Source: Candidatus Krumholzibacteriota bacterium
Lineage (GTDB): Bacteria; Krumholzibacteriota; Krumholzibacteriia; LZORAL124-64-63
Reading direction: 5' to 3'
Assembly: GCA_022711765.1 (NCBI GenBank)
Contig: JAKLEB010000002.1
Span: forward strand, 1,432,620 to 1,496,619
DNA: 64,000 bases
The notes under the pieces are model-generated. The model ran no database searches and was not told the origin of the DNA. It saw only the letters and a list, made by a program, of their open reading frames with translations. The position numbers were made by a program, and so were the translations under genes. The stretch's first letter is position 1; every line of letters starts with the position of its first letter. Positions 1 through 64,000 of this stretch are shown in pieces.

Positions 1-203
1 GGCCCCTCGGTGCCGTAGGGCGTGAACTTGCGCTCGACCTCATCGGCGCTCGGGCCCAGCCAGACGACGAGACCGAGGATCGCGAGCGCCGCCGGCAGCG
101 CCCACCAGAGCCGCCGGCGGACGCGCGCGTGCTCGTCCGCGCTCGCCGCGGAGAACAGGCGCGACGCTGGGGGAGGCTCACGCCGGTCGCCGTGCCCGGT
201 CAT
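1..203 (-). CDS. Partial single-pass membrane protein, C-terminus outside the window
   Basis: Only the first 67 codons are present, and the frame runs off the left edge. It begins at an ATG 13 bases after the amidase stop, with a GGTGGA ribosome site, so it is probably the second gene of the amidase operon. The N-terminus is a short charged cytoplasmic stretch rich in Arg and Pro. One membrane helix follows at about residues 33-50 (LWWALPAALAILGLVVWLG), then a periplasmic start with the motif KFTPYGTEG. Genes placed after an amidase in related bacteria can encode GerMN-domain proteins. That is a guess here, because the diagnostic domain lies outside the window. Confidence 0.6.
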   Translation of the reverse strand, partial: MTGHGDRREPPPASRLFSAASADEHARVRRRLWWALPAALAILGLVVWLGPSADEVERKFTPYGTEG

Positions 204-216
204 CGCGATCCACCGC

Positions 217-2676
217 CTACCGATTTTCCAGGAGCAATCGACCCTGCCAGGACCCCGACGGCTGCCGCGTGATCGCCCACAGCTGCCAGAGCGGTCCCGC
301 GCGCAGTTCCAGGACGTGGCGATCGCCCAGCAGGGGCACGCCGCAGTCGCCGCCTCCGGGTGACGGTACGAGCGTATCCCAGGACTGTCCAGGCGGCGGC
401 AACCACTGGAAGTTGCCATCGACACGGACGAGGTCGAGCCGTTCGCTCGCGAGCGCACGGGGCGCGAGGGCCGCGACGAGATCCGCGGGCGGGACCGCTT
501 CGACGCCGGCCTGCAGCAGCGAGACCGTGCCCCAGAAGATCGCCCGCGCCTCGGCGTCCTGCCACGCGGGCGCGGCGAGCCTGTCCTCGACCGCTGCGGT
601 CGCGGGGCTCTCCAGCTCGACGACGACCGCGGGACAGGCCGTGTGGCGCAGGACGAAATCAGACCCGGCCGCCGCCGCGATCGGCGCGCCGAGGAGCCGG
701 CCCAGGGCGGCGGCGCAACTCGCGGCCCAGGGCGCGCCGAGCCGGCTGCCGGGATGGTGCCGGACCGCGGGGCCGCCGCGTCCGAGCGCGAGGTAGAGGT
801 CGGCGCCGAACCCGTCGGCCCGGCGGACCCTGTCGGGATCGGGCGTCCACTCGTCCTCGTCCCGCAGCAGGGTGACCGAGCAGCCGGCGCCGCGCAGCAG
901 AGCCGCCAGGCGGCGCGCGACCGCCAGGTTGAGGTCGCTGCCCCGGGTGCCCTCGGGCCCGCGGCCCGCCGCGTCCGTGCCGCCGCCGCGCGGATCGATG
1001 GCCACCCTCCGGCCGACCAGGTCAGGCAGCAACGCATCCCAGGTCACGGTATCGGGTGGGGAACCGGCGGGATCCTGCCACGCCGTCCGCCCGGCGGCAT
1101 CGAGCACGAGCGGCAGCGCGCCGTCGGCCTCCAGCCAGACGCCGCGATCGCGCTGCCGCACGGCCAGCGGCGTGCGGTCGTCCAGCAGCGGCCGCGACCA
1201 TGGCCGGCCGGGCTCCCCGGACCATTCGGGTCCGTCGGGCGGCGGCAACCGGGAACGCCACCGGTCGCCGGGGATGTCGGTCAGCGGCCACGTCGACTCC
1301 GGGCAGCGCAGGGCGACGAGGGTCGAACCGGCCGCGAGGGTGTCCCCCGCGGTCGTCGCGGCCAGGTCGGGCGCGACGGGCGCCGACACGGGGGCGCCGT
1401 TCGCGAGCCGGCCCGTGATCCTCGCGGTGGCGGCCGCCGCGCGCAGGGCGCGCCGATCGACGAAACACCAGCCGCGCTCGCCGCGATGGCGCGGCAGGGC
1501 GACGCCGCCGCCGGGTCCCAGCTCGAGGGTGAGATCGACGAACTCGGCGAGGTCGACGCCGGGACTCTCGTAGACGAGCAGGACCCGGTCGAGGATCTCG
1601 CCGTCCGCGCCCGTTTCCAGGAGGGTCCGGCAGCGCAACGAGACGTGGCGCTCGCTCCGCACGACCTGCTGCAGGACCGGGGTCGCGCGACCGGCCAGGT
1701 TGCGGCCGGCCAGGGCGACCGTCGCCGTTCGCGCCGCGACGGCGAGGCGCGCCCGCACCCGGCGACCGTCGGCGTCGACGGTGAAGGGCACCGGCTCGCC
1801 GTCGACGGTGAGGCTGACCGTGGTCGGGTCGAGCGCCGGCGCGTCGGGGCGGCCCGGATCGAACGTCCATGACTGCGGCGCGCGGCCCGGTCCGACCTCG
1901 ATCGTGTCGGGCTGGTCGCTGAGCCAGCGCGGGGTGCCGCCGGCGTAGTAGTCGCGCAGCCCGAGGAAGTACGCGGCCGCCTCGAGCTCGAGGCTCCGCG
2001 CCAGCGTCAGCCGCCGTTCGATCACCGGATTCGACAGCATCGCGGGCTCGCCGAGGACCGCCGGGGCCGGCGCGTGCCGCAACACGTGGAACCCGCCGGG
2101 CAGGATCTGCGCCGGCTCGATCGCGAGCGCGCGCACGAGGCGCCGGTGGATCGCGCGGGCGAGATCGAGGTCGGCGCCCTCGCGGCCCAGGGGGTAGTAG
2201 GTCTGCGTCTCGTTCAGGACCGGGTCGCGCGCGGCGTTGCTGTTGTGGTGGATCGACACGAAGACGTCGGGCGCGAGGCTGTCGCAGATGGCGACGCGCG
2301 CGGCGAGGTCCCCCGCGAGCGAGCTGTCGGCGGCCGTCGTCAGGTCCACGTCGGCGGTGCGCGTCAGGTGGACGTCGGCGCCGGCCCACTGGAGCATGCC
2401 CTGCAGGTAGAGGGCGACGCCGAGGTTCACCTCGGCCTCGCTCAGGCCGCCGGCGCCGATCGCGCCGCGGAACCGGCCGCCGTGGCCGGGATCGATCAGG
2501 ACCCGCCGGCCGCGCAACGGCGCCGCGTCCACGCCCGTCAGCGGCGGCGGCGGATCCAGATAGCCGCGGACTCCGTCCGGGACCCGGGGCGACGGCTGCC
2601 GGCCGCCGCAGCCGGCCACGAGGGCGACGGCCGCCGCCAGCGCCAGGGTCCGGACGCGCAACTGACCTTGTGGCAA
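217..2676 (-). CDS. N-acetylmuramoyl-L-alanine amidase lipoprotein with a second degenerate amidase domain
   Basis: An 819-residue envelope enzyme predicted to cleave the bond between MurNAc and the stem peptide in peptidoglycan. The N-terminus is a lipoprotein signal with lipobox VAGC (Cys23). The first Amidase_3 domain (about residues 57-245) keeps every zinc and catalytic position: DPGHGG (His65), Glu80, SIHHN (His143) and Glu210 in VLGEPAML. A beta-rich middle region follows. From about residue 550 to 745 a second copy of the fold is recognisable, but DPRGGG replaces DPGHGG and the HHN motif is gone; only the late VVVELE glutamate remains. It is therefore probably a binding or structural copy. 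Start: ATG with a GGAAGG-type ribosome site and its own promoter. At 819 residues it is much longer than typical 200-450-residue amidases. Confidence 0.88.
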   Translation of the reverse strand: MPQGQLRVRTLALAAAVALVAGCGGRQPSPRVPDGVRGYLDPPPPLTGVDAAPLRGRRVLIDPGHGGRFRGAIGAGGLSEAEVNLGVALYLQGMLQWAGADVHLTRTADVDLTTAADSSLAGDLAARVAICDSLAPDVFVSIHHNSNAARDPVLNETQTYYPLGREGADLDLARAIHRRLVRALAIEPAQILPGGFHVLRHAPAPAVLGEPAMLSNPVIERRLTLARSLELEAAAYFLGLRDYYAGGTPRWLSDQPDTIEVGPGRAPQSWTFDPGRPDAPALDPTTVSLTVDGEPVPFTVDADGRRVRARLAVAARTATVALAGRNLAGRATPVLQQVVRSERHVSLRCRTLLETGADGEILDRVLLVYESPGVDLAEFVDLTLELGPGGGVALPRHRGERGWCFVDRRALRAAAATARITGRLANGAPVSAPVAPDLAATTAGDTLAAGSTLVALRCPESTWPLTDIPGDRWRSRLPPPDGPEWSGEPGRPWSRPLLDDRTPLAVRQRDRGVWLEADGALPLVLDAAGRTAWQDPAGSPPDTVTWDALLPDLVGRRVAIDPRGGGTDAAGRGPEGTRGSDLNLAVARRLAALLRGAGCSVTLLRDEDEWTPDPDRVRRADGFGADLYLALGRGGPAVRHHPGSRLGAPWAASCAAALGRLLGAPIAAAAGSDFVLRHTACPAVVVELESPATAAVEDRLAAPAWQDAEARAIFWGTVSLLQAGVEAVPPADLVAALAPRALASERLDLVRVDGNFQWLPPPGQSWDTLVPSPGGGDCGVPLLGDRHVLELRAGPLWQLWAITRQPSGSWQGRLLLENR

Positions 2677-2701
2677 GGGAGGTTCCTTCCTGCTTTCGAG
2701 C

Positions 2702-2730
2702 AGACTACGAGAGCCCGCGCGACATGTAAA
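2702..2730 (-). promoter_or_regulatory. Promoter of the amidase gene (minus strand)
   Basis: Reading the minus strand, TTTACA (2730-2725) and TAGTCT (2707-2702) are separated by exactly 17 bases. The predicted start of transcription near 2695 lies about 20 bases before the amidase ATG. It is back to back with the selA promoter, whose -35 begins only 20 bases away. Confidence 0.55.
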
Positions 2731-2749
2731 GCGACGGCCGCCCGGCGTC

Positions 2750-2778
2750 TGGACATCGGCGGCGGGGTCTGGTACCTT
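2750..2778 (+). promoter_or_regulatory. Promoter of the selA-smc-ftsY operon
   Basis: TGGACA (2750-2755), a 17-base spacer, then TACCTT (2773-2778). The same -10 hexamer occurs before the riboflavin operon and the DUF2723 gene. Predicted transcription start is near 2785, giving an 89-base leader before selA. Confidence 0.65.
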
Positions 2779-2873
2779 TGTGCGCCACGCCGGGGGCGTT
2801 CCCGCGCGTGGGTCGCGCGAATACGGTCCCCTTCGCCGCGCCGTCCCGAGGGTCGCGTCCAGAGGAAACCCGC

Positions 2874-4304
2874 ATGTCCGATCCCCTGCTGCGCGAGCTG
2901 CCGCCCGTGGGCGCCCTGCTCGACCACCCGGAGATCGCCGCGCTCGCCCGCGGCCGCCGGCGGATCTGGGTCACGCGGGTCGTGCAGCAGGCGGTCGAGG
3001 ATCTGCGGCGGGACCTCGCCCGCGGCGACCAGCCGCGGCCCGCGGGTCGCCCCGAGCTCGAGGCGGCGGCGCGCGCCCGCATCCGCGCGGCGATCGCCCG
3101 GCTGCTCGCGCCGGCGAGCCGCCGCGTGATCAACGCCACGGGCGTGGTCGTGCACACCAACCTCGGGCGCTCGCGCTGGCCCGCTCGGGCCGTCGAATGG
3201 GCGGCTGCGGCCGCCGCCGGCAACAGCGACCTCGAGTACGTGCTGGAGACGGGCCAGCGTGGTCACCGCGGCCGGCAGGTCGAGGCGAAGGTCGCGCTCC
3301 TGGCCGGCTCCGAGGATGCGCTCGTGGTGAACAACAACGCGGCCGCGGTCTGGCTCGCCGTGCGGCACCTGAGCCGCGGCGGCCGGGTCGTGCTGTCGCG
3401 CGGCGAGATCGTCGCGATCGGCGGCAGCTTCCGCCTCGACGAGATCCTGGGCGAGACGCACTGCGAGCTGGTGGAGGTCGGCACCACCAACCGCACGACC
3501 CTGGCCGACTACGAGGCCGCCCTGACCGGCGGCGCGACCGTGCTCAAGGTCCACCGCAGCAATTTCAAGGTGACGGGCTTCACGGCCGAGGTCGGGCTCG
3601 CGGATCTCGCGGCGCTCTGCCGCCGCCGCGGCGCCCGGCTCGTCTACGATGCCGGCAGCGGCGCGCTGTATCCCTTCGCGGATCTCGGCCTGCCGCCAGA
3701 GCCGACGCTCGACCAGGACCTGGCGGCGGGCGCCGACCTCGTCACCTGCAGCGGGGACAAGCTGCTGGGCGGTTGCCAGGCGGGTCTGGTGCTGGGCGCG
3801 CGGGACGAGATCGCGGCGCTGCGCCGCCACCCCATGCGCCGCGCGTTCCGGGTCGACAAGACGACGCTGGCGGCGCTGGATGCCGTGTTGACCTTGTACC
3901 TCGAGGCCGAGGACATTCCCGAGGTGCCGACGCTCGAGCACCTGGCGCGGCCGCTGGGCGACCTGGAGGCCGCGGCGGCCGCGCTGGCAGCCGAGTTGCA
4001 GCCGGAGGCGCCGCCCGGATGGTCCGCCCGGACCGCAGCCGCCACGGCCACGGTCGGCGGCGGGAGCTTCTCCGAGGTCGAGGTGCCGACACGGCTGCTG
4101 CTCTGGACCGGTCCGCGCGAGGAGCTCGAGGCGGTCCATCAGTACCTGCGCACGGGAGAGCCGGCCCTGGTCGGTCGCATCTCCCAGGATGGGTTGGGCG
4201 TGGACCTGCGCACCGTCGCGCCCGCGGAGTATCCGCTCGTCGGGAGCGCGCTGCGCGGCGCGTGGCGACGGTTGCGGGGGGAGAGGCGAGGTAGCGAGAC
4301 ATGA
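2874..4304 (+). CDS. selA: L-seryl-tRNA(Sec) selenium transferase
   Basis: A 476-residue PLP enzyme that converts Ser-tRNA(Sec) to Sec-tRNA(Sec) using selenophosphate; its presence implies that the organism makes selenoproteins. The PLP lysine is in SGDKLLGG (Lys296, matching Lys295 of E. coli). The N-terminal helical region, RRVINATGVVVHTNLGRS and NNNAAAVWL motifs are typical. The ATG at 2874 is chosen because AGAGGA lies 7 bases upstream and the protein then begins at the family's normal N-terminus; the frame stays open further upstream without a ribosome site. One oddity is GGCQAG, where many SelA proteins have GGPQAG. The stop overlaps the next start (ATGA). selB, selC and selD are not in this window. 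Confidence 0.93.
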   Translation: MSDPLLRELPPVGALLDHPEIAALARGRRRIWVTRVVQQAVEDLRRDLARGDQPRPAGRPELEAAARARIRAAIARLLAPASRRVINATGVVVHTNLGRSRWPARAVEWAAAAAAGNSDLEYVLETGQRGHRGRQVEAKVALLAGSEDALVVNNNAAAVWLAVRHLSRGGRVVLSRGEIVAIGGSFRLDEILGETHCELVEVGTTNRTTLADYEAALTGGATVLKVHRSNFKVTGFTAEVGLADLAALCRRRGARLVYDAGSGALYPFADLGLPPEPTLDQDLAAGADLVTCSGDKLLGGCQAGLVLGARDEIAALRRHPMRRAFRVDKTTLAALDAVLTLYLEAEDIPEVPTLEHLARPLGDLEAAAAALAAELQPEAPPGWSARTAAATATVGGGSFSEVEVPTRLLLWTGPREELEAVHQYLRTGEPALVGRISQDGLGVDLRTVAPAEYPLVGSALRGAWRRLRGERRGSET

Positions 4305-5866
4305 GCGACGGTCATCAGCTGGCGATCCGTCCGGGAGGGCTGGAGACCCTGAGCACAGGCCTCAACCTGGCCGAGCTCGACCTGCACGGCGGCGAGGGGC
4401 TGTGGGAGGAGGTGCGGCGCTTCGCGCGCGAGTCGCTGCTCGAGCGGCAGATCGACGCGGCCATGGGCGGGCGGCCGGCGCCGCGGGTCTGGGCGTTCCT
4501 CGAGTCGCCCGGGGCGGGCCCGGCTGCGGCCGCGGCGGGCCTCGGCGCTGCGGTGCTCCTCGCGGACCGCGGGCAGTCGGTCGTGCTCGTGGATGCCGAC
4601 GAGCAGGAGCCGCGGATCACCCGCTGGGCGGGACGCACCGATCGGGAAGGGTGGATCGACATGGTCCGCTTCGGCGCCTCGCTGCACACGGCGAGCGACG
4701 CGCTGCCGTCCCAGGCGCGGCGGGGTTCGGTCGTCGGCGTGGGCTCGTTCGCGCCGACCGGCGTGACCCCGGACGAGGTCGCCGAGCTGCTCGGCCGCCT
4801 GCGTCGTCAGGCCGATGACCTCGTGCTGGTGCTGCCGGCCAAGCTGCGGTCGCTGCCGTGGCTCGAGGTCGCGCACATCCGGCTGCTCTGCTGGGACCTG
4901 CTCTCGCGGAGCGCCGGCGAGACCGAGAAGATCCTGTCCGAGCTCGAACGCATGGGCGCCCGGCCGGACGCCCTGCTCGGCTTCGGCGTGGAGGAGTACG
5001 TCGCGATCCAGGAGCGCCTGCGGGAGGACGTCGCCGCCAGCGCCGCGCCGTCGCCGGAACCCGGACCCGTGACGCCGGCGCTGGTGCCAGCCGCAGAGCC
5101 CGGGCCGGACGCCGCGCCGGCATCCGGTCGGAGCGCCGAGTCGGCAACCGGGTCCGGCCCCACCCTGGCCTCCGGTCCGACGTACCGGGCGGCCGGAGCG
5201 GCGCGCGAACGCTCGCTGCCCGCGCCACGCCGGCGGCGGACGTCGGGCATCTTCGTGTTCGTGGGCGTCGCCCTGATCGCGGCCCTCGCGCTGCTCGGCT
5301 TGCGGTTCAGCGGCCAGCTGCGCGGCGAGCGGACCGCTGATCTCGCGTCGTCGCCGGCGCCGGTGGACCTGCCGGCCGGCGAGCGCACGCCCCCGGTCGA
5401 CCGCGACCAGCCGCCTGCCGCCGCTGCGCTCGGCGCGACCGGCGCGGAGGTCGCGGCGGACTCCGCCGGATCGGCGAACGCGGTGGCGGACGAGGACTCG
5501 GTCGGCGTGGACGAAGCGGCCAGCGCGACCGGTGCGACCGCGGCGCCGGCGGCACGCGCCGATTCGCCGGCGGTCGACTCCGGCGGCGACGGCGGGCCGT
5601 GGACCCCGTTCCGCCGGCCGGCCGGTCAGGAGGGCTGGGCGCTTTGGCTCTATTCGTTCCCCGACGAAGCCACCGCGGAGGTCGAGATCCGCGCTCTCGA
5701 GCGGCGCGGCATCCAGGCGACGGCGCGCGCGGTGGAGATCAAGGACCGTGGGCGATGGTACCGCGTCTATGCCGGCAGCTTCCCCGATCGCGCCGCGGCC
5801 GCTGCAGCGGTGCCCTGGTTGAAGTCCGAGCTGAGGCACGACTGGGTCGTACCGGCAGCCATCTAG
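4301..5866 (+). CDS. SPOR-domain membrane protein with a degenerate MinD/BY-kinase-like domain
   Basis: A 521-residue bitopic protein. Residues about 60-230 resemble the P-loop fold of MinD/CpsD-type ATPases: a loop ESPGAGPAA at 68-76 sits where the Walker A should be, and VDAD (97-100) matches the Walker A-prime strand end. The nucleotide-binding Lys and Thr are missing, so ATPase activity is unlikely. A Pro/Ala-rich linker leads to one membrane helix at about 313-333 after RRRR, another low-complexity Ala/Asp linker, and a C-terminal SPOR domain (about 443-521). SPOR domains bind glycan strands stripped of stem peptides at division septa, so a septal or periplasmic role is likely. It overlaps selA by 4 bases and precedes smc. 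The combination is unusual and the exact role is unknown. Confidence 0.75.
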   Translation: MSDGHQLAIRPGGLETLSTGLNLAELDLHGGEGLWEEVRRFARESLLERQIDAAMGGRPAPRVWAFLESPGAGPAAAAAGLGAAVLLADRGQSVVLVDADEQEPRITRWAGRTDREGWIDMVRFGASLHTASDALPSQARRGSVVGVGSFAPTGVTPDEVAELLGRLRRQADDLVLVLPAKLRSLPWLEVAHIRLLCWDLLSRSAGETEKILSELERMGARPDALLGFGVEEYVAIQERLREDVAASAAPSPEPGPVTPALVPAAEPGPDAAPASGRSAESATGSGPTLASGPTYRAAGAARERSLPAPRRRRTSGIFVFVGVALIAALALLGLRFSGQLRGERTADLASSPAPVDLPAGERTPPVDRDQPPAAAALGATGAEVAADSAGSANAVADEDSVGVDEAASATGATAAPAARADSPAVDSGGDGGPWTPFRRPAGQEGWALWLYSFPDEATAEVEIRALERRGIQATARAVEIKDRGRWYRVYAGSFPDRAAAAAAVPWLKSELRHDWVVPAAI

Positions 5867-5939
5867 TCGACACGACACGAGCGGGGCGACCCGCATCCCG
5901 GTGTCCGCGCCAGCGCGCGGCCGCGGAAGGACCCGTCGC

Positions 5940-8900
5940 GTGAAACTCAAGCGTATCGAGCTGCAGGGCTTCAAGTCCTTCGTCGACCGGACCGTCCTGG
6001 ATTTCGACGAGGGCATCACCGCCATCCTCGGCCCCAACGGCTGCGGCAAGAGCAACGTCGTGGACGCGGTCCGCTGGGTGCTCGGCGAGCAATCGCCGCG
6101 CAACCTGCGCGGCGACCGGATGGACGACGTGATCTTCAAGGGGACGACCAAGCGCAAGCCGGTGGGTCTCGCCGAGGTCACGCTGACGTTCCTCAACGAC
6201 GACGGCCGCCTGCCCGTGGACTACGAGGAGGTGGCGATCAAGCGCCGCGTCACGCGAGACGGCACGAGCGACTACTTCCTCAACGGCACGCTGTGCCGGC
6301 TCAAGGACCTGCGCGATCTGCTGTACGACAGCGGCGTCAACAACACCAGCTACTCGATCATCGAGGAGTCGATGATCAAGCAGATCCTCGGCGAGAATAA
6401 CCTGGAACTGCGCCGCCTGCTCGAGGAGGGCTCGGGGATCACGAAGTACAAGGCGCGCCGCAAGGAGACCCAGCGCAAGCTCGACCGCACGACGCAGGAT
6501 CTGCTCCGCCTGGACGACATCATCGAGGAAATCGGCCAGGAGGTGCGGTCCCTGCAGCGGCAGGTCGGCAAGGCGCGGCGCTTCCAGCGCCTCTTCGGCG
6601 AGATCCGGGCTCTGGATCTGAGCCTGGCGGCGCGCCGGCGCGAGGCGCTCGACCAGCGCGAGGCCCAGATCAGGGATCGCGTGCAGGAGCTGCGGACGCT
6701 GGCCGAGTCGGACAGCGGCGAGCTGAGCGGATTGCGGGCGCGGATCGAGGACCAGCGGCCCCTGATCGGCGAGCGGGAGGACGAGCGGCGCCAGCTCGAG
6801 GTGGCTCTGCACGCGTTCGAGGAGGAGTTGCAGGAGACCGAGCGCCAGGTCGTGGTGCTCGAGCAGCGGATCACCGAGTACGGCCGGCGCTGCGCGGAGG
6901 CGCTCGCGGCCGCCGACGAGGCCGCCGGCCGGCGCGCGGAGATCGCGGGGCAGATCGCCGCGCTCGATCTCCGCGTGGGCGAGCTGCAGGCCGAGGCGCA
7001 CGGCGGCGGCGAGCTGCTCGCGACCCAGGCCGAGGAGCTGAAGGTGCTCGAGGCCGCGCTCGCGGCCGACCGCGGCGCGCTCGAGGAAGCGGTCCAGCTC
7101 AACCTCCAGTTCATCGAGGACGACGCGGCGAGCAAGAGCCGGCTGCGCGAGCTGCAGGTCAAGCGCGAGAACCGGCAGGAGCGCCTCGCTCTGCTCGCCG
7201 ACGAATCGGCCGGCCTGGTGCGCGAGGCGGCGGATTCCGCGACGCGCCAGGGCGAGCTGGCCACGGAGCGGGATGGGCTGACCGGACGCCGGCGCGAGCT
7301 GCTCTCGGGTCTCGCCGCCGCCGAGCGGACGCTCGCCGACCTCGACGCGGCAGCCCAGGACATCCAGCGGGACATCTCCGCGGCGACCGGCCGGCGCGAG
7401 GCGGCGGCCGGGCGGCTCGAGGTGCTCCGCCGGCTGCAGGCGGAGTACGCCGGCTACGGTCAGGGCGCCCGCCACGTGCTGACCACGCACGGCCGGCGCG
7501 ACGACGTGCTCGGCGGTCTGGCGGACCGGCTCCAGGTCGATGACGCCTGGACGGGGGCGTTCGAGACGTTGCTCGGCGAGATCCTGGACGCGGTCGTCGT
7601 GAGCGGTCCCGGCGCGGCCGCCGCGCTGGTGCGCGAGCTGCGCGAGGGGCGGCACGGCCACGCGGCGTTCCTCTGCTCCGCCGGCGAGACTCCGCCTCAG
7701 GCGGCACCGGCGCCGGCGGGCGGTCGCTCCGCGCGCGAGGTCGTGCGGGGCGACGTCGAACGACTGCCGCATCTGCAACGCCTGCTCGAACGGACCTGGC
7801 TCTTCGAGACCGACGACCAGGCGGTCGCGGCCGCCCTCGAGGCCGCCGGCGAGTCGCCGGTCCTCTGCCTGAGCCGCACCGGGCTGCTGGCCGGCAGCGA
7901 CGGACTCCTGCGCGGCGGGGCGGGCGAACGCGGCGAGATCAGCGTGCTGGGGCGCGGCGAGAAGCTGGACCAGCTCCAGGGAGAGGTCACGGCGCTCGAA
8001 GCGAAGGTGGACGGCGCGCACCGGCGGCTCGCCGTCAACCGGGAGCGCCAGGACGAAGCGCAGCGGCTGCTGCGCCAGGGTCGCGTCGATCTGGAGGCGC
8101 TCGACGGCGAACTGCAGGCGGTCCAGGTCTCGCTGGCCCAGCTGCGGGACCGCGCGAGCGCGGCGGCCCAGCGTCAGGCGGAGCTGCGGGGCGAGGAAGC
8201 GCGGCTCGGCGAGGAGGTCGCCGCCCTCGCGCGCGACGAGCAGGAGCTGCAGTCCACCCTGGCCGAGACGGGACGGCAGCGCCAGGACAGCACCCTGCGC
8301 CGGGACGAGCTGAGGCAGCGCGTCGTCGAACGCGAGGCCCGGCGCGACGAGCTGCGCTACGCCTTCGAGGAGCTGCGCCTCGTGCAGCAGCGCCGCGAGG
8401 GCGAGCGCCGCGAGATCGAGACGGCGCTGAGGCACATGCGCGCCAACGTCGCCGAGCTGCAGAACCGCCGCGAGGTCCTGCGCGAGGAGGCCGAGCACGG
8501 CGAGCGCGAGTCCGTCAAGCTGCGTGAGGAGCTGGCGGCGCGGCAGGACCAGCTGCTCGCCTCGTTCCAGGAGCGCGAGCGGCGGCGGCAGGTCGTCCGC
8601 AACGCGGCCGAGGCCATCGCCGCCTTGCGGATCGAGACCGAGCAATGGCACGACCGCATCAAGGCCATCGAGGACCAGCGGCACGGCTTCCAGGACCAGA
8701 TCCACCAGCTGGAGACGGAGCTCGCGACGCTCGACCTCCGCCGCCTCAACCTCGCCGAGCGCCTGGAGGAACAGTACGGCGGGCGGTTCGCCGATCTCGT
8801 GGCGGCCGTCGATCCGGACCAGCTGCCGCGGGAGCTGGAACGCGAGGACGGCGTCTTCCAGGTCGCGCAGGCCGAGGCGATCCTCGTGGATCGGCGCGAG

Positions 8901-9650
8901 AAGCTGGCCGGTCTGGGCCCGATCAACCACCTGGCGCTCGAGGAGTACGAGACCAAGAAGGGGCGGCTGGATTTCCTGACCGGCCAGCGGGCCGACGTCG
9001 TCAAGGCCAAGGACGATCTCGAGAAGGCGATCGCCGAGATCAACCGCACCGCCCGCAAGCTGTTCGCCACGACCTTCGAGGAGGTGCGGCGCAACTACAT
9101 CGCGGTGTTCCAGACCCTCTTCCGCGGCGGCCGCGCCGACCTCCAGCTCCTGCGGACCGACGACCCGCTCGAGAGCGATATCCAGATCACGGCGCAACCG
9201 ACCGGCAAGGTCATCGACAACGTGTCGCTGCTCTCGGGCGGCGAGCGGTGCCTGACGGCGCTCTCGATCCTCTTCGCGGTCTACCTGGTGAAGCCGTCGC
9301 CGTTCTGCCTGCTCGACGAGGCCGACGCGCCGCTCGACGACACCAACATCGGCCGCTTCGTCACCATGCTGCGCGAGTTCTCCAACCGCACGCAGTTCCT
9401 GGTGATCACGCACAACAAGTTGACCATGGAGACCGCCAATCACCTCTACGGCGTCACCATGATGGAAAAGGGCTGCTCGAGCATCGTCTCGGTGAGCTTC
9501 AACGACGTGGCCCAGACCCGCAGCGATCGCGAGCTGGCCGGCGCGATCGCCACGCGGCGGGAACAGGTCGACGCCGAGGCGCAGGCGCGGAGACTGGTGG
9601 AGGATCCCCGGCAGGCCGACCAGCCGGCCCAGGCGGAAGCGCAGGAATGA
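5940..9650 (+). CDS. smc: Chromosome segregation protein SMC
   Basis: A 1236-residue SMC ATPase that, as a dimer with ScpA and ScpB, organises and resolves the nucleoid. Walker A is GPNGCGKS (31-38). Long coiled-coil arms flank a hinge at about 504-640 containing GYGQGARHV and the FETLLGEILDAVVV region. The C-terminal head has the ABC signature LSGGE and the Walker B/D-loop LLDEADAPLDD near residue 1124. The GTG at 5940 is chosen because GGAAGGA lies 8 bases upstream and the protein then begins VKLKRIELQGFKSF, the normal SMC N-terminus; an earlier GTG at 5901 has no good ribosome site. The length is typical. scpA and scpB are not nearby. The stop overlaps the ftsY start. Confidence 0.96.
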   Translation: MKLKRIELQGFKSFVDRTVLDFDEGITAILGPNGCGKSNVVDAVRWVLGEQSPRNLRGDRMDDVIFKGTTKRKPVGLAEVTLTFLNDDGRLPVDYEEVAIKRRVTRDGTSDYFLNGTLCRLKDLRDLLYDSGVNNTSYSIIEESMIKQILGENNLELRRLLEEGSGITKYKARRKETQRKLDRTTQDLLRLDDIIEEIGQEVRSLQRQVGKARRFQRLFGEIRALDLSLAARRREALDQREAQIRDRVQELRTLAESDSGELSGLRARIEDQRPLIGEREDERRQLEVALHAFEEELQETERQVVVLEQRITEYGRRCAEALAAADEAAGRRAEIAGQIAALDLRVGELQAEAHGGGELLATQAEELKVLEAALAADRGALEEAVQLNLQFIEDDAASKSRLRELQVKRENRQERLALLADESAGLVREAADSATRQGELATERDGLTGRRRELLSGLAAAERTLADLDAAAQDIQRDISAATGRREAAAGRLEVLRRLQAEYAGYGQGARHVLTTHGRRDDVLGGLADRLQVDDAWTGAFETLLGEILDAVVVSGPGAAAALVRELREGRHGHAAFLCSAGETPPQAAPAPAGGRSAREVVRGDVERLPHLQRLLERTWLFETDDQAVAAALEAAGESPVLCLSRTGLLAGSDGLLRGGAGERGEISVLGRGEKLDQLQGEVTALEAKVDGAHRRLAVNRERQDEAQRLLRQGRVDLEALDGELQAVQVSLAQLRDRASAAAQRQAELRGEEARLGEEVAALARDEQELQSTLAETGRQRQDSTLRRDELRQRVVEREARRDELRYAFEELRLVQQRREGERREIETALRHMRANVAELQNRREVLREEAEHGERESVKLREELAARQDQLLASFQERERRRQVVRNAAEAIAALRIETEQWHDRIKAIEDQRHGFQDQIHQLETELATLDLRRLNLAERLEEQYGGRFADLVAAVDPDQLPRELEREDGVFQVAQAEAILVDRREKLAGLGPINHLALEEYETKKGRLDFLTGQRADVVKAKDDLEKAIAEINRTARKLFATTFEEVRRNYIAVFQTLFRGGRADLQLLRTDDPLESDIQITAQPTGKVIDNVSLLSGGERCLTALSILFAVYLVKPSPFCLLDEADAPLDDTNIGRFVTMLREFSNRTQFLVITHNKLTMETANHLYGVTMMEKGCSSIVSVSFNDVAQTRSDRELAGAIATRREQVDAEAQARRLVEDPRQADQPAQAEAQE

Positions 9651-10669
9651 TGAGTCTGTTCGAACGATTCCGCGCGGGGCTGCGCAAGACTCGCCACAGC
9701 TTCGTGGGCGGCTTGCAGCGCCTGCTCGGCGGGGGCGTCAAGCTCGACGAGGACACGCTCGACGCGATCGAGGAGCTGCTGATCGGCGCGGACATGGGCG
9801 TGCAGTCGGCGGTGCGGATCACCCGGACGATCGAGAGCCGCTTACGCGAGACCGGCGGCGAGGCGGACCTGCCGTCCGTCCTGCGCGTCATCCGTGGCGA
9901 TGTGCGGCAGATCCTCAGCGAGGCCAAGCCGAAGGTCAAGCCGCTCACCTGGGACGACGCATTGGAACCCGGCGCCGACCGCAAGAAGGGGCGCAAGATC
10001 CGGACCCCGGTCGCCGCCGAGCCCCCAGCGCGCGAATCGGCGGCCGACGTGCGCGTCGTCTTCGTCGTCGGCGTCAACGGCACCGGCAAGACCACGAGCA
10101 TCGCCAAGCTCGGGTACCTGCTGCAACAGCGGGGTCACCGGGTCCTGCTCGCCGCCGGCGACACCTTTCGCGCGGCCGCCGTCGAGCAGATCCAGGTCTG
10201 GGCGGAGCGCATCGGCGCGCTGTGCGTCGCGCAGGCGCCGGGCGCGGATCCCGCGGCGGTGGCGTACGACGCCATCAACGCCGCGGTGGCGCGCGGTTGC
10301 GACACCGTGATCGTGGACACGGCGGGCCGGCTGCACACCAAGACCAACCTCATGGCCGAGCTCGCCAAGGTGGTTCGCGTCATTCGCAAGCTCACCGGCC
10401 ACGATCCGCAGACCCTCCTCGTGGTCGACGCGAACACCGGGCAGAACGGTCTCGCGCAGGCGCGCGTCTTCGCCGAGACCATCCCGGTCGAGGGACTGAT
10501 CCTCACCAAGCTCGACGGGACCGCCAAGGGCGGCATCGTGGTCGCGATCGCGGAAACGCTCGGCCTGCCCGTGCTCTACGTCGGCATGGGGGAGACGGTG
10601 GCCGACCTCGCAGAGTTCGATCCCGGGACCTTCGCGGACGCGCTCTTCGCGGAATCCGGCGACGTCTGA
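9647..10669 (+). CDS. ftsY: Signal recognition particle receptor FtsY
   Basis: A 340-residue SRP-type GTPase that docks the SRP-ribosome complex at the membrane for insertion of inner-membrane proteins. It has the N-domain helical bundle (about 1-100) and G domain motifs GVNGTGKTT (142-150), DTFRAAA, DTAGRLH and TKLDGTAKGG (from 287). The long acidic A domain of E. coli FtsY is missing, as in many phyla. A linker of about 25 residues, rich in Lys and Pro, interrupts the N/G junction. The start is ATG 9647 (overlapping the smc stop as ATGA) or the adjacent ATG 9650; GGAAG at 9635-9639 fits both. A near-perfect hairpin begins at the stop codon. Confidence 0.95.
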   Translation: MMSLFERFRAGLRKTRHSFVGGLQRLLGGGVKLDEDTLDAIEELLIGADMGVQSAVRITRTIESRLRETGGEADLPSVLRVIRGDVRQILSEAKPKVKPLTWDDALEPGADRKKGRKIRTPVAAEPPARESAADVRVVFVVGVNGTGKTTSIAKLGYLLQQRGHRVLLAAGDTFRAAAVEQIQVWAERIGALCVAQAPGADPAAVAYDAINAAVARGCDTVIVDTAGRLHTKTNLMAELAKVVRVIRKLTGHDPQTLLVVDANTGQNGLAQARVFAETIPVEGLILTKLDGTAKGGIVVAIAETLGLPVLYVGMGETVADLAEFDPGTFADALFAESGDV

Positions 10670-10747
10670 CCGGCGACGCGCGCACCACGGCTCGCCGAAG
10701 TGCTTCGCAAGCTTCGGCGAGCCGTGGTGCGCGCGTCGCCGGTCGGA
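10665..10747. repeat. 83-nt palindrome with perfect 32-bp core stem after ftsY
   Basis: Bases 10669-10700 and 10712-10743 are exact reverse complements (32 bp), separated by an 11-base loop. Pairing continues outward for four more pairs, one of them G-T, into the ftsY stop codon. No T-run follows, so it is not a textbook intrinsic terminator, though it could stop or protect the ftsY transcript. Its length and its GGCTCGCC core look more like an extragenic palindromic repeat that may occur elsewhere in the genome. Confidence 0.85.
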
Positions 10748-11079
10748 GGCTGCCGGTTTCCGCGCCGAACCAATCGAGGGGTGCGACGCGTTCTTCGGTG
10801 CGTTCGTTTGCCGGAGGACGGGGTGGGGTGCGGGCGCGCGATCCGGCGCTCCCGCCGGCCGGCGACATCGCGGCGAGCCGGGGGGAATGGAACGACGAAC
10901 GGAACCAGAGGTCGAACAGCCGGCTGCTCCATCTGCGACTCATGGTCCAGCCGGAGTCGCATCGCCCCCCGGTCGCCGGTGAGCAGTCGCCCTTCGATGC
11001 GGGTTCCAGCCGGTTCCCGGCTCGCCGCTCGTGACGTTAGGGAATTCTCCGTCGCCGGAACACCCCGGCCGACCGGCGC
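10748..11079. other. Intergenic stretch with no recognised gene
   Basis: About 330 bases lie between the ftsY palindrome and the riboflavin promoter. Frames are open on both strands only through high GC, with no start and ribosome site combination and no recognisable protein. I checked it for tRNA-like, SRP RNA-like and tmRNA-like features and found none. It does hold one clean hairpin: an 8-bp stem (10934-10941 with 10954-10961) and a 12-base loop. Confidence 0.5.
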
Positions 11080-11108
11080 TTGACTGAAAATCGGCAGCTC
11101 ACTACCTT
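11080..11108 (+). promoter_or_regulatory. Promoter of the riboflavin operon
   Basis: TTGACT (11080-11085), a 17-base spacer, then TACCTT (11103-11108). Predicted start near 11115, about 30 bases before the FMN aptamer, which fits riboswitch-controlled transcription. Confidence 0.75.
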
Positions 11109-11143
11109 GGACGGTGTCGCGACCGCGCGCGGTCGGACGGTCC

Positions 11144-11254
11144 AGCTTCAGGGCGGGGTGCAAGTCCCCACCGGCGGTGACAGCCCGCGAGCCCTTCGGG
11201 GCACGATCCGGTGGAACTCCGGGGCCGACGGTGAAAGTCCGGATGGGAGAAGTT
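11144..11254 (+). ncRNA. FMN riboswitch (RFN element)
   Basis: The conserved RFN blocks are all present in order: CTTCAGGGCGGGGTG, a CCCCACCGGCGGT block, AGCCCGCGAGC, GATCCGGTGGAACTCC, GCCGACGGT and AGTCCGGATGGGAGAAG. The closing helix P1 pairs CTTC (11146-11149) with GAAG (11249-11252). It binds FMN and normally lowers expression of the downstream riboflavin genes when FMN is plentiful. It lies between the promoter and ribD. Confidence 0.96.
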
Positions 11255-11257
11255 GGG

Positions 11258-11323
11258 GCCTCGGCTCGAGGCGCAGCGATCGACGTCGCTGCCCTGAACA
11301 ACGCTGTTCAGACCCCGCTTTTC
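11258..11323 (+). promoter_or_regulatory. Riboswitch expression platform: three stacked hairpins
   Basis: Three hairpins follow the aptamer almost without gaps: GCCTCG/CGAGGC (11258-11272), GCAGCGA/TCGCTGC (11273-11292) and CTGAAC/GTTCAG (11294-11311). The last is followed by ACCCCGCTTTT. The final one could be a weak intrinsic terminator. The ribD ribosome site (AAGGG, 11344-11348) lies beyond it and is not obviously sequestered. Transcriptional control is therefore slightly favoured. Confidence 0.5.
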
Positions 11324-11355
11324 CCTTCGCGCCAACGTGCTCGAAGGGTGTTTTC

Positions 11356-12519
11356 ATGTCCGGTGCCCGGGTCCAGGCGTCGCTCGATCGGGTCGACGAG
11401 GATCGTCGGTACCTGCGCGAGGCGCTCGGCCTCGCGGCCCGCGTCCCCGCGCGGCCGTGGCCGAATCCCCCCGTCGGCGCCGTCGTCGTGAAGGACGGCG
11501 TCACGGTGGGTCGTGGCGCTCACCATGGCCCGGGCGAGCCCCACGCCGAACGGGTCGCGCTCGCCGAGGCCGGCGGGCGGGCCGCCGGCGCGACCCTCTA
11601 CTGCACCCTGGAGCCTTGCCGCCACCACGGCCGGACGCCTCCGTGCGTCGACGCGATCCTCGCGGCGGGGGTCGCCCGCGTCGTGATCGGGCTGGCCGAC
11701 CCCAACCCGCTGGCTGGCGGCGGCGCCGCGAGGTTGCGGGCGGCCGGCGTCGGGGTCGACGTGGGTCCGTGCGGCGCCGAATGCCTCGACCTCGTCTGGC
11801 CGTTCGTCGCGACCGACTGCTTCGCGCGCCCCTACCTCGAGCTGAAGACCGCGACCAGCCTGGATGCGAGGTTCGCAGCGCCGGCCCGCGCGAGCGGCGG
11901 TTCCCGCTACCTCACGGGGCCGCAGGCCCGGGCGGACGTGCACGCGCGCCGGCGCTGGGTCGACCTGGTGCTCGTCGGCAAGGGAACGGCCGTCGCGGAT
12001 CGGCCTCGGCTCGACACTCGGCTCGTGCCGGCGGGCGCGGCCTGCCCGGCCGCGGAGCCGGCGGCCGGCTGCGTCGCCGGCGCCGACCTCGCCGGCGTCT
12101 CGCTCGCGCGGCCGGCGTGGCTGCTGTTCCAGGCGTCGCCGGCGCCGGCCGTGTTGCCCCCGGGAGCGGAGCGGGTCGCCTGTCCGCCGGCCACGGGCGG
12201 CGGCGTCGACCCGGCCGGGCTCGTCGACGTCTGCCGGGAGCGCGGCTGGCGGGCGATCATGCTCGAGGGCGGACCCCGGCTCGCGGCGTCCTTCCTCGCC
12301 GCGGGGCTCGTGGACCGCTGGGTCCAGTACGTGGCGCCGGTGGTCGGCGGCGGGGGGGCGACCTGGCCCGCGGGTTTCGCCGCGCCCGGCGGCTCGTTCC
12401 ACCTGACCCGTTGCGACCGCGTCGGCGCCGATCTGCGGGTCATCTGGGACCGCCGCGACTTCGCCGCGACGCTCGCCAGCCTGACCGATTCCCGGGAGGC
12501 GACGTGTTCACCGGACTGA
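11356..12519 (+). CDS. ribD: Bifunctional diaminohydroxyphosphoribosylaminopyrimidine deaminase / reductase
   Basis: A 387-residue fusion catalysing two consecutive riboflavin steps after GTP cyclohydrolase II: deamination of the pyrimidine, then NADPH-dependent reduction of the ribosyl group. The N-terminal deaminase carries zinc ligands in HAE and in [12 protein letters not shown]. The C-terminal RibD_C reductase begins near [14 protein letters not shown] and ends with the [12 protein letters not shown] motif. The ATG at 11356 has AAGGG 7 bases upstream and lies just after the riboswitch; an upstream open frame runs through the riboswitch and is not coding. The last 16 bases overlap ribE. 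Confidence 0.94.
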
Positions 12520-13217
12520 TCCGCGAGATCGGCACGCTGCGCCGCGTCACGAACCTGGCCAAGCTGAGCCGCCTCGAGATCGCGGCGCCGGATCTCGCGC
12601 CGCAGCTTTCGGCCGGGGACAGTCTCGCCGTCAACGGCATCTGCCTGACCGCCGCCGCGGTGCGTGGCGACGTGGTCACGGTCGAGGCGGCCGTCGAGAC
12701 GCGCCGGGCCACCACCCTGCGTCGCTGGCGCGCCGGCCAACGCCTGCACCTGGAGCCCGCGCTGCGCGCGGGGCAACCCCTGGACGGTCATCTGGTCCTC
12801 GGCCACGTCGACGGTACTGGCCGCGTGATCGCGGTCCGGCGCGCGGGCGCGAGCCTGCTCGTCACGATCGTCTGCGGCGAGGTCCTCGCGGCCTGGCTCC
12901 TGCCGAAGGGGTCCGTCGCGGTCGACGGCGTCTCGCTCACCGCCGACGCCGGCCCGCACCTCGACCGCTTCACCGTGAACCTGATCCCGCACACCGTGCG
13001 GTGGACCAGGCTGGGCGAGGTCCGGCCGGGGCGGACCGTGAACCTGGAGATGGACGTGCTCGCCAAGGCGGCGCGCAGCGGCCGCCCGGCCGCGGCGTTC
13101 GCCGGCCTCGGCGCGGCGACGGCGCCGCCGGCCGCCGCGGCCGCGGCCGGACCCGGCCGCGTGCCGTCGATCGCCTACATCCTGGACCGCGGCTTCGGCC
13201 GCCGGGGGAATCGATGA
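12504..13217 (+). CDS. ribE: Riboflavin synthase, alpha subunit
   Basis: A 237-residue enzyme converting two 6,7-dimethyl-8-ribityllumazine molecules to riboflavin plus pyrimidinedione. The GTG start (GGGAGG 4 bases upstream) yields the hallmark N-terminus [10 protein letters not shown]. Two lumazine-binding repeats are clear: [10 protein letters not shown] in the first and [10 protein letters not shown] in the second. After the usual end (about residue 190) there is a 40-residue Ala/Pro/Gly-rich tail that the family lacks. Part of it may be low-complexity extension toward the overlapping ribBA start (ATGA). Confidence 0.93.
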
Positions 13218-14455
13218 AGGACGAGATCCGGCTCGACACGATCGACGACGCGATCGCGGCGCTGCGCCGCGGCGAGTTCGTCATCGTGGTCGACGACGAG
13301 GACCGCGAGAACGAGGGCGACTTCGTCATGGCCGCCGAGAAGGTCACGCCGGCGGCCATCAACTTCGTCGCGAAGCACGGGCGCGGCCTGGTCTGCCTCG
13401 CGGCCACGCGCACTCGCATGCAGCAGCTCGACCTGCAGCCGATGGTGGCGCGCAACACCGCGGCCCTGAACACGCACTTCACCGTGAGCGTGGACGCGGC
13501 CACGGGGACGACCACGGGGATCAGCGCGCCCGATCGCGCCCGCACCGTGCAGGTCTTCATCGATCCGCGCACTCGACCCGAGGATCTCGCCCGCCCCGGC
13601 CACATCTTCCCGCTCGAGGCGGTGCCCGGCGGCGTGTTGCGGCGGGCCGGACACACCGAGGCCGTCGTGGACCTCTGCACGGCGGCGGGCCTGTACCCGG
13701 CCGGCATCCTCTGCGAGATCATGGCGGACGACGGCTCGATGGCGCGGCTGCCGCGCCTCCGGGAGCTCGCCACCGAGTTCGACCTCAAGCTCGTGTCCAT
13801 CGCCGACCTGATCCGGTGGCGCCGTGGCCACGAGCGGCTCGTGGACCGGGCGGCCGAGGCGGCGCTGCCAACGCGCTGGGGCGAATTCCGCCTCGTCGCC
13901 TACACCACGTCGGTGGACGACAACGTGCACGTGGCGCTCGTCAAGGGCGAGGTCACCCCGGACGAGCCCGTGCTCGTGCGCGTCCACTCGGAGTGCCTCA
14001 CGGGCGACCTCTTCCACAGCCTGCGCTGCGACTGCGGCGAACAGCTCGAGGCGGCGCTGCAGGCGATCGAGGCGGAAGGCAGCGGCATCCTGCTCTACAT
14101 GCGCCAGGAGGGGCGCGGCATCGGTCTCGTGAACAAGGTGCGCGCCTACAACCTGCAGGACCAGGGCGCCGACACGGTCGAGGCCAATCATCGCCTGGGC
14201 TTTCCCGCCGACCTGCGGGAGTACGGCCTCGGCGCCCAGATCCTGCGCGACCTCGGCGTGCGGCGGATGCGCCTGATGACCAACAATCCGCGCAAGGTCG
14301 TCGGCCTGGACAGCTACGGCATCGAGATCACCGGCCGGATCCCGCTCGAGATCCGGCCCAACCTGCGCAACCTGCGCTATCTGAAGACCAAGCAGGAACG
14401 CCTGGGGCATCTGCTCGAGAATCTGAAGGATTCGGGGCAGGAGAACCTGGCCTAG
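13214..14455 (+). CDS. ribBA: Bifunctional 3,4-dihydroxy-2-butanone-4-phosphate synthase / GTP cyclohydrolase II
   Basis: A 413-residue fusion supplying both entry substrates of riboflavin synthesis. The N-terminal DHBP synthase domain (about 1-205) has [11 protein letters not shown], the acidic metal site, and the HTEAVVDLC motif. The C-terminal GTP cyclohydrolase II domain has [18 protein letters not shown] with its three zinc cysteines, and RQEGRGIGL. Both domains look catalytically complete. It overlaps ribE by ATGA, so the two are probably translationally coupled. Confidence 0.96.
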
Positions 14456-14495
14456 GCGCCCGCTCGACCGCGGGTCCCGCGAACGAGGAGAGGAC

Positions 14496-14969
14496 ATGGG
14501 CAAGCACTACGAGGGTCGATTCGACGCGCGCGGCCAACGCATCGCGATCGTCGCCAGCCGCTTCAACGACTTATTCACGCGCGAGCTGCTGGACGGCGCG
14601 CAGGACTGCCTGCGCCGTCACGGCGTCGGCGACGACCAGGTGGACACCTGCTGGGTCCCGGGCGGATTCGAGATCCCGCTCGCCGCCAAGCGCCTCGCCG
14701 GCACCGGCCGCTACGCGGCGGTGATCTGCCTGGGCTGCCTCATCCAGGGCGACACCCCGCATTTCCACCTCGTGAGCAGCGAGGTCACGAAGGGGATCGC
14801 GCAGGTCGGCCTCGAATCGGCGGTGCCGGTGATCTACGGCATCGTGACGGCCGAGACGCTGGACCAGGCGATCGAGCGCGCCGGGACCAAGGCCGGCAAC
14901 CGGGGATTCGACGCGGCGCTCACCGCCCTGGAGATGATCGACCTGTTCGCGGGGATCGACCAGGGCTGA
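14496..14969 (+). CDS. ribH: 6,7-dimethyl-8-ribityllumazine synthase
   Basis: A 157-residue enzyme condensing the ribityl-aminopyrimidine with dihydroxybutanone phosphate to give the lumazine substrate of RibE; the family forms pentamers or 60-mers. Motifs SRFNDLFTRELLDGA, VPGGFEIPLAAK, GCLIQGDTPHF and NRGFDAA are typical. GAGGAGAGG precedes the ATG. It is the last riboflavin gene; with ribD, ribE and ribBA the operon holds the whole pathway from GTP and ribulose-5-phosphate, apart from the dedicated phosphatase. In many bacteria ribH is followed by nusB, as here. Confidence 0.96.
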   Translation: MGKHYEGRFDARGQRIAIVASRFNDLFTRELLDGAQDCLRRHGVGDDQVDTCWVPGGFEIPLAAKRLAGTGRYAAVICLGCLIQGDTPHFHLVSSEVTKGIAQVGLESAVPVIYGIVTAETLDQAIERAGTKAGNRGFDAALTALEMIDLFAGIDQG

Positions 14970-15000
14970 GCCACGGGACCGCCAGCGGCAGGCACGCCGC

Positions 15001-15029
15001 TTGCGTGAGCGGGCGACAGGCGGCATAAT
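15001..15029 (+). promoter_or_regulatory. Promoter before nusB
   Basis: TTGCGT (15001-15006), a 17-base spacer, then CATAAT (15024-15029). Predicted start near 15036, about 59 bases before the nusB GTG. Because nusB overlaps the following genes, this promoter may also drive the start of the glycan cluster. Confidence 0.55.
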
Positions 15030-15094
15030 CCACCGTCTCGTCGGGGGCGCGGGTCAGCGTCCCCGCGATCCGGATCGGGCCAGGAAGGCACCCG

Positions 15095-15517
15095 GTGGGC
15101 AAGCGCAGCAAGGGTCGAGCGCTGCTGCTGCAGGCGATGTACGCCGCGCGGCTGAGCGGCCGCACCCTCACCGACTGTCTCGAGGATCAGCTCGCCCGGC
15201 GCGAGTCCGCGGACGAGACGGAGTCGTTCGTCCGCGAACTCGCCCGCAAGGTCACGAACCACGGAGCCGGGCTCGAGGCGTCGGTCGGCCCGTTGCTGGC
15301 CAACTGGGACCTCGCGCGGGTGGGCCTGCTGGAGCGGCTGATCCTCACGATCGGCCTCGTGGAACTGCACCACAGCCCCGAGGTGCCGTTCCGGGTCGCG
15401 ATCAACGAGGCCTGCGAGCTGGCGCGGTCGTTCTGCGACGAGAACGCGGTGCGGTTCGTCAACGGCGTGCTGGACCGGGCCGCAGGCGAGATCGAGCGCG
15501 GGGCGGACGCCCCGTGA
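15095..15517 (+). CDS. nusB: Transcription antitermination factor NusB
   Basis: A 140-residue all-helical RNA-binding protein that pairs with NusE (S10) at boxA in rRNA antitermination complexes. The N-terminal RSKGRALLLQAMYA and C-terminal PFRVAINEACELARSF and FVNGVLDRAA motifs are characteristic. The GTG start has AGGAAGG 6 bases upstream. It overlaps the next gene by GTGA, which couples a core transcription factor to the glycan cluster. Confidence 0.92.
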   Translation: MGKRSKGRALLLQAMYAARLSGRTLTDCLEDQLARRESADETESFVRELARKVTNHGAGLEASVGPLLANWDLARVGLLERLILTIGLVELHHSPEVPFRVAINEACELARSFCDENAVRFVNGVLDRAAGEIERGADAP

Positions 15518-16302
15518 GAGCGTCGACGCCGCGCCACTGGCAGGATTTCTGGGACGAGGCCGCGCGCCACGGTCTCGACGACGTCTACGACAACGACGGC
15601 CGGCTCGTCCGCGAGATCGCGGCGCTCGGCGACCCGCGCGGCTGGCGGATCCTCGAGGTGGGGGCAGGCACCGGCCGCGACGCCGTGGCCCTGGCCCGCG
15701 CGGGCGCCGAGGTGGTGACCGTCGACTACGTCGCCGGGTCGCTGCGCCTGACCGCGCGCGCGGCCGCCGAGCGCGCCGCCAGGGTCTCGCCCGTCTGCGG
15801 CGACGGCCTCGCGCTGCCCTTCGCCGACGGGACCTTCGACGTCGTCTTCCACCAGGGCCTGCTCGAGCACTTCCGCGACCCGTTGCCACTCCTGCGCGAG
15901 AACGTGCGGGTGCTCAGACCCGGCGGTCGGCTCGTGGTCGACGTCCCGCAGACGTGGCACTACTACACCCTCGGCAAGCAGATCCTGATCCGGCTGGGCC
16001 GCTGGTTCGCCGGCTGGGAAACCCAGTTCACGATCGCCCGGCTCGAACGGTGCCTGCGCACCGCGGGAACGGAGGTCGAGCGGAGCTACGGCGACTGGAT
16101 GGTGCCGGGGCTGTGGTACCGCGCACTGCGCAAGGTCGTCCTGCGCCGCACGGGACGGCGCCTGCCCAAGTACCCTGAGCCGCCCTGGCCGCTCGGACCC
16201 TGCGGCCGCGCCTGGCGCCGCCGTTTCGGCGCGACGCGCCTCGCCCTGTACACGACGCCGACCATCGGCGCGGTCGGCCGCAAGCCGGGGGGGCCGGCGT
16301 GA
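15514..16302 (+). CDS. Class I SAM-dependent methyltransferase
   Basis: A 262-residue protein with the Rossmann methyltransferase core: motif I ILEVGAGTGRDAV, an acidic end of strand 2 (VTVDYV), CGDGLALPFADGTFDVVFHQG and the LRPGGRLVVDVP post-motif. This matches Methyltransf_11 proteins that act on small molecules, sugars or lipids. The C-terminal half (from QTWHYYT) is family-specific and carries basic and aromatic residues. It is translationally coupled to nusB and to the downstream glycosyltransferase, so a glycan or lipid-linked sugar substrate is plausible. The substrate cannot be read from the sequence. Confidence 0.82.
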   Translation: MRASTPRHWQDFWDEAARHGLDDVYDNDGRLVREIAALGDPRGWRILEVGAGTGRDAVALARAGAEVVTVDYVAGSLRLTARAAAERAARVSPVCGDGLALPFADGTFDVVFHQGLLEHFRDPLPLLRENVRVLRPGGRLVVDVPQTWHYYTLGKQILIRLGRWFAGWETQFTIARLERCLRTAGTEVERSYGDWMVPGLWYRALRKVVLRRTGRRLPKYPEPPWPLGPCGRAWRRRFGATRLALYTTPTIGAVGRKPGGPA

Positions 16303-17426
16303 GGATCCTGGCGGTCAACTGGCGCGACATCGGCGATCCGCTCGGCGGCGGCGCGGAGCAGCACCTGCACCACATCCTGGCCGGCGCGGCCCGCGCCGGT
16401 CACGAGGTCGAGCTGATCGTCGCGGCGTATCCCGGCGCGCCGGCCGACGATTCGATCGACGGCGTGCGCATCCGCCGGCGCGGCGACTGGCGCGTCGCCA
16501 ACTTCGTCCTGCCCCGGGAGGTGCAGCGGCGACTGCGCGAGGAGTCCTGGGACCTCCTGGTCGAGGACATCAACAAGATCCCGTTCTACACGCCGCTCTA
16601 CGCCGGGCGGGTGCCGGTGGTGGCGATCGTCCCGCACCTCTTCGGCCGCACCGTCTACCGCGAGACCAACCCGCTCGCGGCGACCTACGTGTGGATGGGG
16701 GAGTGGCCGCTGCGGGCCGTGTACCGCCGGGCGTGGTTCGAGGTGATCAGCCCGTCGACCGCGGACGACCTCGTGGCCCGCGGCCTGCCGCGCGACCGGA
16801 TTTCCGTGATCTACTGCGGGCTCGACCACGCGCGCTTCCACCTCGCCGACCCGCCGCCGCGTTCGGCGCATCCGCTCGTGGTCTGCTGGTCGCGGCTGCG
16901 GCGCTACAAGAGCAACGACGTGGCGATCCGCGCGTTCGCGCACATCCGCGACGAGCTGCCCCAGGCCGAGCTGCTCGTGATGGGCCGCGGCCCGGACGAG
17001 CCCCGCCTGCGGCGGCTCGCGCGCCGCCTCGACCTCGACGAGCGGGTCCGCTTCACGGGACACCTGGCGTGGGACGAGCTCGTGCGCACGCTCCACCGGG
17101 CGCAGCTCTGCCTGAATCCGAGTCCCAAGGAGGGCTGGGGCCTGACCGTGATCGAGGCGAACCAGTGCGGGGTCCCGGTCATCGCCAGCGATCGGCCCGG
17201 CCTGCGCGATTCCGTGCGCGACGGGCAGACCGGCCTGCTCGTTCCGTACGGCGAGCCGCGAGCGATGGCCCAGGCCGCCCTGAGCCTGCTGCACGACCCC
17301 GACCTCTGGGCGTGCTTCAGCGACGGCGCGCGCGCCTGGGCCGAGTCGTTCAGCTGGCCGCGTTGCGTCGCCGAGTCCCTCGATCTCTTCGCCCGGGCGG
17401 CCTCCCGCGGGACGGCCGCGCCGTGA
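16299..17426 (+). CDS. GT4-family glycosyltransferase
   Basis: A 375-residue retaining GT-B glycosyltransferase. The N-terminal domain begins ILAVNWRDIGDPLGGGAEQHLHHIL, with the Gly-rich acceptor loop. The C-terminal donor domain contains VVCWSRLRRYK, VRFTGHLAWDELV and the signature PKEGWGLTVIEANQCGVPVIAS holding the donor-binding glutamates. No signal or membrane helix is seen, so it is cytoplasmic or peripheral. It starts at a GTG overlapping the methyltransferase stop and ends overlapping the flippase-like gene. It probably extends a lipid-linked glycan; donor and acceptor are unknown. Confidence 0.88.
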   Translation: MRILAVNWRDIGDPLGGGAEQHLHHILAGAARAGHEVELIVAAYPGAPADDSIDGVRIRRRGDWRVANFVLPREVQRRLREESWDLLVEDINKIPFYTPLYAGRVPVVAIVPHLFGRTVYRETNPLAATYVWMGEWPLRAVYRRAWFEVISPSTADDLVARGLPRDRISVIYCGLDHARFHLADPPPRSAHPLVVCWSRLRRYKSNDVAIRAFAHIRDELPQAELLVMGRGPDEPRLRRLARRLDLDERVRFTGHLAWDELVRTLHRAQLCLNPSPKEGWGLTVIEANQCGVPVIASDRPGLRDSVRDGQTGLLVPYGEPRAMAQAALSLLHDPDLWACFSDGARAWAESFSWPRCVAESLDLFARAASRGTAAP

Positions 17427-18409
17427 GCCGTCGCGTCCTCGTCTTCGCCCTGAAGGTCGTCGTGAGCGTCGGGCTGCTCTGGTTCGTGCTCGCGCGACTG
17501 ACCTGGACCGAGGTGAGCGAGGCGCTGGCGGCGCCGCGCTGGGAGTGGCTCGGCGCGGCGCTGGTCATCTACGCGATCTCGGCGGCGGCGGGCGCCGTCC
17601 AGTGGACCTGGATCCTGCACAAGGCCGGGCTCGCGACTCCGTCGCGGGAGATTCGCCGGCTCTATTTCGTCGGGCTCTTCTTCAATAATTTCCTGCCGGC
17701 GAACATCGGCGGCGACGCGTACAAGATCGTCGACCTGGGGCGCCGCGAGGGCTGCCCCGGCCGCGTGTTCTGCGCCACGCTGCTCGATCGCTGGCTGGGA
17801 CTCTGCGCCTTGACCGTCCTCGCGTCCCTGACCGCGGTCGGCTGCGTCGTGGCCGGGATCGGCTTGCCGCCGGTGGTCTGGAGCCTCGCCGGCGTCCTCG
17901 TGCTGCTGGCCGCCGTGCTCGCGGCGCTGATCAGCCGGCGGTTCACGGCAAGGGTCCCGCGCGCCCTGCGTCGCCTGAGGCTGGTGACCTTCGCGCAGCA
18001 GGTCGAGACCGCCGCGCGGGAATTCGCCGTGTATCGCCGGTCGCTGCCGTGGCTCGTGCGCGTGTTCGCCTTCAGCGTCGCGGTGCAGGCCGTGCGCCTG
18101 GCGGTCCACCTGGCGGTGGCGTTCGGCCTGCGCCTCGATCCGACGCCGCAGCAGGCGCTGCAGCTCGCGGTCCTGGTGCCGCTCCTGGCGCTCAGCCTGA
18201 CCCTGCCGGTCACCGTCAACGGGATCGGCTTGCGCGAGACGATCTCGAACGCGCTGCTGGTCCGCGCGGGATTGCCGGCGAACGGCGTCGTGGCGATGGA
18301 GATGACGGCGTTCCTGGTCCAGATCGCCGTCAGCCTCCTGGGCGGCGTCGCGTGGTGGCGGCGGCGCGGCCCGGACCCGACGATCGGCGAGGCGCCCGCG
18401 GCCGGCTGA
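17423..18409 (+). CDS. UPF0104 / lysylphosphatidylglycerol-synthase-like transmembrane protein
   Basis: A 328-residue polytopic protein with about 8 predicted helices and the family features FFNNFLPANIGGDAYKI and LDRWLGL, plus the late PVTVNGIGLRE loop. This is the transmembrane half of MprF-like proteins without the aminoacyl-transferase domain. Stand-alone members are often found beside glycosyltransferases and are suspected to move lipid-linked molecules across the membrane. The GTG start overlaps the GT4 stop. It is the last gene of the nusB-led block; a hairpin and a new promoter follow. Confidence 0.82.
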   Translation: MSRRVLVFALKVVVSVGLLWFVLARLTWTEVSEALAAPRWEWLGAALVIYAISAAAGAVQWTWILHKAGLATPSREIRRLYFVGLFFNNFLPANIGGDAYKIVDLGRREGCPGRVFCATLLDRWLGLCALTVLASLTAVGCVVAGIGLPPVVWSLAGVLVLLAAVLAALISRRFTARVPRALRRLRLVTFAQQVETAAREFAVYRRSLPWLVRVFAFSVAVQAVRLAVHLAVAFGLRLDPTPQQALQLAVLVPLLALSLTLPVTVNGIGLRETISNALLVRAGLPANGVVAMEMTAFLVQIAVSLLGGVAWWRRRGPDPTIGEAPAAG

Positions 18410-18419
18410 GTCGGCGGCG

Positions 18420-18446
18420 GGAACCGGCCAGGTCGGCGCCGGTTCC
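18420..18446 (+). terminator. Hairpin after the flippase-like gene, possible terminator
   Basis: GGAACCGGC (18420-18428) and GCCGGTTCC (18438-18446) form a perfect 9-bp stem around a 9-base loop, 11 bases after the stop. No T-run follows, so it may need Rho or act as a 3'-end stabiliser. It lies just before the next promoter. Confidence 0.45.
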
Positions 18447-18479
18447 AGGGCCGGTCCTGGACTCCCCGCTGACCGAGGC

Positions 18480-18508
18480 TTGTCGGCCCGTGTCGCATGT
18501 GCTACCTT
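18480..18508 (+). promoter_or_regulatory. Promoter of the DUF2723 gene and downstream glycan genes
   Basis: TTGTCG (18480-18485), a 17-base spacer, then TACCTT (18503-18508). The predicted start, about 18515, coincides with the first base of a perfect palindrome (18515-18530). Confidence 0.65.
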
Positions 18509-18514
18509 CTGCCG

Positions 18515-18530
18515 CCTGAAGTGCTTCAGG
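18515..18530. promoter_or_regulatory. Palindrome at the predicted transcription start of the DUF2723 gene
   Basis: CCTGAAG-TG-CTTCAGG is a perfect 7-bp inverted repeat beginning at the predicted +1. It could be an operator, or a hairpin at the 5' end of the mRNA that protects it from decay. Confidence 0.5.
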
Positions 18531-18556
18531 TATCGCCGCTTACGATAGGGGTCGAT

Positions 18557-21500
18557 GTGAATCGCACGTGGTATCGAGAAGCGGATACCTGGTTGCCGGT
18601 CGTCGTGCTGCTGCTGGCCCTCGGCACCTACTCCGCGACGCTGGCCCCGACCATCGATTTCTGGGACTGCGCCGAGTACGTCACCACGAGCCACATCGTC
18701 GGCGTCCCGCACCAGCCAGGAACGCCGCTCTACGTGCTCGTCGGCAGGGTCTTCGACCTCGTGCTGGGGCAACCCGACATCGAGACGGCGTCGCAGCGAA
18801 CGGCGTGGGCGGTGAACTTCATGTCCGCGCTGTTCAGCGCGCTCGCGGTGATGATGGTCTACCTGATCATCGTGCGCGTCGCCCGGCGCAGCGATCCCGA
18901 CAGCGGCTGGCTGGCGCGCCTGGGCGGGCTGGTCGGCGCGATCTTCCTCCTCTTCTCCGACACGTTCTGGAACAACGCCATCGAGGCCGAGGTCTACGGT
19001 CTGGCGGCCTTCATGATGACCACCCTGACCTGGTTCGGCCTCGTCTGGTTCGACCACCGGACCGAGCGGCGCAGCGACTGGCTGCTGCTGCTCCTGATCT
19101 ACCTCTGCGGGCTGGGCGTGGGGTTCCATCTCGGCTCTCTGCTCGTCTATCCGGCGTTCTTCCTGATGGTCTGGCTCGCGACCGACCGGCAGCTGCCGAT
19201 CATCGACCTCACCCTGGTCAGCGCCGGTCTCGCCTTCTTCCTGGCCTCGACGACGTTCATCACCGATCCCGCGGTGCTGCGCACGCTCTTCGTGCTCTAC
19301 TGCCTCGGCTGCGTGGTCCGGCTGGGTTGGCCGCTCCTGGATAGCCAGGCGGGGCGGGGCGATCCCGCCGCGCCGCGGCTGCGACCATTCGCGCTGATCG
19401 GCCTCGTGCTGTTCCTGACGGGGCTCTCGGTGCACACCGCGCTGATGATCCGCGCGGGCGCGCAGCCCGAGCCGGCCATCAACCAGACGGTTCCGAAGGA
19501 CTTCGACACGCTGCTCTCGGTCCTGCGGCGCGAGCAGTACCCGCCCCTGAACCCCCTCGAGCGGCGCGCGCCGCTCGAGTTCCAGTTCGGCTATTACTGG
19601 GAGTTCTTCCTGCGGCAATTCTCGTTCCTGCCGCAGCCGAGCGGGACGCTGGACCGGATCTCGGTCGCGGTCGGGCCGCTGCTCCTGGCGCTTTTGGGCC
19701 TGGCCCACACCGTCCGCCGCGCCCGGCCCCTCGCATGGCTGCTGGTCGCCTGCTACTTCATCAATGCCGACGGTCTGACGCTCTACCTCAATTTCAGTGC
19801 CGAGGAGGTGCGCGAACGCGACTACTTCTACTTCGCGGCCTTCCTCTACTGTAGCGTGTTCATCGGGCTGGGAACCGGAGCTCTGCTGCGCTGGACGAGC
19901 GGACCCCTCGGCCCGACCCTCGCGCGACTGGAGCGCCAGGCGGCGCCGCCGCCGGCGGGCCGTCCCTTCAGCGTGGCGGGATTCGGCTACCGGGTCGCCT
20001 TCGCCTTCGTGGTGGCGCTGCTTCTGATGGTCGTGGTCCCCGGGCGTCCGGCGGGCATCGCCGCCGACGGCGGGAATCCCGGCACCAAGCTCCGCTGGCT
20101 CGGACTCTTCCTCTTCGGCGCGGTCTTCGTCGGGCTCGGCGCCGCCCGCTGGCTCACCGGGTCCGGAACGCCGCGCCGGGGACGGTCGACCGGGCAGGCG
20201 TGGAGCGAGCGCAGCGAGCTCTGGCGCTGGCTGGCGGGGTTCGGCCTGGCGGGGGCGGTCCTCGCCGGCGGCCTGGTGCTCTATGGCTTCGCCGTCCCGT
20301 CGGACCGCGTCTTCGTGCTCGGCGTCTACGGCGCGCTGCTCGCCGGATTGATGCTGGAATACGGTGAGCGCCGCGGCGGACCGCGGCCCGCGGCGCGGCC
20401 GGCGCTGCCGGCGCCGATCCGCCCCGACGCGCTGAGCTGGGTCGCCGGGCTCGCCCTGGTCGTGCTGGCCGCCTTGCCGGGCATCGGGCGACTCGACCCG
20501 CAGGCGCACCGCAAGTGGTACACCCACGATCGCAGCGAGAACCGGATCGCCTACGAATACGCGTACAACATCCTGGCGGGCCTCGACGAGGGCGCGATCC
20601 TGTTCACGAACGGCGACAACGACACGTTCCCGATCTGGTACCTCCAGGAGGTCGAGCATTTCCGGCGCGACGTCACCGTCGTGAACCTCTCGCTCGTGAA
20701 CCTCGACTGGTACGTCAAGCAGCTCAAACGCCTCGCGGAGCCGGTGGCGATCAGCCGCACCGACAAGGAGATCGAACAGCTCAAGCAGGTCGCCTACCGC
20801 GATCCCAAGACGGGCGAGGTCGTGGTCGTCTGGGTGCGCGACTACGTGGTGCAAGACATCATCGACACCAACCGCGCGGCCGCCCGGCCGCGGCCGATCT
20901 TCTTCGCGGTCACGATCCCGCGCGAGAACATGGCGCGGTACTACCCGTTCCTGCAGATGGAAGGGCTCGCCTACCGGCTCACCGAGAACCGCACGGAGGA
21001 CGGACTGCCGGAGACCGACCCGGACCGGCTGCTCGCGAACGTCTTCGGCGCCTACGAGTTCGACGCGCTCACCACGGGCGACACCGACGAGCGGCACGCG
21101 ACCTTCGCCGCGCAGGCGGGCTGGTCGACCGATCGGGCGGTGCAGGAGTACCTGACGGCGCTGCGGGAGCCGGCCCCCGTCGACTACGAGGGCCTGCTCG
21201 CGCTGGTCGGCGAGAGCCGGACGGACGTGTTCCGCAACCCGAACACGGTCAACCTGCTCGGCAATTACCCGGCCTCGATCGCGCGCGCCGGATTCTCGTA
21301 CCTGACGCTCGCCGAGGAGTTGCGCCAGCCCGACGGGGGTGTCGCGCCGGAGGATACGTCGCGGTACGACGACCTCACCGGCCGGGCGATGGTCGCGTAC
21401 GAGCTGGCCCTGCGCTTCGATCCGACCAACGGCCTGGTCGCGGCCGGCTACTATCCGTCGCTGCTCCTCGAGCGAGGCAAGATCGACAGCGCGCTCTCGT

Positions 21501-21862
21501 ATCTGGAGACCATTCACGGCCGGACCTCGGCCGACCTCGAGAACTCGGCGGTCCTGACGACCATGCGCGGCCTCGTGGCGATGAACCGGTCGCCGGTCGC
21601 CGTGGCCTGGCTCGAGGCGCGGATCACCGCGGAACCCGCCTGGCGGCTCGGCTACGAGCTGCTCTTCCGGATCCACGAGGCCGCCGGCGCCGTGGGCAAG
21701 GCCGCCGCCGTGGTGGATCGCTGGCGCGAGGCGAACGGCCAGGACGACCCGGCGCTGCGGCGCCAGCTGGAGGAGCTGCGGGCGACGTCGTTCCGTCAGG
21801 AGCAGGAACGGCTCGAGGAGGCGGTCCGCGAGAGCCGGGCGTTGCCGGAGACTCCGCGGTGA
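18557..21862 (+). CDS. DUF2723 (GT117/TMEM260-like) membrane glycosyltransferase
   Basis: A 1101-residue protein with an N-terminal block of about 10-12 membrane helices. The motif LAPTIDFWDCAEYVTT near the N-terminus places an Asp-Cys-Ala-Glu in the first external loop, as in GT-C enzymes. GVPHQPGTPLYVL and, after the helices, LFTNGDNDTFPIWYLQEV are hallmarks of DUF2723. A soluble C-terminal region follows with TPR-like helices. The human homologue family TMEM260 is a protein O-mannosyltransferase, and CAZy lists the family as GT117. The GTG start at 18557 (AGGGG 5 bases upstream) is preferred: an upstream ATG at 18497 would lie inside the promoter spacer. A Dpm1-like synthase is encoded further down the cluster. 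Acceptor and sugar are inferred only. Confidence 0.82.
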   Translation: MNRTWYREADTWLPVVVLLLALGTYSATLAPTIDFWDCAEYVTTSHIVGVPHQPGTPLYVLVGRVFDLVLGQPDIETASQRTAWAVNFMSALFSALAVMMVYLIIVRVARRSDPDSGWLARLGGLVGAIFLLFSDTFWNNAIEAEVYGLAAFMMTTLTWFGLVWFDHRTERRSDWLLLLLIYLCGLGVGFHLGSLLVYPAFFLMVWLATDRQLPIIDLTLVSAGLAFFLASTTFITDPAVLRTLFVLYCLGCVVRLGWPLLDSQAGRGDPAAPRLRPFALIGLVLFLTGLSVHTALMIRAGAQPEPAINQTVPKDFDTLLSVLRREQYPPLNPLERRAPLEFQFGYYWEFFLRQFSFLPQPSGTLDRISVAVGPLLLALLGLAHTVRRARPLAWLLVACYFINADGLTLYLNFSAEEVRERDYFYFAAFLYCSVFIGLGTGALLRWTSGPLGPTLARLERQAAPPPAGRPFSVAGFGYRVAFAFVVALLLMVVVPGRPAGIAADGGNPGTKLRWLGLFLFGAVFVGLGAARWLTGSGTPRRGRSTGQAWSERSELWRWLAGFGLAGAVLAGGLVLYGFAVPSDRVFVLGVYGALLAGLMLEYGERRGGPRPAARPALPAPIRPDALSWVAGLALVVLAALPGIGRLDPQAHRKWYTHDRSENRIAYEYAYNILAGLDEGAILFTNGDNDTFPIWYLQEVEHFRRDVTVVNLSLVNLDWYVKQLKRLAEPVAISRTDKEIEQLKQVAYRDPKTGEVVVVWVRDYVVQDIIDTNRAAARPRPIFFAVTIPRENMARYYPFLQMEGLAYRLTENRTEDGLPETDPDRLLANVFGAYEFDALTTGDTDERHATFAAQAGWSTDRAVQEYLTALREPAPVDYEGLLALVGESRTDVFRNPNTVNLLGNYPASIARAGFSYLTLAEELRQPDGGVAPEDTSRYDDLTGRAMVAYELALRFDPTNGLVAAGYYPSLLLERGKIDSALSYLETIHGRTSADLENSAVLTTMRGLVAMNRSPVAVAWLEARITAEPAWRLGYELLFRIHEAAGAVGKAAAVVDRWREANGQDDPALRRQLEELRATSFRQEQERLEEAVRESRALPETPR

Positions 21863-22911
21863 GCGGCCTCGACTGGAGCGGGCTGCGCGCGACGCTGCCG
21901 CCGGCGGTCGCGACCGTGCTCGGCCCGGACGTCCCGGTGGTCGTCACCGGCTGCGCGGGGTTCATCGGCAGCCACCTGAGCGAGGCCCTGCTCGAGCTTG
22001 GCTGCGCGGTCACCGGCGTCGACAGCCTCACCGATTACTATCCTGCCGAACAGAAGCGACGGAACCTGGCCGGCTGCCTGCGCGATCGGCGTTTCCGCTT
22101 CGTCGCGGAGGACCTCAACCGCCTCGACGCGGCGGCGTTGCTCGGCGGCGCCCGCGTCTGTTTCCACCTCGCTGCGCAGGCGGGCGTGCGCGCCAGCTGG
22201 GGCGCGGAGTTCACCCGCTACGTCGAGTGGAACGTGCTCGCGACCCAGCGGCTCCTGGAAGCCTGCCGGCAGCCGGCCGTCGCCGGTTCCCTGGTCCGCT
22301 TCGTCTACAGCAGCAGCAGCTCGGTCTACGGGGATCAGCCGAGCTACCCGGTAACGGAAGCCGATCTGCCGATGCCCCGCTCGCCCTACGGCGTGACCAA
22401 GCTCGCGGCCGAGCACCTGTGCGTCCTGTACGGCGACAGCTACCAGGTCCCGACGAGCAGCCTGCGGTACTTCACGGTCTACGGCCCCCGGCAACGGCCG
22501 GACATGGCGTTCCGCAAGTTCATCGAGGCGGCGCTGGACGGCCGCTCCTTCACGGTCCTCGGCGACGGCGAACAGACGCGCGACTTCACCTTCGTCGGCG
22601 ACGCGGTCCGCGCCAACCTGCTCGCGGTCGCCGCGCCGGCCACGGCGGCCGTCTTCAACGTCGGCGGGGGCTCGCGGGTCTCCCTGCGGGAGGCGCTGAC
22701 CCGCCTGGCCGCGGCGGTCGCGGCGGCCGCGCCGGCGTCCCGGGTCGTCGTGAACCACGACGCGGCGGCCAGGGGCGACGTGCGGCACACGGCCGCCGAC
22801 ACGACCCTCGCCTTGCGCACTCTCGGCTGGTCGCCGCGGGTGTCGCTCGACGACGGCCTGGCGGCCGAGGTCGCCTGGGTCGTGGCAAGGAGGGATGGCC
22901 GTGGCGAGTGA
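21859..22911 (+). CDS. NAD-dependent epimerase/dehydratase (extended SDR), UDP-glucuronate epimerase-like
   Basis: A 350-residue extended short-chain dehydrogenase acting on a nucleotide sugar. The NAD-binding loop is TGCAGFIG (30-37), YGVTK holds the catalytic Tyr177 and Lys181, and a Ser-rich strand FVYSSSSSVYG carries the catalytic Ser. RYFTVYGPRQRPDMA and the EQTRDFTFVGDAV segment match UDP-glucuronate 4-epimerase and related UDP-sugar epimerases. It starts at a GTG overlapping the DUF2723 stop and overlaps the next gene by 11 bases. It likely supplies a sugar donor to this cluster. Confidence 0.88.
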   Translation: MSGLDWSGLRATLPPAVATVLGPDVPVVVTGCAGFIGSHLSEALLELGCAVTGVDSLTDYYPAEQKRRNLAGCLRDRRFRFVAEDLNRLDAAALLGGARVCFHLAAQAGVRASWGAEFTRYVEWNVLATQRLLEACRQPAVAGSLVRFVYSSSSSVYGDQPSYPVTEADLPMPRSPYGVTKLAAEHLCVLYGDSYQVPTSSLRYFTVYGPRQRPDMAFRKFIEAALDGRSFTVLGDGEQTRDFTFVGDAVRANLLAVAAPATAAVFNVGGGSRVSLREALTRLAAAVAAAAPASRVVVNHDAAARGDVRHTAADTTLALRTLGWSPRVSLDDGLAAEVAWVVARRDGRGE

Positions 22912-23839
22912 AGCGAGCCTCGACGTCTCGGTGGTCGTCCCGGCGTGGAACGAGGCGGAGTCGTTGCCGGAGCTCGTGGCCCGCGTCGCGGCGGTGCTCA
23001 CCGCGCGCGGCTGCGACTGGGAATTCCTTCTGGTCGACGACGGTTCGACGGACGAAACCTGGGCCACCCTCGCCGACCTGCACGCCGCCGACCCGCGCGT
23101 GCGCGGCATCCGCTTCGCGCGGAACTACGGCAAGGCCGCGGCGCTGGCGGCCGGATTCGAGGCGGCGGGCGGCGAGCGCATCGTCACCCTGGACGCCGAC
23201 CTGCAGGACGACCCCGACGAGATCCCGCTGTTGCTCGACCGCCTCGAGGACGGTTTCGACCTCGTCTCGGGCTGGAAGCAGGACCGCCAGGACAGCTGGC
23301 TGAAGAACAACTCGAGCAAGGTCTTCAACTGGGCGACCGGCCGGATGTGCGGTCTGCGGCTGCACGACTTCAACTGCGGCCTGAAAGCCTACCGCCGCGA
23401 GGTCACGCAGCGCATCCATCTCTACGGCGACATGCACCGCTACGTGCCGGCGCTCGCGCACCTCGACGGATTTCGCGTCACCGAGCACCCCGTGCGGCAC
23501 CACAAGCGCAGGTTCGGCCGGACCAAGTACGGCTGGGACCGCTTCCTCAACGGATTCCTCGATCTGCTCACCGTCTATTTCCTGCACGCGCGCGGGAGTT
23601 CGCCGCTGCACTTCTTCGGCCGCCTCGGTGCGGTGTTCGGCGGCATGGGCGGACTGATCTCGCTCTATTTCCTGATCTGGTGGTTGACCGGACATGCGCT
23701 GCGGGTGCGCCCCGTGCTCGTCCTCGCGCTGGTGCTCATGGTCATGGCCGTGCAGTTCGTCAGCCTCGGGCTGATCGCCGAACTGATGGTCAGCAACCGC
23801 CCTGCCGAGGCGAGCTATCGTGTCCGCGACCGACTCTGA
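22901..23839 (+). CDS. Polyprenyl-phosphate glycosyltransferase, GtrB/CsbB/ArnC type
   Basis: A 312-residue membrane GT2 that transfers a sugar from a nucleotide donor to undecaprenyl phosphate on the cytoplasmic face. The catalytic core has VVVPAWNEAESLPELV, LVDDGSTDETW and DADLQDDP (D98, D100), then the NSSKVFNWATG region with its aromatic/basic residues. Two C-terminal helices (about 240-300) are typical of GtrB. The start is set by the ribosome site: AAGGAGG (22887-22893) is 7 bases before GTG 22901 but only 1 base before ATG 22895. GtrB/CsbB enzymes work with a flippase and a GT-C transferase such as YfhO, which is encoded two genes downstream. Confidence 0.88.
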   Translation: MASEASLDVSVVVPAWNEAESLPELVARVAAVLTARGCDWEFLLVDDGSTDETWATLADLHAADPRVRGIRFARNYGKAAALAAGFEAAGGERIVTLDADLQDDPDEIPLLLDRLEDGFDLVSGWKQDRQDSWLKNNSSKVFNWATGRMCGLRLHDFNCGLKAYRREVTQRIHLYGDMHRYVPALAHLDGFRVTEHPVRHHKRRFGRTKYGWDRFLNGFLDLLTVYFLHARGSSPLHFFGRLGAVFGGMGGLISLYFLIWWLTGHALRVRPVLVLALVLMVMAVQFVSLGLIAELMVSNRPAEASYRVRDRL

Positions 23840-24785
23840 TCCCGGCGCGCCGCTGCCGTCGCTCTGCGTGGTCGTGGTCAACTGGAACGGTCGCGGCGTG
23901 CTCGCGGACTGTCTGGGCTCGCTCGAGCGCAGCGACTATCCCGGCCTGCGGGTCGTGCTGGTGGACAATGCGTCGAGCGACCCGTCGGTCTCGTACGTGC
24001 GGAGCGCGTTTCCAGCGGTCGAGGTGCTCGTCGCGCCGGAGAACCTGCGCTGGGCCGGCGGCAACAACCTGGCCCTCGCGCGACTGGGCGCGGAGGGCTG
24101 GCCGCAGGACCAGGTGCTGCTCCTGAACAACGACACGGTCGTGCCCGCGGGCAGCCTCCAGCGTCTCTGCGCGGCGCTGCGTGACGAACCGCGCGCCTGG
24201 GCGGCCACGCCGCGCATCGTCTACGCCGACGAACCGTCGCGCGCCTGGTACGACGGCGGTCTGGTCGGCTCGTGGAGCGGCTGGGTCCGCCACGCGGGCA
24301 TCCGGCGCGTCACGGACCGGTTGCCGGTCGCCGACCGCTTCGTCGAGTATGGAACGGGGTGCGCCCTGCTGCTCGACCGGCGCGGCCTCGCGCGCTGCGG
24401 TCTGCTCGACACGGGATATCACTTCTACGGCGAGGACGTGGACTACTGTCTCCGGCTGCGGGCGGCCGGGGGCGCGATCCTGCACGTGCCGCGGTCGGTG
24501 ATCCTGCACAAGGTGAGCGTGACCCTCGGGGCGGCAAGCCCTCTGAAGATCTACCTGCGCAGCCGCAGCCACGTGCGCCTGCTGCGACGCCACTGGCCGC
24601 GGCGCCGGTGGCCGATCCTCCTGCCGGCGCAGGTCTGCTACGCCGGCGGACATCTGCTCTGGCACCTCCGGCACGGGCGCCCGCGCGCGGCGCTCGCGCT
24701 GGTGGCGGGAGTCCTCGACGAATGGCGCGGCCGACCTCTGCGCGGCGCCACGGTGGACAGTGGCGCGCGCCGGATGGTAACCTGA
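23820..24785 (+). CDS. GT2-family glycosyltransferase (rhamnosyltransferase-like)
   Basis: A 321-residue inverting GT-A glycosyltransferase. Motifs are CVVVVNWNGRGVLADCLGSL at the N-terminus, LVDNASSD, LLNNDTVV (N103, N104, D105 as the DxD equivalent) and the acceptor/catalytic region YHFYGEDVDYCLRLRAAG. This WbbL/RfbN-like layout is typical of transferases adding rhamnose or a related sugar to a lipid-linked glycan. There is no membrane segment, only basic residues near the C-terminus. It overlaps the GtrB-like gene by 20 bases. Confidence 0.86.
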   Translation: MSATDSDPGAPLPSLCVVVVNWNGRGVLADCLGSLERSDYPGLRVVLVDNASSDPSVSYVRSAFPAVEVLVAPENLRWAGGNNLALARLGAEGWPQDQVLLLNNDTVVPAGSLQRLCAALRDEPRAWAATPRIVYADEPSRAWYDGGLVGSWSGWVRHAGIRRVTDRLPVADRFVEYGTGCALLLDRRGLARCGLLDTGYHFYGEDVDYCLRLRAAGGAILHVPRSVILHKVSVTLGAASPLKIYLRSRSHVRLLRRHWPRRRWPILLPAQVCYAGGHLLWHLRHGRPRAALALVAGVLDEWRGRPLRGATVDSGARRMVT

Positions 24786-24815
24786 CGCGAGCCACGCTCA
24801 GCAAGGAGTCACCGA

Positions 24816-27398
24816 TTGGCCAGGCGAACGCGGCCCCGCGGGTCGAACCCTGCCACCCCCACGACCCCGGCGCCGGCCCCGTCCGCGGTGACCGAGAGGT
24901 TGCGCCCGTGGCTGCCGGTCGCCTGCGTGCTGGCGCTGCTCGGGATCCTCTTTCCCGAGGCGATGTTCCAGGCCCAGGTCTTCGGGGCCGCCGACACGGC
25001 CGCGTCGGAGGCCTTCCGCCAGGTCGGCGACGCGTCCCGGCGGCAGGGCGACTACCCGCTGTGGAATCCCTTCATCTTCGGCGGCATGCCGACCTTCGGA
25101 TCGCTCGCCTACACCCTGGGAGTATACCCGCCGACCGTCGTCCTCGAGTGGCTCCAGGGGCTGGGCCTGCCGCCGCTCACCTGGCTGCTCGCGCACCTGC
25201 TCTTCGGCGGACTCGGCATGTGGTGGTTGCTCGGGCGCTGGCGCGCGCCCGCCGGCGCGCGCCTGGTGAGCGTGGTCCTCTGGCTCTGGTTCGCCTGCGT
25301 GGTCGCCTGGAGCGTCCACGGCCACGGCTCGAAGGCGGGCGCAGCCATGTACCTGCCGTGGCTGGTCGGGTTTGCCTGGTCGATCCTGACGAGCGGCAGC
25401 CTGCGGGCGACCGCATTCGCGGGGCTGCTGCTGGGGCTGCAGTTCCTGCGCGGCCACCCGCAGATCAGCTACTACACCCTGCTGCTGCTCGGCTTCCTCA
25501 CGGTCTGGCACCTCGCCTGGCCGCTCGGCGACGATCCGCGGCCGCCGTTCGCCTGCCGGGCGCGGCGAGGCGTCCTGGTCGCGGTGGCGATCGCGATCGG
25601 CTTCGCGATCGGGGCCGCGCTGCTGCTCCCGGTCCACGACTACGCGGCGATCTCGACCCGCGGCGAGGGCGGAGCCAGCGGCGGCGGGCGCACCGCCTAC
25701 GACTACGCGACCGACTGGAGCCTCGGCCCCGAGGATCTCGCCGCCGGCGTCCTGCCCGCGGCCGCGGGTTTCGGCCGGGCCACGTATCTCGGCCGCATGC
25801 CGTTCAACGATTATCCCAACTACTTCGGACCGCTCGTGCTGGCCCTCGCCGCCGCCGCGTGGCTCACCGGACGGCGGCGCCTGGTGCTCGGGCTCGGCGC
25901 CGGCGCGCTGCTCTCCGTCCTGCTCGCGATGGGGCGGTTCAGTCCCGGCATCTATCAGCTCTGCTATCACGCCCTCCCGTATTTCGACAAATTCCGGGTC
26001 CCCTCGATGATCATGATCGTCGCGGCGCTCGTCGTGGCGATCCTGGCCGGCCTCGGCGCCGGGGCGCTGGCCGACGACCGGGGCGAGCGCTCGCGGTTGC
26101 TGCGGCGCGCGGCGATCGGGCTGCTCGCTGCCGGCGGTCTCTGCCTGGTCGCGGGCGCGGCGGAGCTCGCGGCGGGCGGCTACCGCGGAGCGCTCGCCGC
26201 GCTGGCCGCGAAGAGCGGCAAGCAAGGCGCTCCGGCCATCCTCGACGCGGCGTGGACGTTGCATCGCTCCTTCCTCGTGCGCGGCGGCCTGGTGCTGATG
26301 GCGGCCGGCGGTGCGGCGCTCCTCGCGAGCCGGCGGCCCGACTTCCGGAGGCGCGGCCTGCTGCCGGTGCTGGCGGCGCTCGTCGCGATCGACCTCGGCG
26401 GGGTCGCGCACCTGGTGGCCCATCCGGAGGCGGGGCTGGTCGAGGTCGTCCGGGGTCCCGACGGCGCCGGCCGGCTCGCGCCGTCGGCGCCGCTCGCGCG
26501 GCCCTGGCAGGGGCCGGCGCCGCGGCAGGTCCCGGCGGATCTCGCCGGCGCCCTGCAGTCGGCGGTGGGCAGCGGCCGGCTGCTCCCGCTCGGCGGTGAC
26601 GCCGCCAGCAACGCGTACATGACGGTGGGCGTCCGTTCGCTGGGCGGCTACCACCCGGCCAAGCCGGCCGCGGCGGAGGCCGTCCGCACCCGTCTGTTCG
26701 GCGGCATGCCGGCGGGGCGCATCGCGCGCTGGCTCGCCGCCACGGCGGTCACGTATCCCGATCGGCTCCCGCCGGAGGCCCTCGACCTGCTGCGGCAGAA
26801 CGGACTGGACCTCGATCCGGCGGGCGTCGCGGCCGGCGGGACGATGGTCTACACCCTGCGCGACCCGCTGCCCCGGGCGCGCCTGGTGGACTCCTGGCGG
26901 CCTGCGCCACCGTCGCCCGGCGGAGACGCCCTGGCCTCCTTCCTGGACGACGTCCAGGACGGCCGCCACGAGCCGGGGAGCCAGGTCGTGCTGGAGCGGG
27001 AGCCGCGGCCGCAACCGCAGGCGGGGCCACAGCCGCTGCCCACGCCCGAATTCGTGCGGGACGATCTGAACGAGGTCGTTCTGCGAGTGGACTGCCCGCG
27101 ACCGGCCCTGCTCTTGCTGGCGGACCTCTGGGCTCCCGGCTGGCGGGTGGCGGTCGACGGGGAGCCGGCGCCGCTTCTGCGGGCCGACCTCATCCTGCGG
27201 GCGGTCGCGCTCGACGCGGGCGTCCACGAGATCCGGTTCGCGTACCGCGATCGTGCCCTGACCCGGGGTCTGGCCCTGACCGCCATCGGGATGCTCGGCG
27301 TCCTGATCCTGCTGGTCGTATCCTGGAGACGGAACGGGGCCGCCGTTGCCGTCGTTCGCGAGGAGGGCGAAGACAGCCGCCATGAAGACGTCCACTAG
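24816..27398 (+). CDS. YfhO-family GT-C membrane protein
   Basis: An 860-residue polytopic protein with 12 or more helices in its first two thirds. The long external loop after helix 1 carries DTAASEAFRQVGDASRRQGDYPLWNPFIFGG, containing the acidic residues and the PLWNP motif typical of YfhO. A soluble C-terminal beta-rich region begins near residue 600. B. subtilis YfhO attaches sugars from undecaprenyl phosphate to lipoteichoic acid; in a Gram-negative organism the acceptor must be different. A TTG start at 24816 is preferred because AAGGAG lies 7 bases upstream and no better start is in frame. It overlaps the Dpm1-like gene by 17 bases. Confidence 0.84.
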   Translation: MARRTRPRGSNPATPTTPAPAPSAVTERLRPWLPVACVLALLGILFPEAMFQAQVFGAADTAASEAFRQVGDASRRQGDYPLWNPFIFGGMPTFGSLAYTLGVYPPTVVLEWLQGLGLPPLTWLLAHLLFGGLGMWWLLGRWRAPAGARLVSVVLWLWFACVVAWSVHGHGSKAGAAMYLPWLVGFAWSILTSGSLRATAFAGLLLGLQFLRGHPQISYYTLLLLGFLTVWHLAWPLGDDPRPPFACRARRGVLVAVAIAIGFAIGAALLLPVHDYAAISTRGEGGASGGGRTAYDYATDWSLGPEDLAAGVLPAAAGFGRATYLGRMPFNDYPNYFGPLVLALAAAAWLTGRRRLVLGLGAGALLSVLLAMGRFSPGIYQLCYHALPYFDKFRVPSMIMIVAALVVAILAGLGAGALADDRGERSRLLRRAAIGLLAAGGLCLVAGAAELAAGGYRGALAALAAKSGKQGAPAILDAAWTLHRSFLVRGGLVLMAAGGAALLASRRPDFRRRGLLPVLAALVAIDLGGVAHLVAHPEAGLVEVVRGPDGAGRLAPSAPLARPWQGPAPRQVPADLAGALQSAVGSGRLLPLGGDAASNAYMTVGVRSLGGYHPAKPAAAEAVRTRLFGGMPAGRIARWLAATAVTYPDRLPPEALDLLRQNGLDLDPAGVAAGGTMVYTLRDPLPRARLVDSWRPAPPSPGGDALASFLDDVQDGRHEPGSQVVLEREPRPQPQAGPQPLPTPEFVRDDLNEVVLRVDCPRPALLLLADLWAPGWRVAVDGEPAPLLRADLILRAVALDAGVHEIRFAYRDRALTRGLALTAIGMLGVLILLVVSWRRNGAAVAVVREEGEDSRHEDVH

Positions 27399-28125
27399 AA
27401 CACCCGACCGGGCGCGGATCGAGCGGCCGGTCGTCGTCGTACCGACCTACAACGAGCGCGAGAACATCGGGCGATTGATCCCGCAGATCCTGGCCCAGGA
27501 TCCGCGGCTCTCGGTGCTGGTGGTGGATGACAACTCTCCCGACGGGACCGCCGACGTGGTCCGGCGTCTCCCCGATTTCGGCGGTCGGGTGCACCTGTTG
27601 CTGCGCGAGCGGAAGGAAGGTCTGGGACCGGCCTATCGCGCCGGCTTCCAGTGGGTGCTCGCCAACACCGACCACGACGCGATCTTCGAGATGGACGCCG
27701 ACTTCAGCCACGATCCCGCGGCGTTGCCGCAGTTCCTGCGGGAGATCGCGGTTTGCGACCTCGTGGTGGGCAGCCGGTACCTGCGCGGGATCACCGTGGT
27801 GAACTGGCCGCTCAGCCGCCTGATCCTGTCGGTCGGCGCCAACATCTACGCGCAGAAGATCACTGGCCTGCCAATCAAGGACTGCACCGGCGGTTTCAAG
27901 TGCTTCCGGCGCGCGGTCCTCGAGGCGATCCCGCTGGGCAGGATCGGCAGCGACGGCTACAGCTTCCAGATCGAGATGAACTACCACGTCTGGAAGCGGG
28001 GCTATCGGATCAAGGAGATCCCCATCATGTTCGTGGATCGGCAGGTGGGGCAGAGCAAGATGTCGCGCCGCATCATCTGGGAGGCGGCGTGGAAGGTCTG
28101 GTTCCTGCGCCTCAAGAAGCTGTAG
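27382..28125 (+). CDS. Polyprenol monophosphomannose synthase-like GT2 (Dpm1 family)
   Basis: A 247-residue soluble GT2 resembling dolichol-phosphate mannose synthase and actinobacterial Ppm1 catalytic domains. Motifs are VVPTYNERENIGRLIPQIL, VVDDNSPDGTADVV, GLGPAYRAGFQW and EMDADFSHDP (D105, D107), with the conserved GSRYLRG and DCTGGFKCFRR. There is no C-terminal helix, as in soluble Dpm1 types. It should load mannose (or a related sugar) from GDP-Man onto polyprenyl phosphate. With a DUF2723 protein in the same cluster this hints at O-mannosylation. The ATG at 27382 is assumed although the AGGAGG upstream is 15 bases away; a TTG at 27346 is an alternative. Confidence 0.86.
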   Translation: MKTSTRTPDRARIERPVVVVPTYNERENIGRLIPQILAQDPRLSVLVVDDNSPDGTADVVRRLPDFGGRVHLLLRERKEGLGPAYRAGFQWVLANTDHDAIFEMDADFSHDPAALPQFLREIAVCDLVVGSRYLRGITVVNWPLSRLILSVGANIYAQKITGLPIKDCTGGFKCFRRAVLEAIPLGRIGSDGYSFQIEMNYHVWKRGYRIKEIPIMFVDRQVGQSKMSRRIIWEAAWKVWFLRLKKL

Positions 28126-28136
28126 CGAGGATCAAC

Positions 28137-30239
28137 TTGGCGGTCCGCCTCGGCATCGTCATCGTCCACTACAACACGCCCGAGGACCTCGCGCGCTGCC
28201 TGCGCTCGCTGCAGGATCACGCGCCCACCTGCTCTCACGAGGTGGTGGTGGTCGACAACGCCAGCAGCGCGCCCGGCCTCGACGACCTGCAGCTGCGGCA
28301 TCCGGACGTGCGGTGGCTCCTCAACACCGAGAACCGCGGCTACGGGCGGGGCTGCAACCAGGGGCTGGCGGCCGTGGCGGCCGATTATCACCTGATCCTC
28401 AATCCGGACATCGTGGTCCAGCCCGGGGCGCTGGACGCGTTGCTCGACTTCGCCGATCGCCATCCGCGCGCCGGCCTGATCGGTCCCCAGCTCCTGAACG
28501 AGGACGGGACGATCCAGGAATCCTGCCGGCGCTTCTACACGTTCTGGACCCTGGTGTTGCGCCGCACGCCGCTCGCGAGGCTCGCCCGCAACAGCCGGAT
28601 CGTCCAGCGCCACCTGATGCGCGATTTCGACCACGAGTCCGTCCGGCCCGTCGACTGGGTGCTCGGCGGCTGCCTGCTCGTGCGGCGCGAGGCGCGCGAT
28701 CGCTGCGGTCCGATGGACGAGCGGTTCTTCCTCTACTTCGAGGATGTCGACTGGTGCTACCGGATGTGGCGGTCCGGTTTCGAGGTCGTCTACTTCCCCG
28801 GCGCGCGGTTCGTGCATCGCCATCGCCGCGCGAGCGCGCGCGGCACGTTCACCCGCAGCTTCTGGCTGCACCTCGCGAGCCTGATCTCGTACTACGAGAA
28901 GTGGAGCATGCTCGTGTACGCGGTCAAGAAGTGGCGGCGACCCCTGGAGGTCGCGCTGCACTGGTCGCTGGACATGGCGTTGCTCGCGGTCGCCCTGCTC
29001 GGCGCGTACGGGCTGCGCGACGTGGGCCAGCCCCTCTTCGCCACGGAGCTGCTCCCGCTGTCCTGGTATCGGGGCTGGCTGGTCTACGCGGGGATCCTGG
29101 TCACCGTGGCGTTCGTGCTGCTGGGACGCTACCGGACGACCGGGCTGCGCGCCGGACCCGACTGGGGCGCGCACCTCAAGCAGGTGGGGCTCGTGACGCT
29201 GCTCCTGCTGGCAGGCTCGTACCTCGGCCGGCAGGAAGTGATGAGCCGCGCCGTGCTGCTCGTCCTGCTCGTGCTGTACTCGGGACTGACGATCTGGGCG
29301 AGCGCCGTGATCGGTCGCCTCCATCGCCGTCTCGAGGAGGGCTACCTGGCGCTCGAGCGCACGCTACTGGCCGGACCGCGGACCGTGGTGGCCGGCTGGC
29401 TCGCCGCGAGCGGCGATCTGCGCCGGCTGGCCGCGGACCCGGTCGGGTACGTGACGGACGAGCCGGCGCCGCCCGGGGGCCATCTCGCGATCGGGGTCGG
29501 CGACGTGCCGTGGCTGGGCACGTGGGCCGAACTGCCGGACCTGGTGGACCGGTTCCGGGTCTCCCAGGTCGTGTTCTGGCAGCAACCCGGCGACGACGTC
29601 CAGATCCGCGCGATCCTGGTCAAACTGCGTCGCCTGCGCATCCGCCTGCGGTGGATCCTGGCGGACGCGTGGTTGCTGGCCGCCGGCGCGCGCGCCGAGA
29701 CGTTCGGCGCCGCCGAGAGCGGCGTGCTCGATCCGGACGACGGCGGGACCCTGAGTCGCCTCGCGCTTCGCCCGCTCGCGGTGCTCGTGGCGGCCCCGCT
29801 CCTGCTGGTCGCCGGTCTGCTGGCCGCGCCGCGCTGGCTCCGGCTGCGCAGCGGCGCGTGGCGCTGGGAATTGGTCGACTTGGGCGGGATCGCCGCGCAT
29901 AATGACCGGGTCGCCATCCTGTGCGACCGGCAGGGCAGGACCTTGCCGTTGTGGTGGCAGTCGGGTCTCGCGTTCGCCTTGCTGCGCGGGCGCGTGGGCG
30001 TGGTCGGCGCTAGGCTGGGAGCGGCTGGCGGCGCCGGCGACACGGCGGCGGCGCTGCGCGACGCGGACAGTGCCGTGCCCGGCCTGACCGGTCGCTGGGC
30101 TCGTGACGCCGGTGGCGGCGCGCGTCAGCGCCGGATGCTGACCGAGTTCCTCCTGAACCCCGGGGGATGGACGCAACGCGCCGGCGACGGTGGGATCGAT
30201 CGATCCCGCGGTCGCGGGCAGGAGGTCGAGGACCCATGA
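28137..30239 (+). CDS. GT2 glycosyltransferase fused to a degenerate WbaP-like sugar transferase
   Basis: A 700-residue fusion. Residues 1-265 are a WbbL-like GT2: IVIVHYNTPEDLARC, VVDNASS, NPD (89-91) and FFLYFEDVDWCYRMWRSG. From about 270 the protein becomes membrane-associated with 4 helices. A Rossmann-like CoA_binding_3-type part follows (VVFWQQPGDDVQIRAILVKL) and ends in another helix (about 540-565) and a tail containing LLRGRVGVVGARL and PGLTGRW. These tail motifs mirror the LxGxMSLVGPRP and PGLTG motifs of polyprenyl-phosphate hexose-1-phosphate transferases. The catalytic KFRSM...D-E block of that family is missing, so the second half is probably inactive and serves as a scaffold or lipid-binding unit. 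A TTG start has GCGAGGA about 6 bases upstream. The stop overlaps the next gene. Confidence 0.75.
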   Translation: MAVRLGIVIVHYNTPEDLARCLRSLQDHAPTCSHEVVVVDNASSAPGLDDLQLRHPDVRWLLNTENRGYGRGCNQGLAAVAADYHLILNPDIVVQPGALDALLDFADRHPRAGLIGPQLLNEDGTIQESCRRFYTFWTLVLRRTPLARLARNSRIVQRHLMRDFDHESVRPVDWVLGGCLLVRREARDRCGPMDERFFLYFEDVDWCYRMWRSGFEVVYFPGARFVHRHRRASARGTFTRSFWLHLASLISYYEKWSMLVYAVKKWRRPLEVALHWSLDMALLAVALLGAYGLRDVGQPLFATELLPLSWYRGWLVYAGILVTVAFVLLGRYRTTGLRAGPDWGAHLKQVGLVTLLLLAGSYLGRQEVMSRAVLLVLLVLYSGLTIWASAVIGRLHRRLEEGYLALERTLLAGPRTVVAGWLAASGDLRRLAADPVGYVTDEPAPPGGHLAIGVGDVPWLGTWAELPDLVDRFRVSQVVFWQQPGDDVQIRAILVKLRRLRIRLRWILADAWLLAAGARAETFGAAESGVLDPDDGGTLSRLALRPLAVLVAAPLLLVAGLLAAPRWLRLRSGAWRWELVDLGGIAAHNDRVAILCDRQGRTLPLWWQSGLAFALLRGRVGVVGARLGAAGGAGDTAAALRDADSAVPGLTGRWARDAGGGARQRRMLTEFLLNPGGWTQRAGDGGIDRSRGRGQEVEDP

Positions 30240-32671
30240 TGGCAATCCACAGGCGCGGGCTCTGCGGCGCGCTGCTGGCAACCTTCCTGGCGGTCGTCGC
30301 GGCGGCCCAGACGCCGTCGTTCGAGTCGGCCGTCACCGGTCAGCGGATCACCTGCGCCGAGTACGCCGGCGGTCTCGTGTTCGCGGGCCTGCCCAAGGGC
30401 GGGCTGGTCGCGTGGGATCCGGACAGCGGCGAGGTCGCGCGCGAGTACACGCGCGCCGCCGGCCTCGGCGGCCACTTCGTCAAGGCGATCGCCTGGTCCG
30501 GCGAGCAGGTCTGGGTCGCGACCGCGGACGGCGGACTGACGGCGATCAACGATCCCGGCGGATCCCGGGAATCGCTGCGGGTCTTCAGCAGCGCCCTCTC
30601 GTCGCTCAAGGTGACCGCGGTGGCGGGCCAGGTCGTGGGAACCTCGGAACGCGTCTGGTACGGCACGGACGGAGACGGGATCGGCGAGATCGTCAGCGGG
30701 CTGTCGGGCGCGTTCTACACCACGCTCGACGGGCTGATCGACGACGTCGTCGACGCGATCGCGCTGTCCGGCGACCTGCTGCTCGTCGCCACGCCGGTCG
30801 GGGTCTCCCGCTTCGCCGAGAATGGATTCACCAGTTATCCGTACGCCAATCCCGCGACCGACGCCATCAGCAGCCTCGCGGTCGGCCCGGGGGGTGTGAT
30901 CCTGGCCGCGACTCCGCAGGGCGTCGAGCAGTGGAACGACGAGACCCGGACCTGGGACACCTTCTTCGGGACCGCCAATTTCGTGGATCTCGCCGTCGAT
31001 GGCGACGCCGTCTGGGCGCTCACCAACGGGGAGACGCTGATGCGGATCGAGGGCGGCATCGGGGTCGCCCAGGCTCTGCCGGTCGCTCCGGCCGGCGAAC
31101 AGCGGGTGACGGCGACCGTCGTGGCGGCCGCTGGCCGCGCGTGGGTCGGCGGCATGCTCCGCACCGTCGGCCTGGTGCCGGCCGGCTCGCTGGCCTCCCG
31201 GCCCTGGCTCGCGCCGGCCGGCAACGCGGGCGCTCCGTTGAACGTCCTCGATACCTGCCAGATCGGCGTTGCGGGCGGCTTCGACGGCGTGGCCATCGAC
31301 GGGCTCGGCCGGGCCTGGCTCGGCGACCGCGATGGCGATGGGCTCGCGAGTCCCCTGGACGATGGCTGGTACAACGTCTCCAGGCTCGCGACGGCCCTGA
31401 ACGACTCCAGCGGACTGTACAATTACAGCGGCAACCTGCTGGCGATGACCCGCGACGGTCCGAGCGTCTGGTTCTGCGAGTTCGCGACCGGCGCGGTGCG
31501 ATTCCGGCCGGCCGAGGCCCCGGGCGGCCAGGAGGAGTGGCTCCTGCTGTCGCCGGAAGACTCGCCCATGCTCGGCGACTGCTTCGTCAACCTCGCCGTC
31601 CATCCGGATGGCGCGGTCTTCTTCTGCACCGACAACTCCACGCACGGGGGGATCGACAACGGCGAGCTCGGCGTGGACATCCTGTTCGAGCCGGACCGCC
31701 CGCGGGCCGCCACGTCGTGGATGCACCTGTATCCCGCGGTGCTCGGCGGCAACATCATCTGGGCCGTGGGCTTCGAGCGGCGCGACGTCGTCTGGTTCGG
31801 GGTCCGCAACGTCGGCCTGCAGCGATGGGACATCAACGGGCCGCTCGCCGGTCCCGACGACCCGTTGACCTGGAGCGACACCCGCGACGACGAGTGGCTC
31901 GACGAGCCGCTGCTGACGGCGGCCGGCTCCAGCCTGAACCTGGATTCCGCCCACGCCATCCTGCCCGCGGCCGACGGCAGTCTCTGGGTCGGGGGGAGCG
32001 GACTCGTCCATTTCCGCTACGAGCCGGTGCTGGGCCGCGCCATCCTGCTCGGCGAGTGGGAGGAGCGGACCCAGACCTTCGCGACCGGCCTGCTGGGCCA
32101 GACCGTGCTCGGGCTCGGCTTCGACCGCAACGGCCATCTGTGGGCCCTGACGTCGGCGGGTCTCAACCGCCTGCGCCTGACCGAGAACCCGCTCGCGATC
32201 GACGCCTACACGGACCTCGCGACCTACCTCACGCTCGACCCGGCGGTCTACTCGCCCGGGGTGATCACCGCCCTTCCCGGCGGCACGTACCGGCGCCTGG
32301 ACATGGCGGCCGACGGTACCAGGCTCGTCCTGAGCAGCGACCTCGGTGGGGCCGTGGTCGAGATCCCGGCCGCCGGCGCGGTCGACGAGGGCTCCCTCGA
32401 ACGCGCCTATCTCTTCCCGAATCCGTTCCCCGGCGACAGCGGCGCCCAGCGGCTGAACCTCGGTGGGCTCGAGCTCGCAGGCGGGACGGCGGACGTCACG
32501 ATCCTGAATCTCGAGGGCCAGGTCGTCTACCAGGTGCGGGGTCTGGACGATCTCGCCGGCGTCTGGGACGGCCGCAATCGCCAGGGGCGGAAGGTCGCCG
32601 CGGGCCTCTATCTCGTCGAGCTCACGTTCGGCGGGACGACGGTGGTGCGGACCCTGGCCGTCACGTACTAG
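30236..32671 (+). CDS. Secreted beta-propeller protein with C-terminal FlgD/T9SS-like domain
   Basis: An 811-residue exported protein. A signal peptide occupies residues 1-24 (AAQT cleavage region). Repeated blades with WVATADGGLTAIND, VWYGTDGDGIGEI and LWVGGSGLVHF signatures resemble the two-component-regulator propellers seen in secreted FCB-group proteins. The last 90 residues contain YLFPNPF, VTILNLEGQVVY, GVWDGRNRQGRKVAAGLYLVEL: the FlgD Ig-like fold that also forms type-IX secretion sorting domains. It overlaps the upstream gene (ATGA) and is embedded in the glycan cluster. It could be a cell-surface protein glycosylated by neighbouring enzymes or a surface sensor; no enzymatic motif is seen. 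Confidence 0.75.
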   Translation: MMAIHRRGLCGALLATFLAVVAAAQTPSFESAVTGQRITCAEYAGGLVFAGLPKGGLVAWDPDSGEVAREYTRAAGLGGHFVKAIAWSGEQVWVATADGGLTAINDPGGSRESLRVFSSALSSLKVTAVAGQVVGTSERVWYGTDGDGIGEIVSGLSGAFYTTLDGLIDDVVDAIALSGDLLLVATPVGVSRFAENGFTSYPYANPATDAISSLAVGPGGVILAATPQGVEQWNDETRTWDTFFGTANFVDLAVDGDAVWALTNGETLMRIEGGIGVAQALPVAPAGEQRVTATVVAAAGRAWVGGMLRTVGLVPAGSLASRPWLAPAGNAGAPLNVLDTCQIGVAGGFDGVAIDGLGRAWLGDRDGDGLASPLDDGWYNVSRLATALNDSSGLYNYSGNLLAMTRDGPSVWFCEFATGAVRFRPAEAPGGQEEWLLLSPEDSPMLGDCFVNLAVHPDGAVFFCTDNSTHGGIDNGELGVDILFEPDRPRAATSWMHLYPAVLGGNIIWAVGFERRDVVWFGVRNVGLQRWDINGPLAGPDDPLTWSDTRDDEWLDEPLLTAAGSSLNLDSAHAILPAADGSLWVGGSGLVHFRYEPVLGRAILLGEWEERTQTFATGLLGQTVLGLGFDRNGHLWALTSAGLNRLRLTENPLAIDAYTDLATYLTLDPAVYSPGVITALPGGTYRRLDMAADGTRLVLSSDLGGAVVEIPAAGAVDEGSLERAYLFPNPFPGDSGAQRLNLGGLELAGGTADVTILNLEGQVVYQVRGLDDLAGVWDGRNRQGRKVAAGLYLVELTFGGTTVVRTLAVTY

Positions 32672-32683
32672 GAAGGACCGCAG

Positions 32684-34150
32684 TTGGCTGCTCGCGGAAA
32701 GAGGGCCCGCACGAGGCTCCTGATCGTGGGGGCCGGTTCTGCCGGCCGGTCGCTCGCCGACGAGATGCGCGCCGCGACCGACCTGGGTCTGCAGCCGGTG
32801 GGCTTCGTCGACGACGATCCCGCGCTGCAGGGCACGCTGGTCGCCGACTTGCCGGTGCTCGGCGGCACGCAGGAGCTGGTCGCGGCGGCGCGGCAGGTCG
32901 ACGCGGGCGAGATCCTCATCGCCATCCCGTCGGCGCGCGGCTCGGTGATCCGTCGCCTCGTCCTCCTGTGCAAGCGCGCGGGATTGCCGTTCCGGATCGT
33001 GCCCGGCCTGCGCGCGATCATCGAGGGCGACGTCAGTTTCAAGCAGGTCCGCGCGGTCGCGCCGGAGGATCTGCTCGGGCGCGAGACGGTGACCTTCCAG
33101 GCCGGGCGCGCCCGCGAGGTCGTGGCCGGCAGATCGGTGATGGTCACCGGCGCCGGCGGGTCCATCGGGGGCGAGCTCTGCCGCCAGCTCGTGAAGCTCG
33201 AGCCCGCCGAGCTGCTGCTGCTCGGGCGCGGCGAGAACAGCATCTTCGAGATCCACGGCGAGCTCGCGGCTGCCGGCGGCGCCACGCGCCTCGTCCCGTT
33301 GATCTGCGACGTCCGCGACTCGGCGCGGTTGACGGTGCTGGCCGGGCGGCACCGCCCGGCGCTGATCCTCCACGCCGCCGCCCACAAGCACGTCCCGCTG
33401 ATGGAAGAGAACCCCGAAGAAGCGACAGTCGTCAACGCCGGCGGCACGGCCAACGTCATCGCCTTCGCGAGGCGCGTCGGCGCGGAGCGTTTCGTGCTGA
33501 TCAGCACCGACAAGGCCGCCGAGCCGTGCAGCGTCATGGGCGCCACGAAGAAAGTGGCCGAGCTGCTGGTGCGCCATGCGCAGACTCTCGACGGCTCCAC
33601 GCGGTTCATGACCGTCCGCTTCGGCAACGTGCTCGGCAGCCGCGGATCCGTCGTGCCCTTCTTCATGCAGCGCATGGCGGCCGGCCGCCCCTTGCCGGTC
33701 ACCCACGAAGCGATGACGCGCTACTTCATGACGATCCGCGAGGCGGCCCTCCTCGTCATCGAGGCGATGGTGCTCGGCGAGCGCGGCGCCACCTACATCC
33801 TGGAGATGGGCGAGCCGGTCCCGATCCTCGAACTGGCGCGCAACCTGCTCGCGCTCTCGGGATTCGGTCCGGATGACGGCGGGCCGGGGATCGAGATCGT
33901 CGGCATGCGGCCGGGCGAGAAGCTCCACGAATCGCTGCTGGACGCGGGGGAGACGCTCGAGCCCAGCCCGAGTCCGCTCATCCACCGCGCGCGGTGCAGC
34001 GCGGGCGACCCGACCGCGGCGGTCCGTTGCCTGCCGGACCTGCTGGACCTCGCGGGTCGCGGCGACCGTGACGGCTTGCGGCGGGCGCTGGCTCGCCTGC
34101 TCGACCGCGCGGAACTCGCCGGACAGCCAGTTCCCCGGGGCGGACCGTGA
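32684..34150 (+). CDS. FlaA1/CapD-family nucleotide-sugar 4,6-dehydratase, soluble form
   Basis: A 488-residue protein with two Rossmann folds. The first (LLIVGAGSAGRSL) is the CoA_binding_3-like N-terminal domain; the second has VTGAGGSIGGELCRQL (NAD loop, about 155-162) and the catalytic STDKAAEPCSVMGATKK. Met285 and Lys289 take the place of the usual Tyr-x-x-x-Lys, as in PglF/CapD enzymes. The family's N-terminal membrane helices are absent, so it should be cytoplasmic. It likely converts UDP-GlcNAc to a 4-keto-6-deoxy sugar, the first step to deoxy- or diamino-sugars. A TTG start with GGAAGGA 6 bases upstream is used. The stop overlaps the next start. Confidence 0.85.
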   Translation: MAARGKRARTRLLIVGAGSAGRSLADEMRAATDLGLQPVGFVDDDPALQGTLVADLPVLGGTQELVAAARQVDAGEILIAIPSARGSVIRRLVLLCKRAGLPFRIVPGLRAIIEGDVSFKQVRAVAPEDLLGRETVTFQAGRAREVVAGRSVMVTGAGGSIGGELCRQLVKLEPAELLLLGRGENSIFEIHGELAAAGGATRLVPLICDVRDSARLTVLAGRHRPALILHAAAHKHVPLMEENPEEATVVNAGGTANVIAFARRVGAERFVLISTDKAAEPCSVMGATKKVAELLVRHAQTLDGSTRFMTVRFGNVLGSRGSVVPFFMQRMAAGRPLPVTHEAMTRYFMTIREAALLVIEAMVLGERGATYILEMGEPVPILELARNLLALSGFGPDDGGPGIEIVGMRPGEKLHESLLDAGETLEPSPSPLIHRARCSAGDPTAAVRCLPDLLDLAGRGDRDGLRRALARLLDRAELAGQPVPRGGP

Positions 34151-35187
34151 ACGTGGCGTCCGGCTCCGCCTCCCTGCGCGTGCGTTGCCTCGCCGGGCCG
34201 CCACCGGGCTGGGACGATTTCCTGCGCCGGGTTCCCGACGCCGAGCTCGCCGCCGGTTCGACCTGGACCGCGCTCGCGACTCGCGCCTACGCGGATGCGC
34301 ACGCGCGCTGGTTCGTCGCCGAGCACGGCGGCGAGGTCGCCGGCGGGATGGCGGTCGTCGCCCGGAGGCTGCGCGGACTGATCCGGCTCGAGAGCAGCTT
34401 CGACGGGACCATCGCCGGTCCGCAGGTCGCCGGCGATCTGCCGGAGCCTCTCCAGGATGCGGTGTTCGAGGCCCTGGCCGGCGCCCTCGCCGCCCAGGTC
34501 GCCGGCCGCACGGCCGTCGCGGCGTTCACCGTGGCGTCGCCCGAGGCGCGCCGTCGCGCGCGGGCGCTCGCGGGCTCCGGCTGGCGGGTCGCGGCGTTCC
34601 CGGCCGCGGTCGTCGATTGCCGCCAGGGACTCGCCCACGTGGAGCGGGATCTCTGGACGAACAACCGGCGCAACGAGCGCAATCGCGGCTTCAAGCGCGG
34701 CTGCACGATCGCCGCCGAGACCGATCCCGACGTCGTGCCCGACTGGTATCCCCTCTACGTGCCGCAGGCCGCCGGCTGGGCCCAGGCGCCGGTGCCCTCG
34801 GCATTCCTGCAGGGCCTCCTGCGCGAGTTTCCCGGACGCGCGGTCCTGAACGCCGTGCGGCTGGAAGGCCGGCTCGTCGGCGGGCATTTCTGCCTGCGTT
34901 CGCGGGACCGCCTGGTGGCCTTCCAGAGCGCGGTCCGTCCCGACCTCCTCAATACGCACTTCCTGACGACCCTGCTCTACTGGCAAGACATCGTGTACGC
35001 GTGCGAGCAAGGGCTCGCCGCTGTCGATTTCGGGGGCAGCGTGGGGCGCGACAGCCTGTGGGACTTCAAGCGGCGATGCGGCGCCGAGCCCGAGGAGCGT
35101 TGCCAGCTCCAGAAGCGCAGCGGCCTCGGCCGCCTGGTCCAGTTCGCGGCTCGACAGGGGAGGCGCTGGCGGGAGATCCGCCCGTGA
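34147..35187 (+). CDS. FemAB/BioF2-like acyltransferase (GNAT fold)
   Basis: A 346-residue GNAT-fold protein resembling FemAB-related and BioF2-like domains found in exopolysaccharide loci. Typical features are the basic RNERNRGFKRG segment, the WAQAPVPSAF loop, and the C-terminal LVGGHFCLRSRDRLVAFQSA and VDFGGSVGRDSLWDFKRRCG motifs (the last being a strong family signature). It probably transfers an acyl or aminoacyl group to a sugar or lipid intermediate of this cluster. The GTG start overlaps the dehydratase stop, and the stop overlaps the flippase start. The substrate is unknown. Confidence 0.75.
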   Translation: MNVASGSASLRVRCLAGPPPGWDDFLRRVPDAELAAGSTWTALATRAYADAHARWFVAEHGGEVAGGMAVVARRLRGLIRLESSFDGTIAGPQVAGDLPEPLQDAVFEALAGALAAQVAGRTAVAAFTVASPEARRRARALAGSGWRVAAFPAAVVDCRQGLAHVERDLWTNNRRNERNRGFKRGCTIAAETDPDVVPDWYPLYVPQAAGWAQAPVPSAFLQGLLREFPGRAVLNAVRLEGRLVGGHFCLRSRDRLVAFQSAVRPDLLNTHFLTTLLYWQDIVYACEQGLAAVDFGGSVGRDSLWDFKRRCGAEPEERCQLQKRSGLGRLVQFAARQGRRWREIRP

Positions 35188-36482
35188 AGCTCGCCGAGAC
35201 GGGCAGCCGCATCCTGTTCTGGCGGGCCCTGCAGAAGGTGGCCAACGCGCTGGTCGTGCTCGCGATCGCTCACGGCCTGGGGCCCGCCGGCAATGGGCGG
35301 TTCAGCCTGACCTTGATGCTGGTGACCGTTCTTGCGGCCGTCCTTGCGGGCGGCGTCGGCCTCGCCTCCGTGCCGCCGCTGCGCCAGGGGACCCTCCCGG
35401 TCCGCCGGATCCTCGCGGCGCAGGTCCTGTGGGTGGGCTGGGTCGTGGCCGCGCTCGTCGGGCTCGGGGTGATCGCTCGCGCGACGGACCTGTGGCCGTG
35501 GCTCCACGGGACGCTCGGCTGGGACCTCCCGATGCTCGCCGCCGCGGCCCTGGCGACGCTGGCGCTCCTGGGCTTCGAGATCGCCAACTACGACCTGCTC
35601 GCGGCCGGGGAGGTCGTGTACGGAACCCGGACCGCGGCGCTGCGCGCGGGCGTGCTCCTGGCGGCGGTGGCGGCGCTCCTCGTCGGGTCGAGGCTCGACC
35701 TTCCGTCGGCGATCTGGGCGCTGACCATCGTGCACGTGCTCGCCACCCTGGTCGTCGTCCGCCGGGTGCGGGGCGTCTGGCCGCGATCGCCGGCGCCCGC
35801 GCCCGAATCGCCCGCCCGGCCGCTGTCGCGCGTCGTCGCGACCATGGTCCGCCTCGGTTGGCTCGGCCAGCTCTCGGCGCTGAGCTACCTCCTGCTGCTG
35901 CGTCTGGACCAGTTGATCCTCGAGTCGTACCTGGACGTGGCGGCGGTCGGGATCTACTCCCTGGCCGCCTGGGCCGCCGAGCTGCTGTGGCTCGTGCCGG
36001 AAGCCCTCAATCCGCTCCTCGTGCACTCCTCCGCCGACGACCAGGACGAACGCCGCGACCAGACCGCGGCGCGCGCAGTCCGGCTCGGACTCGCCGGCAC
36101 GGCCGCGGCGGCCGTGCCCGCGATGCTCCTGGCGGAACCGTTGATTGGCCTCTTGCGCGACGGGGCCTACTTGCCGGCGGTCGAGCCGCTCCGCGTGCTG
36201 CTGCCCGGCATCGTCGCGTTCGCGCCGGGCGTGATCCTGGCCGGCGACTTCATCGGACGCGGGCGCTCCGCCTGGAACACGCAGGCGAGCGTGATCACCA
36301 CCGTCGTCAACGTGGCGCTCTGCCTGATGTGGATCCCCAGGCTGGGCATCCTCGGAGCGGCCTGGGCCTCGACCGCCGCGTACGGCCTGGGTTCCGGGAT
36401 CATGGTCTGGCGGTTCCGCCGGGCGACGGGGCTCCCCTGGGCGACCATTCTCGTGCCCCGCCTCGACGATTTGCGGCGTTAG
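35184..36482 (+). CDS. Wzx-like polysaccharide flippase (MOP superfamily)
   Basis: A 432-residue membrane protein with about 12 helices, beginning in the cytoplasm with a short KLAETGSRILFWRALQKVANA segment typical of PST/Wzx transporters. Internal features such as LRLDQLILESYLDVAAVGIYSLA, WLVPEALNPLL and the late VNVALCLMWIPRLGILGAAWAS repeat-like motif match the family. It would move lipid-linked repeat units to the outer leaflet. No Wzy polymerase is obvious in the window. The GTG start overlaps the upstream stop. It is the last gene of the glycan cluster before an AT-rich gap. Confidence 0.85.
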   Translation: MKLAETGSRILFWRALQKVANALVVLAIAHGLGPAGNGRFSLTLMLVTVLAAVLAGGVGLASVPPLRQGTLPVRRILAAQVLWVGWVVAALVGLGVIARATDLWPWLHGTLGWDLPMLAAAALATLALLGFEIANYDLLAAGEVVYGTRTAALRAGVLLAAVAALLVGSRLDLPSAIWALTIVHVLATLVVVRRVRGVWPRSPAPAPESPARPLSRVVATMVRLGWLGQLSALSYLLLLRLDQLILESYLDVAAVGIYSLAAWAAELLWLVPEALNPLLVHSSADDQDERRDQTAARAVRLGLAGTAAAAVPAMLLAEPLIGLLRDGAYLPAVEPLRVLLPGIVAFAPGVILAGDFIGRGRSAWNTQASVITTVVNVALCLMWIPRLGILGAAWASTAAYGLGSGIMVWRFRRATGLPWATILVPRLDDLRR

Positions 36483-36585
36483 ACTCCCACCTTTTGCCAA
36501 TTTCCACCACAAATGCCGATTATCCCGTTTATTTGGGTGATTCAATGGAATTTCGACGAATCTCTGAGATTTCCAAAAACGGCTA
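36483..36585. other. AT-rich spacer before the division cluster, with a perfect palindrome
   Basis: About 100 bases are clearly richer in A and T than anything else in the window. It holds the 13-base palindrome AATCTC-T-GAGATT (36559-36571) and the weaker inverted pair CCC...GGG around GTTTATTT. No gene is present. It may act as an upstream promoter element or as a regulator site for the division cluster. Confidence 0.5.
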
Positions 36586-36614
36586 TTGACACCATTATCG
36601 CGATGGTCTAACCT
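36586..36614 (+). promoter_or_regulatory. Promoter of the dcw (division and cell wall) cluster
   Basis: TTGACA (36586-36591) is a perfect -35 hexamer, followed by exactly 17 bases and TAACCT (36609-36614). Predicted start near 36621, at the edge of the GGTGGG boxes. This is the strongest promoter match in the window. Confidence 0.8.
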
Positions 36615-36627
36615 TCGGTCCACCACT

Positions 36628-36653
36628 GGTGGGATCTATCGGCATCCGGTGGG
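36628..36653 (+). promoter_or_regulatory. Candidate MraZ-binding boxes
   Basis: GGTGGG occurs at 36628-36633 and again at 36648-36653, exactly 20 bases apart (two helical turns), just downstream of the predicted transcription start. MraZ of other bacteria binds direct repeats of TGGG/GTGGG spaced at 10-base intervals in its own promoter region. The intermediate position (36638) is degenerate. Confidence 0.55.
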
Positions 36654-36696
36654 ATTCTCTGGCGACCATGAAGCGGTGCAGCGGAAGAACGGAACG

Positions 36697-37179
36697 TTGA
36701 ACGAGGAACCGGCAGAGGCCACGGTCGGCACGCCCGAACTGCAGATGTACGGGTCGTACGAGCGCGCCCTCGACGACAAGGGCCGATTCAGTTTCCCGAT
36801 GAGCTTCCGCGCGAAGGAGCCGGGCAAAGAGGAGGAGCCTCTCCGCTTCATGATCGCCGAGGACCACGAGGGCGTCGTCAGCCTGATGACGTGCGCGCAG
36901 TACGAGAAGTCGTTGCAAGCGGTCCAGCAGCTGGGGACCGGCCAGGACGAGTGGGATTTCCGGCGCTGGCTCGCCGCCCACTCGCAGGCGGTCCAGACGG
37001 ATAGCCAGGGTCGGGTGACGATCCCGCAGAAGTACCTCGAGAAGATCGGCGCCAGGAAGAGGCTGTTGATCCTCGGGGCGATCACGCGGATCGAGCTGTG
37101 GGATCCCGACCGCTGGGACCAGAGGCAAGCGGCTGCAGGCAAGCCGGCGGAGAAATACATCCGGGCGTTCAGGACATAG
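36697..37179 (+). CDS. mraZ: Transcriptional regulator MraZ
   Basis: A 160-residue DNA-binding protein with two AbrB/SpoVT-like MraZ repeats: GSYERALDDKGRFSFPMSFR and, later, DSQGRVTIPQKYLEKIG. It binds its own promoter and represses the dcw cluster in species studied. The TTG at 36697 has GGAAG 10 bases upstream. ATG 36745 would give the tighter family N-terminus MYGSYERALDDKGR but has no ribosome site; both are possible. It is the first gene of the cluster and sits right below the candidate boxes, so autoregulation is likely. Confidence 0.88.
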   Translation: MNEEPAEATVGTPELQMYGSYERALDDKGRFSFPMSFRAKEPGKEEEPLRFMIAEDHEGVVSLMTCAQYEKSLQAVQQLGTGQDEWDFRRWLAAHSQAVQTDSQGRVTIPQKYLEKIGARKRLLILGAITRIELWDPDRWDQRQAAAGKPAEKYIRAFRT

Positions 37180-37225
37180 GCCGGCCGCCCATGGAGGGGC
37201 GGCTTGGATTGGAAGGGAGTCCGCC

Positions 37226-37633
37226 ATGCCGAGCGAGGGGATCCGGCAGTCGGGCGTCGTCGCCGGCGCCGCTGACGAGTTTCACATCGTGGTCCAGGGC
37301 CGCACCGTGCGGATCCACCTCGCCGGCATTCTCGACCGCGCCCGCGCCCAGCGACTCGTCCGGGCGGCGGCCGCGGTCCTGGTCGATCGCGACCTCCTCG
37401 TCATTCTCGACGGGTCGCGGCTCGTCCATCTCGACTACCGCTGCGTGCCCGCGCTGGTTCGCTGGAGCAAGGGGCTTCGTTCCTACGGACAGCGCGTGGT
37501 CCTGGCGGGTTGGAACGATTACCTGCGCGCCATCCTGACCATGGAAGATTCGGATGGCGAACTGGAGGGCGAGTCCCGCGGGGCGCCACGGCGGCGCGCC
37601 CGGGGACTCCTGCGGCACGTCCAAGTGCCATGA
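37226..37633 (+). CDS. STAS-domain protein (anti-anti-sigma-factor-like) inside the dcw cluster
   Basis: A 135-residue protein. Residues about 17-110 fit a STAS fold: EFHIVVQGRTVRIHLAGILD, a long helix, then VILDGSRLVHLDYRCVPALVRW and the final GQRVVLAGWNDYLRAIL strand-helix. In SpoIIAA-type proteins a phosphorylatable Ser follows the DSS-type loop; here the position looks like LDYRC, so regulation by phosphorylation is doubtful. A strongly basic, Arg-rich tail follows. GGAAGGGAG precedes the ATG, and the stop overlaps the rsmH start (ATGA). It is not a normal member of this cluster; a role in regulating wall or division genes is possible but unproven. Confidence 0.68.
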   Translation: MPSEGIRQSGVVAGAADEFHIVVQGRTVRIHLAGILDRARAQRLVRAAAAVLVDRDLLVILDGSRLVHLDYRCVPALVRWSKGLRSYGQRVVLAGWNDYLRAILTMEDSDGELEGESRGAPRRRARGLLRHVQVP

Positions 37634-38577
37634 CACACCGCCCGCATGTCCCGGTGCTCAGGGACGAGATCCTGGGCCTGCTCGCGCCAGGACCGGGACG
37701 GCGGTACGTGGACGGTACCTTCGGCTTCGGCGGTCACGCCGAGTCGCTGCTCGAGGCTGGAGCGGACGTCCTCGGTCTGGACCTGGACGAGGAGGCGGTC
37801 GTGGCCTGCAGAAGGATCTCGACCGACCGCCCCCGACTGCACTGCCAGCGGCGCAGCTTCCGCGACCTGGCGGGCGCGCTCACCGCGGTCGGGTGGCCGC
37901 CGGTCGACGGGTTGCTGCTGGACCTGGGCGTGAGCTCGCGCCAGCTCGACGAACCGGCCAAGGGATTCAGCTACCGGGCCGATGGTCCCCTGGACCTGCG
38001 CTTCAACCAGGATGAGGGCCGTCCGGCGCACGCTCTGCTCGCGGAGACGGACGAGACGGAGCTCGCCCGGATCCTGCGCGACTTCGGCGAAGAGCGCGGC
38101 GCGCGGGCGCTGGCGCGAGCCATCCAGGCCGCGGAGCGGACGGAGCCGCTCCGCACGACGGCGCAGCTCGCCGCGGTCGTCCGCGACGCGCTGCCGGACG
38201 GTGCGCCGCTCAGCGCGATCCTCAGCCGGGTCTTCCAGGCCCTGCGCATCGTGGTCAACGACGAGCTGGGGGCGCTCCGGGACGTGCTCGCGCAATCGTT
38301 GACCCAGGTCGCGCCTGGCGGCCGCGTCGCGGTGGTCGCCTACCACTCCCTCGAGGACCGCCTCGTCAAGCAATGGCTGGACCGTGAGCGACGGGACTGC
38401 CTGTGCCCGCCGGAGGTCCTGGACTGCCGGTGCGGGCACCGGGCCCGATTGCGTCCCCTCACCCGTCGACCGGTGACGGCTTCGGCGCTCGAGATCCGCG
38501 GGAATCCGCGCGCCCGCAGCGCTCGGCTGAGGGCAGCCGAGATCTTGCCGGCCGTCCCAGGAAGGAGCGCCTCATGA
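37630..38577 (+). CDS. rsmH: 16S rRNA (cytosine(1402)-N4)-methyltransferase RsmH
   Basis: A 315-residue SAM-dependent methyltransferase of the MraW family, which modifies C1402 of 16S rRNA in the decoding centre. It starts with the family N-terminus HRPHVPVLRDEIL, followed by YVDGTFGFGGHAESLL (SAM-binding motif) and LLDLGVSSRQLDEPAKGFSY. The C-terminal region has AYHSLEDRLVKQW and the LTRRPVTASALEIRGNPRARSA signature. The ATG at 37630 overlaps the STAS stop; the open frame upstream is in the STAS gene's other frame. It overlaps ftsL by ATGA. Confidence 0.95.
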   Translation: MTHRPHVPVLRDEILGLLAPGPGRRYVDGTFGFGGHAESLLEAGADVLGLDLDEEAVVACRRISTDRPRLHCQRRSFRDLAGALTAVGWPPVDGLLLDLGVSSRQLDEPAKGFSYRADGPLDLRFNQDEGRPAHALLAETDETELARILRDFGEERGARALARAIQAAERTEPLRTTAQLAAVVRDALPDGAPLSAILSRVFQALRIVVNDELGALRDVLAQSLTQVAPGGRVAVVAYHSLEDRLVKQWLDRERRDCLCPPEVLDCRCGHRARLRPLTRRPVTASALEIRGNPRARSARLRAAEILPAVPGRSAS

Positions 38578-39011
38578 CCGGATTGCACGCAGCCCACGGC
38601 GCGCCGACGACGCGGGGTATGGCCCGACGCCGCAACGCCGCTCGTTATCGACCGTTCTGGCTGGTCGCGGCCGGGCTCCTCCTGACGGGGCTCTTGGCGG
38701 GAGGCATCCAGCTCGGCATCACGATCACCAAGCTGCGCGTCGAGGTGAAGGAGCTCGCGCGCGATTGCGAGAACGAGGCGGCGCACCTCGCGCTGGTGTC
38801 GGTGCGCTGGAACACCGAGAGCTCCCGGCAGGTCGTGATGCGCCGCGCCCAGGATGAACTGGCTCTGGTGTGTCCCGACGCACCCAGCACGATCCGCCTG
38901 GCCGCCGGCCGGAGTCCGAGCGAGAAGCTGGCGTGGTCGGGCGTCCTGAAGCGGCTCGAACCGCGAGACGACGCGCTCCCCGGCGCCGTCGCGGCGACGG
39001 TGCGCCCGTGA
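38574..39011 (+). CDS. ftsL: Cell division protein FtsL-like
   Basis: A 145-residue bitopic protein with a basic N-terminus (ARRRNAARYRPF), one membrane helix at about 28-50, then a helical stretch (LRVEVKELARDCENEAAHLALV) of heptad-like character, as in FtsL, which forms a coiled coil with FtsB and FtsQ at the septum. Sequence similarity to known FtsL is weak, as usual. Identification rests on topology and position between rsmH and ftsI. GGAAGGAG lies about 6 bases before the ATG. The C-terminal 40 residues are disordered and extend beyond the usual FtsL length. Confidence 0.75.
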   Translation: MTGLHAAHGAPTTRGMARRRNAARYRPFWLVAAGLLLTGLLAGGIQLGITITKLRVEVKELARDCENEAAHLALVSVRWNTESSRQVVMRRAQDELALVCPDAPSTIRLAAGRSPSEKLAWSGVLKRLEPRDDALPGAVAATVRP

Positions 39012-41113
39012 CGGGCCGCGAGGGTCCGGCCTTCCGCCTGTCCCTGGTCAAGTGGGCGTGCCTCGTGTCGGCGTGCGTGCTCGTCGCCCGGCTCGTCCAG
39101 GTCCAGGTCGTCCAGCACGAGCGGCACCGGATCGCCGCGGACAAGTTGTGGCTGGACGCGGAGGTCATCGAGCCGCACCGCGGGAACCTCTTCGACCGCC
39201 AGGGCCGGCCGCTCGCCCTGACGGTCAGCTCTCATCGCGTCAGCGTGATCGGCTCCCAGGTGAACCGCCCCGATTCGGTGAGCGCCGTCCTCGCGGAGGT
39301 CCTCGCGGCGGACCGCGCCGACATGGCGCGGCGCGTCGCCGCCGCGGGCAAGCGGTACGTGACCATCGAACCGCAGGCGTTCCTGACCGAGGCGCAGAAG
39401 CGCCGGCTCAAGCGGTTCGCTGGCGTGGAGATCATCGATCAGCTCGGCCGCGTGTATCCGCTGGACGGCGTCGGGGCGTCGCTGATCGGCTTCTACCGCG
39501 AGGACCCCGACCGGACCCGGCGCTGCACGGGACTCGAGCTGGGGCTCGATTCGCTGCTGGTCGGCGAGCCGGGGCGGTCGATGAAGGTGTGCTCGGCCCG
39601 GCTCGGCCAGGACTACGGCGACGTGGTGGTCGAACCGGTCCGCCACGGTGCCGACGTGGTCCTGACGATCGACGCCGACCTGCAGGAGATCTGCGAGAGC
39701 CGGCTCCGCGACGCGGTCGCCGTCTGCGATGCCGCCGCCGGCTCGGTGCTCGTTCTCGATCCGCGCAACGGCGATATCCTGGCCGCCGCGAGCTATCCCC
39801 TCGTGGAGACGCGCGAGCGACCCGTGCGCGACGTGGCCTGCTGGATCAACCGCAACCTGACCACGGCCTTCGAGCCGGGCTCCGTGTTCAAGATCTTCAC
39901 GGCCGCGACGCTGCTCGCGCGGGGCGTCGTGGACACCGCGACGGTCTTCGACTGCTCGGACAACCGGTTCGGCGGCTACACTATCGACGAGGCGGCCGGC
40001 CATCACTACGGGCGCCTGGATTTCATGGAGGCGTTCAGCCAGTCGAGCAACGTCTGGTTCGCGCGCGCCGCGACCAACCTGTCGCGGGAGGAGCAGTACC
40101 GCGCTCTGGTCGACTTCGGGTTCGGAAAGCTGACCGGGCTGCCGTACCCGGCCGAGCGGGCCGGCATCCTGGCCGTGCCGACGGCGTGGTCCGCGCGATC
40201 GCAGCCGACGATCGCGATCGGCCAGGAGGTCGCGGTCAGTCCGCTGCAGCTGGGCCTCGCGGTCGCCGCCGTCGCCAACGGCGGTACGCTCTTCGCGCCG
40301 AGGATCTACTGCGAGGTGCGCTCCGGACCCGGGGCGGCCGCCCAGCACGTCGAGCCGGAGCCCCTGCGATCGGTGTTGCCGCGCGGACTCGATGCGGTCC
40401 TGCGGGAAGCGATGCGGCGGGTCGTGCGCGAGGGGACCGGCGCCGCGGTCGAACGCGACTGGATCGCGATCGGGGGCAAGACGGGCACCGGTCAGAAGAG
40501 CGTGCCGGGCCGCGGCTACCGCGACAACCTGCACGTGGCGACGTTCGTCGGCCTCCTGCCGGTCGCCGCGCCGCGCCTGGTGATCGTGGCGGTTCTCGAC
40601 GAGCCGAGCTGGTCGAAGCACTACGCCGCCCAGAGCGCGGCTCCGCTCTTCGGCGCGGTCGTCGACGACATCCGGCGCACGACCGACTGGCTCACGGATG
40701 TCGACCTGACCTGCGAGCGCCGCGTGATCGGGCCGGATCGGCAGGCGCTCCCCGTGCCGGACGTGATGTTCCTCACCAGCGCGGGCGCCGTGCGCCGGCT
40801 GGAAAGCGCCGGGTTCACGGTGCGCGGGGCCGAGCCGGAGGGCAGGGTGATCATGCAGGTCCCGGCCGCCGGCAGCCTGCTCGCGCCCGGCCAGACAGTC
40901 GCCCTCACGGTGCGCGCCCGCGCGGGCGACACGCCGCAGGCCTGTCCGGACGTGCGCGGTCTGAGTAACCGCGAGATCCAGGCGCTGGCCGCGAGGCTCG
41001 GCGTGCCGGTGGAGGTGGCCGGCGTCGGCTACGTCGCCGACCAGGAGCCGGCTCCGGGCGTGGACCTCACGGCGGACGGACTGCGCGTCAGGATGACCAA
41101 CACATGGCAATGA
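39008..41113 (+). CDS. ftsI: Septal peptidoglycan transpeptidase FtsI (PBP3) with PASTA domains
   Basis: A 701-residue class B penicillin-binding protein that crosslinks septal peptidoglycan with FtsW. One N-terminal helix (about 13-33) is followed by a pedestal domain (HRGNLFDRQGRPLAL) and the transpeptidase with SVFK (active Ser292), SSN (346-348) and KTG (491-493). Two PASTA repeats end the protein (about 580-700); E. coli FtsI lacks them, while Gram-positive and FCB-like relatives often have them. The GTG start overlaps the ftsL stop, and the end overlaps murE by 10 bases. Confidence 0.94.
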   Translation: MTGREGPAFRLSLVKWACLVSACVLVARLVQVQVVQHERHRIAADKLWLDAEVIEPHRGNLFDRQGRPLALTVSSHRVSVIGSQVNRPDSVSAVLAEVLAADRADMARRVAAAGKRYVTIEPQAFLTEAQKRRLKRFAGVEIIDQLGRVYPLDGVGASLIGFYREDPDRTRRCTGLELGLDSLLVGEPGRSMKVCSARLGQDYGDVVVEPVRHGADVVLTIDADLQEICESRLRDAVAVCDAAAGSVLVLDPRNGDILAAASYPLVETRERPVRDVACWINRNLTTAFEPGSVFKIFTAATLLARGVVDTATVFDCSDNRFGGYTIDEAAGHHYGRLDFMEAFSQSSNVWFARAATNLSREEQYRALVDFGFGKLTGLPYPAERAGILAVPTAWSARSQPTIAIGQEVAVSPLQLGLAVAAVANGGTLFAPRIYCEVRSGPGAAAQHVEPEPLRSVLPRGLDAVLREAMRRVVREGTGAAVERDWIAIGGKTGTGQKSVPGRGYRDNLHVATFVGLLPVAAPRLVIVAVLDEPSWSKHYAAQSAAPLFGAVVDDIRRTTDWLTDVDLTCERRVIGPDRQALPVPDVMFLTSAGAVRRLESAGFTVRGAEPEGRVIMQVPAAGSLLAPGQTVALTVRARAGDTPQACPDVRGLSNREIQALAARLGVPVEVAGVGYVADQEPAPGVDLTADGLRVRMTNTWQ

Positions 41114-42645
41114 CGCTCGCCACGCTCTGCGCGCCGTGGCCCGACCTGGAGATCCTCGGCGACGGTGGCGTGCCGATCGCGGCGGTCGTCGAGGACTCGC
41201 GGCGCGCCGGACCGGGCACGCTCTTCGTGGCGGTCGCGGGTCACGGCGCCGACGGACACGCGTTCGTGGCGCAAGCAGTCGCGGCGGGCGCCGCGGCCGT
41301 GGCGGTGGATCGCTCGCGGCTGGACGATTCACGGGCCGCCCTTCTCGAACCTCGTCCCGCGGCCTGGGTCGCAGCCTCCTGCACCCGTGGGCTTCCGGCC
41401 CGTCTGGCGCGGGAATGCGAGGGGCGGCCCGACACTCTCCTGACGATGGTCGGCGTGACCGGCACCAACGGCAAGACGACGACCTCGTTCCTGATCCAGG
41501 AATTGCTCGGGCGGCTCGCCGGTCCCTGCGGCCTGCTGGGCACCATCCGCTACGACGACGGCCGCGAGCGCTTCCGGGCGCCGCTCACGACGCCGGGCGG
41601 CCCGGAGCTCTTCCGCTGGCTGGGCCGCATGGTGCGCGCGGGGTGCCGGTCGGCGTCGATGGAGATCTCGTCCCACGCGCTGGACCAGGACCGTCCCGGC
41701 GACCTCGCGCTGGACGTCGCCGTGCTCACGAACCTCGGTCGCGATCATCTCGACTACCACGGCGATCTCGCGCGCTACCTCGCGGCGAAGACGCGGATCC
41801 TCGAGCTTCTCCAGGCCATGCCCCGGCGAGGGAAACCGGCCGGCGCGGCCGTGATCAACGCCGGCGACCCGGCGCTCGGAAGCCTCGAGACCGGAGCGCT
41901 CGACGCCGTCCGCTACGCGACGGCGCCGGACCGCGCGACGGGCCGGGTGGACCTCGCGGTGCGGAGCGCCCGTCTGGCGCTCGACGCGACCCGCCTCGAG
42001 CTGGACTGGCGCGGGCGCCGGCTCGCCGTCGCGAGCCCGCTCGTCGGTCGGTTCAACGTCGAGAACCTGACGGCGGCGCTCGGCGCCGGACTCGCGCTCG
42101 GTCTGGACCCCGACGACTGCGCGGGCGCGCTCGCCGGGGTCAGCCAGGTCCCGGGCCGTCTCGAGCGGTTCCTGCTCCCCGCCGGCGGTCTGGCCGTCGT
42201 CGACTACGCGCACACGCACGACGCCCTCGCGGCCGTGCTCCTCGCTTGCCGCGAGCTCAGCCACCGTCGTCTCGGCGTCGTCTTCGGCTGCGGCGGCGAC
42301 CGCGATCGCGGCAAGCGGCCGCTCATGGGCCGCGTGGCCGCCGAGCTCGCGGACCTGGTCTGGATCACGTCGGACAACCCTCGCAGCGAGGACCCGGCGA
42401 CGATCTGCGCCGAGATCGCTGCCGGCTTCGATTCCGTCTCCGCGCCGCGGGCCGCGGGCCGAACGGTCATCGTCGATCGTACGGCGGCGATCTCGGCGGC
42501 GCTCGCCGCCGCCCGCGAGGGCGACGTGATCGTGGTGGCGGGCAAGGGCCATGAAGACTACCAGTTGGTGCAGGGGCGGACTCTGCACCTGGACGATCGC
42601 GAGATCGTCGGCGCGTGGATCGCCCGGGAGGGTGGTCATGCGTGA
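41104..42645 (+). CDS. murE: UDP-MurNAc-L-Ala-D-Glu:meso-diaminopimelate ligase
   Basis: A 513-residue Mur ligase that adds the third residue to the peptidoglycan stem peptide. The ATP loop is GTNGKTT (120-126), with SSHALDQDRPGD and NLGRDHLDYHG following. The DNPR motif at 424-427 predicts meso-diaminopimelate as the amino acid rather than lysine, which fits a Gram-negative wall. The C-terminal VAGKGHEDYQ is typical. It overlaps ftsI by 10 bases and murF by 8 bases. Confidence 0.96.
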   Translation: MAMTLATLCAPWPDLEILGDGGVPIAAVVEDSRRAGPGTLFVAVAGHGADGHAFVAQAVAAGAAAVAVDRSRLDDSRAALLEPRPAAWVAASCTRGLPARLARECEGRPDTLLTMVGVTGTNGKTTTSFLIQELLGRLAGPCGLLGTIRYDDGRERFRAPLTTPGGPELFRWLGRMVRAGCRSASMEISSHALDQDRPGDLALDVAVLTNLGRDHLDYHGDLARYLAAKTRILELLQAMPRRGKPAGAAVINAGDPALGSLETGALDAVRYATAPDRATGRVDLAVRSARLALDATRLELDWRGRRLAVASPLVGRFNVENLTAALGAGLALGLDPDDCAGALAGVSQVPGRLERFLLPAGGLAVVDYAHTHDALAAVLLACRELSHRRLGVVFGCGGDRDRGKRPLMGRVAAELADLVWITSDNPRSEDPATICAEIAAGFDSVSAPRAAGRTVIVDRTAAISAALAAAREGDVIVVAGKGHEDYQLVQGRTLHLDDREIVGAWIAREGGHA

Positions 42646-44083
42646 CCGCTACGATCTCGCCGCCGCGGCGGCGGACCTCGCCGGGGTCGGCCTTTTGCGC
42701 GGCGCCTGGATCGCCGCGGACGGCGCCTGGCGACGGATCGATCCGGACGGCCTCGACGGCGGTTTCCACGACGCCGTGCTCGATTCGCGAGACGTGCGCC
42801 CCGGCGTGCTGTTCGTCGGCCTGCGCGGAGCCCAGCAGGACGGACGTCGTTTCGCGGGCGAGGCGCTGCGCGGAGGCGCGCACGCGCTCGTCGGCGGGGT
42901 CGCGGGCGGCGCGGACGAGCCCGAGGGGCCCGCGCCGGCGTCGGGCACGGTCCTCGTCGCGAGCGATCCGGTGGCGGCGCTCTCGGTGCTCGCCGCGCGC
43001 TGGCGGTCCCGGATGACTCCGCTCGTCATCGGGGTCACGGGCAGCAACGGCAAGACGACGACGAAGGATCTCCTCGCGGCCATGCTGGCCGGCGCGGGAC
43101 CGGTGCACGCCACGAAGGCCAACCACAACAACGTGCAGGGCGTGCCCCTGACCCTGCTCGGCCTGGCATCGCGCCACCGGTTCGCGGTCATCGAGATGGG
43201 GGCGTCGGCGGTCGGCCACATCGCGGCGCGTGCGGCCCTCGCGCGCCCGGCGATCGGGGTCATCACCAACGCCGCTGGCGCCCACCTCGAGGAGTTCGGC
43301 GGCCTCGAGCAGGTCATCGCCGGCAAGGGGGAGCTGCTCGCCGCCCTGCCGCCCGCCGGTACGGCCGTGCTGAACGCGGACAGCCCGGGATTCGCCGAGT
43401 GGCGGCGCCAGGCGCCGTGCCCGGTCGTGAGCTGGGGGAAACGCGCCGGCGATCACCGCTGGGACTGGGCCCCGGATCCCGCGACCGGCAGGGGCGTGCT
43501 CCGGCTCGACGGCGAACAGTGGCCGGTTCCGCTGCCGGGCCGGCACAACGGCGCGAACCTCTGCGCCGCGCTGCTCGCCGCGCGCGCCGCCGGCGCCAGC
43601 GACGCGCAGATCCGCCGCGGCCTCGCGACGTTCCGGGCGTCGCCGCACCGGGCCGACCTGCGGCGCCTGGGCGGCCGCTGGGTGCTGGACGACAGCTATA
43701 ACGCGAACCCCGAGAGCATGGTCAGCGCCGCGCGCATGCTGGGCGAGCTGCCGGGAGGTCCGGCCTGGGCCGTCGTCGGCGGCATGGCCGAGCTGGGTCC
43801 CCGGTCGCCCGCTCTCCACCGCGAGTGCGGCCGCGAGCTGGCCGCGGCGGGCATCGCCCGTCTCGTGGCGGTCGGCGAGGCGGCGCAGCTCCTGGCCGAG
43901 GGATTCCGGGCGGGCGGCGGCCGGGCCGAGGAGTGCCCCGACCACGCCGCCGCCGCCAGGCTGCTCGACCGGGAGACGCGCCCCGGCGACCGCATCCTGA
44001 TCAAGGGCTCCCGCTCGACGGCGATGGAGCGCGTGCTCGCGGAGCTCCGCGAACACGCGGGCTGGACGGAGGAACGGCCGTGA
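42638..44083 (+). CDS. murF: UDP-MurNAc-tripeptide:D-Ala-D-Ala ligase
   Basis: A 481-residue Mur ligase that adds D-Ala-D-Ala to the UDP-MurNAc-tripeptide. The P-loop is GSNGKTTTKD (from 135), with AKNHNNVQG-like NHNNVQGVPLTLL and AVIEMGASAVGHI following. The C-terminal domain has LDDSYNANPESM and GMAELG, which distinguish MurF. The ATG at 42638 has GGGAGG upstream. mraY normally follows here, but the stop overlaps the murD start directly. Confidence 0.95.
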   Translation: MRDRYDLAAAAADLAGVGLLRGAWIAADGAWRRIDPDGLDGGFHDAVLDSRDVRPGVLFVGLRGAQQDGRRFAGEALRGGAHALVGGVAGGADEPEGPAPASGTVLVASDPVAALSVLAARWRSRMTPLVIGVTGSNGKTTTKDLLAAMLAGAGPVHATKANHNNVQGVPLTLLGLASRHRFAVIEMGASAVGHIAARAALARPAIGVITNAAGAHLEEFGGLEQVIAGKGELLAALPPAGTAVLNADSPGFAEWRRQAPCPVVSWGKRAGDHRWDWAPDPATGRGVLRLDGEQWPVPLPGRHNGANLCAALLAARAAGASDAQIRRGLATFRASPHRADLRRLGGRWVLDDSYNANPESMVSAARMLGELPGGPAWAVVGGMAELGPRSPALHRECGRELAAAGIARLVAVGEAAQLLAEGFRAGGGRAEECPDHAAAARLLDRETRPGDRILIKGSRSTAMERVLAELREHAGWTEERP

Positions 44084-45462
44084 CCGCACCCCGCTTGACC
44101 GGACGCACCGTCCTGGTCGTCGGCCTGGGCCGCAGCGGCTGCGCCGCGGGCGCGCTCCTGCGGCGCCACGGCGCCCGCGTGCTCGGCGCCGACGACGCCG
44201 GCCGGGACGCGATCGAGCGCCGCTGGCGGCGCGACGAGATCGACCCGGCGGTGTCCGGCGCCGCGTTCGACGAGCTTCTGACCGGCCCGACCTGGCACGC
44301 TGTCGCTCCGGCCGATCTCCACGCCGTCGTGCTGAGCCCGGGCGTGCCGCCCGAGCATCCCGGTCTGGCCGCGCTGCGCCAGGCCGGCGTTCCTGTCCAC
44401 GGCGAGCTGGAGTGGGCGTCCCGGTTCTTCGGCGGCCGGACCGTCGCCGTCACCGGCACCAACGGCAAGTCGACCACCACGGCGTGGATCGCGCACGTCC
44501 TGCAGACCGCCGGCCTCACGAGCCCGGCGCTCGGCAACCTCGGCAACCCGCTGGCGAACGAGGCGGATCGGCTGCCGTCCGACGCAGTTCCCGTGATCGA
44601 GTGCAGCAGTTTCCAGCTCGAGACGATCGAGTCCTACCAGCCCACGGTCGGCGTACTCTTGAACCTCGCGCCCGACCACCTCGATCGGTATCCGGACCTC
44701 GCCTCCTATTATGCGGCCAAGGCGCGGCTGGCCGCCCAGGTCGCCCCCGACGGCGCGTTCGTCACCTGGACCGAGTGCCCGGAGGGCCTCGCCTGGCGCC
44801 ACGGCGGCCGGCGCCTTCTCTTCGGCGATCCGGTCGCCGGCGCGGATGCCTGGCTCGCCGAGGGCCGGGTCCGCGTGCGCCGGCGCGGCGAGGTGCGCGA
44901 CCTCCTGGCGGTCGCCGACCTCTTTCTGCAGTCCCCGCCGAACCTGCTGAACGCGGCGGCGACGGCGGCGGCCGTGCTGTCGCTCGTCGACGATCTCGAC
45001 GCGGTCGCCGAGGGTCTGCGCACGTTCCGCGGACTCGCGCACCGGCACCAGCTGGTGGGGCGGCTCGGCGGCGTGCGGTTCGTGAACGATACCAAGGCCA
45101 CCAACGTCCACGCCGTCTGCGCCGGCTTGCGCGGCTATCCAACGCCGGTCGTGCTCATCGCGGGAGGGAGCGGCAAGGGCGAAGACTACGCCCCGCTGCG
45201 CGAGGTGATGGCGCCCGTGCGGCACGTGGTCACGATCGGCCAGGAGGGGCCGGCGATCGCGGCCGCCCTCGCCGGCCGCGTGCCGACGTCGCCCGCGGTC
45301 GACCTGCCCGCGGCCGTGCGGCTCGCCGCCAGCCTGGCGGCGCCCGACGCGACGGTCCTCTTGAGCCCAGCCTGCGCCAGCTTCGACATGTTCAACAACT
45401 ACCGGGAGCGCGGGGAGGCCTTCGCGGCCGCCGCTCGCGCCCTCGGCGCCCGGGAGGATTGA
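44080..45462 (+). CDS. murD: UDP-MurNAc-L-Ala:D-Glu ligase
   Basis: A 460-residue Mur ligase adding D-glutamate to UDP-MurNAc-L-Ala. It starts with the N-terminal UDP-binding Rossmann motif VLVVGLGRSGCAAG, then GTNGKSTTT (126-134), ECSSFQLE and LAPDHLDRY. The C-terminal domain has NDTKATN and LSPACASFDMFNNYRERG, which are diagnostic. The GTG start overlaps the murF stop, so translation is probably coupled. ftsW begins 1 base after the stop. Confidence 0.95.
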   Translation: MTAPRLTGRTVLVVGLGRSGCAAGALLRRHGARVLGADDAGRDAIERRWRRDEIDPAVSGAAFDELLTGPTWHAVAPADLHAVVLSPGVPPEHPGLAALRQAGVPVHGELEWASRFFGGRTVAVTGTNGKSTTTAWIAHVLQTAGLTSPALGNLGNPLANEADRLPSDAVPVIECSSFQLETIESYQPTVGVLLNLAPDHLDRYPDLASYYAAKARLAAQVAPDGAFVTWTECPEGLAWRHGGRRLLFGDPVAGADAWLAEGRVRVRRRGEVRDLLAVADLFLQSPPNLLNAAATAAAVLSLVDDLDAVAEGLRTFRGLAHRHQLVGRLGGVRFVNDTKATNVHAVCAGLRGYPTPVVLIAGGSGKGEDYAPLREVMAPVRHVVTIGQEGPAIAAALAGRVPTSPAVDLPAAVRLAASLAAPDATVLLSPACASFDMFNNYRERGEAFAAAARALGARED

Positions 45463-45463
45463 G

Positions 45464-46657
45464 ATGCGCCGACTGACCATCCCGCGCCGCCTGCGCGGCG
45501 TCGACCACGACAGCTGGTTCATCGGCGCGGTCGTGACGCTCTGCCTGCTCGGTACGATCGCCGTCTACGGCGCGGGGAGCTTCCGGTCGCAGTCGCTCGG
45601 GCAGTACCATTACTTGCTGGCGCACCTGCAGCGCCTCGCGATCGGTCTGGTCGGGGCGATCGTCCTGGCGACCGTCGACCATACCCGGTTCCGGCGCGAC
45701 TGGCTCGTCTGGTCCGCGCTCGGGATCGGGCTGGGCCTCACCGCGCTGCCCGTCGTCCTGCGCGGGCTGGGAATCGACCGCTGGATCGAGGTCGGCGGTC
45801 TGGGCCAGTTCCAGCCGATCGAGCTCGCCAAGCTCGCGCTCGTGCTCTTCCTCGCGTACCGGCTGTCGGTCTCCCCGCTGGACCGGCCGCTCGGCGCCCG
45901 CCAGCTCGCGATCACGCTGGGGGCCGGCCCCCTCCTGCTCATGCTGCTGCTCGCGCTGCAGCCGAACTTCGGCAACGTCGTCGTGATGGCGCTGGTGACG
46001 ATCCTGATGCTGCACCTTGCCGGTCTGGACCGGCGCTGGCTGCTCGCCGTCGCGCCTGTCGGCGCGGCGGCGGCCCTGGTCGGCTACGTCTGCGTGAGCA
46101 AACTCCAGGTCCGCATCGACCAATGGCTGCTCGGCTGGCGCGGGGTGGGCGTGGCCGGCGAGCTGCCGTTCAGCGACCAGGTCTTCCGCGCGTTGCTGGG
46201 CATGGGCGCGGGCGGCTGGCACGGTCTGGGCCCGGGCAACAGCCACAACAAGTTCTCGTTCCTGCCGGAGAACCACACGGACTTCGCGATCTCGTACCTC
46301 GGCGAGGAGCTGGGGTTGATCGGGACCACGACCGTGGTCGTGGCGCTCCTGGTCCTCGCCTGGCGCTCCCTGGTCATCGCCGGGCGCGCGCCGACGCGGT
46401 TCAGCCAGCTGCTCGCCGCCGGCCTCGGCGGCATGATCTTCATCTACGGCGTCGCGAACATCGCCATGGTCACCGGCGTCATCCCGGTCATGGGCGTACC
46501 GCTGCCGTTCGTCAGCTACGGCGGCTCGGCCCTGGTGACCAACCTCGCGGCGGTCGGGATCATCCTGAACGTCGACCGGCAGAGCCGCGGCCGCCGGCAG
46601 CGCACGCCGGGGATCCGGCGTCTGAGCCTGTTTGACCGCGCGACCGAGAGGCGGTAG
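45464..46657 (+). CDS. ftsW: Septal peptidoglycan glycosyltransferase FtsW (SEDS family)
   Basis: A 397-residue SEDS protein with about 10 membrane helices that polymerises lipid II at the septum together with FtsI. Motifs are DRWIEVGGLGQFQPIELAKLA, QPNFGNVVVM, LPENHTDFAISYLGEELG and the final PLPFVSYGGSALVTNLAAVG. The length is typical. In most bacteria murG follows; here murC starts 32 bases later, so murG is missing from its usual place. An AGATTGAGATG context links it tightly to murD. Confidence 0.93.
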   Translation: MRRLTIPRRLRGVDHDSWFIGAVVTLCLLGTIAVYGAGSFRSQSLGQYHYLLAHLQRLAIGLVGAIVLATVDHTRFRRDWLVWSALGIGLGLTALPVVLRGLGIDRWIEVGGLGQFQPIELAKLALVLFLAYRLSVSPLDRPLGARQLAITLGAGPLLLMLLLALQPNFGNVVVMALVTILMLHLAGLDRRWLLAVAPVGAAAALVGYVCVSKLQVRIDQWLLGWRGVGVAGELPFSDQVFRALLGMGAGGWHGLGPGNSHNKFSFLPENHTDFAISYLGEELGLIGTTTVVVALLVLAWRSLVIAGRAPTRFSQLLAAGLGGMIFIYGVANIAMVTGVIPVMGVPLPFVSYGGSALVTNLAAVGIILNVDRQSRGRRQRTPGIRRLSLFDRATERR

Positions 46658-46689
46658 AATATCCGGACACCGGTGCGCAGGGAGGCGCC

Positions 46690-48075
46690 ATGTTCCGGAA
46701 CACTCGCCACATCCACCTCGTCGCGATCGGCGGGGTGGGTATGAGCGGGATCGCGGAGGTCCTGCTCAATCTCGGCTTCTCCGTCAGCGGCAGCGATCTG
46801 CGCCGGTCGGCGTCCACCGACCGGCTCGCGTCGCTCGGGGCGCGGATCCACATCGGTCATGCTGCGGAGCACGTGGCGGAAGCCGACGTGGTCGTCCGCT
46901 CGTCGGCCGTCACCGAGGCGAACTGCGAGGTGAGCGAAGCCCGCCGCCGGCGGATCCCGGTGATCCGCCGCGCGGAGATGCTGGCCGAGCTCATGCGGCT
47001 CAAGCAGGGCGTGGCCGTCGCCGGGTCCCACGGCAAGACCACGACCACCAGCCTGACGGCCGCGGTCCTCGCCGCCGGCGGACTCGACCCGACCGTCATC
47101 GTGGGCGGCCAGGTCCTCGCGCTCGGCACGAACGCCGTGCTCGGCGGAGGCGATTACCTCGTGGCCGAGGCCGACGAGAGCGACGGGAGCTTCCTGCACC
47201 TGACACCGACGATCGCCGTCGTCACGAACATCGATCACGAGCACGTCGACCATTATCCGGACCTGAACGACCTGCGGGCCGCGTTCGTCGAGTTCGTCGG
47301 CCGGGTCCCGTTCTACGGCACGGCCGTGCTCTGCGCCGACGACCCCGAGGTCCGGGGGATCATCCCGCGGGTCGACCGCCGGATCGTCACCTACGGCTTC
47401 TCCCGCGAGGCCGACGTCCGCGTCGACCCGGAGACGGTCACGAGCGGTCCGGACGGCCAGTCGGGCGAGGTCTGGACAGCGGACGGGAAGGTCGGCCGCC
47501 TGCGCCTGCCGCAGCTCGGCCGGCACAACCTCCGCAACGCGCTCGCGGCGATCGCCGTGGGCAGGGATCTCGGCGTCTCCTTCCCGACGGCCGCGGCGGC
47601 TCTGGCCGCGTTCCGCGGCGTCGGCCGGCGCTGCGAGAGCCATGGCGAACCCGGCGGCGTCCTGGTCCTCGACGACTACGGGCACCACCCGACCGAGCTC
47701 TCCGCCACGATGGAGGTCGCGCGAGCGTACGACCGGCGCGTCGCCGTCCTGTTCCAGCCGCACCGGTACTCGCGCACCCGTCACTTCGCGCGCGAGTTCG
47801 CCGACGCCTTGGCCGGCGCCGATCTCGTCGGGCTGCTGCCGGTCTACGCCGCCGGCGAGGAAGACCCCGGCCAGGCCGGCAGCGACCTGATCGCCGCCGA
47901 ACTGGCGGGACGGTACCGGCGGCCGGTCCAGCTGCTCGTCGACCACCAGGGGGTGTTCGACTGGCTCGACGCCGAGGTCGTGGCCGGCGATCTGCTGTTG
48001 ACGTCCGGCGCCGGCGACATCGGGCGCCTCGTGCCTCAGCTGTGTGAACACCTGGCCAGGAGGCGGCCCGCGTGA
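46690..48075 (+). CDS. murC: UDP-N-acetylmuramate:L-alanine ligase
   Basis: A 461-residue Mur ligase that attaches L-alanine to UDP-MurNAc, the first stem-peptide residue. Motifs include IGGVGMSGIAEVL, AGSHGKTTTTS (111-121), AEADESDGSFL and NIDHEHVDHYPD. The C-terminal domain has LDDYGHHPTEL and LFQPHRYSRT. AGGGAGG is just upstream of the ATG. The stop overlaps the ftsQ start (GTGA). Confidence 0.96.
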   Translation: MFRNTRHIHLVAIGGVGMSGIAEVLLNLGFSVSGSDLRRSASTDRLASLGARIHIGHAAEHVAEADVVVRSSAVTEANCEVSEARRRRIPVIRRAEMLAELMRLKQGVAVAGSHGKTTTTSLTAAVLAAGGLDPTVIVGGQVLALGTNAVLGGGDYLVAEADESDGSFLHLTPTIAVVTNIDHEHVDHYPDLNDLRAAFVEFVGRVPFYGTAVLCADDPEVRGIIPRVDRRIVTYGFSREADVRVDPETVTSGPDGQSGEVWTADGKVGRLRLPQLGRHNLRNALAAIAVGRDLGVSFPTAAAALAAFRGVGRRCESHGEPGGVLVLDDYGHHPTELSATMEVARAYDRRVAVLFQPHRYSRTRHFAREFADALAGADLVGLLPVYAAGEEDPGQAGSDLIAAELAGRYRRPVQLLVDHQGVFDWLDAEVVAGDLLLTSGAGDIGRLVPQLCEHLARRRPA

Positions 48076-48923
48076 AGGTCGCGCAGCTCGTGATCGGGGA
48101 ATTTCGTGGCGAGCGTGGCCGCCGGCTGGCGGCCCCCCGGCGCGAGCGGCCGTCCCGGCGGCGGCTCCTCCTGCAGGCCGCCGCGGTCGTCGTGACCGTG
48201 GGTCTGCTGGCCGCGCTCGGGCACTGGTTGCTCACGTCGCCCACGTTCGCGATCGGCCGCATCGAGTCGGGACGATACCGCTACAGCGACCGCGCGTCGG
48301 TCGATGCGGCGCTCCGTCGCTGTCTCGGCCGCAACATCTGGACGTTCTCGCGGTACGACCTGGCGGCCGCGTGCAGCGACCTGCCGTGGGTGAGCGCCGT
48401 GCACGTGCAGCGCCGCCTCCCCGACACCGTGACCGTCGAGCTGACCGAGTGGCAGCCGCTGCTGGGGGTGGTCGACACGACAGCCGCCGGCGGCGAGAAG
48501 GTCCTCGTCGCGAGCGGACTGGTCCTCGACATCCCCGCCCACCTGAGCACGCCGGGATTGCCGCTTCTGGTCGGCTGCCGCCTCGCGTCGCTCGGGTCCG
48601 GCCGCTGGCGGATGGTCGACCACGATCCCGGGGCTGTGCTGGCGCTGGTCGCCGCGCTCGAGGCGACCGCGTTCGAGAGCGAGTGCCCGGTGGATTTCGT
48701 GCGCAACACGCCGCTCGGATTCGAGGTCACCCTGCAGGGCAAGGCCGGGAGCCTGCTGATCGGCACGGACGATTTCGCCGGCCGTCTCGCGCGCTTCCTG
48801 ATCGCGAAGGACGATATCACGACCGGGGCCGCGGTCGATCTGCGTTTCGAGGACCGCGTCACCTTCGAGCCGCTCGCGCCCGACAGCGCGGAGACCACGG
48901 TCGAGAAAGGACCGCCATCATGA
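48072..48923 (+). CDS. ftsQ: Cell division protein FtsQ
   Basis: A 283-residue bitopic protein with a basic cytoplasmic tail, one helix (about 31-53), a POTRA domain (IGRIESGRYRYSDRASVDAAL, then WVSAVHVQRRLPDTVTVELTEW) and a beta domain. FtsQ bridges early and late divisome proteins and binds FtsB/FtsL. The GTG start overlaps the murC stop, and the ATGA end overlaps ftsA. The family is poorly conserved, so position and POTRA motif carry the call. Confidence 0.88.
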   Translation: MKVAQLVIGEFRGERGRRLAAPRRERPSRRRLLLQAAAVVVTVGLLAALGHWLLTSPTFAIGRIESGRYRYSDRASVDAALRRCLGRNIWTFSRYDLAAACSDLPWVSAVHVQRRLPDTVTVELTEWQPLLGVVDTTAAGGEKVLVASGLVLDIPAHLSTPGLPLLVGCRLASLGSGRWRMVDHDPGAVLALVAALEATAFESECPVDFVRNTPLGFEVTLQGKAGSLLIGTDDFAGRLARFLIAKDDITTGAAVDLRFEDRVTFEPLAPDSAETTVEKGPPS

Positions 48924-50152
48924 GCGAGGGCAACCTCGTCGTCGCCTGCGATTTCGGGACCACGACCTTCCGCGCCCTCGTCGCCGAGGTCGGTTCCGCG
49001 CGGCCGGCCCGCATCCTCGCCGGCGCGGTCGCGAGCGCGGAGGGATTCCAGGACGGAGACTTCGTCGACGTCAAGGCGGGCAGCCTCGCGATCGCGCGCC
49101 TCATCCGCGAGGTCCAGGAAGCCGCCAATGTCGACATCAGCGGCTTCAGCTTCAACATCACGGGCTCGCACCTGCGGTCGGTCATGGCCACCGGCCAGAT
49201 CCCGATCGGCCAGCGCGGGCGCGACATCACCGGGCGCGACGTGGACGAGGTCATGACCATGGCCCGCAGCCTGACGATCCCGTTCAACCATCGCATCCTG
49301 ACCGTCAACCCGGTCGAGTTCTCGGTCGACCGCGTCGGCGGCATCCTCGATCCCCGCGGCCGGGTCGGGAGCCGCCTCGAGGTCAAGGCCCATCTGATCA
49401 CCGGCTCGTGTTCGGTCATCCGCAACATCGAGAACGCGATCGACAAGGCGGGCTTCGAGCCGGCCGGGCACGCGGTGGACATCCTCGCCGCGGCGACCGC
49501 GTTGCTCACCCCGGCGGAACGGGAACGCGGCGTGATCCTGATCGACGTCGGCGGCGAGGTCACGCACTGGGCGGCGCTCGCGGGCGGCCGGCTGCTCGGC
49601 ATCGGCGCGACGCCGTGGGGCGGCCAGCACTTGACCGGCGATCTCGCCAGCGGCCTGCGCATCCCGGTCGAGGCCGCCGCGGTCGTCAAGGAAGACCGCG
49701 GCGTCGTGCTGCGCAGCCTCGTCGAGGAGGTCGACGTCAACGTCCTCTTCGAACAGGAGGATCCGGCGGAGACGCCGGGGTTGATCGCGGCCGTCCTCGA
49801 GCCGCGCCTCGAGGAGATCTTCTCGCTCGTCAAGGACACGCTCGGTCCCGAGCTGCCGCTCTCGCGCTTCGCGTCCGGGATCGTGCTCACGGGCGGCGGC
49901 AGCCGGTGCCGCGGCTCGCGCGAGCTGTGCGAGGAGGTCTTCGGCATGCCGGCGCGGAGCCGCTACCTGCCGGAAGATCTCGAGGGCGTGGGCAACCTCC
50001 CCGGGGGACAGTGGGCGACCGCGCTCGGGCTCGCGCTGTGGAGCGGCGGCAGCGAGCGGGCTCAGGCCACGCAACCGCCGGCCGCCGATGCGGCGGCGGA
50101 CAGCTGGCGCGGGAAGCTCCGCCGGATGCTGTCCCGGGGTGCGCACGCCTGA
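48920..50152 (+). CDS. ftsA: Cell division protein FtsA
   Basis: A 410-residue actin-like ATPase that tethers FtsZ to the membrane. Motifs include CDFGTTTFRALVAEV (phosphate 1), the SHS2-type insert with ISGFSFNITGSHLRSV, IDVGGEVTHWAAL (phosphate 2) and IVLTGGGSRCRG (adenosine). The C-terminal SWRGKLRRMLSRG forms the amphipathic membrane-anchoring helix. The ATG overlaps the ftsQ stop with GAAAGGA upstream. ftsZ follows after a gap of about 120 bases holding its own promoter. Confidence 0.93.
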   Translation: MSEGNLVVACDFGTTTFRALVAEVGSARPARILAGAVASAEGFQDGDFVDVKAGSLAIARLIREVQEAANVDISGFSFNITGSHLRSVMATGQIPIGQRGRDITGRDVDEVMTMARSLTIPFNHRILTVNPVEFSVDRVGGILDPRGRVGSRLEVKAHLITGSCSVIRNIENAIDKAGFEPAGHAVDILAAATALLTPAERERGVILIDVGGEVTHWAALAGGRLLGIGATPWGGQHLTGDLASGLRIPVEAAAVVKEDRGVVLRSLVEEVDVNVLFEQEDPAETPGLIAAVLEPRLEEIFSLVKDTLGPELPLSRFASGIVLTGGGSRCRGSRELCEEVFGMPARSRYLPEDLEGVGNLPGGQWATALGLALWSGGSERAQATQPPAADAAADSWRGKLRRMLSRGAHA

Positions 50153-50190
50153 CGGATCCGGCCTCCTGTCGCCGGTTCTCAAGATTGTCC

Positions 50191-50219
50191 TTGGCCGCTG
50201 CGCGGACTTGTGTTAATTA
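50191..50219 (+). promoter_or_regulatory. Internal promoter before ftsZ
   Basis: TTGGCC (50191-50196), 17 bases, then TAATTA (50214-50219), preceded by TGTGT. It lies in the only sizeable gap of the late division cluster and would allow ftsZ to be expressed separately from ftsQA, as in other bacteria. Confidence 0.6.
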
Positions 50220-50274
50220 GCGGTCAGGACGAGGAGCGTCCCAGCGAGCCCATCTCATGGAGGAGGCGGGTGTC

Positions 50275-51696
50275 ATGAACATCCATTTCGCCCCCGAGAA
50301 TCGTCAGCGGCGTGCGCGGATCAAGGTCGTCGGCGTGGGCGGCGCCGGTGGCAACGCCGTCAATCGCATGATCGAAGCCGGCCTCACCGAGGTCGATTTT
50401 TTTGCCGTCAACACCGACGCCCAGGCGCTCGACAAGTCGCGCGCCCATCAGACGCTGGTGATCGGCGGCGAGTTGACCCGCGGCCTCGGCGCGGGCGGCG
50501 ATCCCGAGACGGGACGCCTGGCCGCCGAGGAAGACCGCAGCCTGCTCGAGGCCATGCTGGAAGATTCCGACATGGTCTTCGTCACCGCCGGCATGGGCGG
50601 CGGCACCGGGACGGGCGCGGCGCCGGTGATCGCGGAGATCGCCCGCAAGGGCGGCGCGCTCACCGTGGCCGTGGTGACGCGTCCGTTCCTGTTCGAGGGC
50701 TTCCGGCGCATGGAGCAGGCGGAGGCGGGTCTGGCCGCCCTCCGCGAGCGAGTCGACGCGCTCCTGGTGATCCCGAACGAGCGGCTGATGGAGATCGACC
50801 TCGCGGACGCCGGGATGACCGCGGTCTTCCGCGTCGCCGACAATGTGCTCTACGAAGCCACCCGCGGCATCAGCGACATCATCGCCCAGCACGCCGTCGT
50901 GAACCTCGATTTCGCCGATGTCCGGACGGTCATGAGGAACAGCGGCGCGGCCATCATGGGGACGGGCCGGGCGTCGGGCCCGAGCCGCGCCGTGACCGCG
51001 GCCGAGCAGGCGATCCGCTCGCCCTTGCTCGAGAACGTCGAGATCCTGGGCTCCCGCGCGGTGCTGGTCTACCTGACGGCGGCCGCGGTCGATCGCGAGG
51101 ACCTGCGCGGCGCCATGGGCCATATCCAGGAGGCGGCCGGCTCCGAGGCGCACATCTTCTTCGGGTTCGCGAACGACGAATCGCTCGGCGAGACGCTGCA
51201 GGTCACCGTCATCGCGACGGGATTCCCGACCGCCGCGGCGGCGGCTCGACCGGAGCCGCGGCGTCCGATCGCGGTGGCGGAGCCGCCGGAGGACGCCGCT
51301 TGCGAGGTCGCGGTCGAACCAGCGCCTCCGCCGGCAGCGGCAGCCGAGCCGGAGCCGGAGCCGGAACCGGAGCCGGAGCCGGAACCCCGGTTCGCCTGGA
51401 TGCCGGACGCCGGGCCGGCGCCGGACGCGATCGCGGAGCCTTCCGTCGTCCTCGCGGCGCTCGCGGCCGCCGCCGGCAGCGCGGAACCTCACGAGTACCC
51501 GGGCTCCGAGGAGGCGTCCCCGACGGCCTCGGAGACCAGCCGGCGCTTCCTCGATCCCCTCGGGTCGGTGCCGTTGCGGGAGGCGGCTCAACCGGCCACG
51601 GCCGGCGGGAGCCAGCCGGCGGCGCAGCGCTTCCGCAGCACCGTGCTCGGCGACGACAAGCTGCGCCCGGCCTGGGAGAGGAAGTACGTGGACTGA
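50275..51696 (+). CDS. ftsZ: Cell division protein FtsZ
   Basis: A 473-residue tubulin-like GTPase that forms the Z ring. GTP-binding motifs are VGVGGAGGNAVN and GGGTGTG (108-114), and the T7 synergy loop is NLDFADV (210-216). The globular part ends near 320. A disordered linker follows with seven Glu-Pro repeats, and the end LRPAWERKYVD matches the PA-(F/W)-x-R-K peptide that binds FtsA. Just before it, STVLGDDK is repeated in the next gene's product. The ATG at 50275 is chosen because GGAGGAGG is 8 bases upstream; ATG 50257 would overlap that site. Confidence 0.96.
   Translation: MNIHFAPENRQRRARIKVVGVGGAGGNAVNRMIEAGLTEVDFFAVNTDAQALDKSRAHQTLVIGGELTRGLGAGGDPETGRLAAEEDRSLLEAMLEDSDMVFVTAGMGGGTGTGAAPVIAEIARKGGALTVAVVTRPFLFEGFRRMEQAEAGLAALRERVDALLVIPNERLMEIDLADAGMTAVFRVADNVLYEATRGISDIIAQHAVVNLDFADVRTVMRNSGAAIMGTGRASGPSRAVTAAEQAIRSPLLENVEILGSRAVLVYLTAAAVDREDLRGAMGHIQEAAGSEAHIFFGFANDESLGETLQVTVIATGFPTAAAAARPEPRRPIAVAEPPEDAACEVAVEPAPPPAAAAEPEPEPEPEPEPEPRFAWMPDAGPAPDAIAEPSVVLAALAAAAGSAEPHEYPGSEEASPTASETSRRFLDPLGSVPLREAAQPATAGGSQPAAQRFRSTVLGDDKLRPAWERKYVD
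51346..51387 (+). repeat. Short tandem repeat encoding seven Glu-Pro pairs in the FtsZ linker
   Basis: Seven hexanucleotides of the form GA(G/A)CC(G/C) in direct tandem encode (Glu-Pro)x7. Such repeats can change in number by slippage without breaking the reading frame, and would alter linker length only. Confidence 0.85.
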
Positions 51697-51697
51697 G

Positions 51698-53392
51698 ATG
51701 GCTTTCTTCCGCAAGCTCTTCGGGGGACGCGGAAGCGATGCCTACACCGAGGGCATTGCGCTCTACGAGCAAGGACGGGCCGCGGAGGCGATCAGCTTCC
51801 TGCGGCCCGTCTTCGAACAGGATCCGGGGTCGCCCAGGGGCTCGCTCGCGGGGTTCTACCTGCGCCAGGCCCTCGTCGACGAAGGCCGCCGACTCCTGCA
51901 AGCGGGCGACCCGCAACCGGCGTCGCGCGCGTTGGCCGAGGCTGCGGCGCACTGGCCGGAATTCCCGGACCTTCAGTTCCTCGCCGGCGCGGCGCTCGGG
52001 CTGGCCGCCCGCTGGAACGAGGCGCTGGATTCGGCGCGGCAGGCCCTGCGGCGCAATCCGGACTACTGCGAGGCGCGTCTTCTGGAGGCCTGCGCGCTGC
52101 AGGCGCTCGGTCGCCCGCGCGAGACCGCCGCGAGTCTCGAGCGGCTGATCGAGAGCGGCCGTCGCGTCGACCATCCGCTCGTGCACGAGCTGGCCCGCGA
52201 GGACGGCTACCGGGCCGACACGATTCCCGGCGATCTGGACGTCCGGCTGAGGCGCACGGTCCTGGGCGACGACACCAAGCGGCAACTCGCCGAGGCCGTC
52301 GCGCTGTGCAGGGCGGGCCGCTGGGACGAGGGCCTGGCGTCCTTCCGGCAGCTGGAGGTCCGCCACCCGCGCTTCCCGGACATCCGCGCGAAGCATGCGG
52401 CGTCGCTCTACCAGGCGGGACAGAACGCCGCGGCGCTCGCCCTCGCCGACGCGGCGCTGGCGCTCAATCCCCGGTACCGGACGGCAGTGTGCCTGAAAGG
52501 CCTGATCCTCGCCGAGGAGGGCCGGGTGCTGGAGGCCCGGAGCTTTCTCAGCGAGTCCGTTCCGCGGCTGGACAGCGCCGCGGGCCGCCACGAGGAGCTG
52601 TTCCTGGCGTATCTGCGCGCGACGCTGGCCCTGCTGGTCGGCGAGCTCGAGGAGTGCCGCGGCTTCCTCTCGGGCTGGCACGAGTTGCCGAGGCAATTCG
52701 CGCGCGCCGCCCTCCTGCTGGCGGCCTGCGACGATCTCGCCGGCCGCCCCGAGGTCGCGCTGCGCCGGCTGGACGACCTCTGCAACGTGTGGACCGGCGA
52801 TGTCGACCTGCTGTTCCTGCGGGTCGCGCTGCAGCTCCGCCTCCAGAGGTGGTCCGTGGCGGAGAGCACGCTGAATCAGTGGCCCGGCGGCCGGCGAGGG
52901 CTCGAGGATTCGCGCCCGCTCCTCCTGCGCGCCCGCCTGGACCTTCAACAGGGGCGCGAACCGATCCTGCCCTCCGACCGATCCAGCCCGGAACGCCCGG
53001 ACGACGGTGGTCCAGACGACCCCGTCGCGATCCATCGCGCCGCCTGGCGACAGCTCGCGATCCGCGCGTGCCTGGGCCGCGGCGAGGGCGACGGCGCCAT
53101 GGCGCTGGCCAGGCGGCAGCTCGACGAGGGACTGGCGGACGAGGAGACGGGCTGCCTGGTCCTGCGCGCCGCGGCCGTCACCGGCCAGACGCCGCCGGCG
53201 GACCTGGCCGGCCGCATCGGCGCCGCCGACAGCTGGGGCCTGGACCTCTGCCGCCAGCTGAGGCTCCAGGGCCTCGGGTCCGAGGCGGAGATTGTCGCGC
53301 GGCGGCACTGGCAGGTCAGACCCGATGTCCTGCAGTGGTCGTGGCTCTCCGCCGGATTCTGGCTCGGACCGGTACGCCGCTGGCTGGCCTGA
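51698..53392 (+). CDS. Cytoplasmic TPR protein coupled to ftsZ
   Basis: A 564-residue protein with no signal peptide, starting MAFFRKLFGGRGSDAY. It consists of TPR-like helical pairs throughout, for example YTEGIALYEQGRAAEAISFL and ALADAALALNPRYRTAVCLKG. It begins 1 base after the ftsZ stop, which implies co-translation. At residues 186-194 it contains RTVLGDDTK, closely matching STVLGDDK in the FtsZ tail; its own copy follows the stretch DLDVRLR. TPR proteins often act as scaffolds, so an FtsZ-related role is plausible. No enzymatic motif is seen. Confidence 0.75.
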   Translation: MAFFRKLFGGRGSDAYTEGIALYEQGRAAEAISFLRPVFEQDPGSPRGSLAGFYLRQALVDEGRRLLQAGDPQPASRALAEAAAHWPEFPDLQFLAGAALGLAARWNEALDSARQALRRNPDYCEARLLEACALQALGRPRETAASLERLIESGRRVDHPLVHELAREDGYRADTIPGDLDVRLRRTVLGDDTKRQLAEAVALCRAGRWDEGLASFRQLEVRHPRFPDIRAKHAASLYQAGQNAAALALADAALALNPRYRTAVCLKGLILAEEGRVLEARSFLSESVPRLDSAAGRHEELFLAYLRATLALLVGELEECRGFLSGWHELPRQFARAALLLAACDDLAGRPEVALRRLDDLCNVWTGDVDLLFLRVALQLRLQRWSVAESTLNQWPGGRRGLEDSRPLLLRARLDLQQGREPILPSDRSSPERPDDGGPDDPVAIHRAAWRQLAIRACLGRGEGDGAMALARRQLDEGLADEETGCLVLRAAAVTGQTPPADLAGRIGAADSWGLDLCRQLRLQGLGSEAEIVARRHWQVRPDVLQWSWLSAGFWLGPVRRWLA

Positions 53393-53393
53393 G

Positions 53394-53423
53394 TTGCGCG
53401 CGCGGGAACGTCCGCTCCATATT
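53394..53423 (+). promoter_or_regulatory. Weak promoter candidate before the TPR-parvulin gene
   Basis: TTGCGC (53394-53399), an 18-base spacer and CATATT (53418-53423), in the 90-base gap after the TPR gene. Match quality is modest and the spacer is one base longer than in the other promoters here. Confidence 0.4.
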
Positions 53424-53482
53424 CGTGTTCGACAGCCTGGTCGCGAGCCGCTGCCTGGTCCGTTGCGAAGGAGTTCCCGTCC

Positions 53483-54922
53483 GTGCCTGACGCGCGTATC
53501 CGCCGCCTTGCCGTCGCCGGCTGCCTGGGTTTCGCCCTCGCCGCTCCCGTTGTCGCCCAGACCGGCGCCGACGACCCCTGCGAGGCCGGCAAGCATCGAT
53601 TCGTGGAGAACGACTACGTGGGCGCCGAGCCGCTGTTGAAGCGGTGCCTGCAGGCGAGCGAATCCCTCGACGCCCTCTTGCCGCTGACTATGATCACCGT
53701 CATCCAGGGCAGGGCGGCGGAGGGCGTCGACTACGGCTATCGGGCCCTGGCCCTCGACCCCGACAACGTCAACGTCCGCTACTGGTACGGCCGGGCGTTG
53801 CTGATCGCGGGCAACCAGGACGAGGCGCTGGTCCAGTGGGAGCAGGGTCTGAGCCTGGACACCCAGCACGTCGGCATCCTCGAGGGGATCGCGCGCCTGT
53901 ACCTGCAGCGCGGCGACCAGGCGAAGGCCTACAACCTGCTGCACCAGCTCCGACTCCAGGGCATGGACGAGGCGTGGCTCCACCGCGCGTTGTCGACCCT
54001 GGCGCGGCGCAAGGGATTGTGGGATCAGGCGGCGATCCACTGGCGGGACGTGATGAAGAGGGAGGGCGAGAGCGAGGAGAATCTCGTGGTCATGGGGGAG
54101 CTCGAGATCCTCGCCGGCCGGCCGGCCGAGGCCGTCGAGATCTTCCGTCACGCGGTGGCGGTCCTGCCGTCGGGCGCCACGTTCGGCGGGCTCGGCGAGG
54201 CCTGGTTCGCGCTGGAACAGGTCGATTCCGCGGCCGTGGCCTTGCGGCGGGCCGTCGAGCTCGACCCTCAGAACTCGCGGAATCGCTTCAACCTGGCCAA
54301 TGTGTTGGAGATTCTGGATGAATCCGAGGAGGCCGGCCGCCAGTTCCAGGCCTACGTCGCGCAGGTTCCGGACAATCCGATCGGCCGCTTCAATTACGGC
54401 GTGCACCTGGAGCATCGCGGCCTGCTCGAGCCCGCCCTGGCGCAGATCGAGGAAGCCGTGCGGCTCGACCCGCAGTACGTGCAGGCCCGGGTCGTCCTGG
54501 CGCAGATCTACGAGCGTCTCGGCCGCACGGACGACGCCCTGCGCGTCGTCGACAGCCTCGCCTCGCTGGATCCGGGCGCGTCCGCCGAACTCGAGCAGTG
54601 GCGCCAGCGGTTGGGCGGGGAACAGGCGGAGGCGGACGCGGCGCTGAGCGCGGGCAAGGTCCGTCTCCTGCATATCGTCACGGACGATCCCGCCGCGTTC
54701 CCGCTGGTCGTCGAGGGTCTGGCGAGCGGCGTGGAATTCGGCACCCTCGCGACCCGGTACTCGAGCGGCCCGACGGCGGTCCGCGGCGGCGATATCGGCT
54801 GGGTGGACCCGGACGAGATGGTCCCCGTCCTGCGGGATGCCATCAACGCCCTCGAGCCTGGCGAAACGAGCCCTCCCATCGAGACGGGAGGGCTCATGCA
54901 TGTCTTCAAGCGAATCCGTTGA
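53483..54922 (+). CDS. Exported TPR protein with C-terminal parvulin-type peptidyl-prolyl isomerase domain
   Basis: A 479-residue secreted protein. A signal peptide (about 1-25) ends in APVVAQTG. TPR units fill residues about 30-385, for example VRYWYGRALLIAGNQDEALVQWEQGLSLD. The last 90 residues match a PpiC-type rotamase: VRLLHIVTDDPAAF, FGTLATRYSSGPTAVRGGDIGWVDPDEM, LEPGETSPPIETGG and a terminal MHVFKRIR. This suggests a periplasmic folding factor that binds clients through its TPR surface. A GTG start has AAGGAG 9 bases upstream. Its 3' end contains a 10-bp hairpin that may end the convergent rpmB transcript. Confidence 0.8.
   Translation: MPDARIRRLAVAGCLGFALAAPVVAQTGADDPCEAGKHRFVENDYVGAEPLLKRCLQASESLDALLPLTMITVIQGRAAEGVDYGYRALALDPDNVNVRYWYGRALLIAGNQDEALVQWEQGLSLDTQHVGILEGIARLYLQRGDQAKAYNLLHQLRLQGMDEAWLHRALSTLARRKGLWDQAAIHWRDVMKREGESEENLVVMGELEILAGRPAEAVEIFRHAVAVLPSGATFGGLGEAWFALEQVDSAAVALRRAVELDPQNSRNRFNLANVLEILDESEEAGRQFQAYVAQVPDNPIGRFNYGVHLEHRGLLEPALAQIEEAVRLDPQYVQARVVLAQIYERLGRTDDALRVVDSLASLDPGASAELEQWRQRLGGEQAEADAALSAGKVRLLHIVTDDPAAFPLVVEGLASGVEFGTLATRYSSGPTAVRGGDIGWVDPDEMVPVLRDAINALEPGETSPPIETGGLMHVFKRIR
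54868..54895 (-). terminator. rpmB terminator embedded in the end of the convergent gene
   Basis: GAGCCCTCCC (54868-54877) and GGGAGGGCTC (54886-54895) form a perfect 10-bp stem with an 8-base loop. Read on the minus strand it lies 35 bases after the rpmB stop and is followed by GTTTCG, a short T-rich run. On the plus strand it is inside the coding sequence. Confidence 0.55.
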
Positions 54923-54929
54923 GGGCGGG

Positions 54930-55121
54930 TCAGACGACCTTCCGGACGCTCCCGGTCCGCAGGCAGCGGGTGCACACGTAACCCCGCTGGACCTTGCCGC
55001 CGGTCGCGAACTTGACCTTCTGCAGGTTCGGCAGCCAGCGGTGCCTCGTCACGTTGTGGGCATGGCTCACGCGGTTGCCGTACTGCGGTCCCTTGCCGCA
55101 GACCGAGCACTTCCTGCTCAT
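54930..55121 (-). CDS. rpmB: 50S ribosomal protein L28
   Basis: A 63-residue ribosomal protein of the large subunit: [23 protein letters not shown] at the N-terminus and [16 protein letters not shown] near the end. It is the zinc-binding form, with CxxC pairs at Cys5/Cys8 and Cys50/Cys53; the alternative zinc-free paralog is not in this window. The longer open frame upstream is ignored because this ATG has GGAGGA about 7 bases before it and fits the family length. It has its own promoter, diverging from recG. Confidence 0.95.
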
Positions 55122-55142
55122 GACGTCGTCCTCCGATCGGCG

Positions 55143-55171
55143 TTGAATTCCAAGGCCTGGCAATATACCAT
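55143..55171 (+). promoter_or_regulatory. Promoter of recG
   Basis: TTGAAT (55143-55148), 17 bases, TACCAT (55166-55171). It overlaps the rpmB promoter on the other strand, sharing the AATATACCAT block, so the two probably compete for polymerase. Confidence 0.5.
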
Positions 55172-55190
55172 GCGGCACGCGCGTCAGCAA
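55162..55190 (-). promoter_or_regulatory. Promoter of rpmB (minus strand)
   Basis: On the minus strand TTGCTG (55190-55185), 17 bases, then TATATT (55167-55162), the best -10 in the window. Predicted start near 55155, giving a leader of about 34 bases with a GGAGGA site. Confidence 0.7.
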
Positions 55191-55212
55191 GGCGAATCTC
55201 CCTCGTAAGGCC

Positions 55213-57303
55213 ATGACCAGCAAGCCCCTGACTCCCGACAGCCCGGTCCAGTACGTCAAGACCGTCGGCCCCGTCCGCGCGGTCGCGCTGCGCCGGCTGG
55301 GAATCGAGACCGCCGGCGATCTGATCCGCCACCTGCCGCGGACCCACCTGGACCGGACGCGCGTCGAGCCGATCGCCAAGCTCCGCGCCGGCCAGCCGGC
55401 GACGGTCCTCGGCGAGGTCCTCACGAGCGGCGAGCGGCGGACCCGACAGGGCGGCAGCATCCAGACCGTCACCGTGGCGGACCACAGCGGCGTGGTCTAC
55501 TGCGTCTGGTTCAACCAGCGGTACGTGCTCCAGCAGTTCCGGTCCGGCCGGAAGGTGATGGTCAGCGGCCTCGTGCAGCACCACGCCGGGCGTCCTCAGC
55601 TCGCCCATCCGGACTTCGAGGTCCTCGACGACGAGGGCGGCCGCGGCAGCCTCCACATGGGCCGACTCGTGCCCGTCTACCCGCTGACCGCGGGGATCGG
55701 CCAGCACTGGCTGCGGCGCCTGATCCACACGACCCTGGCCGAGCTCGTGCCCCAGCTCGAGGATCCGCTGCCGGAAGCGCTGCGCCGCCAGCGCGACCTC
55801 CTGACCCTGGGCGCGGCCCTCCAGGGGATGCACTACCCGGCCGACCAGGACGAGCTGGCCCGCGCGCGACGCCGCCTGGTCTACCAGGAGCTGCTGCAGA
55901 TCCAGCTCGTGATGGCGCTGCGGCGCGGTCGCCAGGTCGAACGGCGCGGGGTGCAGCTCCAGCGGCCGGGCGACCTGACCCGGCGCCTCGTCGCGTCGCT
56001 GCCGTTCGAGCTGACCGGGGCGCAGCGGCGGGCCCTGGCGGAGATCCTGGCGGACCTGCGCAGCGGGCGGGCCATGCACCGGCTGCTCCAGGGCGACGTC
56101 GGCTCGGGCAAGACCCTGGTCGCCTTCATCGCGGCGCTGTTCGTGATCGAGCAGGGCTACCAGGCGCTGCTCATGGCGCCGACCGAGGTCCTGGCGCACC
56201 AGCACGGCCAGACGCTGCGCCGGCTCGCCGAGCCCCTCGGGGTCGTGGTCGAGACGCTGACCGGGTCCACGCCCGCGGCCGAGCGCCGGCGGATCCTGGC
56301 CGCGGCCGGCGAGGGCGAGGTCCACCTGCTCGTGGGGACGCACGCGGTGATCCAGGATCAGATCCGCCTGCGGCGCCTGGCCCTCGCCGTGGTCGACGAG
56401 CAGCATCGCTTCGGAGTCCGGCAGCGCGGCCGCAGCGCCCGCGACGGGGACGACCTGCCCGTGCACCTGCTCGTCATGAGCGCCACGCCGATCCCGCGCA
56501 GCCTCGCGCTGACCCTGTACGGCGACCTGGACCTGACCATCATCGCCGAGATGCCGGCGGGGCGGCTTCCCGCCGAGACCCGGATCGTGGCCGTGGACCG
56601 GGAGGACGAGACCTATGCCGAGTGCCGGCGCCTCGTGGCGCAGGGACACCAGGGCTTCGTCGTCTATCCCGTGGTGGAGGAGACCGAGACGACCGATACG
56701 CGGGCGGCAGTCGCGGAGGCCGCGGCCCTGGCGGCCGGACCCTTCCGCTCGCTCCGCGTGGGGCTCGTCCACGGTCGCCTGAAGGCTCGCGAGAAGCAGG
56801 CGGCGATGGCGGCCTTCCGGGCCGGCGAGCTCGACGTCATGGTGGCGACGACGGTCGTCGAGGTCGGCGTGGACGTGCCGCGCGCGGCCTGGATGGTGGT
56901 CCACTCGCCCGAGCGGTTCGGCCTCGCGCAGCTGCACCAGCTGCGGGGGAGGATCGGACGCGCCGGCGGCCGGAGCTGGTGCTGGCTCCTCACGAGCGGC
57001 CACCTGGCGGAGGAGACCCTGTCGCGGCTGCAGTTCTTCGCCGCGACGACCGACGGATTCCGCCTGGCGGAGGAGGATCTGCGGCTGCGCGGTCCCGGCG
57101 ACCTCTGGGGCGTGCGGCAACACGGCGCGCCGGGTTTCCGGCTCGCGAATCCACTGGTCGATGGCGACCTGGCGGCGGCGGCGGCGGCGGACGTCAGGGA
57201 GCTGCTGGCGGAAGATCCCGACCTGAGCTCGCAGCGGTGGGCGCCCCTGCGGCAGGTCCTGCGCGCCACGTTCGCGGACGTCCTGCCCCAGGCGACGGGT
57301 TGA
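55213..57303 (+). CDS. recG: ATP-dependent DNA helicase RecG
   Basis: A 696-residue superfamily 2 helicase that remodels stalled replication forks and branched DNA. The N-terminal OB-fold wedge domain (about 45-150) is followed by helicase motifs GSGKT (297-301), DEQH (395-398), [12 protein letters not shown], and the motif VI region [12 protein letters not shown]. The TRG motif region and [24 protein letters not shown] complete the family pattern. The length is normal. It diverges from rpmB over a 91-base gap and is followed by a 90-base gap with an inverted repeat (TCGCGACC ... GGTCGCGA). Confidence 0.95.
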
Positions 57304-57394
57304 CTCGCGACCGGGCGCTAAAGGTCTCCCGCCGTCCGTCGATGATGGTCGCGAGAACTCCGACCGCGACCCGGCCCCCAGGAGGAAACCGGAC

Positions 57395-58063
57395 ATGATC
57401 ACGACCTGCACCGGCTGCCACGTGCGTTACCGCCTCGACGCCGCCAAGGTGCCGCCGCGCCAGATCCGTGTGCGTTGCCCAGATTGCGGGACTGTCTTCA
57501 CGCTGGACGGGACGCGCCGCGACGACTCCCAGGTCGAAGCCCCGCAGGCGGCGGCAGGTTCGCGGACCCCGGACTACGACGATGTCGGCATCGCGTCCGG
57601 ACCCGTGGACCGCAGCCCGGCCGGTCCGTCGCACTCGGGATCGCTCGACCTCGATCTCGGCCCAGCGCCCGCCGCGGCCGCGGCGGACACCGTCGATCGC
57701 GCCCTCTCGCCGGCGCGTGGCGCGCCGCGCACGCCCCCGCGCGCGGCGCCGTCGGCGGCCGTCGCCGGACAGCCCGCCGGGTCGCCGACGGCGGTGGCGG
57801 AGCTGCCGGGCGCGGCGCGGCGCCGCCGGCGCGACAAGACCGACATGCTGGCCCGCGCCCTGGTGTCCGACATCCTGGTGTACAACCGGGAGGCGCGCGA
57901 CAAGGCCCTGGCGGCCGGCAACCTCCTGGAAGCGCTGGGCCCGGAGATCAAGAAGTCCTGGGAGCTCTACAAGGAGAAGGTGGGCGCCGAGGCCGCCACC
58001 GGGACGACTCATTTCAAGGACGCCCTGAACGAGATCCTCGCCGACGGCAAGCAAGTCTTCTAG
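57395..58063 (+). CDS. MJ0042-type zinc-ribbon protein
   Basis: A 222-residue protein. The N-terminal zinc ribbon has CxxC at 5/8 and at 28/31 (CTGC ... CPDC) with the intervening YRLDAAKVPPRQIRVR typical of the MJ0042 family. A long low-complexity Ala/Pro/Asp linker follows. The last 75 residues are conserved-looking helix: DMLARALVSDILVYNREARD and LGPEIKKSWELYKEKVG. AGGAGGAAA precedes the ATG. Similar proteins occur in deltaproteobacteria and FCB relatives and may bind nucleic acid or regulate; the function is unknown. A strong GC hairpin separates it from the convergent gene. Confidence 0.75.
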   Translation: MITTCTGCHVRYRLDAAKVPPRQIRVRCPDCGTVFTLDGTRRDDSQVEAPQAAAGSRTPDYDDVGIASGPVDRSPAGPSHSGSLDLDLGPAPAAAAADTVDRALSPARGAPRTPPRAAPSAAVAGQPAGSPTAVAELPGAARRRRRDKTDMLARALVSDILVYNREARDKALAAGNLLEALGPEIKKSWELYKEKVGAEAATGTTHFKDALNEILADGKQVF

Positions 58064-58092
58064 CGTCTTCGAGCGCCTGTCCGCTGAAACGC

Positions 58093-58120
58093 GCGCCCCC
58101 CGGATCCTGCCGGGGGGCGC
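58093..58120. terminator. Bidirectional terminator between convergent genes
   Basis: GCGCCCCCCGG (58093-58103) and CCGGGGGGCGC (58110-58120) form a perfect 11-bp stem with a 6-base loop. It lies between the stops of two convergent genes (58063 and 58153). A strong T-run is absent on either side, but CTTCG follows on the plus strand. Confidence 0.75.
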
Positions 58121-58152
58121 CTTCGTCGCTGGCGCGTCCGTGCGCCGGCCGG

Positions 58153-58602
58153 TCAGGGCTCCGGCCACTTCTCCTGGGAAACCTCGCCGAGGATCTCATC
58201 GATCTGCTGCCGCACCCTCAGGTTCTGGTCCGGTTCGAAGAGCGCTTTGCGGACCCGGCCCTGCGCGTCCTTCTTGACGTAGCGCAGCGCTTGCAGGTCT
58301 TCCATGCCCATCAGGATGTCCTTGCTGACCCGGACTTCCAGGGATCGTCCGTCCTGGTCGGCTTTCGGGTTGTGGAACGGATGCATGCCGTTGCCCCAGC
58401 CGTGAACCACCATGGAGCACAGGAGCGCGCGGAACGTGTTCTGCCCCTGCACGGTCTCGAGGTCGAAGTTGCCGGTCACCCGCTCCATCACGCTGTCGAT
58501 GACCGCGGCGAGGCGGGCCTCCAGCTGGACGTCGATCTCGACGCGCAGGAGCCGGGAGAACATGGTGCGGAGGATCTGGTCGGTGTTCGTCTTGGTGGCC
58601 AT
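58153..58602 (-). CDS. Conserved-looking hypothetical protein
   Basis: A 149-residue soluble protein I do not recognise. It starts MATKTNTDQILRTMFSRLLRV, continues with amphipathic helices (VQLEARLAAVIDSVMERVTG), a central WGNGMHPFHNP motif rich in Gly, His and Asn, and ends with ILMGMEDLQALRYVKKD and VRQQIDEILGEVSQEKW. The ATG at 58602 is preferred because GGGAGCGAG lies upstream; an in-frame extension to 58728 has no ribosome site. There are no membrane segments or signal. The codon pattern and good start suggest a real gene. Confidence 0.65.
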   Translation of the reverse strand: MATKTNTDQILRTMFSRLLRVEIDVQLEARLAAVIDSVMERVTGNFDLETVQGQNTFRALLCSMVVHGWGNGMHPFHNPKADQDGRSLEVRVSKDILMGMEDLQALRYVKKDAQGRVRKALFEPDQNLRVRQQIDEILGEVSQEKWPEP

Positions 58603-58753
58603 GGCTCGCTCCCGTGCCGCCGCGGAACGGCGCGAAGGACCGCGGCTGGGTGTTCGTGAACTGGGTTTCCGCGCCGTCGCCATGCAAAATGCTTGCCTTG
58701 CCGAGGCCGGCGCCGGCGGCTTTTTCAACTGCCTGGAACGGCTTCAGTTGGTG

Positions 58754-58769
58754 ATGCCAGGACTGGCAT
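58754..58769. promoter_or_regulatory. Small palindrome upstream of the MglA-like gene
   Basis: ATGCCA-GGAC-TGGCAT: 6-bp arms, 4-base centre, 71 bases before the TTG start. It may be an operator half of a pair with the larger palindrome at 58782. Confidence 0.35.
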
Positions 58770-58774
58770 GCGGG

Positions 58775-58803
58775 TTGCAATCACGAGTCGAGACTCGTGT
58801 CAT
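58775..58803 (+). promoter_or_regulatory. Promoter with operator-like palindrome, MglA-like gene
   Basis: TTGCAA (58775-58780), 17 bases and TGTCAT (58798-58803). The spacer contains the palindrome CACGAGTC-GA-GACTCGTG (58782-58799; 8-bp arms), which spans almost exactly the region between the hexamers. A repressor or activator bound there would control the promoter. The -10 is weak. Confidence 0.45.
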
Positions 58804-58824
58804 TTGGCGCCGGGAGGCCCAATC

Positions 58825-59652
58825 TTGCCGACCACCACGGCCACCGCAATCCGTACCTGCCGGATCCTCTACTACGGGCCGCTGAACTGCGGTAAACGCC
58901 AGAATCTGGCGAGGATCCAGGCTTCGTTGCCGCCGGAGCACCGCCTGGCTGTCGCCACCAGCGACCCCTCGCGCCATATCGCCTTCATGCTCCGCAACGG
59001 CAACCAGGGCGATTGGCAAGTATTCGTCCAGGCCATGGATGCTGGCCAGGAGGATCCCGTGCGCGCGGGGACGGCGGTGCCGTTCGACGGCATCGTCTTC
59101 ACCTGTGATTCCGGCGCGGGAAGCCTCGACGAGGGGTTGAGCGCCATGGAAGGGCTCAAGTCCTACCTCGACTGCTGGCGGCTGGACGTCATGGCCGTGC
59201 CGATGGTGATCCAGTACAACCACCGCGACGGCCAGGGCGTTCTGCCCGTCGACCGGCTGGAGAGCTTGCTCAATCCCTGGGGCCTGCTCTCGTTCCCGGC
59301 CGCCTCGGGTTCTGGCGAGGGCGTCCGCGAGACCCTGAAAGCCATCCTCAGCCTGACCATCAGCCACATCCTGCAGAGGGACGCTCGCGCGCCGAGCCAG
59401 CCGAGCCACGATCTGACCATCGATCCCAACCCGCCCGTGCCCGGGACCACCCACGCGGACTCCTGGGAGCTGCGTCGCGCCGCTCCCGCGAGCGGCGGCG
59501 AGATCCCGATCAAGCCCGCGAAACCTCCGCTCAAGCACGCGGCAGGACCCAACCACGCCGCCCTGGTCATCCCCGTCGCCGTGCCGCGCAGCGCTCTGGG
59601 GCCCGACGGGACGGGCCGCATCATCCTCGAGGTCCAGGTCGTCGACGACTGA
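58825..59652 (+). CDS. MglA-like small GTPase with altered nucleotide-binding motifs
   Basis: A 275-residue Ras-like protein of the MglA/GldA-type bacterial GTPase group. It has ILYYGPLNCGKRQNL (18-28) where the family has YYGPGLSGKTTN, a DSGAGSLDEGLSAMEGL helix, and VIQYNHRDGQG in place of QYNKRDL (G4). The P-loop Thr and the NKxD Lys are both changed, so GTP binding may be weak or lost. The tail (from about 195) is a Pro-rich disordered extension. The TTG start has GGGAGG 7 bases upstream. In Myxococcus, MglA sets cell polarity; no MglB partner is encoded next door. Confidence 0.72.
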   Translation: MPTTTATAIRTCRILYYGPLNCGKRQNLARIQASLPPEHRLAVATSDPSRHIAFMLRNGNQGDWQVFVQAMDAGQEDPVRAGTAVPFDGIVFTCDSGAGSLDEGLSAMEGLKSYLDCWRLDVMAVPMVIQYNHRDGQGVLPVDRLESLLNPWGLLSFPAASGSGEGVRETLKAILSLTISHILQRDARAPSQPSHDLTIDPNPPVPGTTHADSWELRRAAPASGGEIPIKPAKPPLKHAAGPNHAALVIPVAVPRSALGPDGTGRIILEVQVVDD

Positions 59653-59653
59653 C

Positions 59654-59668
59654 CACCCGGAACGGGTG
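59654..59668 (+). terminator. Small hairpin after the MglA-like gene
   Basis: CACCCG-GAA-CGGGTG directly after the stop: a 6-bp perfect stem with a 3-base loop. There is no T-run; it could be a weak terminator before the next promoter. Confidence 0.35.
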
Positions 59669-59701
59669 AGCCGACGCCGGATGCGCCCGTCGCGCAGGCC
59701 G

Positions 59702-59730
59702 TTGACCCTCGTCCGCCTCTGGTTTACATT
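59702..59730 (+). promoter_or_regulatory. Promoter giving a leaderless mRNA for the TPR gene
   Basis: TTGACC (59702-59707), 17 bases, TACATT (59725-59730). The expected transcription start, 7 bases later, is base 59737, which is the A of the ATG. No ribosome site is present in the six bases between. Confidence 0.7.
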
Positions 59731-59736
59731 CCGCCC

Positions 59737-60615
59737 ATGGCCAATCTCGACCGTGGTTTTTCGCCGGACGACGCGGCCGCCTCCGGGCTGTTCGCTCGCG
59801 GCCGGCAAGCCGAGGCCGCCGGCGATCTGCCGGTGGCCCACGCGCTCTATGCCGAGGCCGCGTCCCTGCGCGGCGACGACCCGGACGTCCTCTATCGCCT
59901 CGGTTGCGTATGCCTGAAGACCGGGCGATTCGAGGCGGCGCACGAGGCCTTCCGGGCAGGCCTGGCGCGCCGGCCGGGCGACGCCCGCATGTTGACGAAC
60001 CTGGGCGCCGCGCTCGACCAGCTCGGTCGGCGGGACGAGGCGATGGCGGCGTACCAGCGGGCCGCGTTCCTGGAGGACGCGCCGGCCGCCGCCCACCACA
60101 ACCTGGGCTCGCTCTACGCCGAGGAAGGTCGGACCGAGGAAGCCATCCACGCGTTCCAGGACGCAGTTCGCAAGGCGCCGGATGCCGAGAGCCACTGCAG
60201 CCTCGGACTGGTTCTGCTCGGCGCCGACGATCTCGTGCGCGCGCTCGAGCAGTTCGAGGCGGCCGTCGGCTGCGACCACCGGCACACGCGAGGTCACTAC
60301 TACGCGGCGGTCTGCCTGCTGAAGCGTGGGCGCTACCAGGAGGCGCTGGCGCGCTTCGAGCTCGTCCTCGACCTCGAACCGGCGCTGGCCCGCGCGCATT
60401 TCCACCGGGGCGTCTGCCTGCACAAGCTCGAGCGTTTCAAGGCCGCTCTCGCGGCGCTGACCCAGGCCGAGGCGTCGTTTCCCGAGGACGGGCGAGTGCA
60501 TTTCCAGCTCGCCCTGACCTGCGACGCCCTGGGGCTCGCCGCGGACGCCCGCCGCCACTACCACCTCGCGCGCCTGCTCCGCGATCCGGCCCACAAGCAG
60601 GAATCCACGACCTGA
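59737..60615 (+). CDS. Cytoplasmic TPR protein, probably leaderless
   Basis: A 292-residue protein made of about eight TPR units from residue 16 on, with repeats such as ALYAEAASLRGDDPDVLYRLG, AAYQRAAFLEDAPAAAHHNLGSLYAEEG and ALARFELVLDLEPALARAHFHRG. There is no signal peptide or membrane helix, so it is likely a cytoplasmic scaffold. The start ATG coincides with the predicted +1 of its promoter, so the mRNA should be leaderless. It is followed 31 bases later by uppP. Confidence 0.78.
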   Translation: MANLDRGFSPDDAAASGLFARGRQAEAAGDLPVAHALYAEAASLRGDDPDVLYRLGCVCLKTGRFEAAHEAFRAGLARRPGDARMLTNLGAALDQLGRRDEAMAAYQRAAFLEDAPAAAHHNLGSLYAEEGRTEEAIHAFQDAVRKAPDAESHCSLGLVLLGADDLVRALEQFEAAVGCDHRHTRGHYYAAVCLLKRGRYQEALARFELVLDLEPALARAHFHRGVCLHKLERFKAALAALTQAEASFPEDGRVHFQLALTCDALGLAADARRHYHLARLLRDPAHKQESTT

Positions 60616-60646
60616 ACCACCGGCGCCTTCCCGAAGGTGAGAGTCC

Positions 60647-61426
60647 ATGCTCGACATCCTGCTCCTGGCCGTCGTCCAGGGAATGACCGAGTTCCTGCCC
60701 GTCAGCAGTTCCGGCCACCTCGTCCTCGTCCAGCACCTGCTGGGAGCGCGCGAGGGCGACCTCTTCCTCGACGTCGTCCTGCACTGCGGGACGCTGGGTT
60801 CCGTCCTCGCGGCCTACCGAAGGGACATCCTGCGCCTGCTGCGCCTCGATCGGGACGCGCTCGGGTACGTCCTCGCGCTCGCGGTCGCGACCTTGCCGGC
60901 CATCGGGGTCGGCCTGTTCCTGAAGGACGTCGTGGAGAGGATCTTCGCGGAGCCGGTCTTCGCCGCGGCGGGGCTGATCGTCACCGGCGTCGTCCTCCTC
61001 TCGACCCGTGCCGCGCGGAGCGCCGAGGACCTCTCGTCGCCGTGGGAGCCGCGCCCCGTTCCGCTGGCGAAGGCGCTGCTCGTCGGCTGCGCCCAGGCGA
61101 TCGCCATCTGTCCCGGCGTCAGCCGCAGCGGCAGCACGATCGCGGCGTCCCTGTGGTTGAAGCTCGGCCGGGCCGAAGCCGCCCGGTTCAGCTTCCTGCT
61201 GTCGGTTCCCGCCATTCTCGGGGCGCTGGTCCTGCATCTCCTCGAGGGCGACCTCGCGACCCGGAGCAGTCCGGCCGGTCTGGTCGTGGCGGCGGCCGTG
61301 GCGTTCGCCGTGGGCCTGCTGGCCATCCGGTGGACGGCGCTGGCCGTGGTCCAGAGTCATTTCTGGAAATTCGCGTTCTACGTGCTGCCGCTCGGCGTGC
61401 TCGCGCTGTGGTGGTTGCGCGGCTAG
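60647..61426 (+). CDS. uppP: Undecaprenyl-diphosphatase
   Basis: A 259-residue membrane enzyme of the BacA family that dephosphorylates undecaprenyl diphosphate so the carrier lipid can be reused for peptidoglycan and glycans. The active-site motifs are QGMTEFLPVSSSGHL (10-24) and PGVSRSGS (156-163). About 8 helices are predicted. AAGGTGAG precedes the ATG. Its last 4 bases overlap the end of the minus-strand receiver gene. The recycled lipid is used by the wall and glycan enzymes encoded in this window. Confidence 0.95.
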   Translation: MLDILLLAVVQGMTEFLPVSSSGHLVLVQHLLGAREGDLFLDVVLHCGTLGSVLAAYRRDILRLLRLDRDALGYVLALAVATLPAIGVGLFLKDVVERIFAEPVFAAAGLIVTGVVLLSTRAARSAEDLSSPWEPRPVPLAKALLVGCAQAIAICPGVSRSGSTIAASLWLKLGRAEAARFSFLLSVPAILGALVLHLLEGDLATRSSPAGLVVAAAVAFAVGLLAIRWTALAVVQSHFWKFAFYVLPLGVLALWWLRG

Positions 61427-61803
61427 ACCGGCTGGGGACGGCGGGCGAAGAGGCTGCGGAGCGTCTCCTCGACGCGCTCCGCCTCGAAGGGCTTGATGAC
61501 GAAATCTCCCGCGCCGGCGCGGACGGCCCTGAGCACCTCGTCCTTCTGGCCGAGGGCGGAGACGACCACGACCCGCGCGCGCGGATCCAGCGCGACGATC
61601 TGCCGGCACGCCTCGACGCCGTCGAGACCGGGCATCGTGATGTCGAGCATCACGAGCTCGGGACTCAACTCGCGGTAGCGTTCGACGGCGTCCTGGCCGT
61701 TCGCCACCTCCGCGACCACGGTCCAGCCGAGATCCTCCAGGATATCCCTCAGCATCACTCGCATGAACTGTGCGTCGTCGGCGATGATGACCGTCCGCTG
61801 CAT
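61423..61803 (-). CDS. CheY-like single-domain response regulator
   Basis: A 126-residue receiver domain. The phosphorylation pocket has DD (9-10), Asp54 in VMLDITMPGLDG, Ser82 in VVSALGQ and Lys104 in VIKPF. There is no output domain, so it must act through partner proteins, like CheY. No kinase is encoded nearby. The ATG at 61803 has GGAGG 5 bases upstream; a longer open frame on this strand is not used. It converges with uppP over 4 bases and diverges from the DUF4139 gene. Confidence 0.9.
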   Translation of the reverse strand: MQRTVIIADDAQFMRVMLRDILEDLGWTVVAEVANGQDAVERYRELSPELVMLDITMPGLDGVEACRQIVALDPRARVVVVSALGQKDEVLRAVRAGAGDFVIKPFEAERVEETLRSLFARRPQPV

Positions 61804-61948
61804 TCCTGCCTCCGGCGTGCCGTCTGGGCGGGCGATTCCGCGGCCAGTAAACAACTGGCGCGATCGCACCGTCTGGTGTATTGAGTCATCGACTCCCGGC
61901 CTGAACGCTTTAGCCGTGTCTCCCTCTCCAGACCTCAGGAGGCCGATC
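61804..61948. promoter_or_regulatory. Intergenic region between the receiver gene and the DUF4139 gene
   Basis: A 145-base divergent gap. It contains the palindromes CCAGT-AAACA-ACTGG (61844-61858) and GAGTC-ATC-GACTC, a possible -10 TGTATT for the plus gene and TTTACT for the minus gene. No convincing -35 elements are seen, so the promoters are tentative. Confidence 0.35.
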
Positions 61949-63352
61949 ATGTTCGCCTGCAAGCCATTACGGATCTTCCTGATCGTCGCGTGCGCCGTCG
62001 CCGCGAGCGCCGTCGCCGGCGCCGCCGACACCGTGACCTCGGCGCCCGAGCAGCGCGCGACCCTCGAGCTCACCGTCTACAACCAGGACCTGGCGCTCGT
62101 CCGCGAAGTTCGCGGCGCGAGCCTGCCGGCCGGCGAGTTCGCGCTCGAGATCCAGGGCGTGCCCGAGCGGATCCAGCCGGCCACGCTGCTCGTGGAGGCG
62201 AAGGGCCGGACAGGCCTGGTGATCCTCGAGCAGAACTACGAATTCGACCTGATGTCGAAGGAGAAGATCCTCGAGAAGTACGTGGGGAGGGAGATCGCCT
62301 GGATCCAGGAGAACGGCGAGCGCACGACCGGACGCCTGCTCGGCATGACGGCCGGTCCGGTCTACGAGGTCGGCGGCGAGGTGGTCTTCGAGGTGCCCGG
62401 CCGCATCGCCCTGCCGCAGCTGCCGGAGAATCTACGCGCCCGCCCGACCCTCGTCTGGCGCGCCCGGACCGAGCGCGCCGGCGAGGCGGACCTCGACGTG
62501 AGCTATCTCACGGGCGGCCTCGCGTGGAACGCCGACTACGTGCTCCAGCTCGATCCCGCCGGCAAGCAGGCGGACCTCAAGGGTTGGGTCACCGTCGAGA
62601 ACCGCAGCGGCGCCGGCTTCGCGAATGCGACGCTCCAGCTCGTGGCCGGCGAGATCAACCAGGTTCGCGGCGGGGAGACCATGGTCGACGAGATCCGGTA
62701 CATGGCCAAGGCCGAGGCGGCGCCGCAGGTCGTCGAGGAGACGCTCTACGACTACCACCTGTACACCGTCCCGTGGGCGACGACCTTGCCCGACAACAGC
62801 AGCAAGCAGGTCTCGCTGCTGGACGCGAGCGGCCTCGCCGTCGAGCGCCATTACACCGTGCGCGGCGGTTCGCACTACTTCCGCGGCGGCCAGGCGGACG
62901 ACCGGCAGGACGTCGCGGTCAGCTATTCGTTCGAGAACTCCGAGAGGAACAGGCTCGGCATGCCGCTGCCGGCCGGTACGATGCGGGTCTACGGCCAGTC
63001 GCAGGCGGGCAAGCGCCAGCTGCTCGGCGAGGACCGGATCCGCCACACGCCCAAGGACGAGACGATCGAGCTCGACGTGGGCAAGGCGTTCGACCTCGTC
63101 GCCGAGCGCGTGCGCAAGGACTATCGCCGGGTGTCCGATCGCGTCCACCGCAATACCTGGGAGATCACGCTGCGCAATCACAAGGACGAGGACGTCACCA
63201 TCGACGTGCGCGAGCAGGTGGGCGGCGACTGGGAGGTGCTCCAGAGCAGCGTGCCGCACGAGAAGGTCTCGGCCCAGGAGATCCTGTTCCGCGTGCCGGT
63301 CCAGCGCGACGGCGAGACCGTGCTCACCTACACCGTCGAGGTCACGTACTAG
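61949..63352 (+). CDS. Exported DUF4139-domain protein
   Basis: A 467-residue protein with a signal peptide (about 1-24, ending AGAAD). The DUF4139 pattern is clear: ELTVYNQDLALVREVRG, WRARTERAGEADLDVSYLTGGLAWNADYVLQLD, VENRSGAGFANATLQLVAG, ERNRLGMPLPAGTMRVY and WEITLRNHKDEDVTIDV. Members are secreted beta-sandwich proteins of unknown function. CAGGAGG lies 6 bases before the ATG, and the frame before it is ignored. It converges with the cut-off TPR gene with only 9 bases between stops. Confidence 0.85.
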   Translation: MFACKPLRIFLIVACAVAASAVAGAADTVTSAPEQRATLELTVYNQDLALVREVRGASLPAGEFALEIQGVPERIQPATLLVEAKGRTGLVILEQNYEFDLMSKEKILEKYVGREIAWIQENGERTTGRLLGMTAGPVYEVGGEVVFEVPGRIALPQLPENLRARPTLVWRARTERAGEADLDVSYLTGGLAWNADYVLQLDPAGKQADLKGWVTVENRSGAGFANATLQLVAGEINQVRGGETMVDEIRYMAKAEAAPQVVEETLYDYHLYTVPWATTLPDNSSKQVSLLDASGLAVERHYTVRGGSHYFRGGQADDRQDVAVSYSFENSERNRLGMPLPAGTMRVYGQSQAGKRQLLGEDRIRHTPKDETIELDVGKAFDLVAERVRKDYRRVSDRVHRNTWEITLRNHKDEDVTIDVREQVGGDWEVLQSSVPHEKVSAQEILFRVPVQRDGETVLTYTVEVTY

Positions 63353-63361
63353 CCGGGACGA

Positions 63362-64000
63362 TCAGAGGCTCGCGGCGCGGGCGCGGAGCCGCTGGTCGTC
63401 CGGACGCAGCCTCAGCGCCCGCCCGTAGGCGGCGGCGGCGGCGGCGCGATCGCCGAGCTGCCGGCGGGCCTCGGCGAGGTTCGCCCAGCCCTCGAAGTTG
63501 CGCGGGTCGCGGTCCACCGCGCGTTCGAATGCTCCGGCGGCCTCGGCGATCCGGCCGAGGTCGAAGAGGCACCGGCCGGCGTTCACCAGCGGTGGCGCCG
63601 CGTTGCGGTTGAGCCGCGCCGCGCGCTCGAAGTGGCCGAGCGCCTCCCCGAGCTCACCCCGTTCGAGGAGACGGTTGCCGAGGTTGTGGTGAAGGGTGGG
63701 ATGATCCGCGCACCGCGCCAGCGCCGCCACCAGGACCGCCTCGGCCGCCGGACCTCGATCCGCGAGCTGGAGCAGGGTCGCCAGCGACGCTCCGAGGTCA
63801 GCCAGCCGCACATCGCGGCCGGCGGGGGCGGTCGCGAGCCGCTCGCGGTAGCGGGTCGTCGCCCGCACCAGGACCGAATCGGCGTCGCCGTCCGGCCGGG
63901 TCGCGGCCGGCAGGAAGAGGATGCCGGCCTCGTCGGCCGCAGCCAGCGTCCAGGCCGGATCCGCGAGCAGCGTGCGGATGAGCGCGTGGCTCGCCGCGTT
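63362..64000 (-). CDS. Partial TPR protein, N-terminus beyond the window
   Basis: The minus-strand frame is open from its stop (63362) to the right edge (212 codons seen). The visible C-terminal part has at least four TPR units, such as HFERAARLNRNAAPPLVNAGRCLFDLG and ERAVDRDPRNFEGWANLAEARRQLGD. The segment DPAWTLAAADEAGILFLPA upstream resembles the periplasmic C-terminal region of GT-C-type membrane proteins that carry TPRs, so the missing part may be membrane-embedded. This last idea is inference. Confidence 0.7.
   Translation of the reverse strand, partial: NAASHALIRTLLADPAWTLAAADEAGILFLPAATRPDGDADSVLVRATTRYRERLATAPAGRDVRLADLGASLATLLQLADRGPAAEAVLVAALARCADHPTLHHNLGNRLLERGELGEALGHFERAARLNRNAAPPLVNAGRCLFDLGRIAEAAGAFERAVDRDPRNFEGWANLAEARRQLGDRAAAAAAYGRALRLRPDDQRLRARAASL

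Follow-up and report, generated by a model that had tools for sequence, protein, structure and literature searches.

The dcw cluster and its STAS gene

The window, i.e., the whole stretch of 64,000 nucleotides that was analysed, contains a dcw cluster in which a gene for a STAS-domain protein lies between mraZ and rsmH (Table 1). The earlier note had described this arrangement, and profile searches bear it out, with PF13466 (STAS_2) above its cut-off in the gene product (37.5 bits versus 29.2, E 3e-9), PF02381 matching the product of mraZ upstream and TIGR00006 that of rsmH downstream. RsmH scores 265 bits against the TIGR00006 cut-off of 154 (E 7e-79) and reaches E 4e-84 with PF01795. The start of mraZ is uncertain: the TTG at 36697 is favoured by comparison with a locus of the same genus (L004), and the ATG at 36745 is possible.

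Table 1. Features of the dcw cluster in the window
Feature	Position	Strand	Details
Sigma-70-like promoter of the cluster	36586..36614	+	TTGACA 36586-36591, 17-nt spacer, TAACCT 36609-36614; predicted from sequence
Putative MraZ operator	36628..36655	+	two GGTGGGAT boxes, 20 bp apart; predicted
mraZ	36697..37179	+	PF02381 E 1.9e-15; NCBIfam MraZ models E 2e-18
STAS-domain gene of the dcw cluster	37226..37633	+	135 aa; key residues H68, D70, Y71, R72, Y99
ATGA overlap, STAS stop/rsmH start (ATG 37630)	37630..37633	+	-4 nt in 29/29 measurable family junctions
rsmH (mraW), 16S rRNA m4C1402 methyltransferase	37630..38577	+	TIGR00006, PF01795
Remaining dcw genes: ftsI/PBP, murE, murF, murD, ftsW, Mur ligase (murC position), ftsA, ftsZ	38870..51696	+	

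A TTGACA followed by a TAT-type second box occurs at the same spot as the predicted promoter in three loci of the same genus (L003-L005); the TTGACA-N17-TAACCT site of the window is absent from the output of a strict-consensus promoter scan. In L003 and L004, TGGG-type repeats at 10-bp spacing lie directly after the TTGACA promoter and upstream of mraZ. Judged by sequence, the TGGG-type repeats of the window, L003 and L004, spaced by 10 or 20 bp, are likely to be MraZ operators; PMC8475190 describes MraZ boxes ahead of dcw clusters.

The cluster has some further peculiarities. In the window (44080-48075), murF is directly followed by murD and ftsW by a Mur ligase, so that mraY and murG do not occupy their customary positions. 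Upstream of mraZ (32684-36482) are encoded a PseB-like nucleotide-sugar dehydratase, a FemAB/GNAT-type protein and a putative membrane protein of 431 aa, the last with no Pfam match at E 1e-10. In most genera of the window's family (L006, L007, L008, L011, L014-L017, L020 and others), mraZ and the STAS gene are about 100-234 nt apart, which is long for the interior of a dcw cluster.

The STAS open reading frame runs from an ATG to a TGA stop at 37631-37633, which overlaps the start of rsmH by ATGA as previously noted, and translational coupling of the two genes through this overlap is expected. With PF01740 the window protein scores 22.4 bits, slightly below the cut-off of 22.6, and its orthologues reach E 2e-18 with the Pfam STAS profile. 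Its AlphaFold model has a core mean pLDDT of about 94, the top PDB fold matches of the model are STAS proteins, SpoIIAA first, and in profile alignments the best PDB profile match is of the SpoIIAA/RsbV type (E 7e-17). The predicted structure is hence that of a STAS domain and the gene is present in close relatives, the reverse of both outcomes that the earlier note had named as speaking against it.

The window copy stops before the final strand and helix that would complete the STAS domain; the Pfam STAS_2 model does not demand these, and the structure model is of low confidence past residue ~110. In the alignment, copies from four other families of the class (f2-f5) and from other phyla run on through the domain end where the window copy stops. 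The Arg-rich C-terminal tail that had been pointed out earlier is real in the window copy, where it is predicted to be disordered, but it is not conserved among relatives, which rules it out as a functional element. At the N-terminus, the STAS proteins of the window's family have in common a peptide MP[RG]Ex[TA]RQ, with a variable linker behind it, that resembles a short binding motif; other families do not have it.

Conservation within the family and the class

The STAS protein is found in about 30 genomes of the window's family (f1), and the mraZ-STAS-rsmH order is kept in every testable one; each of the 29 junctions that could be measured has an overlap with rsmH of exactly 4 nt. Five genomes (G010, G026, G032, G033 and G004) were left out because rsmH or the STAS gene is cut by a contig end or the assembly has no rsmH. 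True absence in some close relatives was rejected, since the apparent gaps coincide with contig ends or missing rsmH; the comparison of dcw clusters in relatives that the earlier note had proposed thus finds the gene in all testable genomes of the family. Twelve positions are invariant in the family (L32, G34, L52, L66, H68, D70, R72, W80, L84, L93, W96 and I103), while residue 71 is Tyr or Phe. The dN/dS values of near pairs in this family are mostly 0.15-0.4; two g6 pairs, with very few changes, lie near 0.9.

Four more families of the same class (f2-f5) have divergent STAS orthologues in the same slot, which were first located by their coordinates beside rsmH and then read directly; several of these proteins exceed Pfam cut-offs. 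Two other families of the class, f6 (L071, L075, L079, L081, L084) and f7 (L064, L067, L108), have no STAS gene in the cluster, and mraZ and rsmH are adjacent with 40-82 nt between them. These absences represent natural losses of the STAS gene at mraZ-rsmH. In f8, the locus is interrupted by a contig end. Tandem genes for canonical STAS proteins with an ISSAG motif do occur in f6 genomes (L141, G047 C1:1928600-1932000; L142, G051 C25).

Occurrence in other phyla

A profile built from f1-f5 was searched over 289 genomes, and rsmH was then placed in the best ones. The mraZ-STAS-rsmH order was confirmed in 19 further families outside the window's phylum, the STAS gene lying between mraZ and rsmH in f14, f32, f35, f71, f76, f99, f137, f139, f147, f168, f180, f189 and f222, among others. 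In total, the three genes are found in that order on one strand in 101 distinct genomes with 24 family codes (103 locus rows, two genomes being represented twice); with dN/dS mostly well below 1, this speaks against a chance arrangement. The dcw STAS gene is present in all 10 available genomes of the phylum of G208 and in all three of the phylum of G103, as direct reading of the loci confirmed. In the phylum of G106, which has large genomes of 9-13 Mb, 105 of 195 genomes have a close homologue (E <= 1e-22), and the slot was verified in a sample of these 105 loci: the STAS open reading frame directly follows mraZ in all of them and rsmH is next wherever recognised. Judged by its genome sizes, this phylum may be Myxococcota.

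Carriers therefore span at least four phyla, those of the window, G208, G103 and G106. The notion of a gene inserted in a single lineage is ruled out by STAS genes in the same slot across families and several phyla: the dcw STAS gene is a widespread second gene of the dcw cluster in many lineages.

Loss of the phosphorylation site

Alignment with SpoIIAA, which had been suggested along with the comparison of clusters, pairs Tyr71, Arg72 and Cys73 of the window protein with Ser58 (the phosphorylated residue), Ser59 and Gly60, respectively, which confirms the earlier reading of a Tyr/Arg/Cys context in place of the serine. Across the 103 rows, the phosphosite column contains 81 Tyr, 15 Phe and 7 other residues; Ser or Thr is found at this position in none of the 101 verified genomes. 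By comparison, all 21 control STAS proteins encoded outside dcw clusters are phosphorylatable there (19 Ser and 2 Thr). The residue that follows is Arg in 78 of the 103 rows, a His stands three residues before the aromatic (H68) in 94, and a Tyr opens the next helix (Y99) in 95. These His, Tyr/Phe, Arg and Tyr residues are kept even though mean identity across phyla is about 28%. Phosphorylation of Tyr71 itself is unlikely because Phe alternates freely with it.

The dcw STAS family has thus given up the phosphosite that defines SpoIIAA and RsbV and kept other residues of the partner-binding face, where we presume the conserved residues to lie from the known SpoIIAA and MlaB complexes.

When 50 dcw and 21 non-dcw STAS domains are placed on one tree, a single branch separates the two sets (support 99/88). 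After removal of the motif columns, the same split is still the best tree, with support of 86/53 and recovery in 87% of bootstrap trees. The controls were the best non-dcw matches and the alignments are short (108-119 columns). Common descent of the dcw STAS proteins is thereby supported, and a single origin is likely on these sequences rather than proven.

Kinases in carrier genomes

No kinase or phosphatase gene is present at the locus, where the neighbours of the STAS gene are mraZ and rsmH. HATPase_c_2 matches were obtained in all 26 genomes tested and exceed the curated cut-off in all except G208, a 100% complete carrier in nine contigs, whose best match has E 1.9e-5. Since G208 carries the dcw STAS gene with no such kinase above the cut-off, the dcw STAS protein does not generally go with an RsbW-type kinase; together with the missing phosphosite, this indicates that it is probably not a phospho-switched anti-sigma antagonist. 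The earlier note had proposed to look for a cognate kinase elsewhere in the genome. The window's own genome has, away from the dcw cluster, a HATPase gene (C1:861636) beside a canonical-looking STAS gene with an NSTG motif (C1:862105), a pair separate from the dcw STAS gene. The best HATPase_c_2 match of this genome is on another contig than the dcw cluster, with its own STAS gene alongside.

Relation to known STAS proteins

The single-domain STAS proteins SpoIIAA and RsbV (TIGR00377, TIGR02886) share the fold of the window protein (1tid, 1th8, 6m36). Unlike them, the dcw proteins have Tyr or Phe for the phosphorylated Ser in nearly all cases, usually followed by Arg, and are encoded in the dcw cluster with no kinase neighbour. 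Most are also below the TIGR00377 cut-off of 53.45 bits: the window protein scores 13 bits and two of ten distant orthologues pass, which is the sole match above a cut-off among the NCBIfam models matched, a broad one, and no equivalog for the dcw STAS protein was among them. RsbS of the stressosome, also a single STAS domain and a fold match (6jhk), has retained a phosphorylatable Ser, and its gene neighbours rsbR and rsbT, whereas the dcw proteins have neither a conserved Ser/Thr nor an rsbT neighbour. MlaB, of the Mla lipid ABC transporter, is a STAS protein that uses the same face to bind an ATPase and is not an anti-sigma antagonist. Its fold match (6xgz) and its profile match (NF033618, 15.8 bits versus a cut-off of 90) are both weak, and the locus has no transporter genes.

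In the well-known dcw clusters mraZ and rsmH are adjacent, in contrast to the arrangement described here. Full-text searches of the literature combining dcw, mraZ or mraW with STAS returned nothing relevant to this gene, and PMC8871954, on the evolution of the dcw cluster, does not mention STAS. Hence, the STAS domain is known but the dcw STAS family itself is undescribed in the literature searched. This is of interest because dcw is among the most studied and most conserved bacterial clusters, and at least four phyla have an unnamed protein in its second slot. The family would be a clear case of STAS proteins leaving phosphorylation altogether and, should Myxococcota be among the carrier phyla, could be tested in the genetically tractable Myxococcus.

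Possible functions

A link of the gene to division and to wall synthesis, as the earlier note had proposed, is strongly supported by its position, its conserved overlap with rsmH and its spread over several phyla. The accompanying idea of a partner-switching signal fares badly. A classical antagonist, whose phosphorylation would control a sigma factor and link it to division, would agree with the STAS fold and with the canonical-looking STAS/HATPase pair elsewhere in the window's genome. Yet that pair is a separate one, the phosphosite is lost (0/101 versus 21/21 in controls), kinase and phosphatase genes are missing from the locus, G208 has no kinase above the cut-off, the window protein and most relatives are under the TIGR00377 cut-off, and the exchange of Tyr for Phe speaks against a conserved phosphotyrosine; this explanation is therefore very improbable. 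The main rival is an antagonist locked in its active state, which, being unphosphorylatable, would bind a GHKL kinase or another ATPase, in the manner of SpoIIAA, RsbS or MlaB, and titrate it in proportion to dcw expression. Conservation of the binding face, altered as it is, the nearest folds (SpoIIAA bound to SpoIIAB, RsbV, RsbS and MlaB) and the above-cut-off HATPase_c_2 proteins in 25 of the 26 tested genomes are all in its favour. In the SpoIIAA-SpoIIAB complex, the gamma-phosphate of the ATP held by SpoIIAB approaches SpoIIAA at the phosphosite position; a bulky aromatic-Arg pair would disturb this interface and, with the missing kinase gene at the locus and the G208 genome, makes such an antagonist rather unlikely, if less so than the other rivals.

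Nucleotides or lipids are ligands of STAS domains in other proteins, and the conserved residues His, Tyr, Arg and Tyr could surround a small ligand, in which case the protein would act as a ligand or membrane sensor reporting to the cluster; the motif, however, lies on a known protein-protein face, so that a sensor is improbable. It is also hard to see the gene as a passenger, an ancestral insertion kept since its removal would disturb translation of rsmH. The tight overlap and the tolerance of its loss in f6 and f7 would fit, but a fold would not be preserved in a mere spacer, most dN/dS values are well under 1 and the His, Tyr/Phe, Arg and Tyr residues are conserved over several phyla at about 28% mean identity; this, too, has very little probability.

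It seems about an even call that the dcw STAS protein is instead a phosphorylation-independent docking protein, with RsmH or MraZ as its likeliest partners. The kinase-facing surface of SpoIIAA/RsbV would be kept but rebuilt, with Tyr or Phe, usually followed by Arg, for the phospho-Ser, a His at the position of H68 and, where the next helix starts, a Tyr at that of Y99, and the protein would bind one partner with no on/off phosphate. Lying behind the presumed MraZ-controlled promoter, the STAS gene would be co-expressed with mraZ and rsmH, and its product would tie MraZ repression to the output of RsmH or of division proteins.

The choice of partners is a guess from gene order; that promoter and, in the window's family, the overlap of the STAS stop with the rsmH start make RsmH and MraZ the likeliest. 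They are also attractive because MraZ and MraW (RsmH) are antagonistic in E. coli, according to work cited in PMC8475190, where no mechanism is given. Bolder, and tentative at best, is the proposal that an old STAS family, having given up phospho-switching, became a standing MraZ-RsmH adaptor and is the missing link in this antagonism. A protein lodged between the two genes offers a direct handle on why they stay together and why their products antagonise each other in E. coli. In a mirror-tree comparison, the distances of the STAS protein correlate with those of RsmH (0.89) and MraZ (0.81), with no partner signal above shared descent. Finally, the adjacency of mraZ and rsmH in f6 and f7 indicates that the STAS protein is dispensable to the dcw cluster as such.
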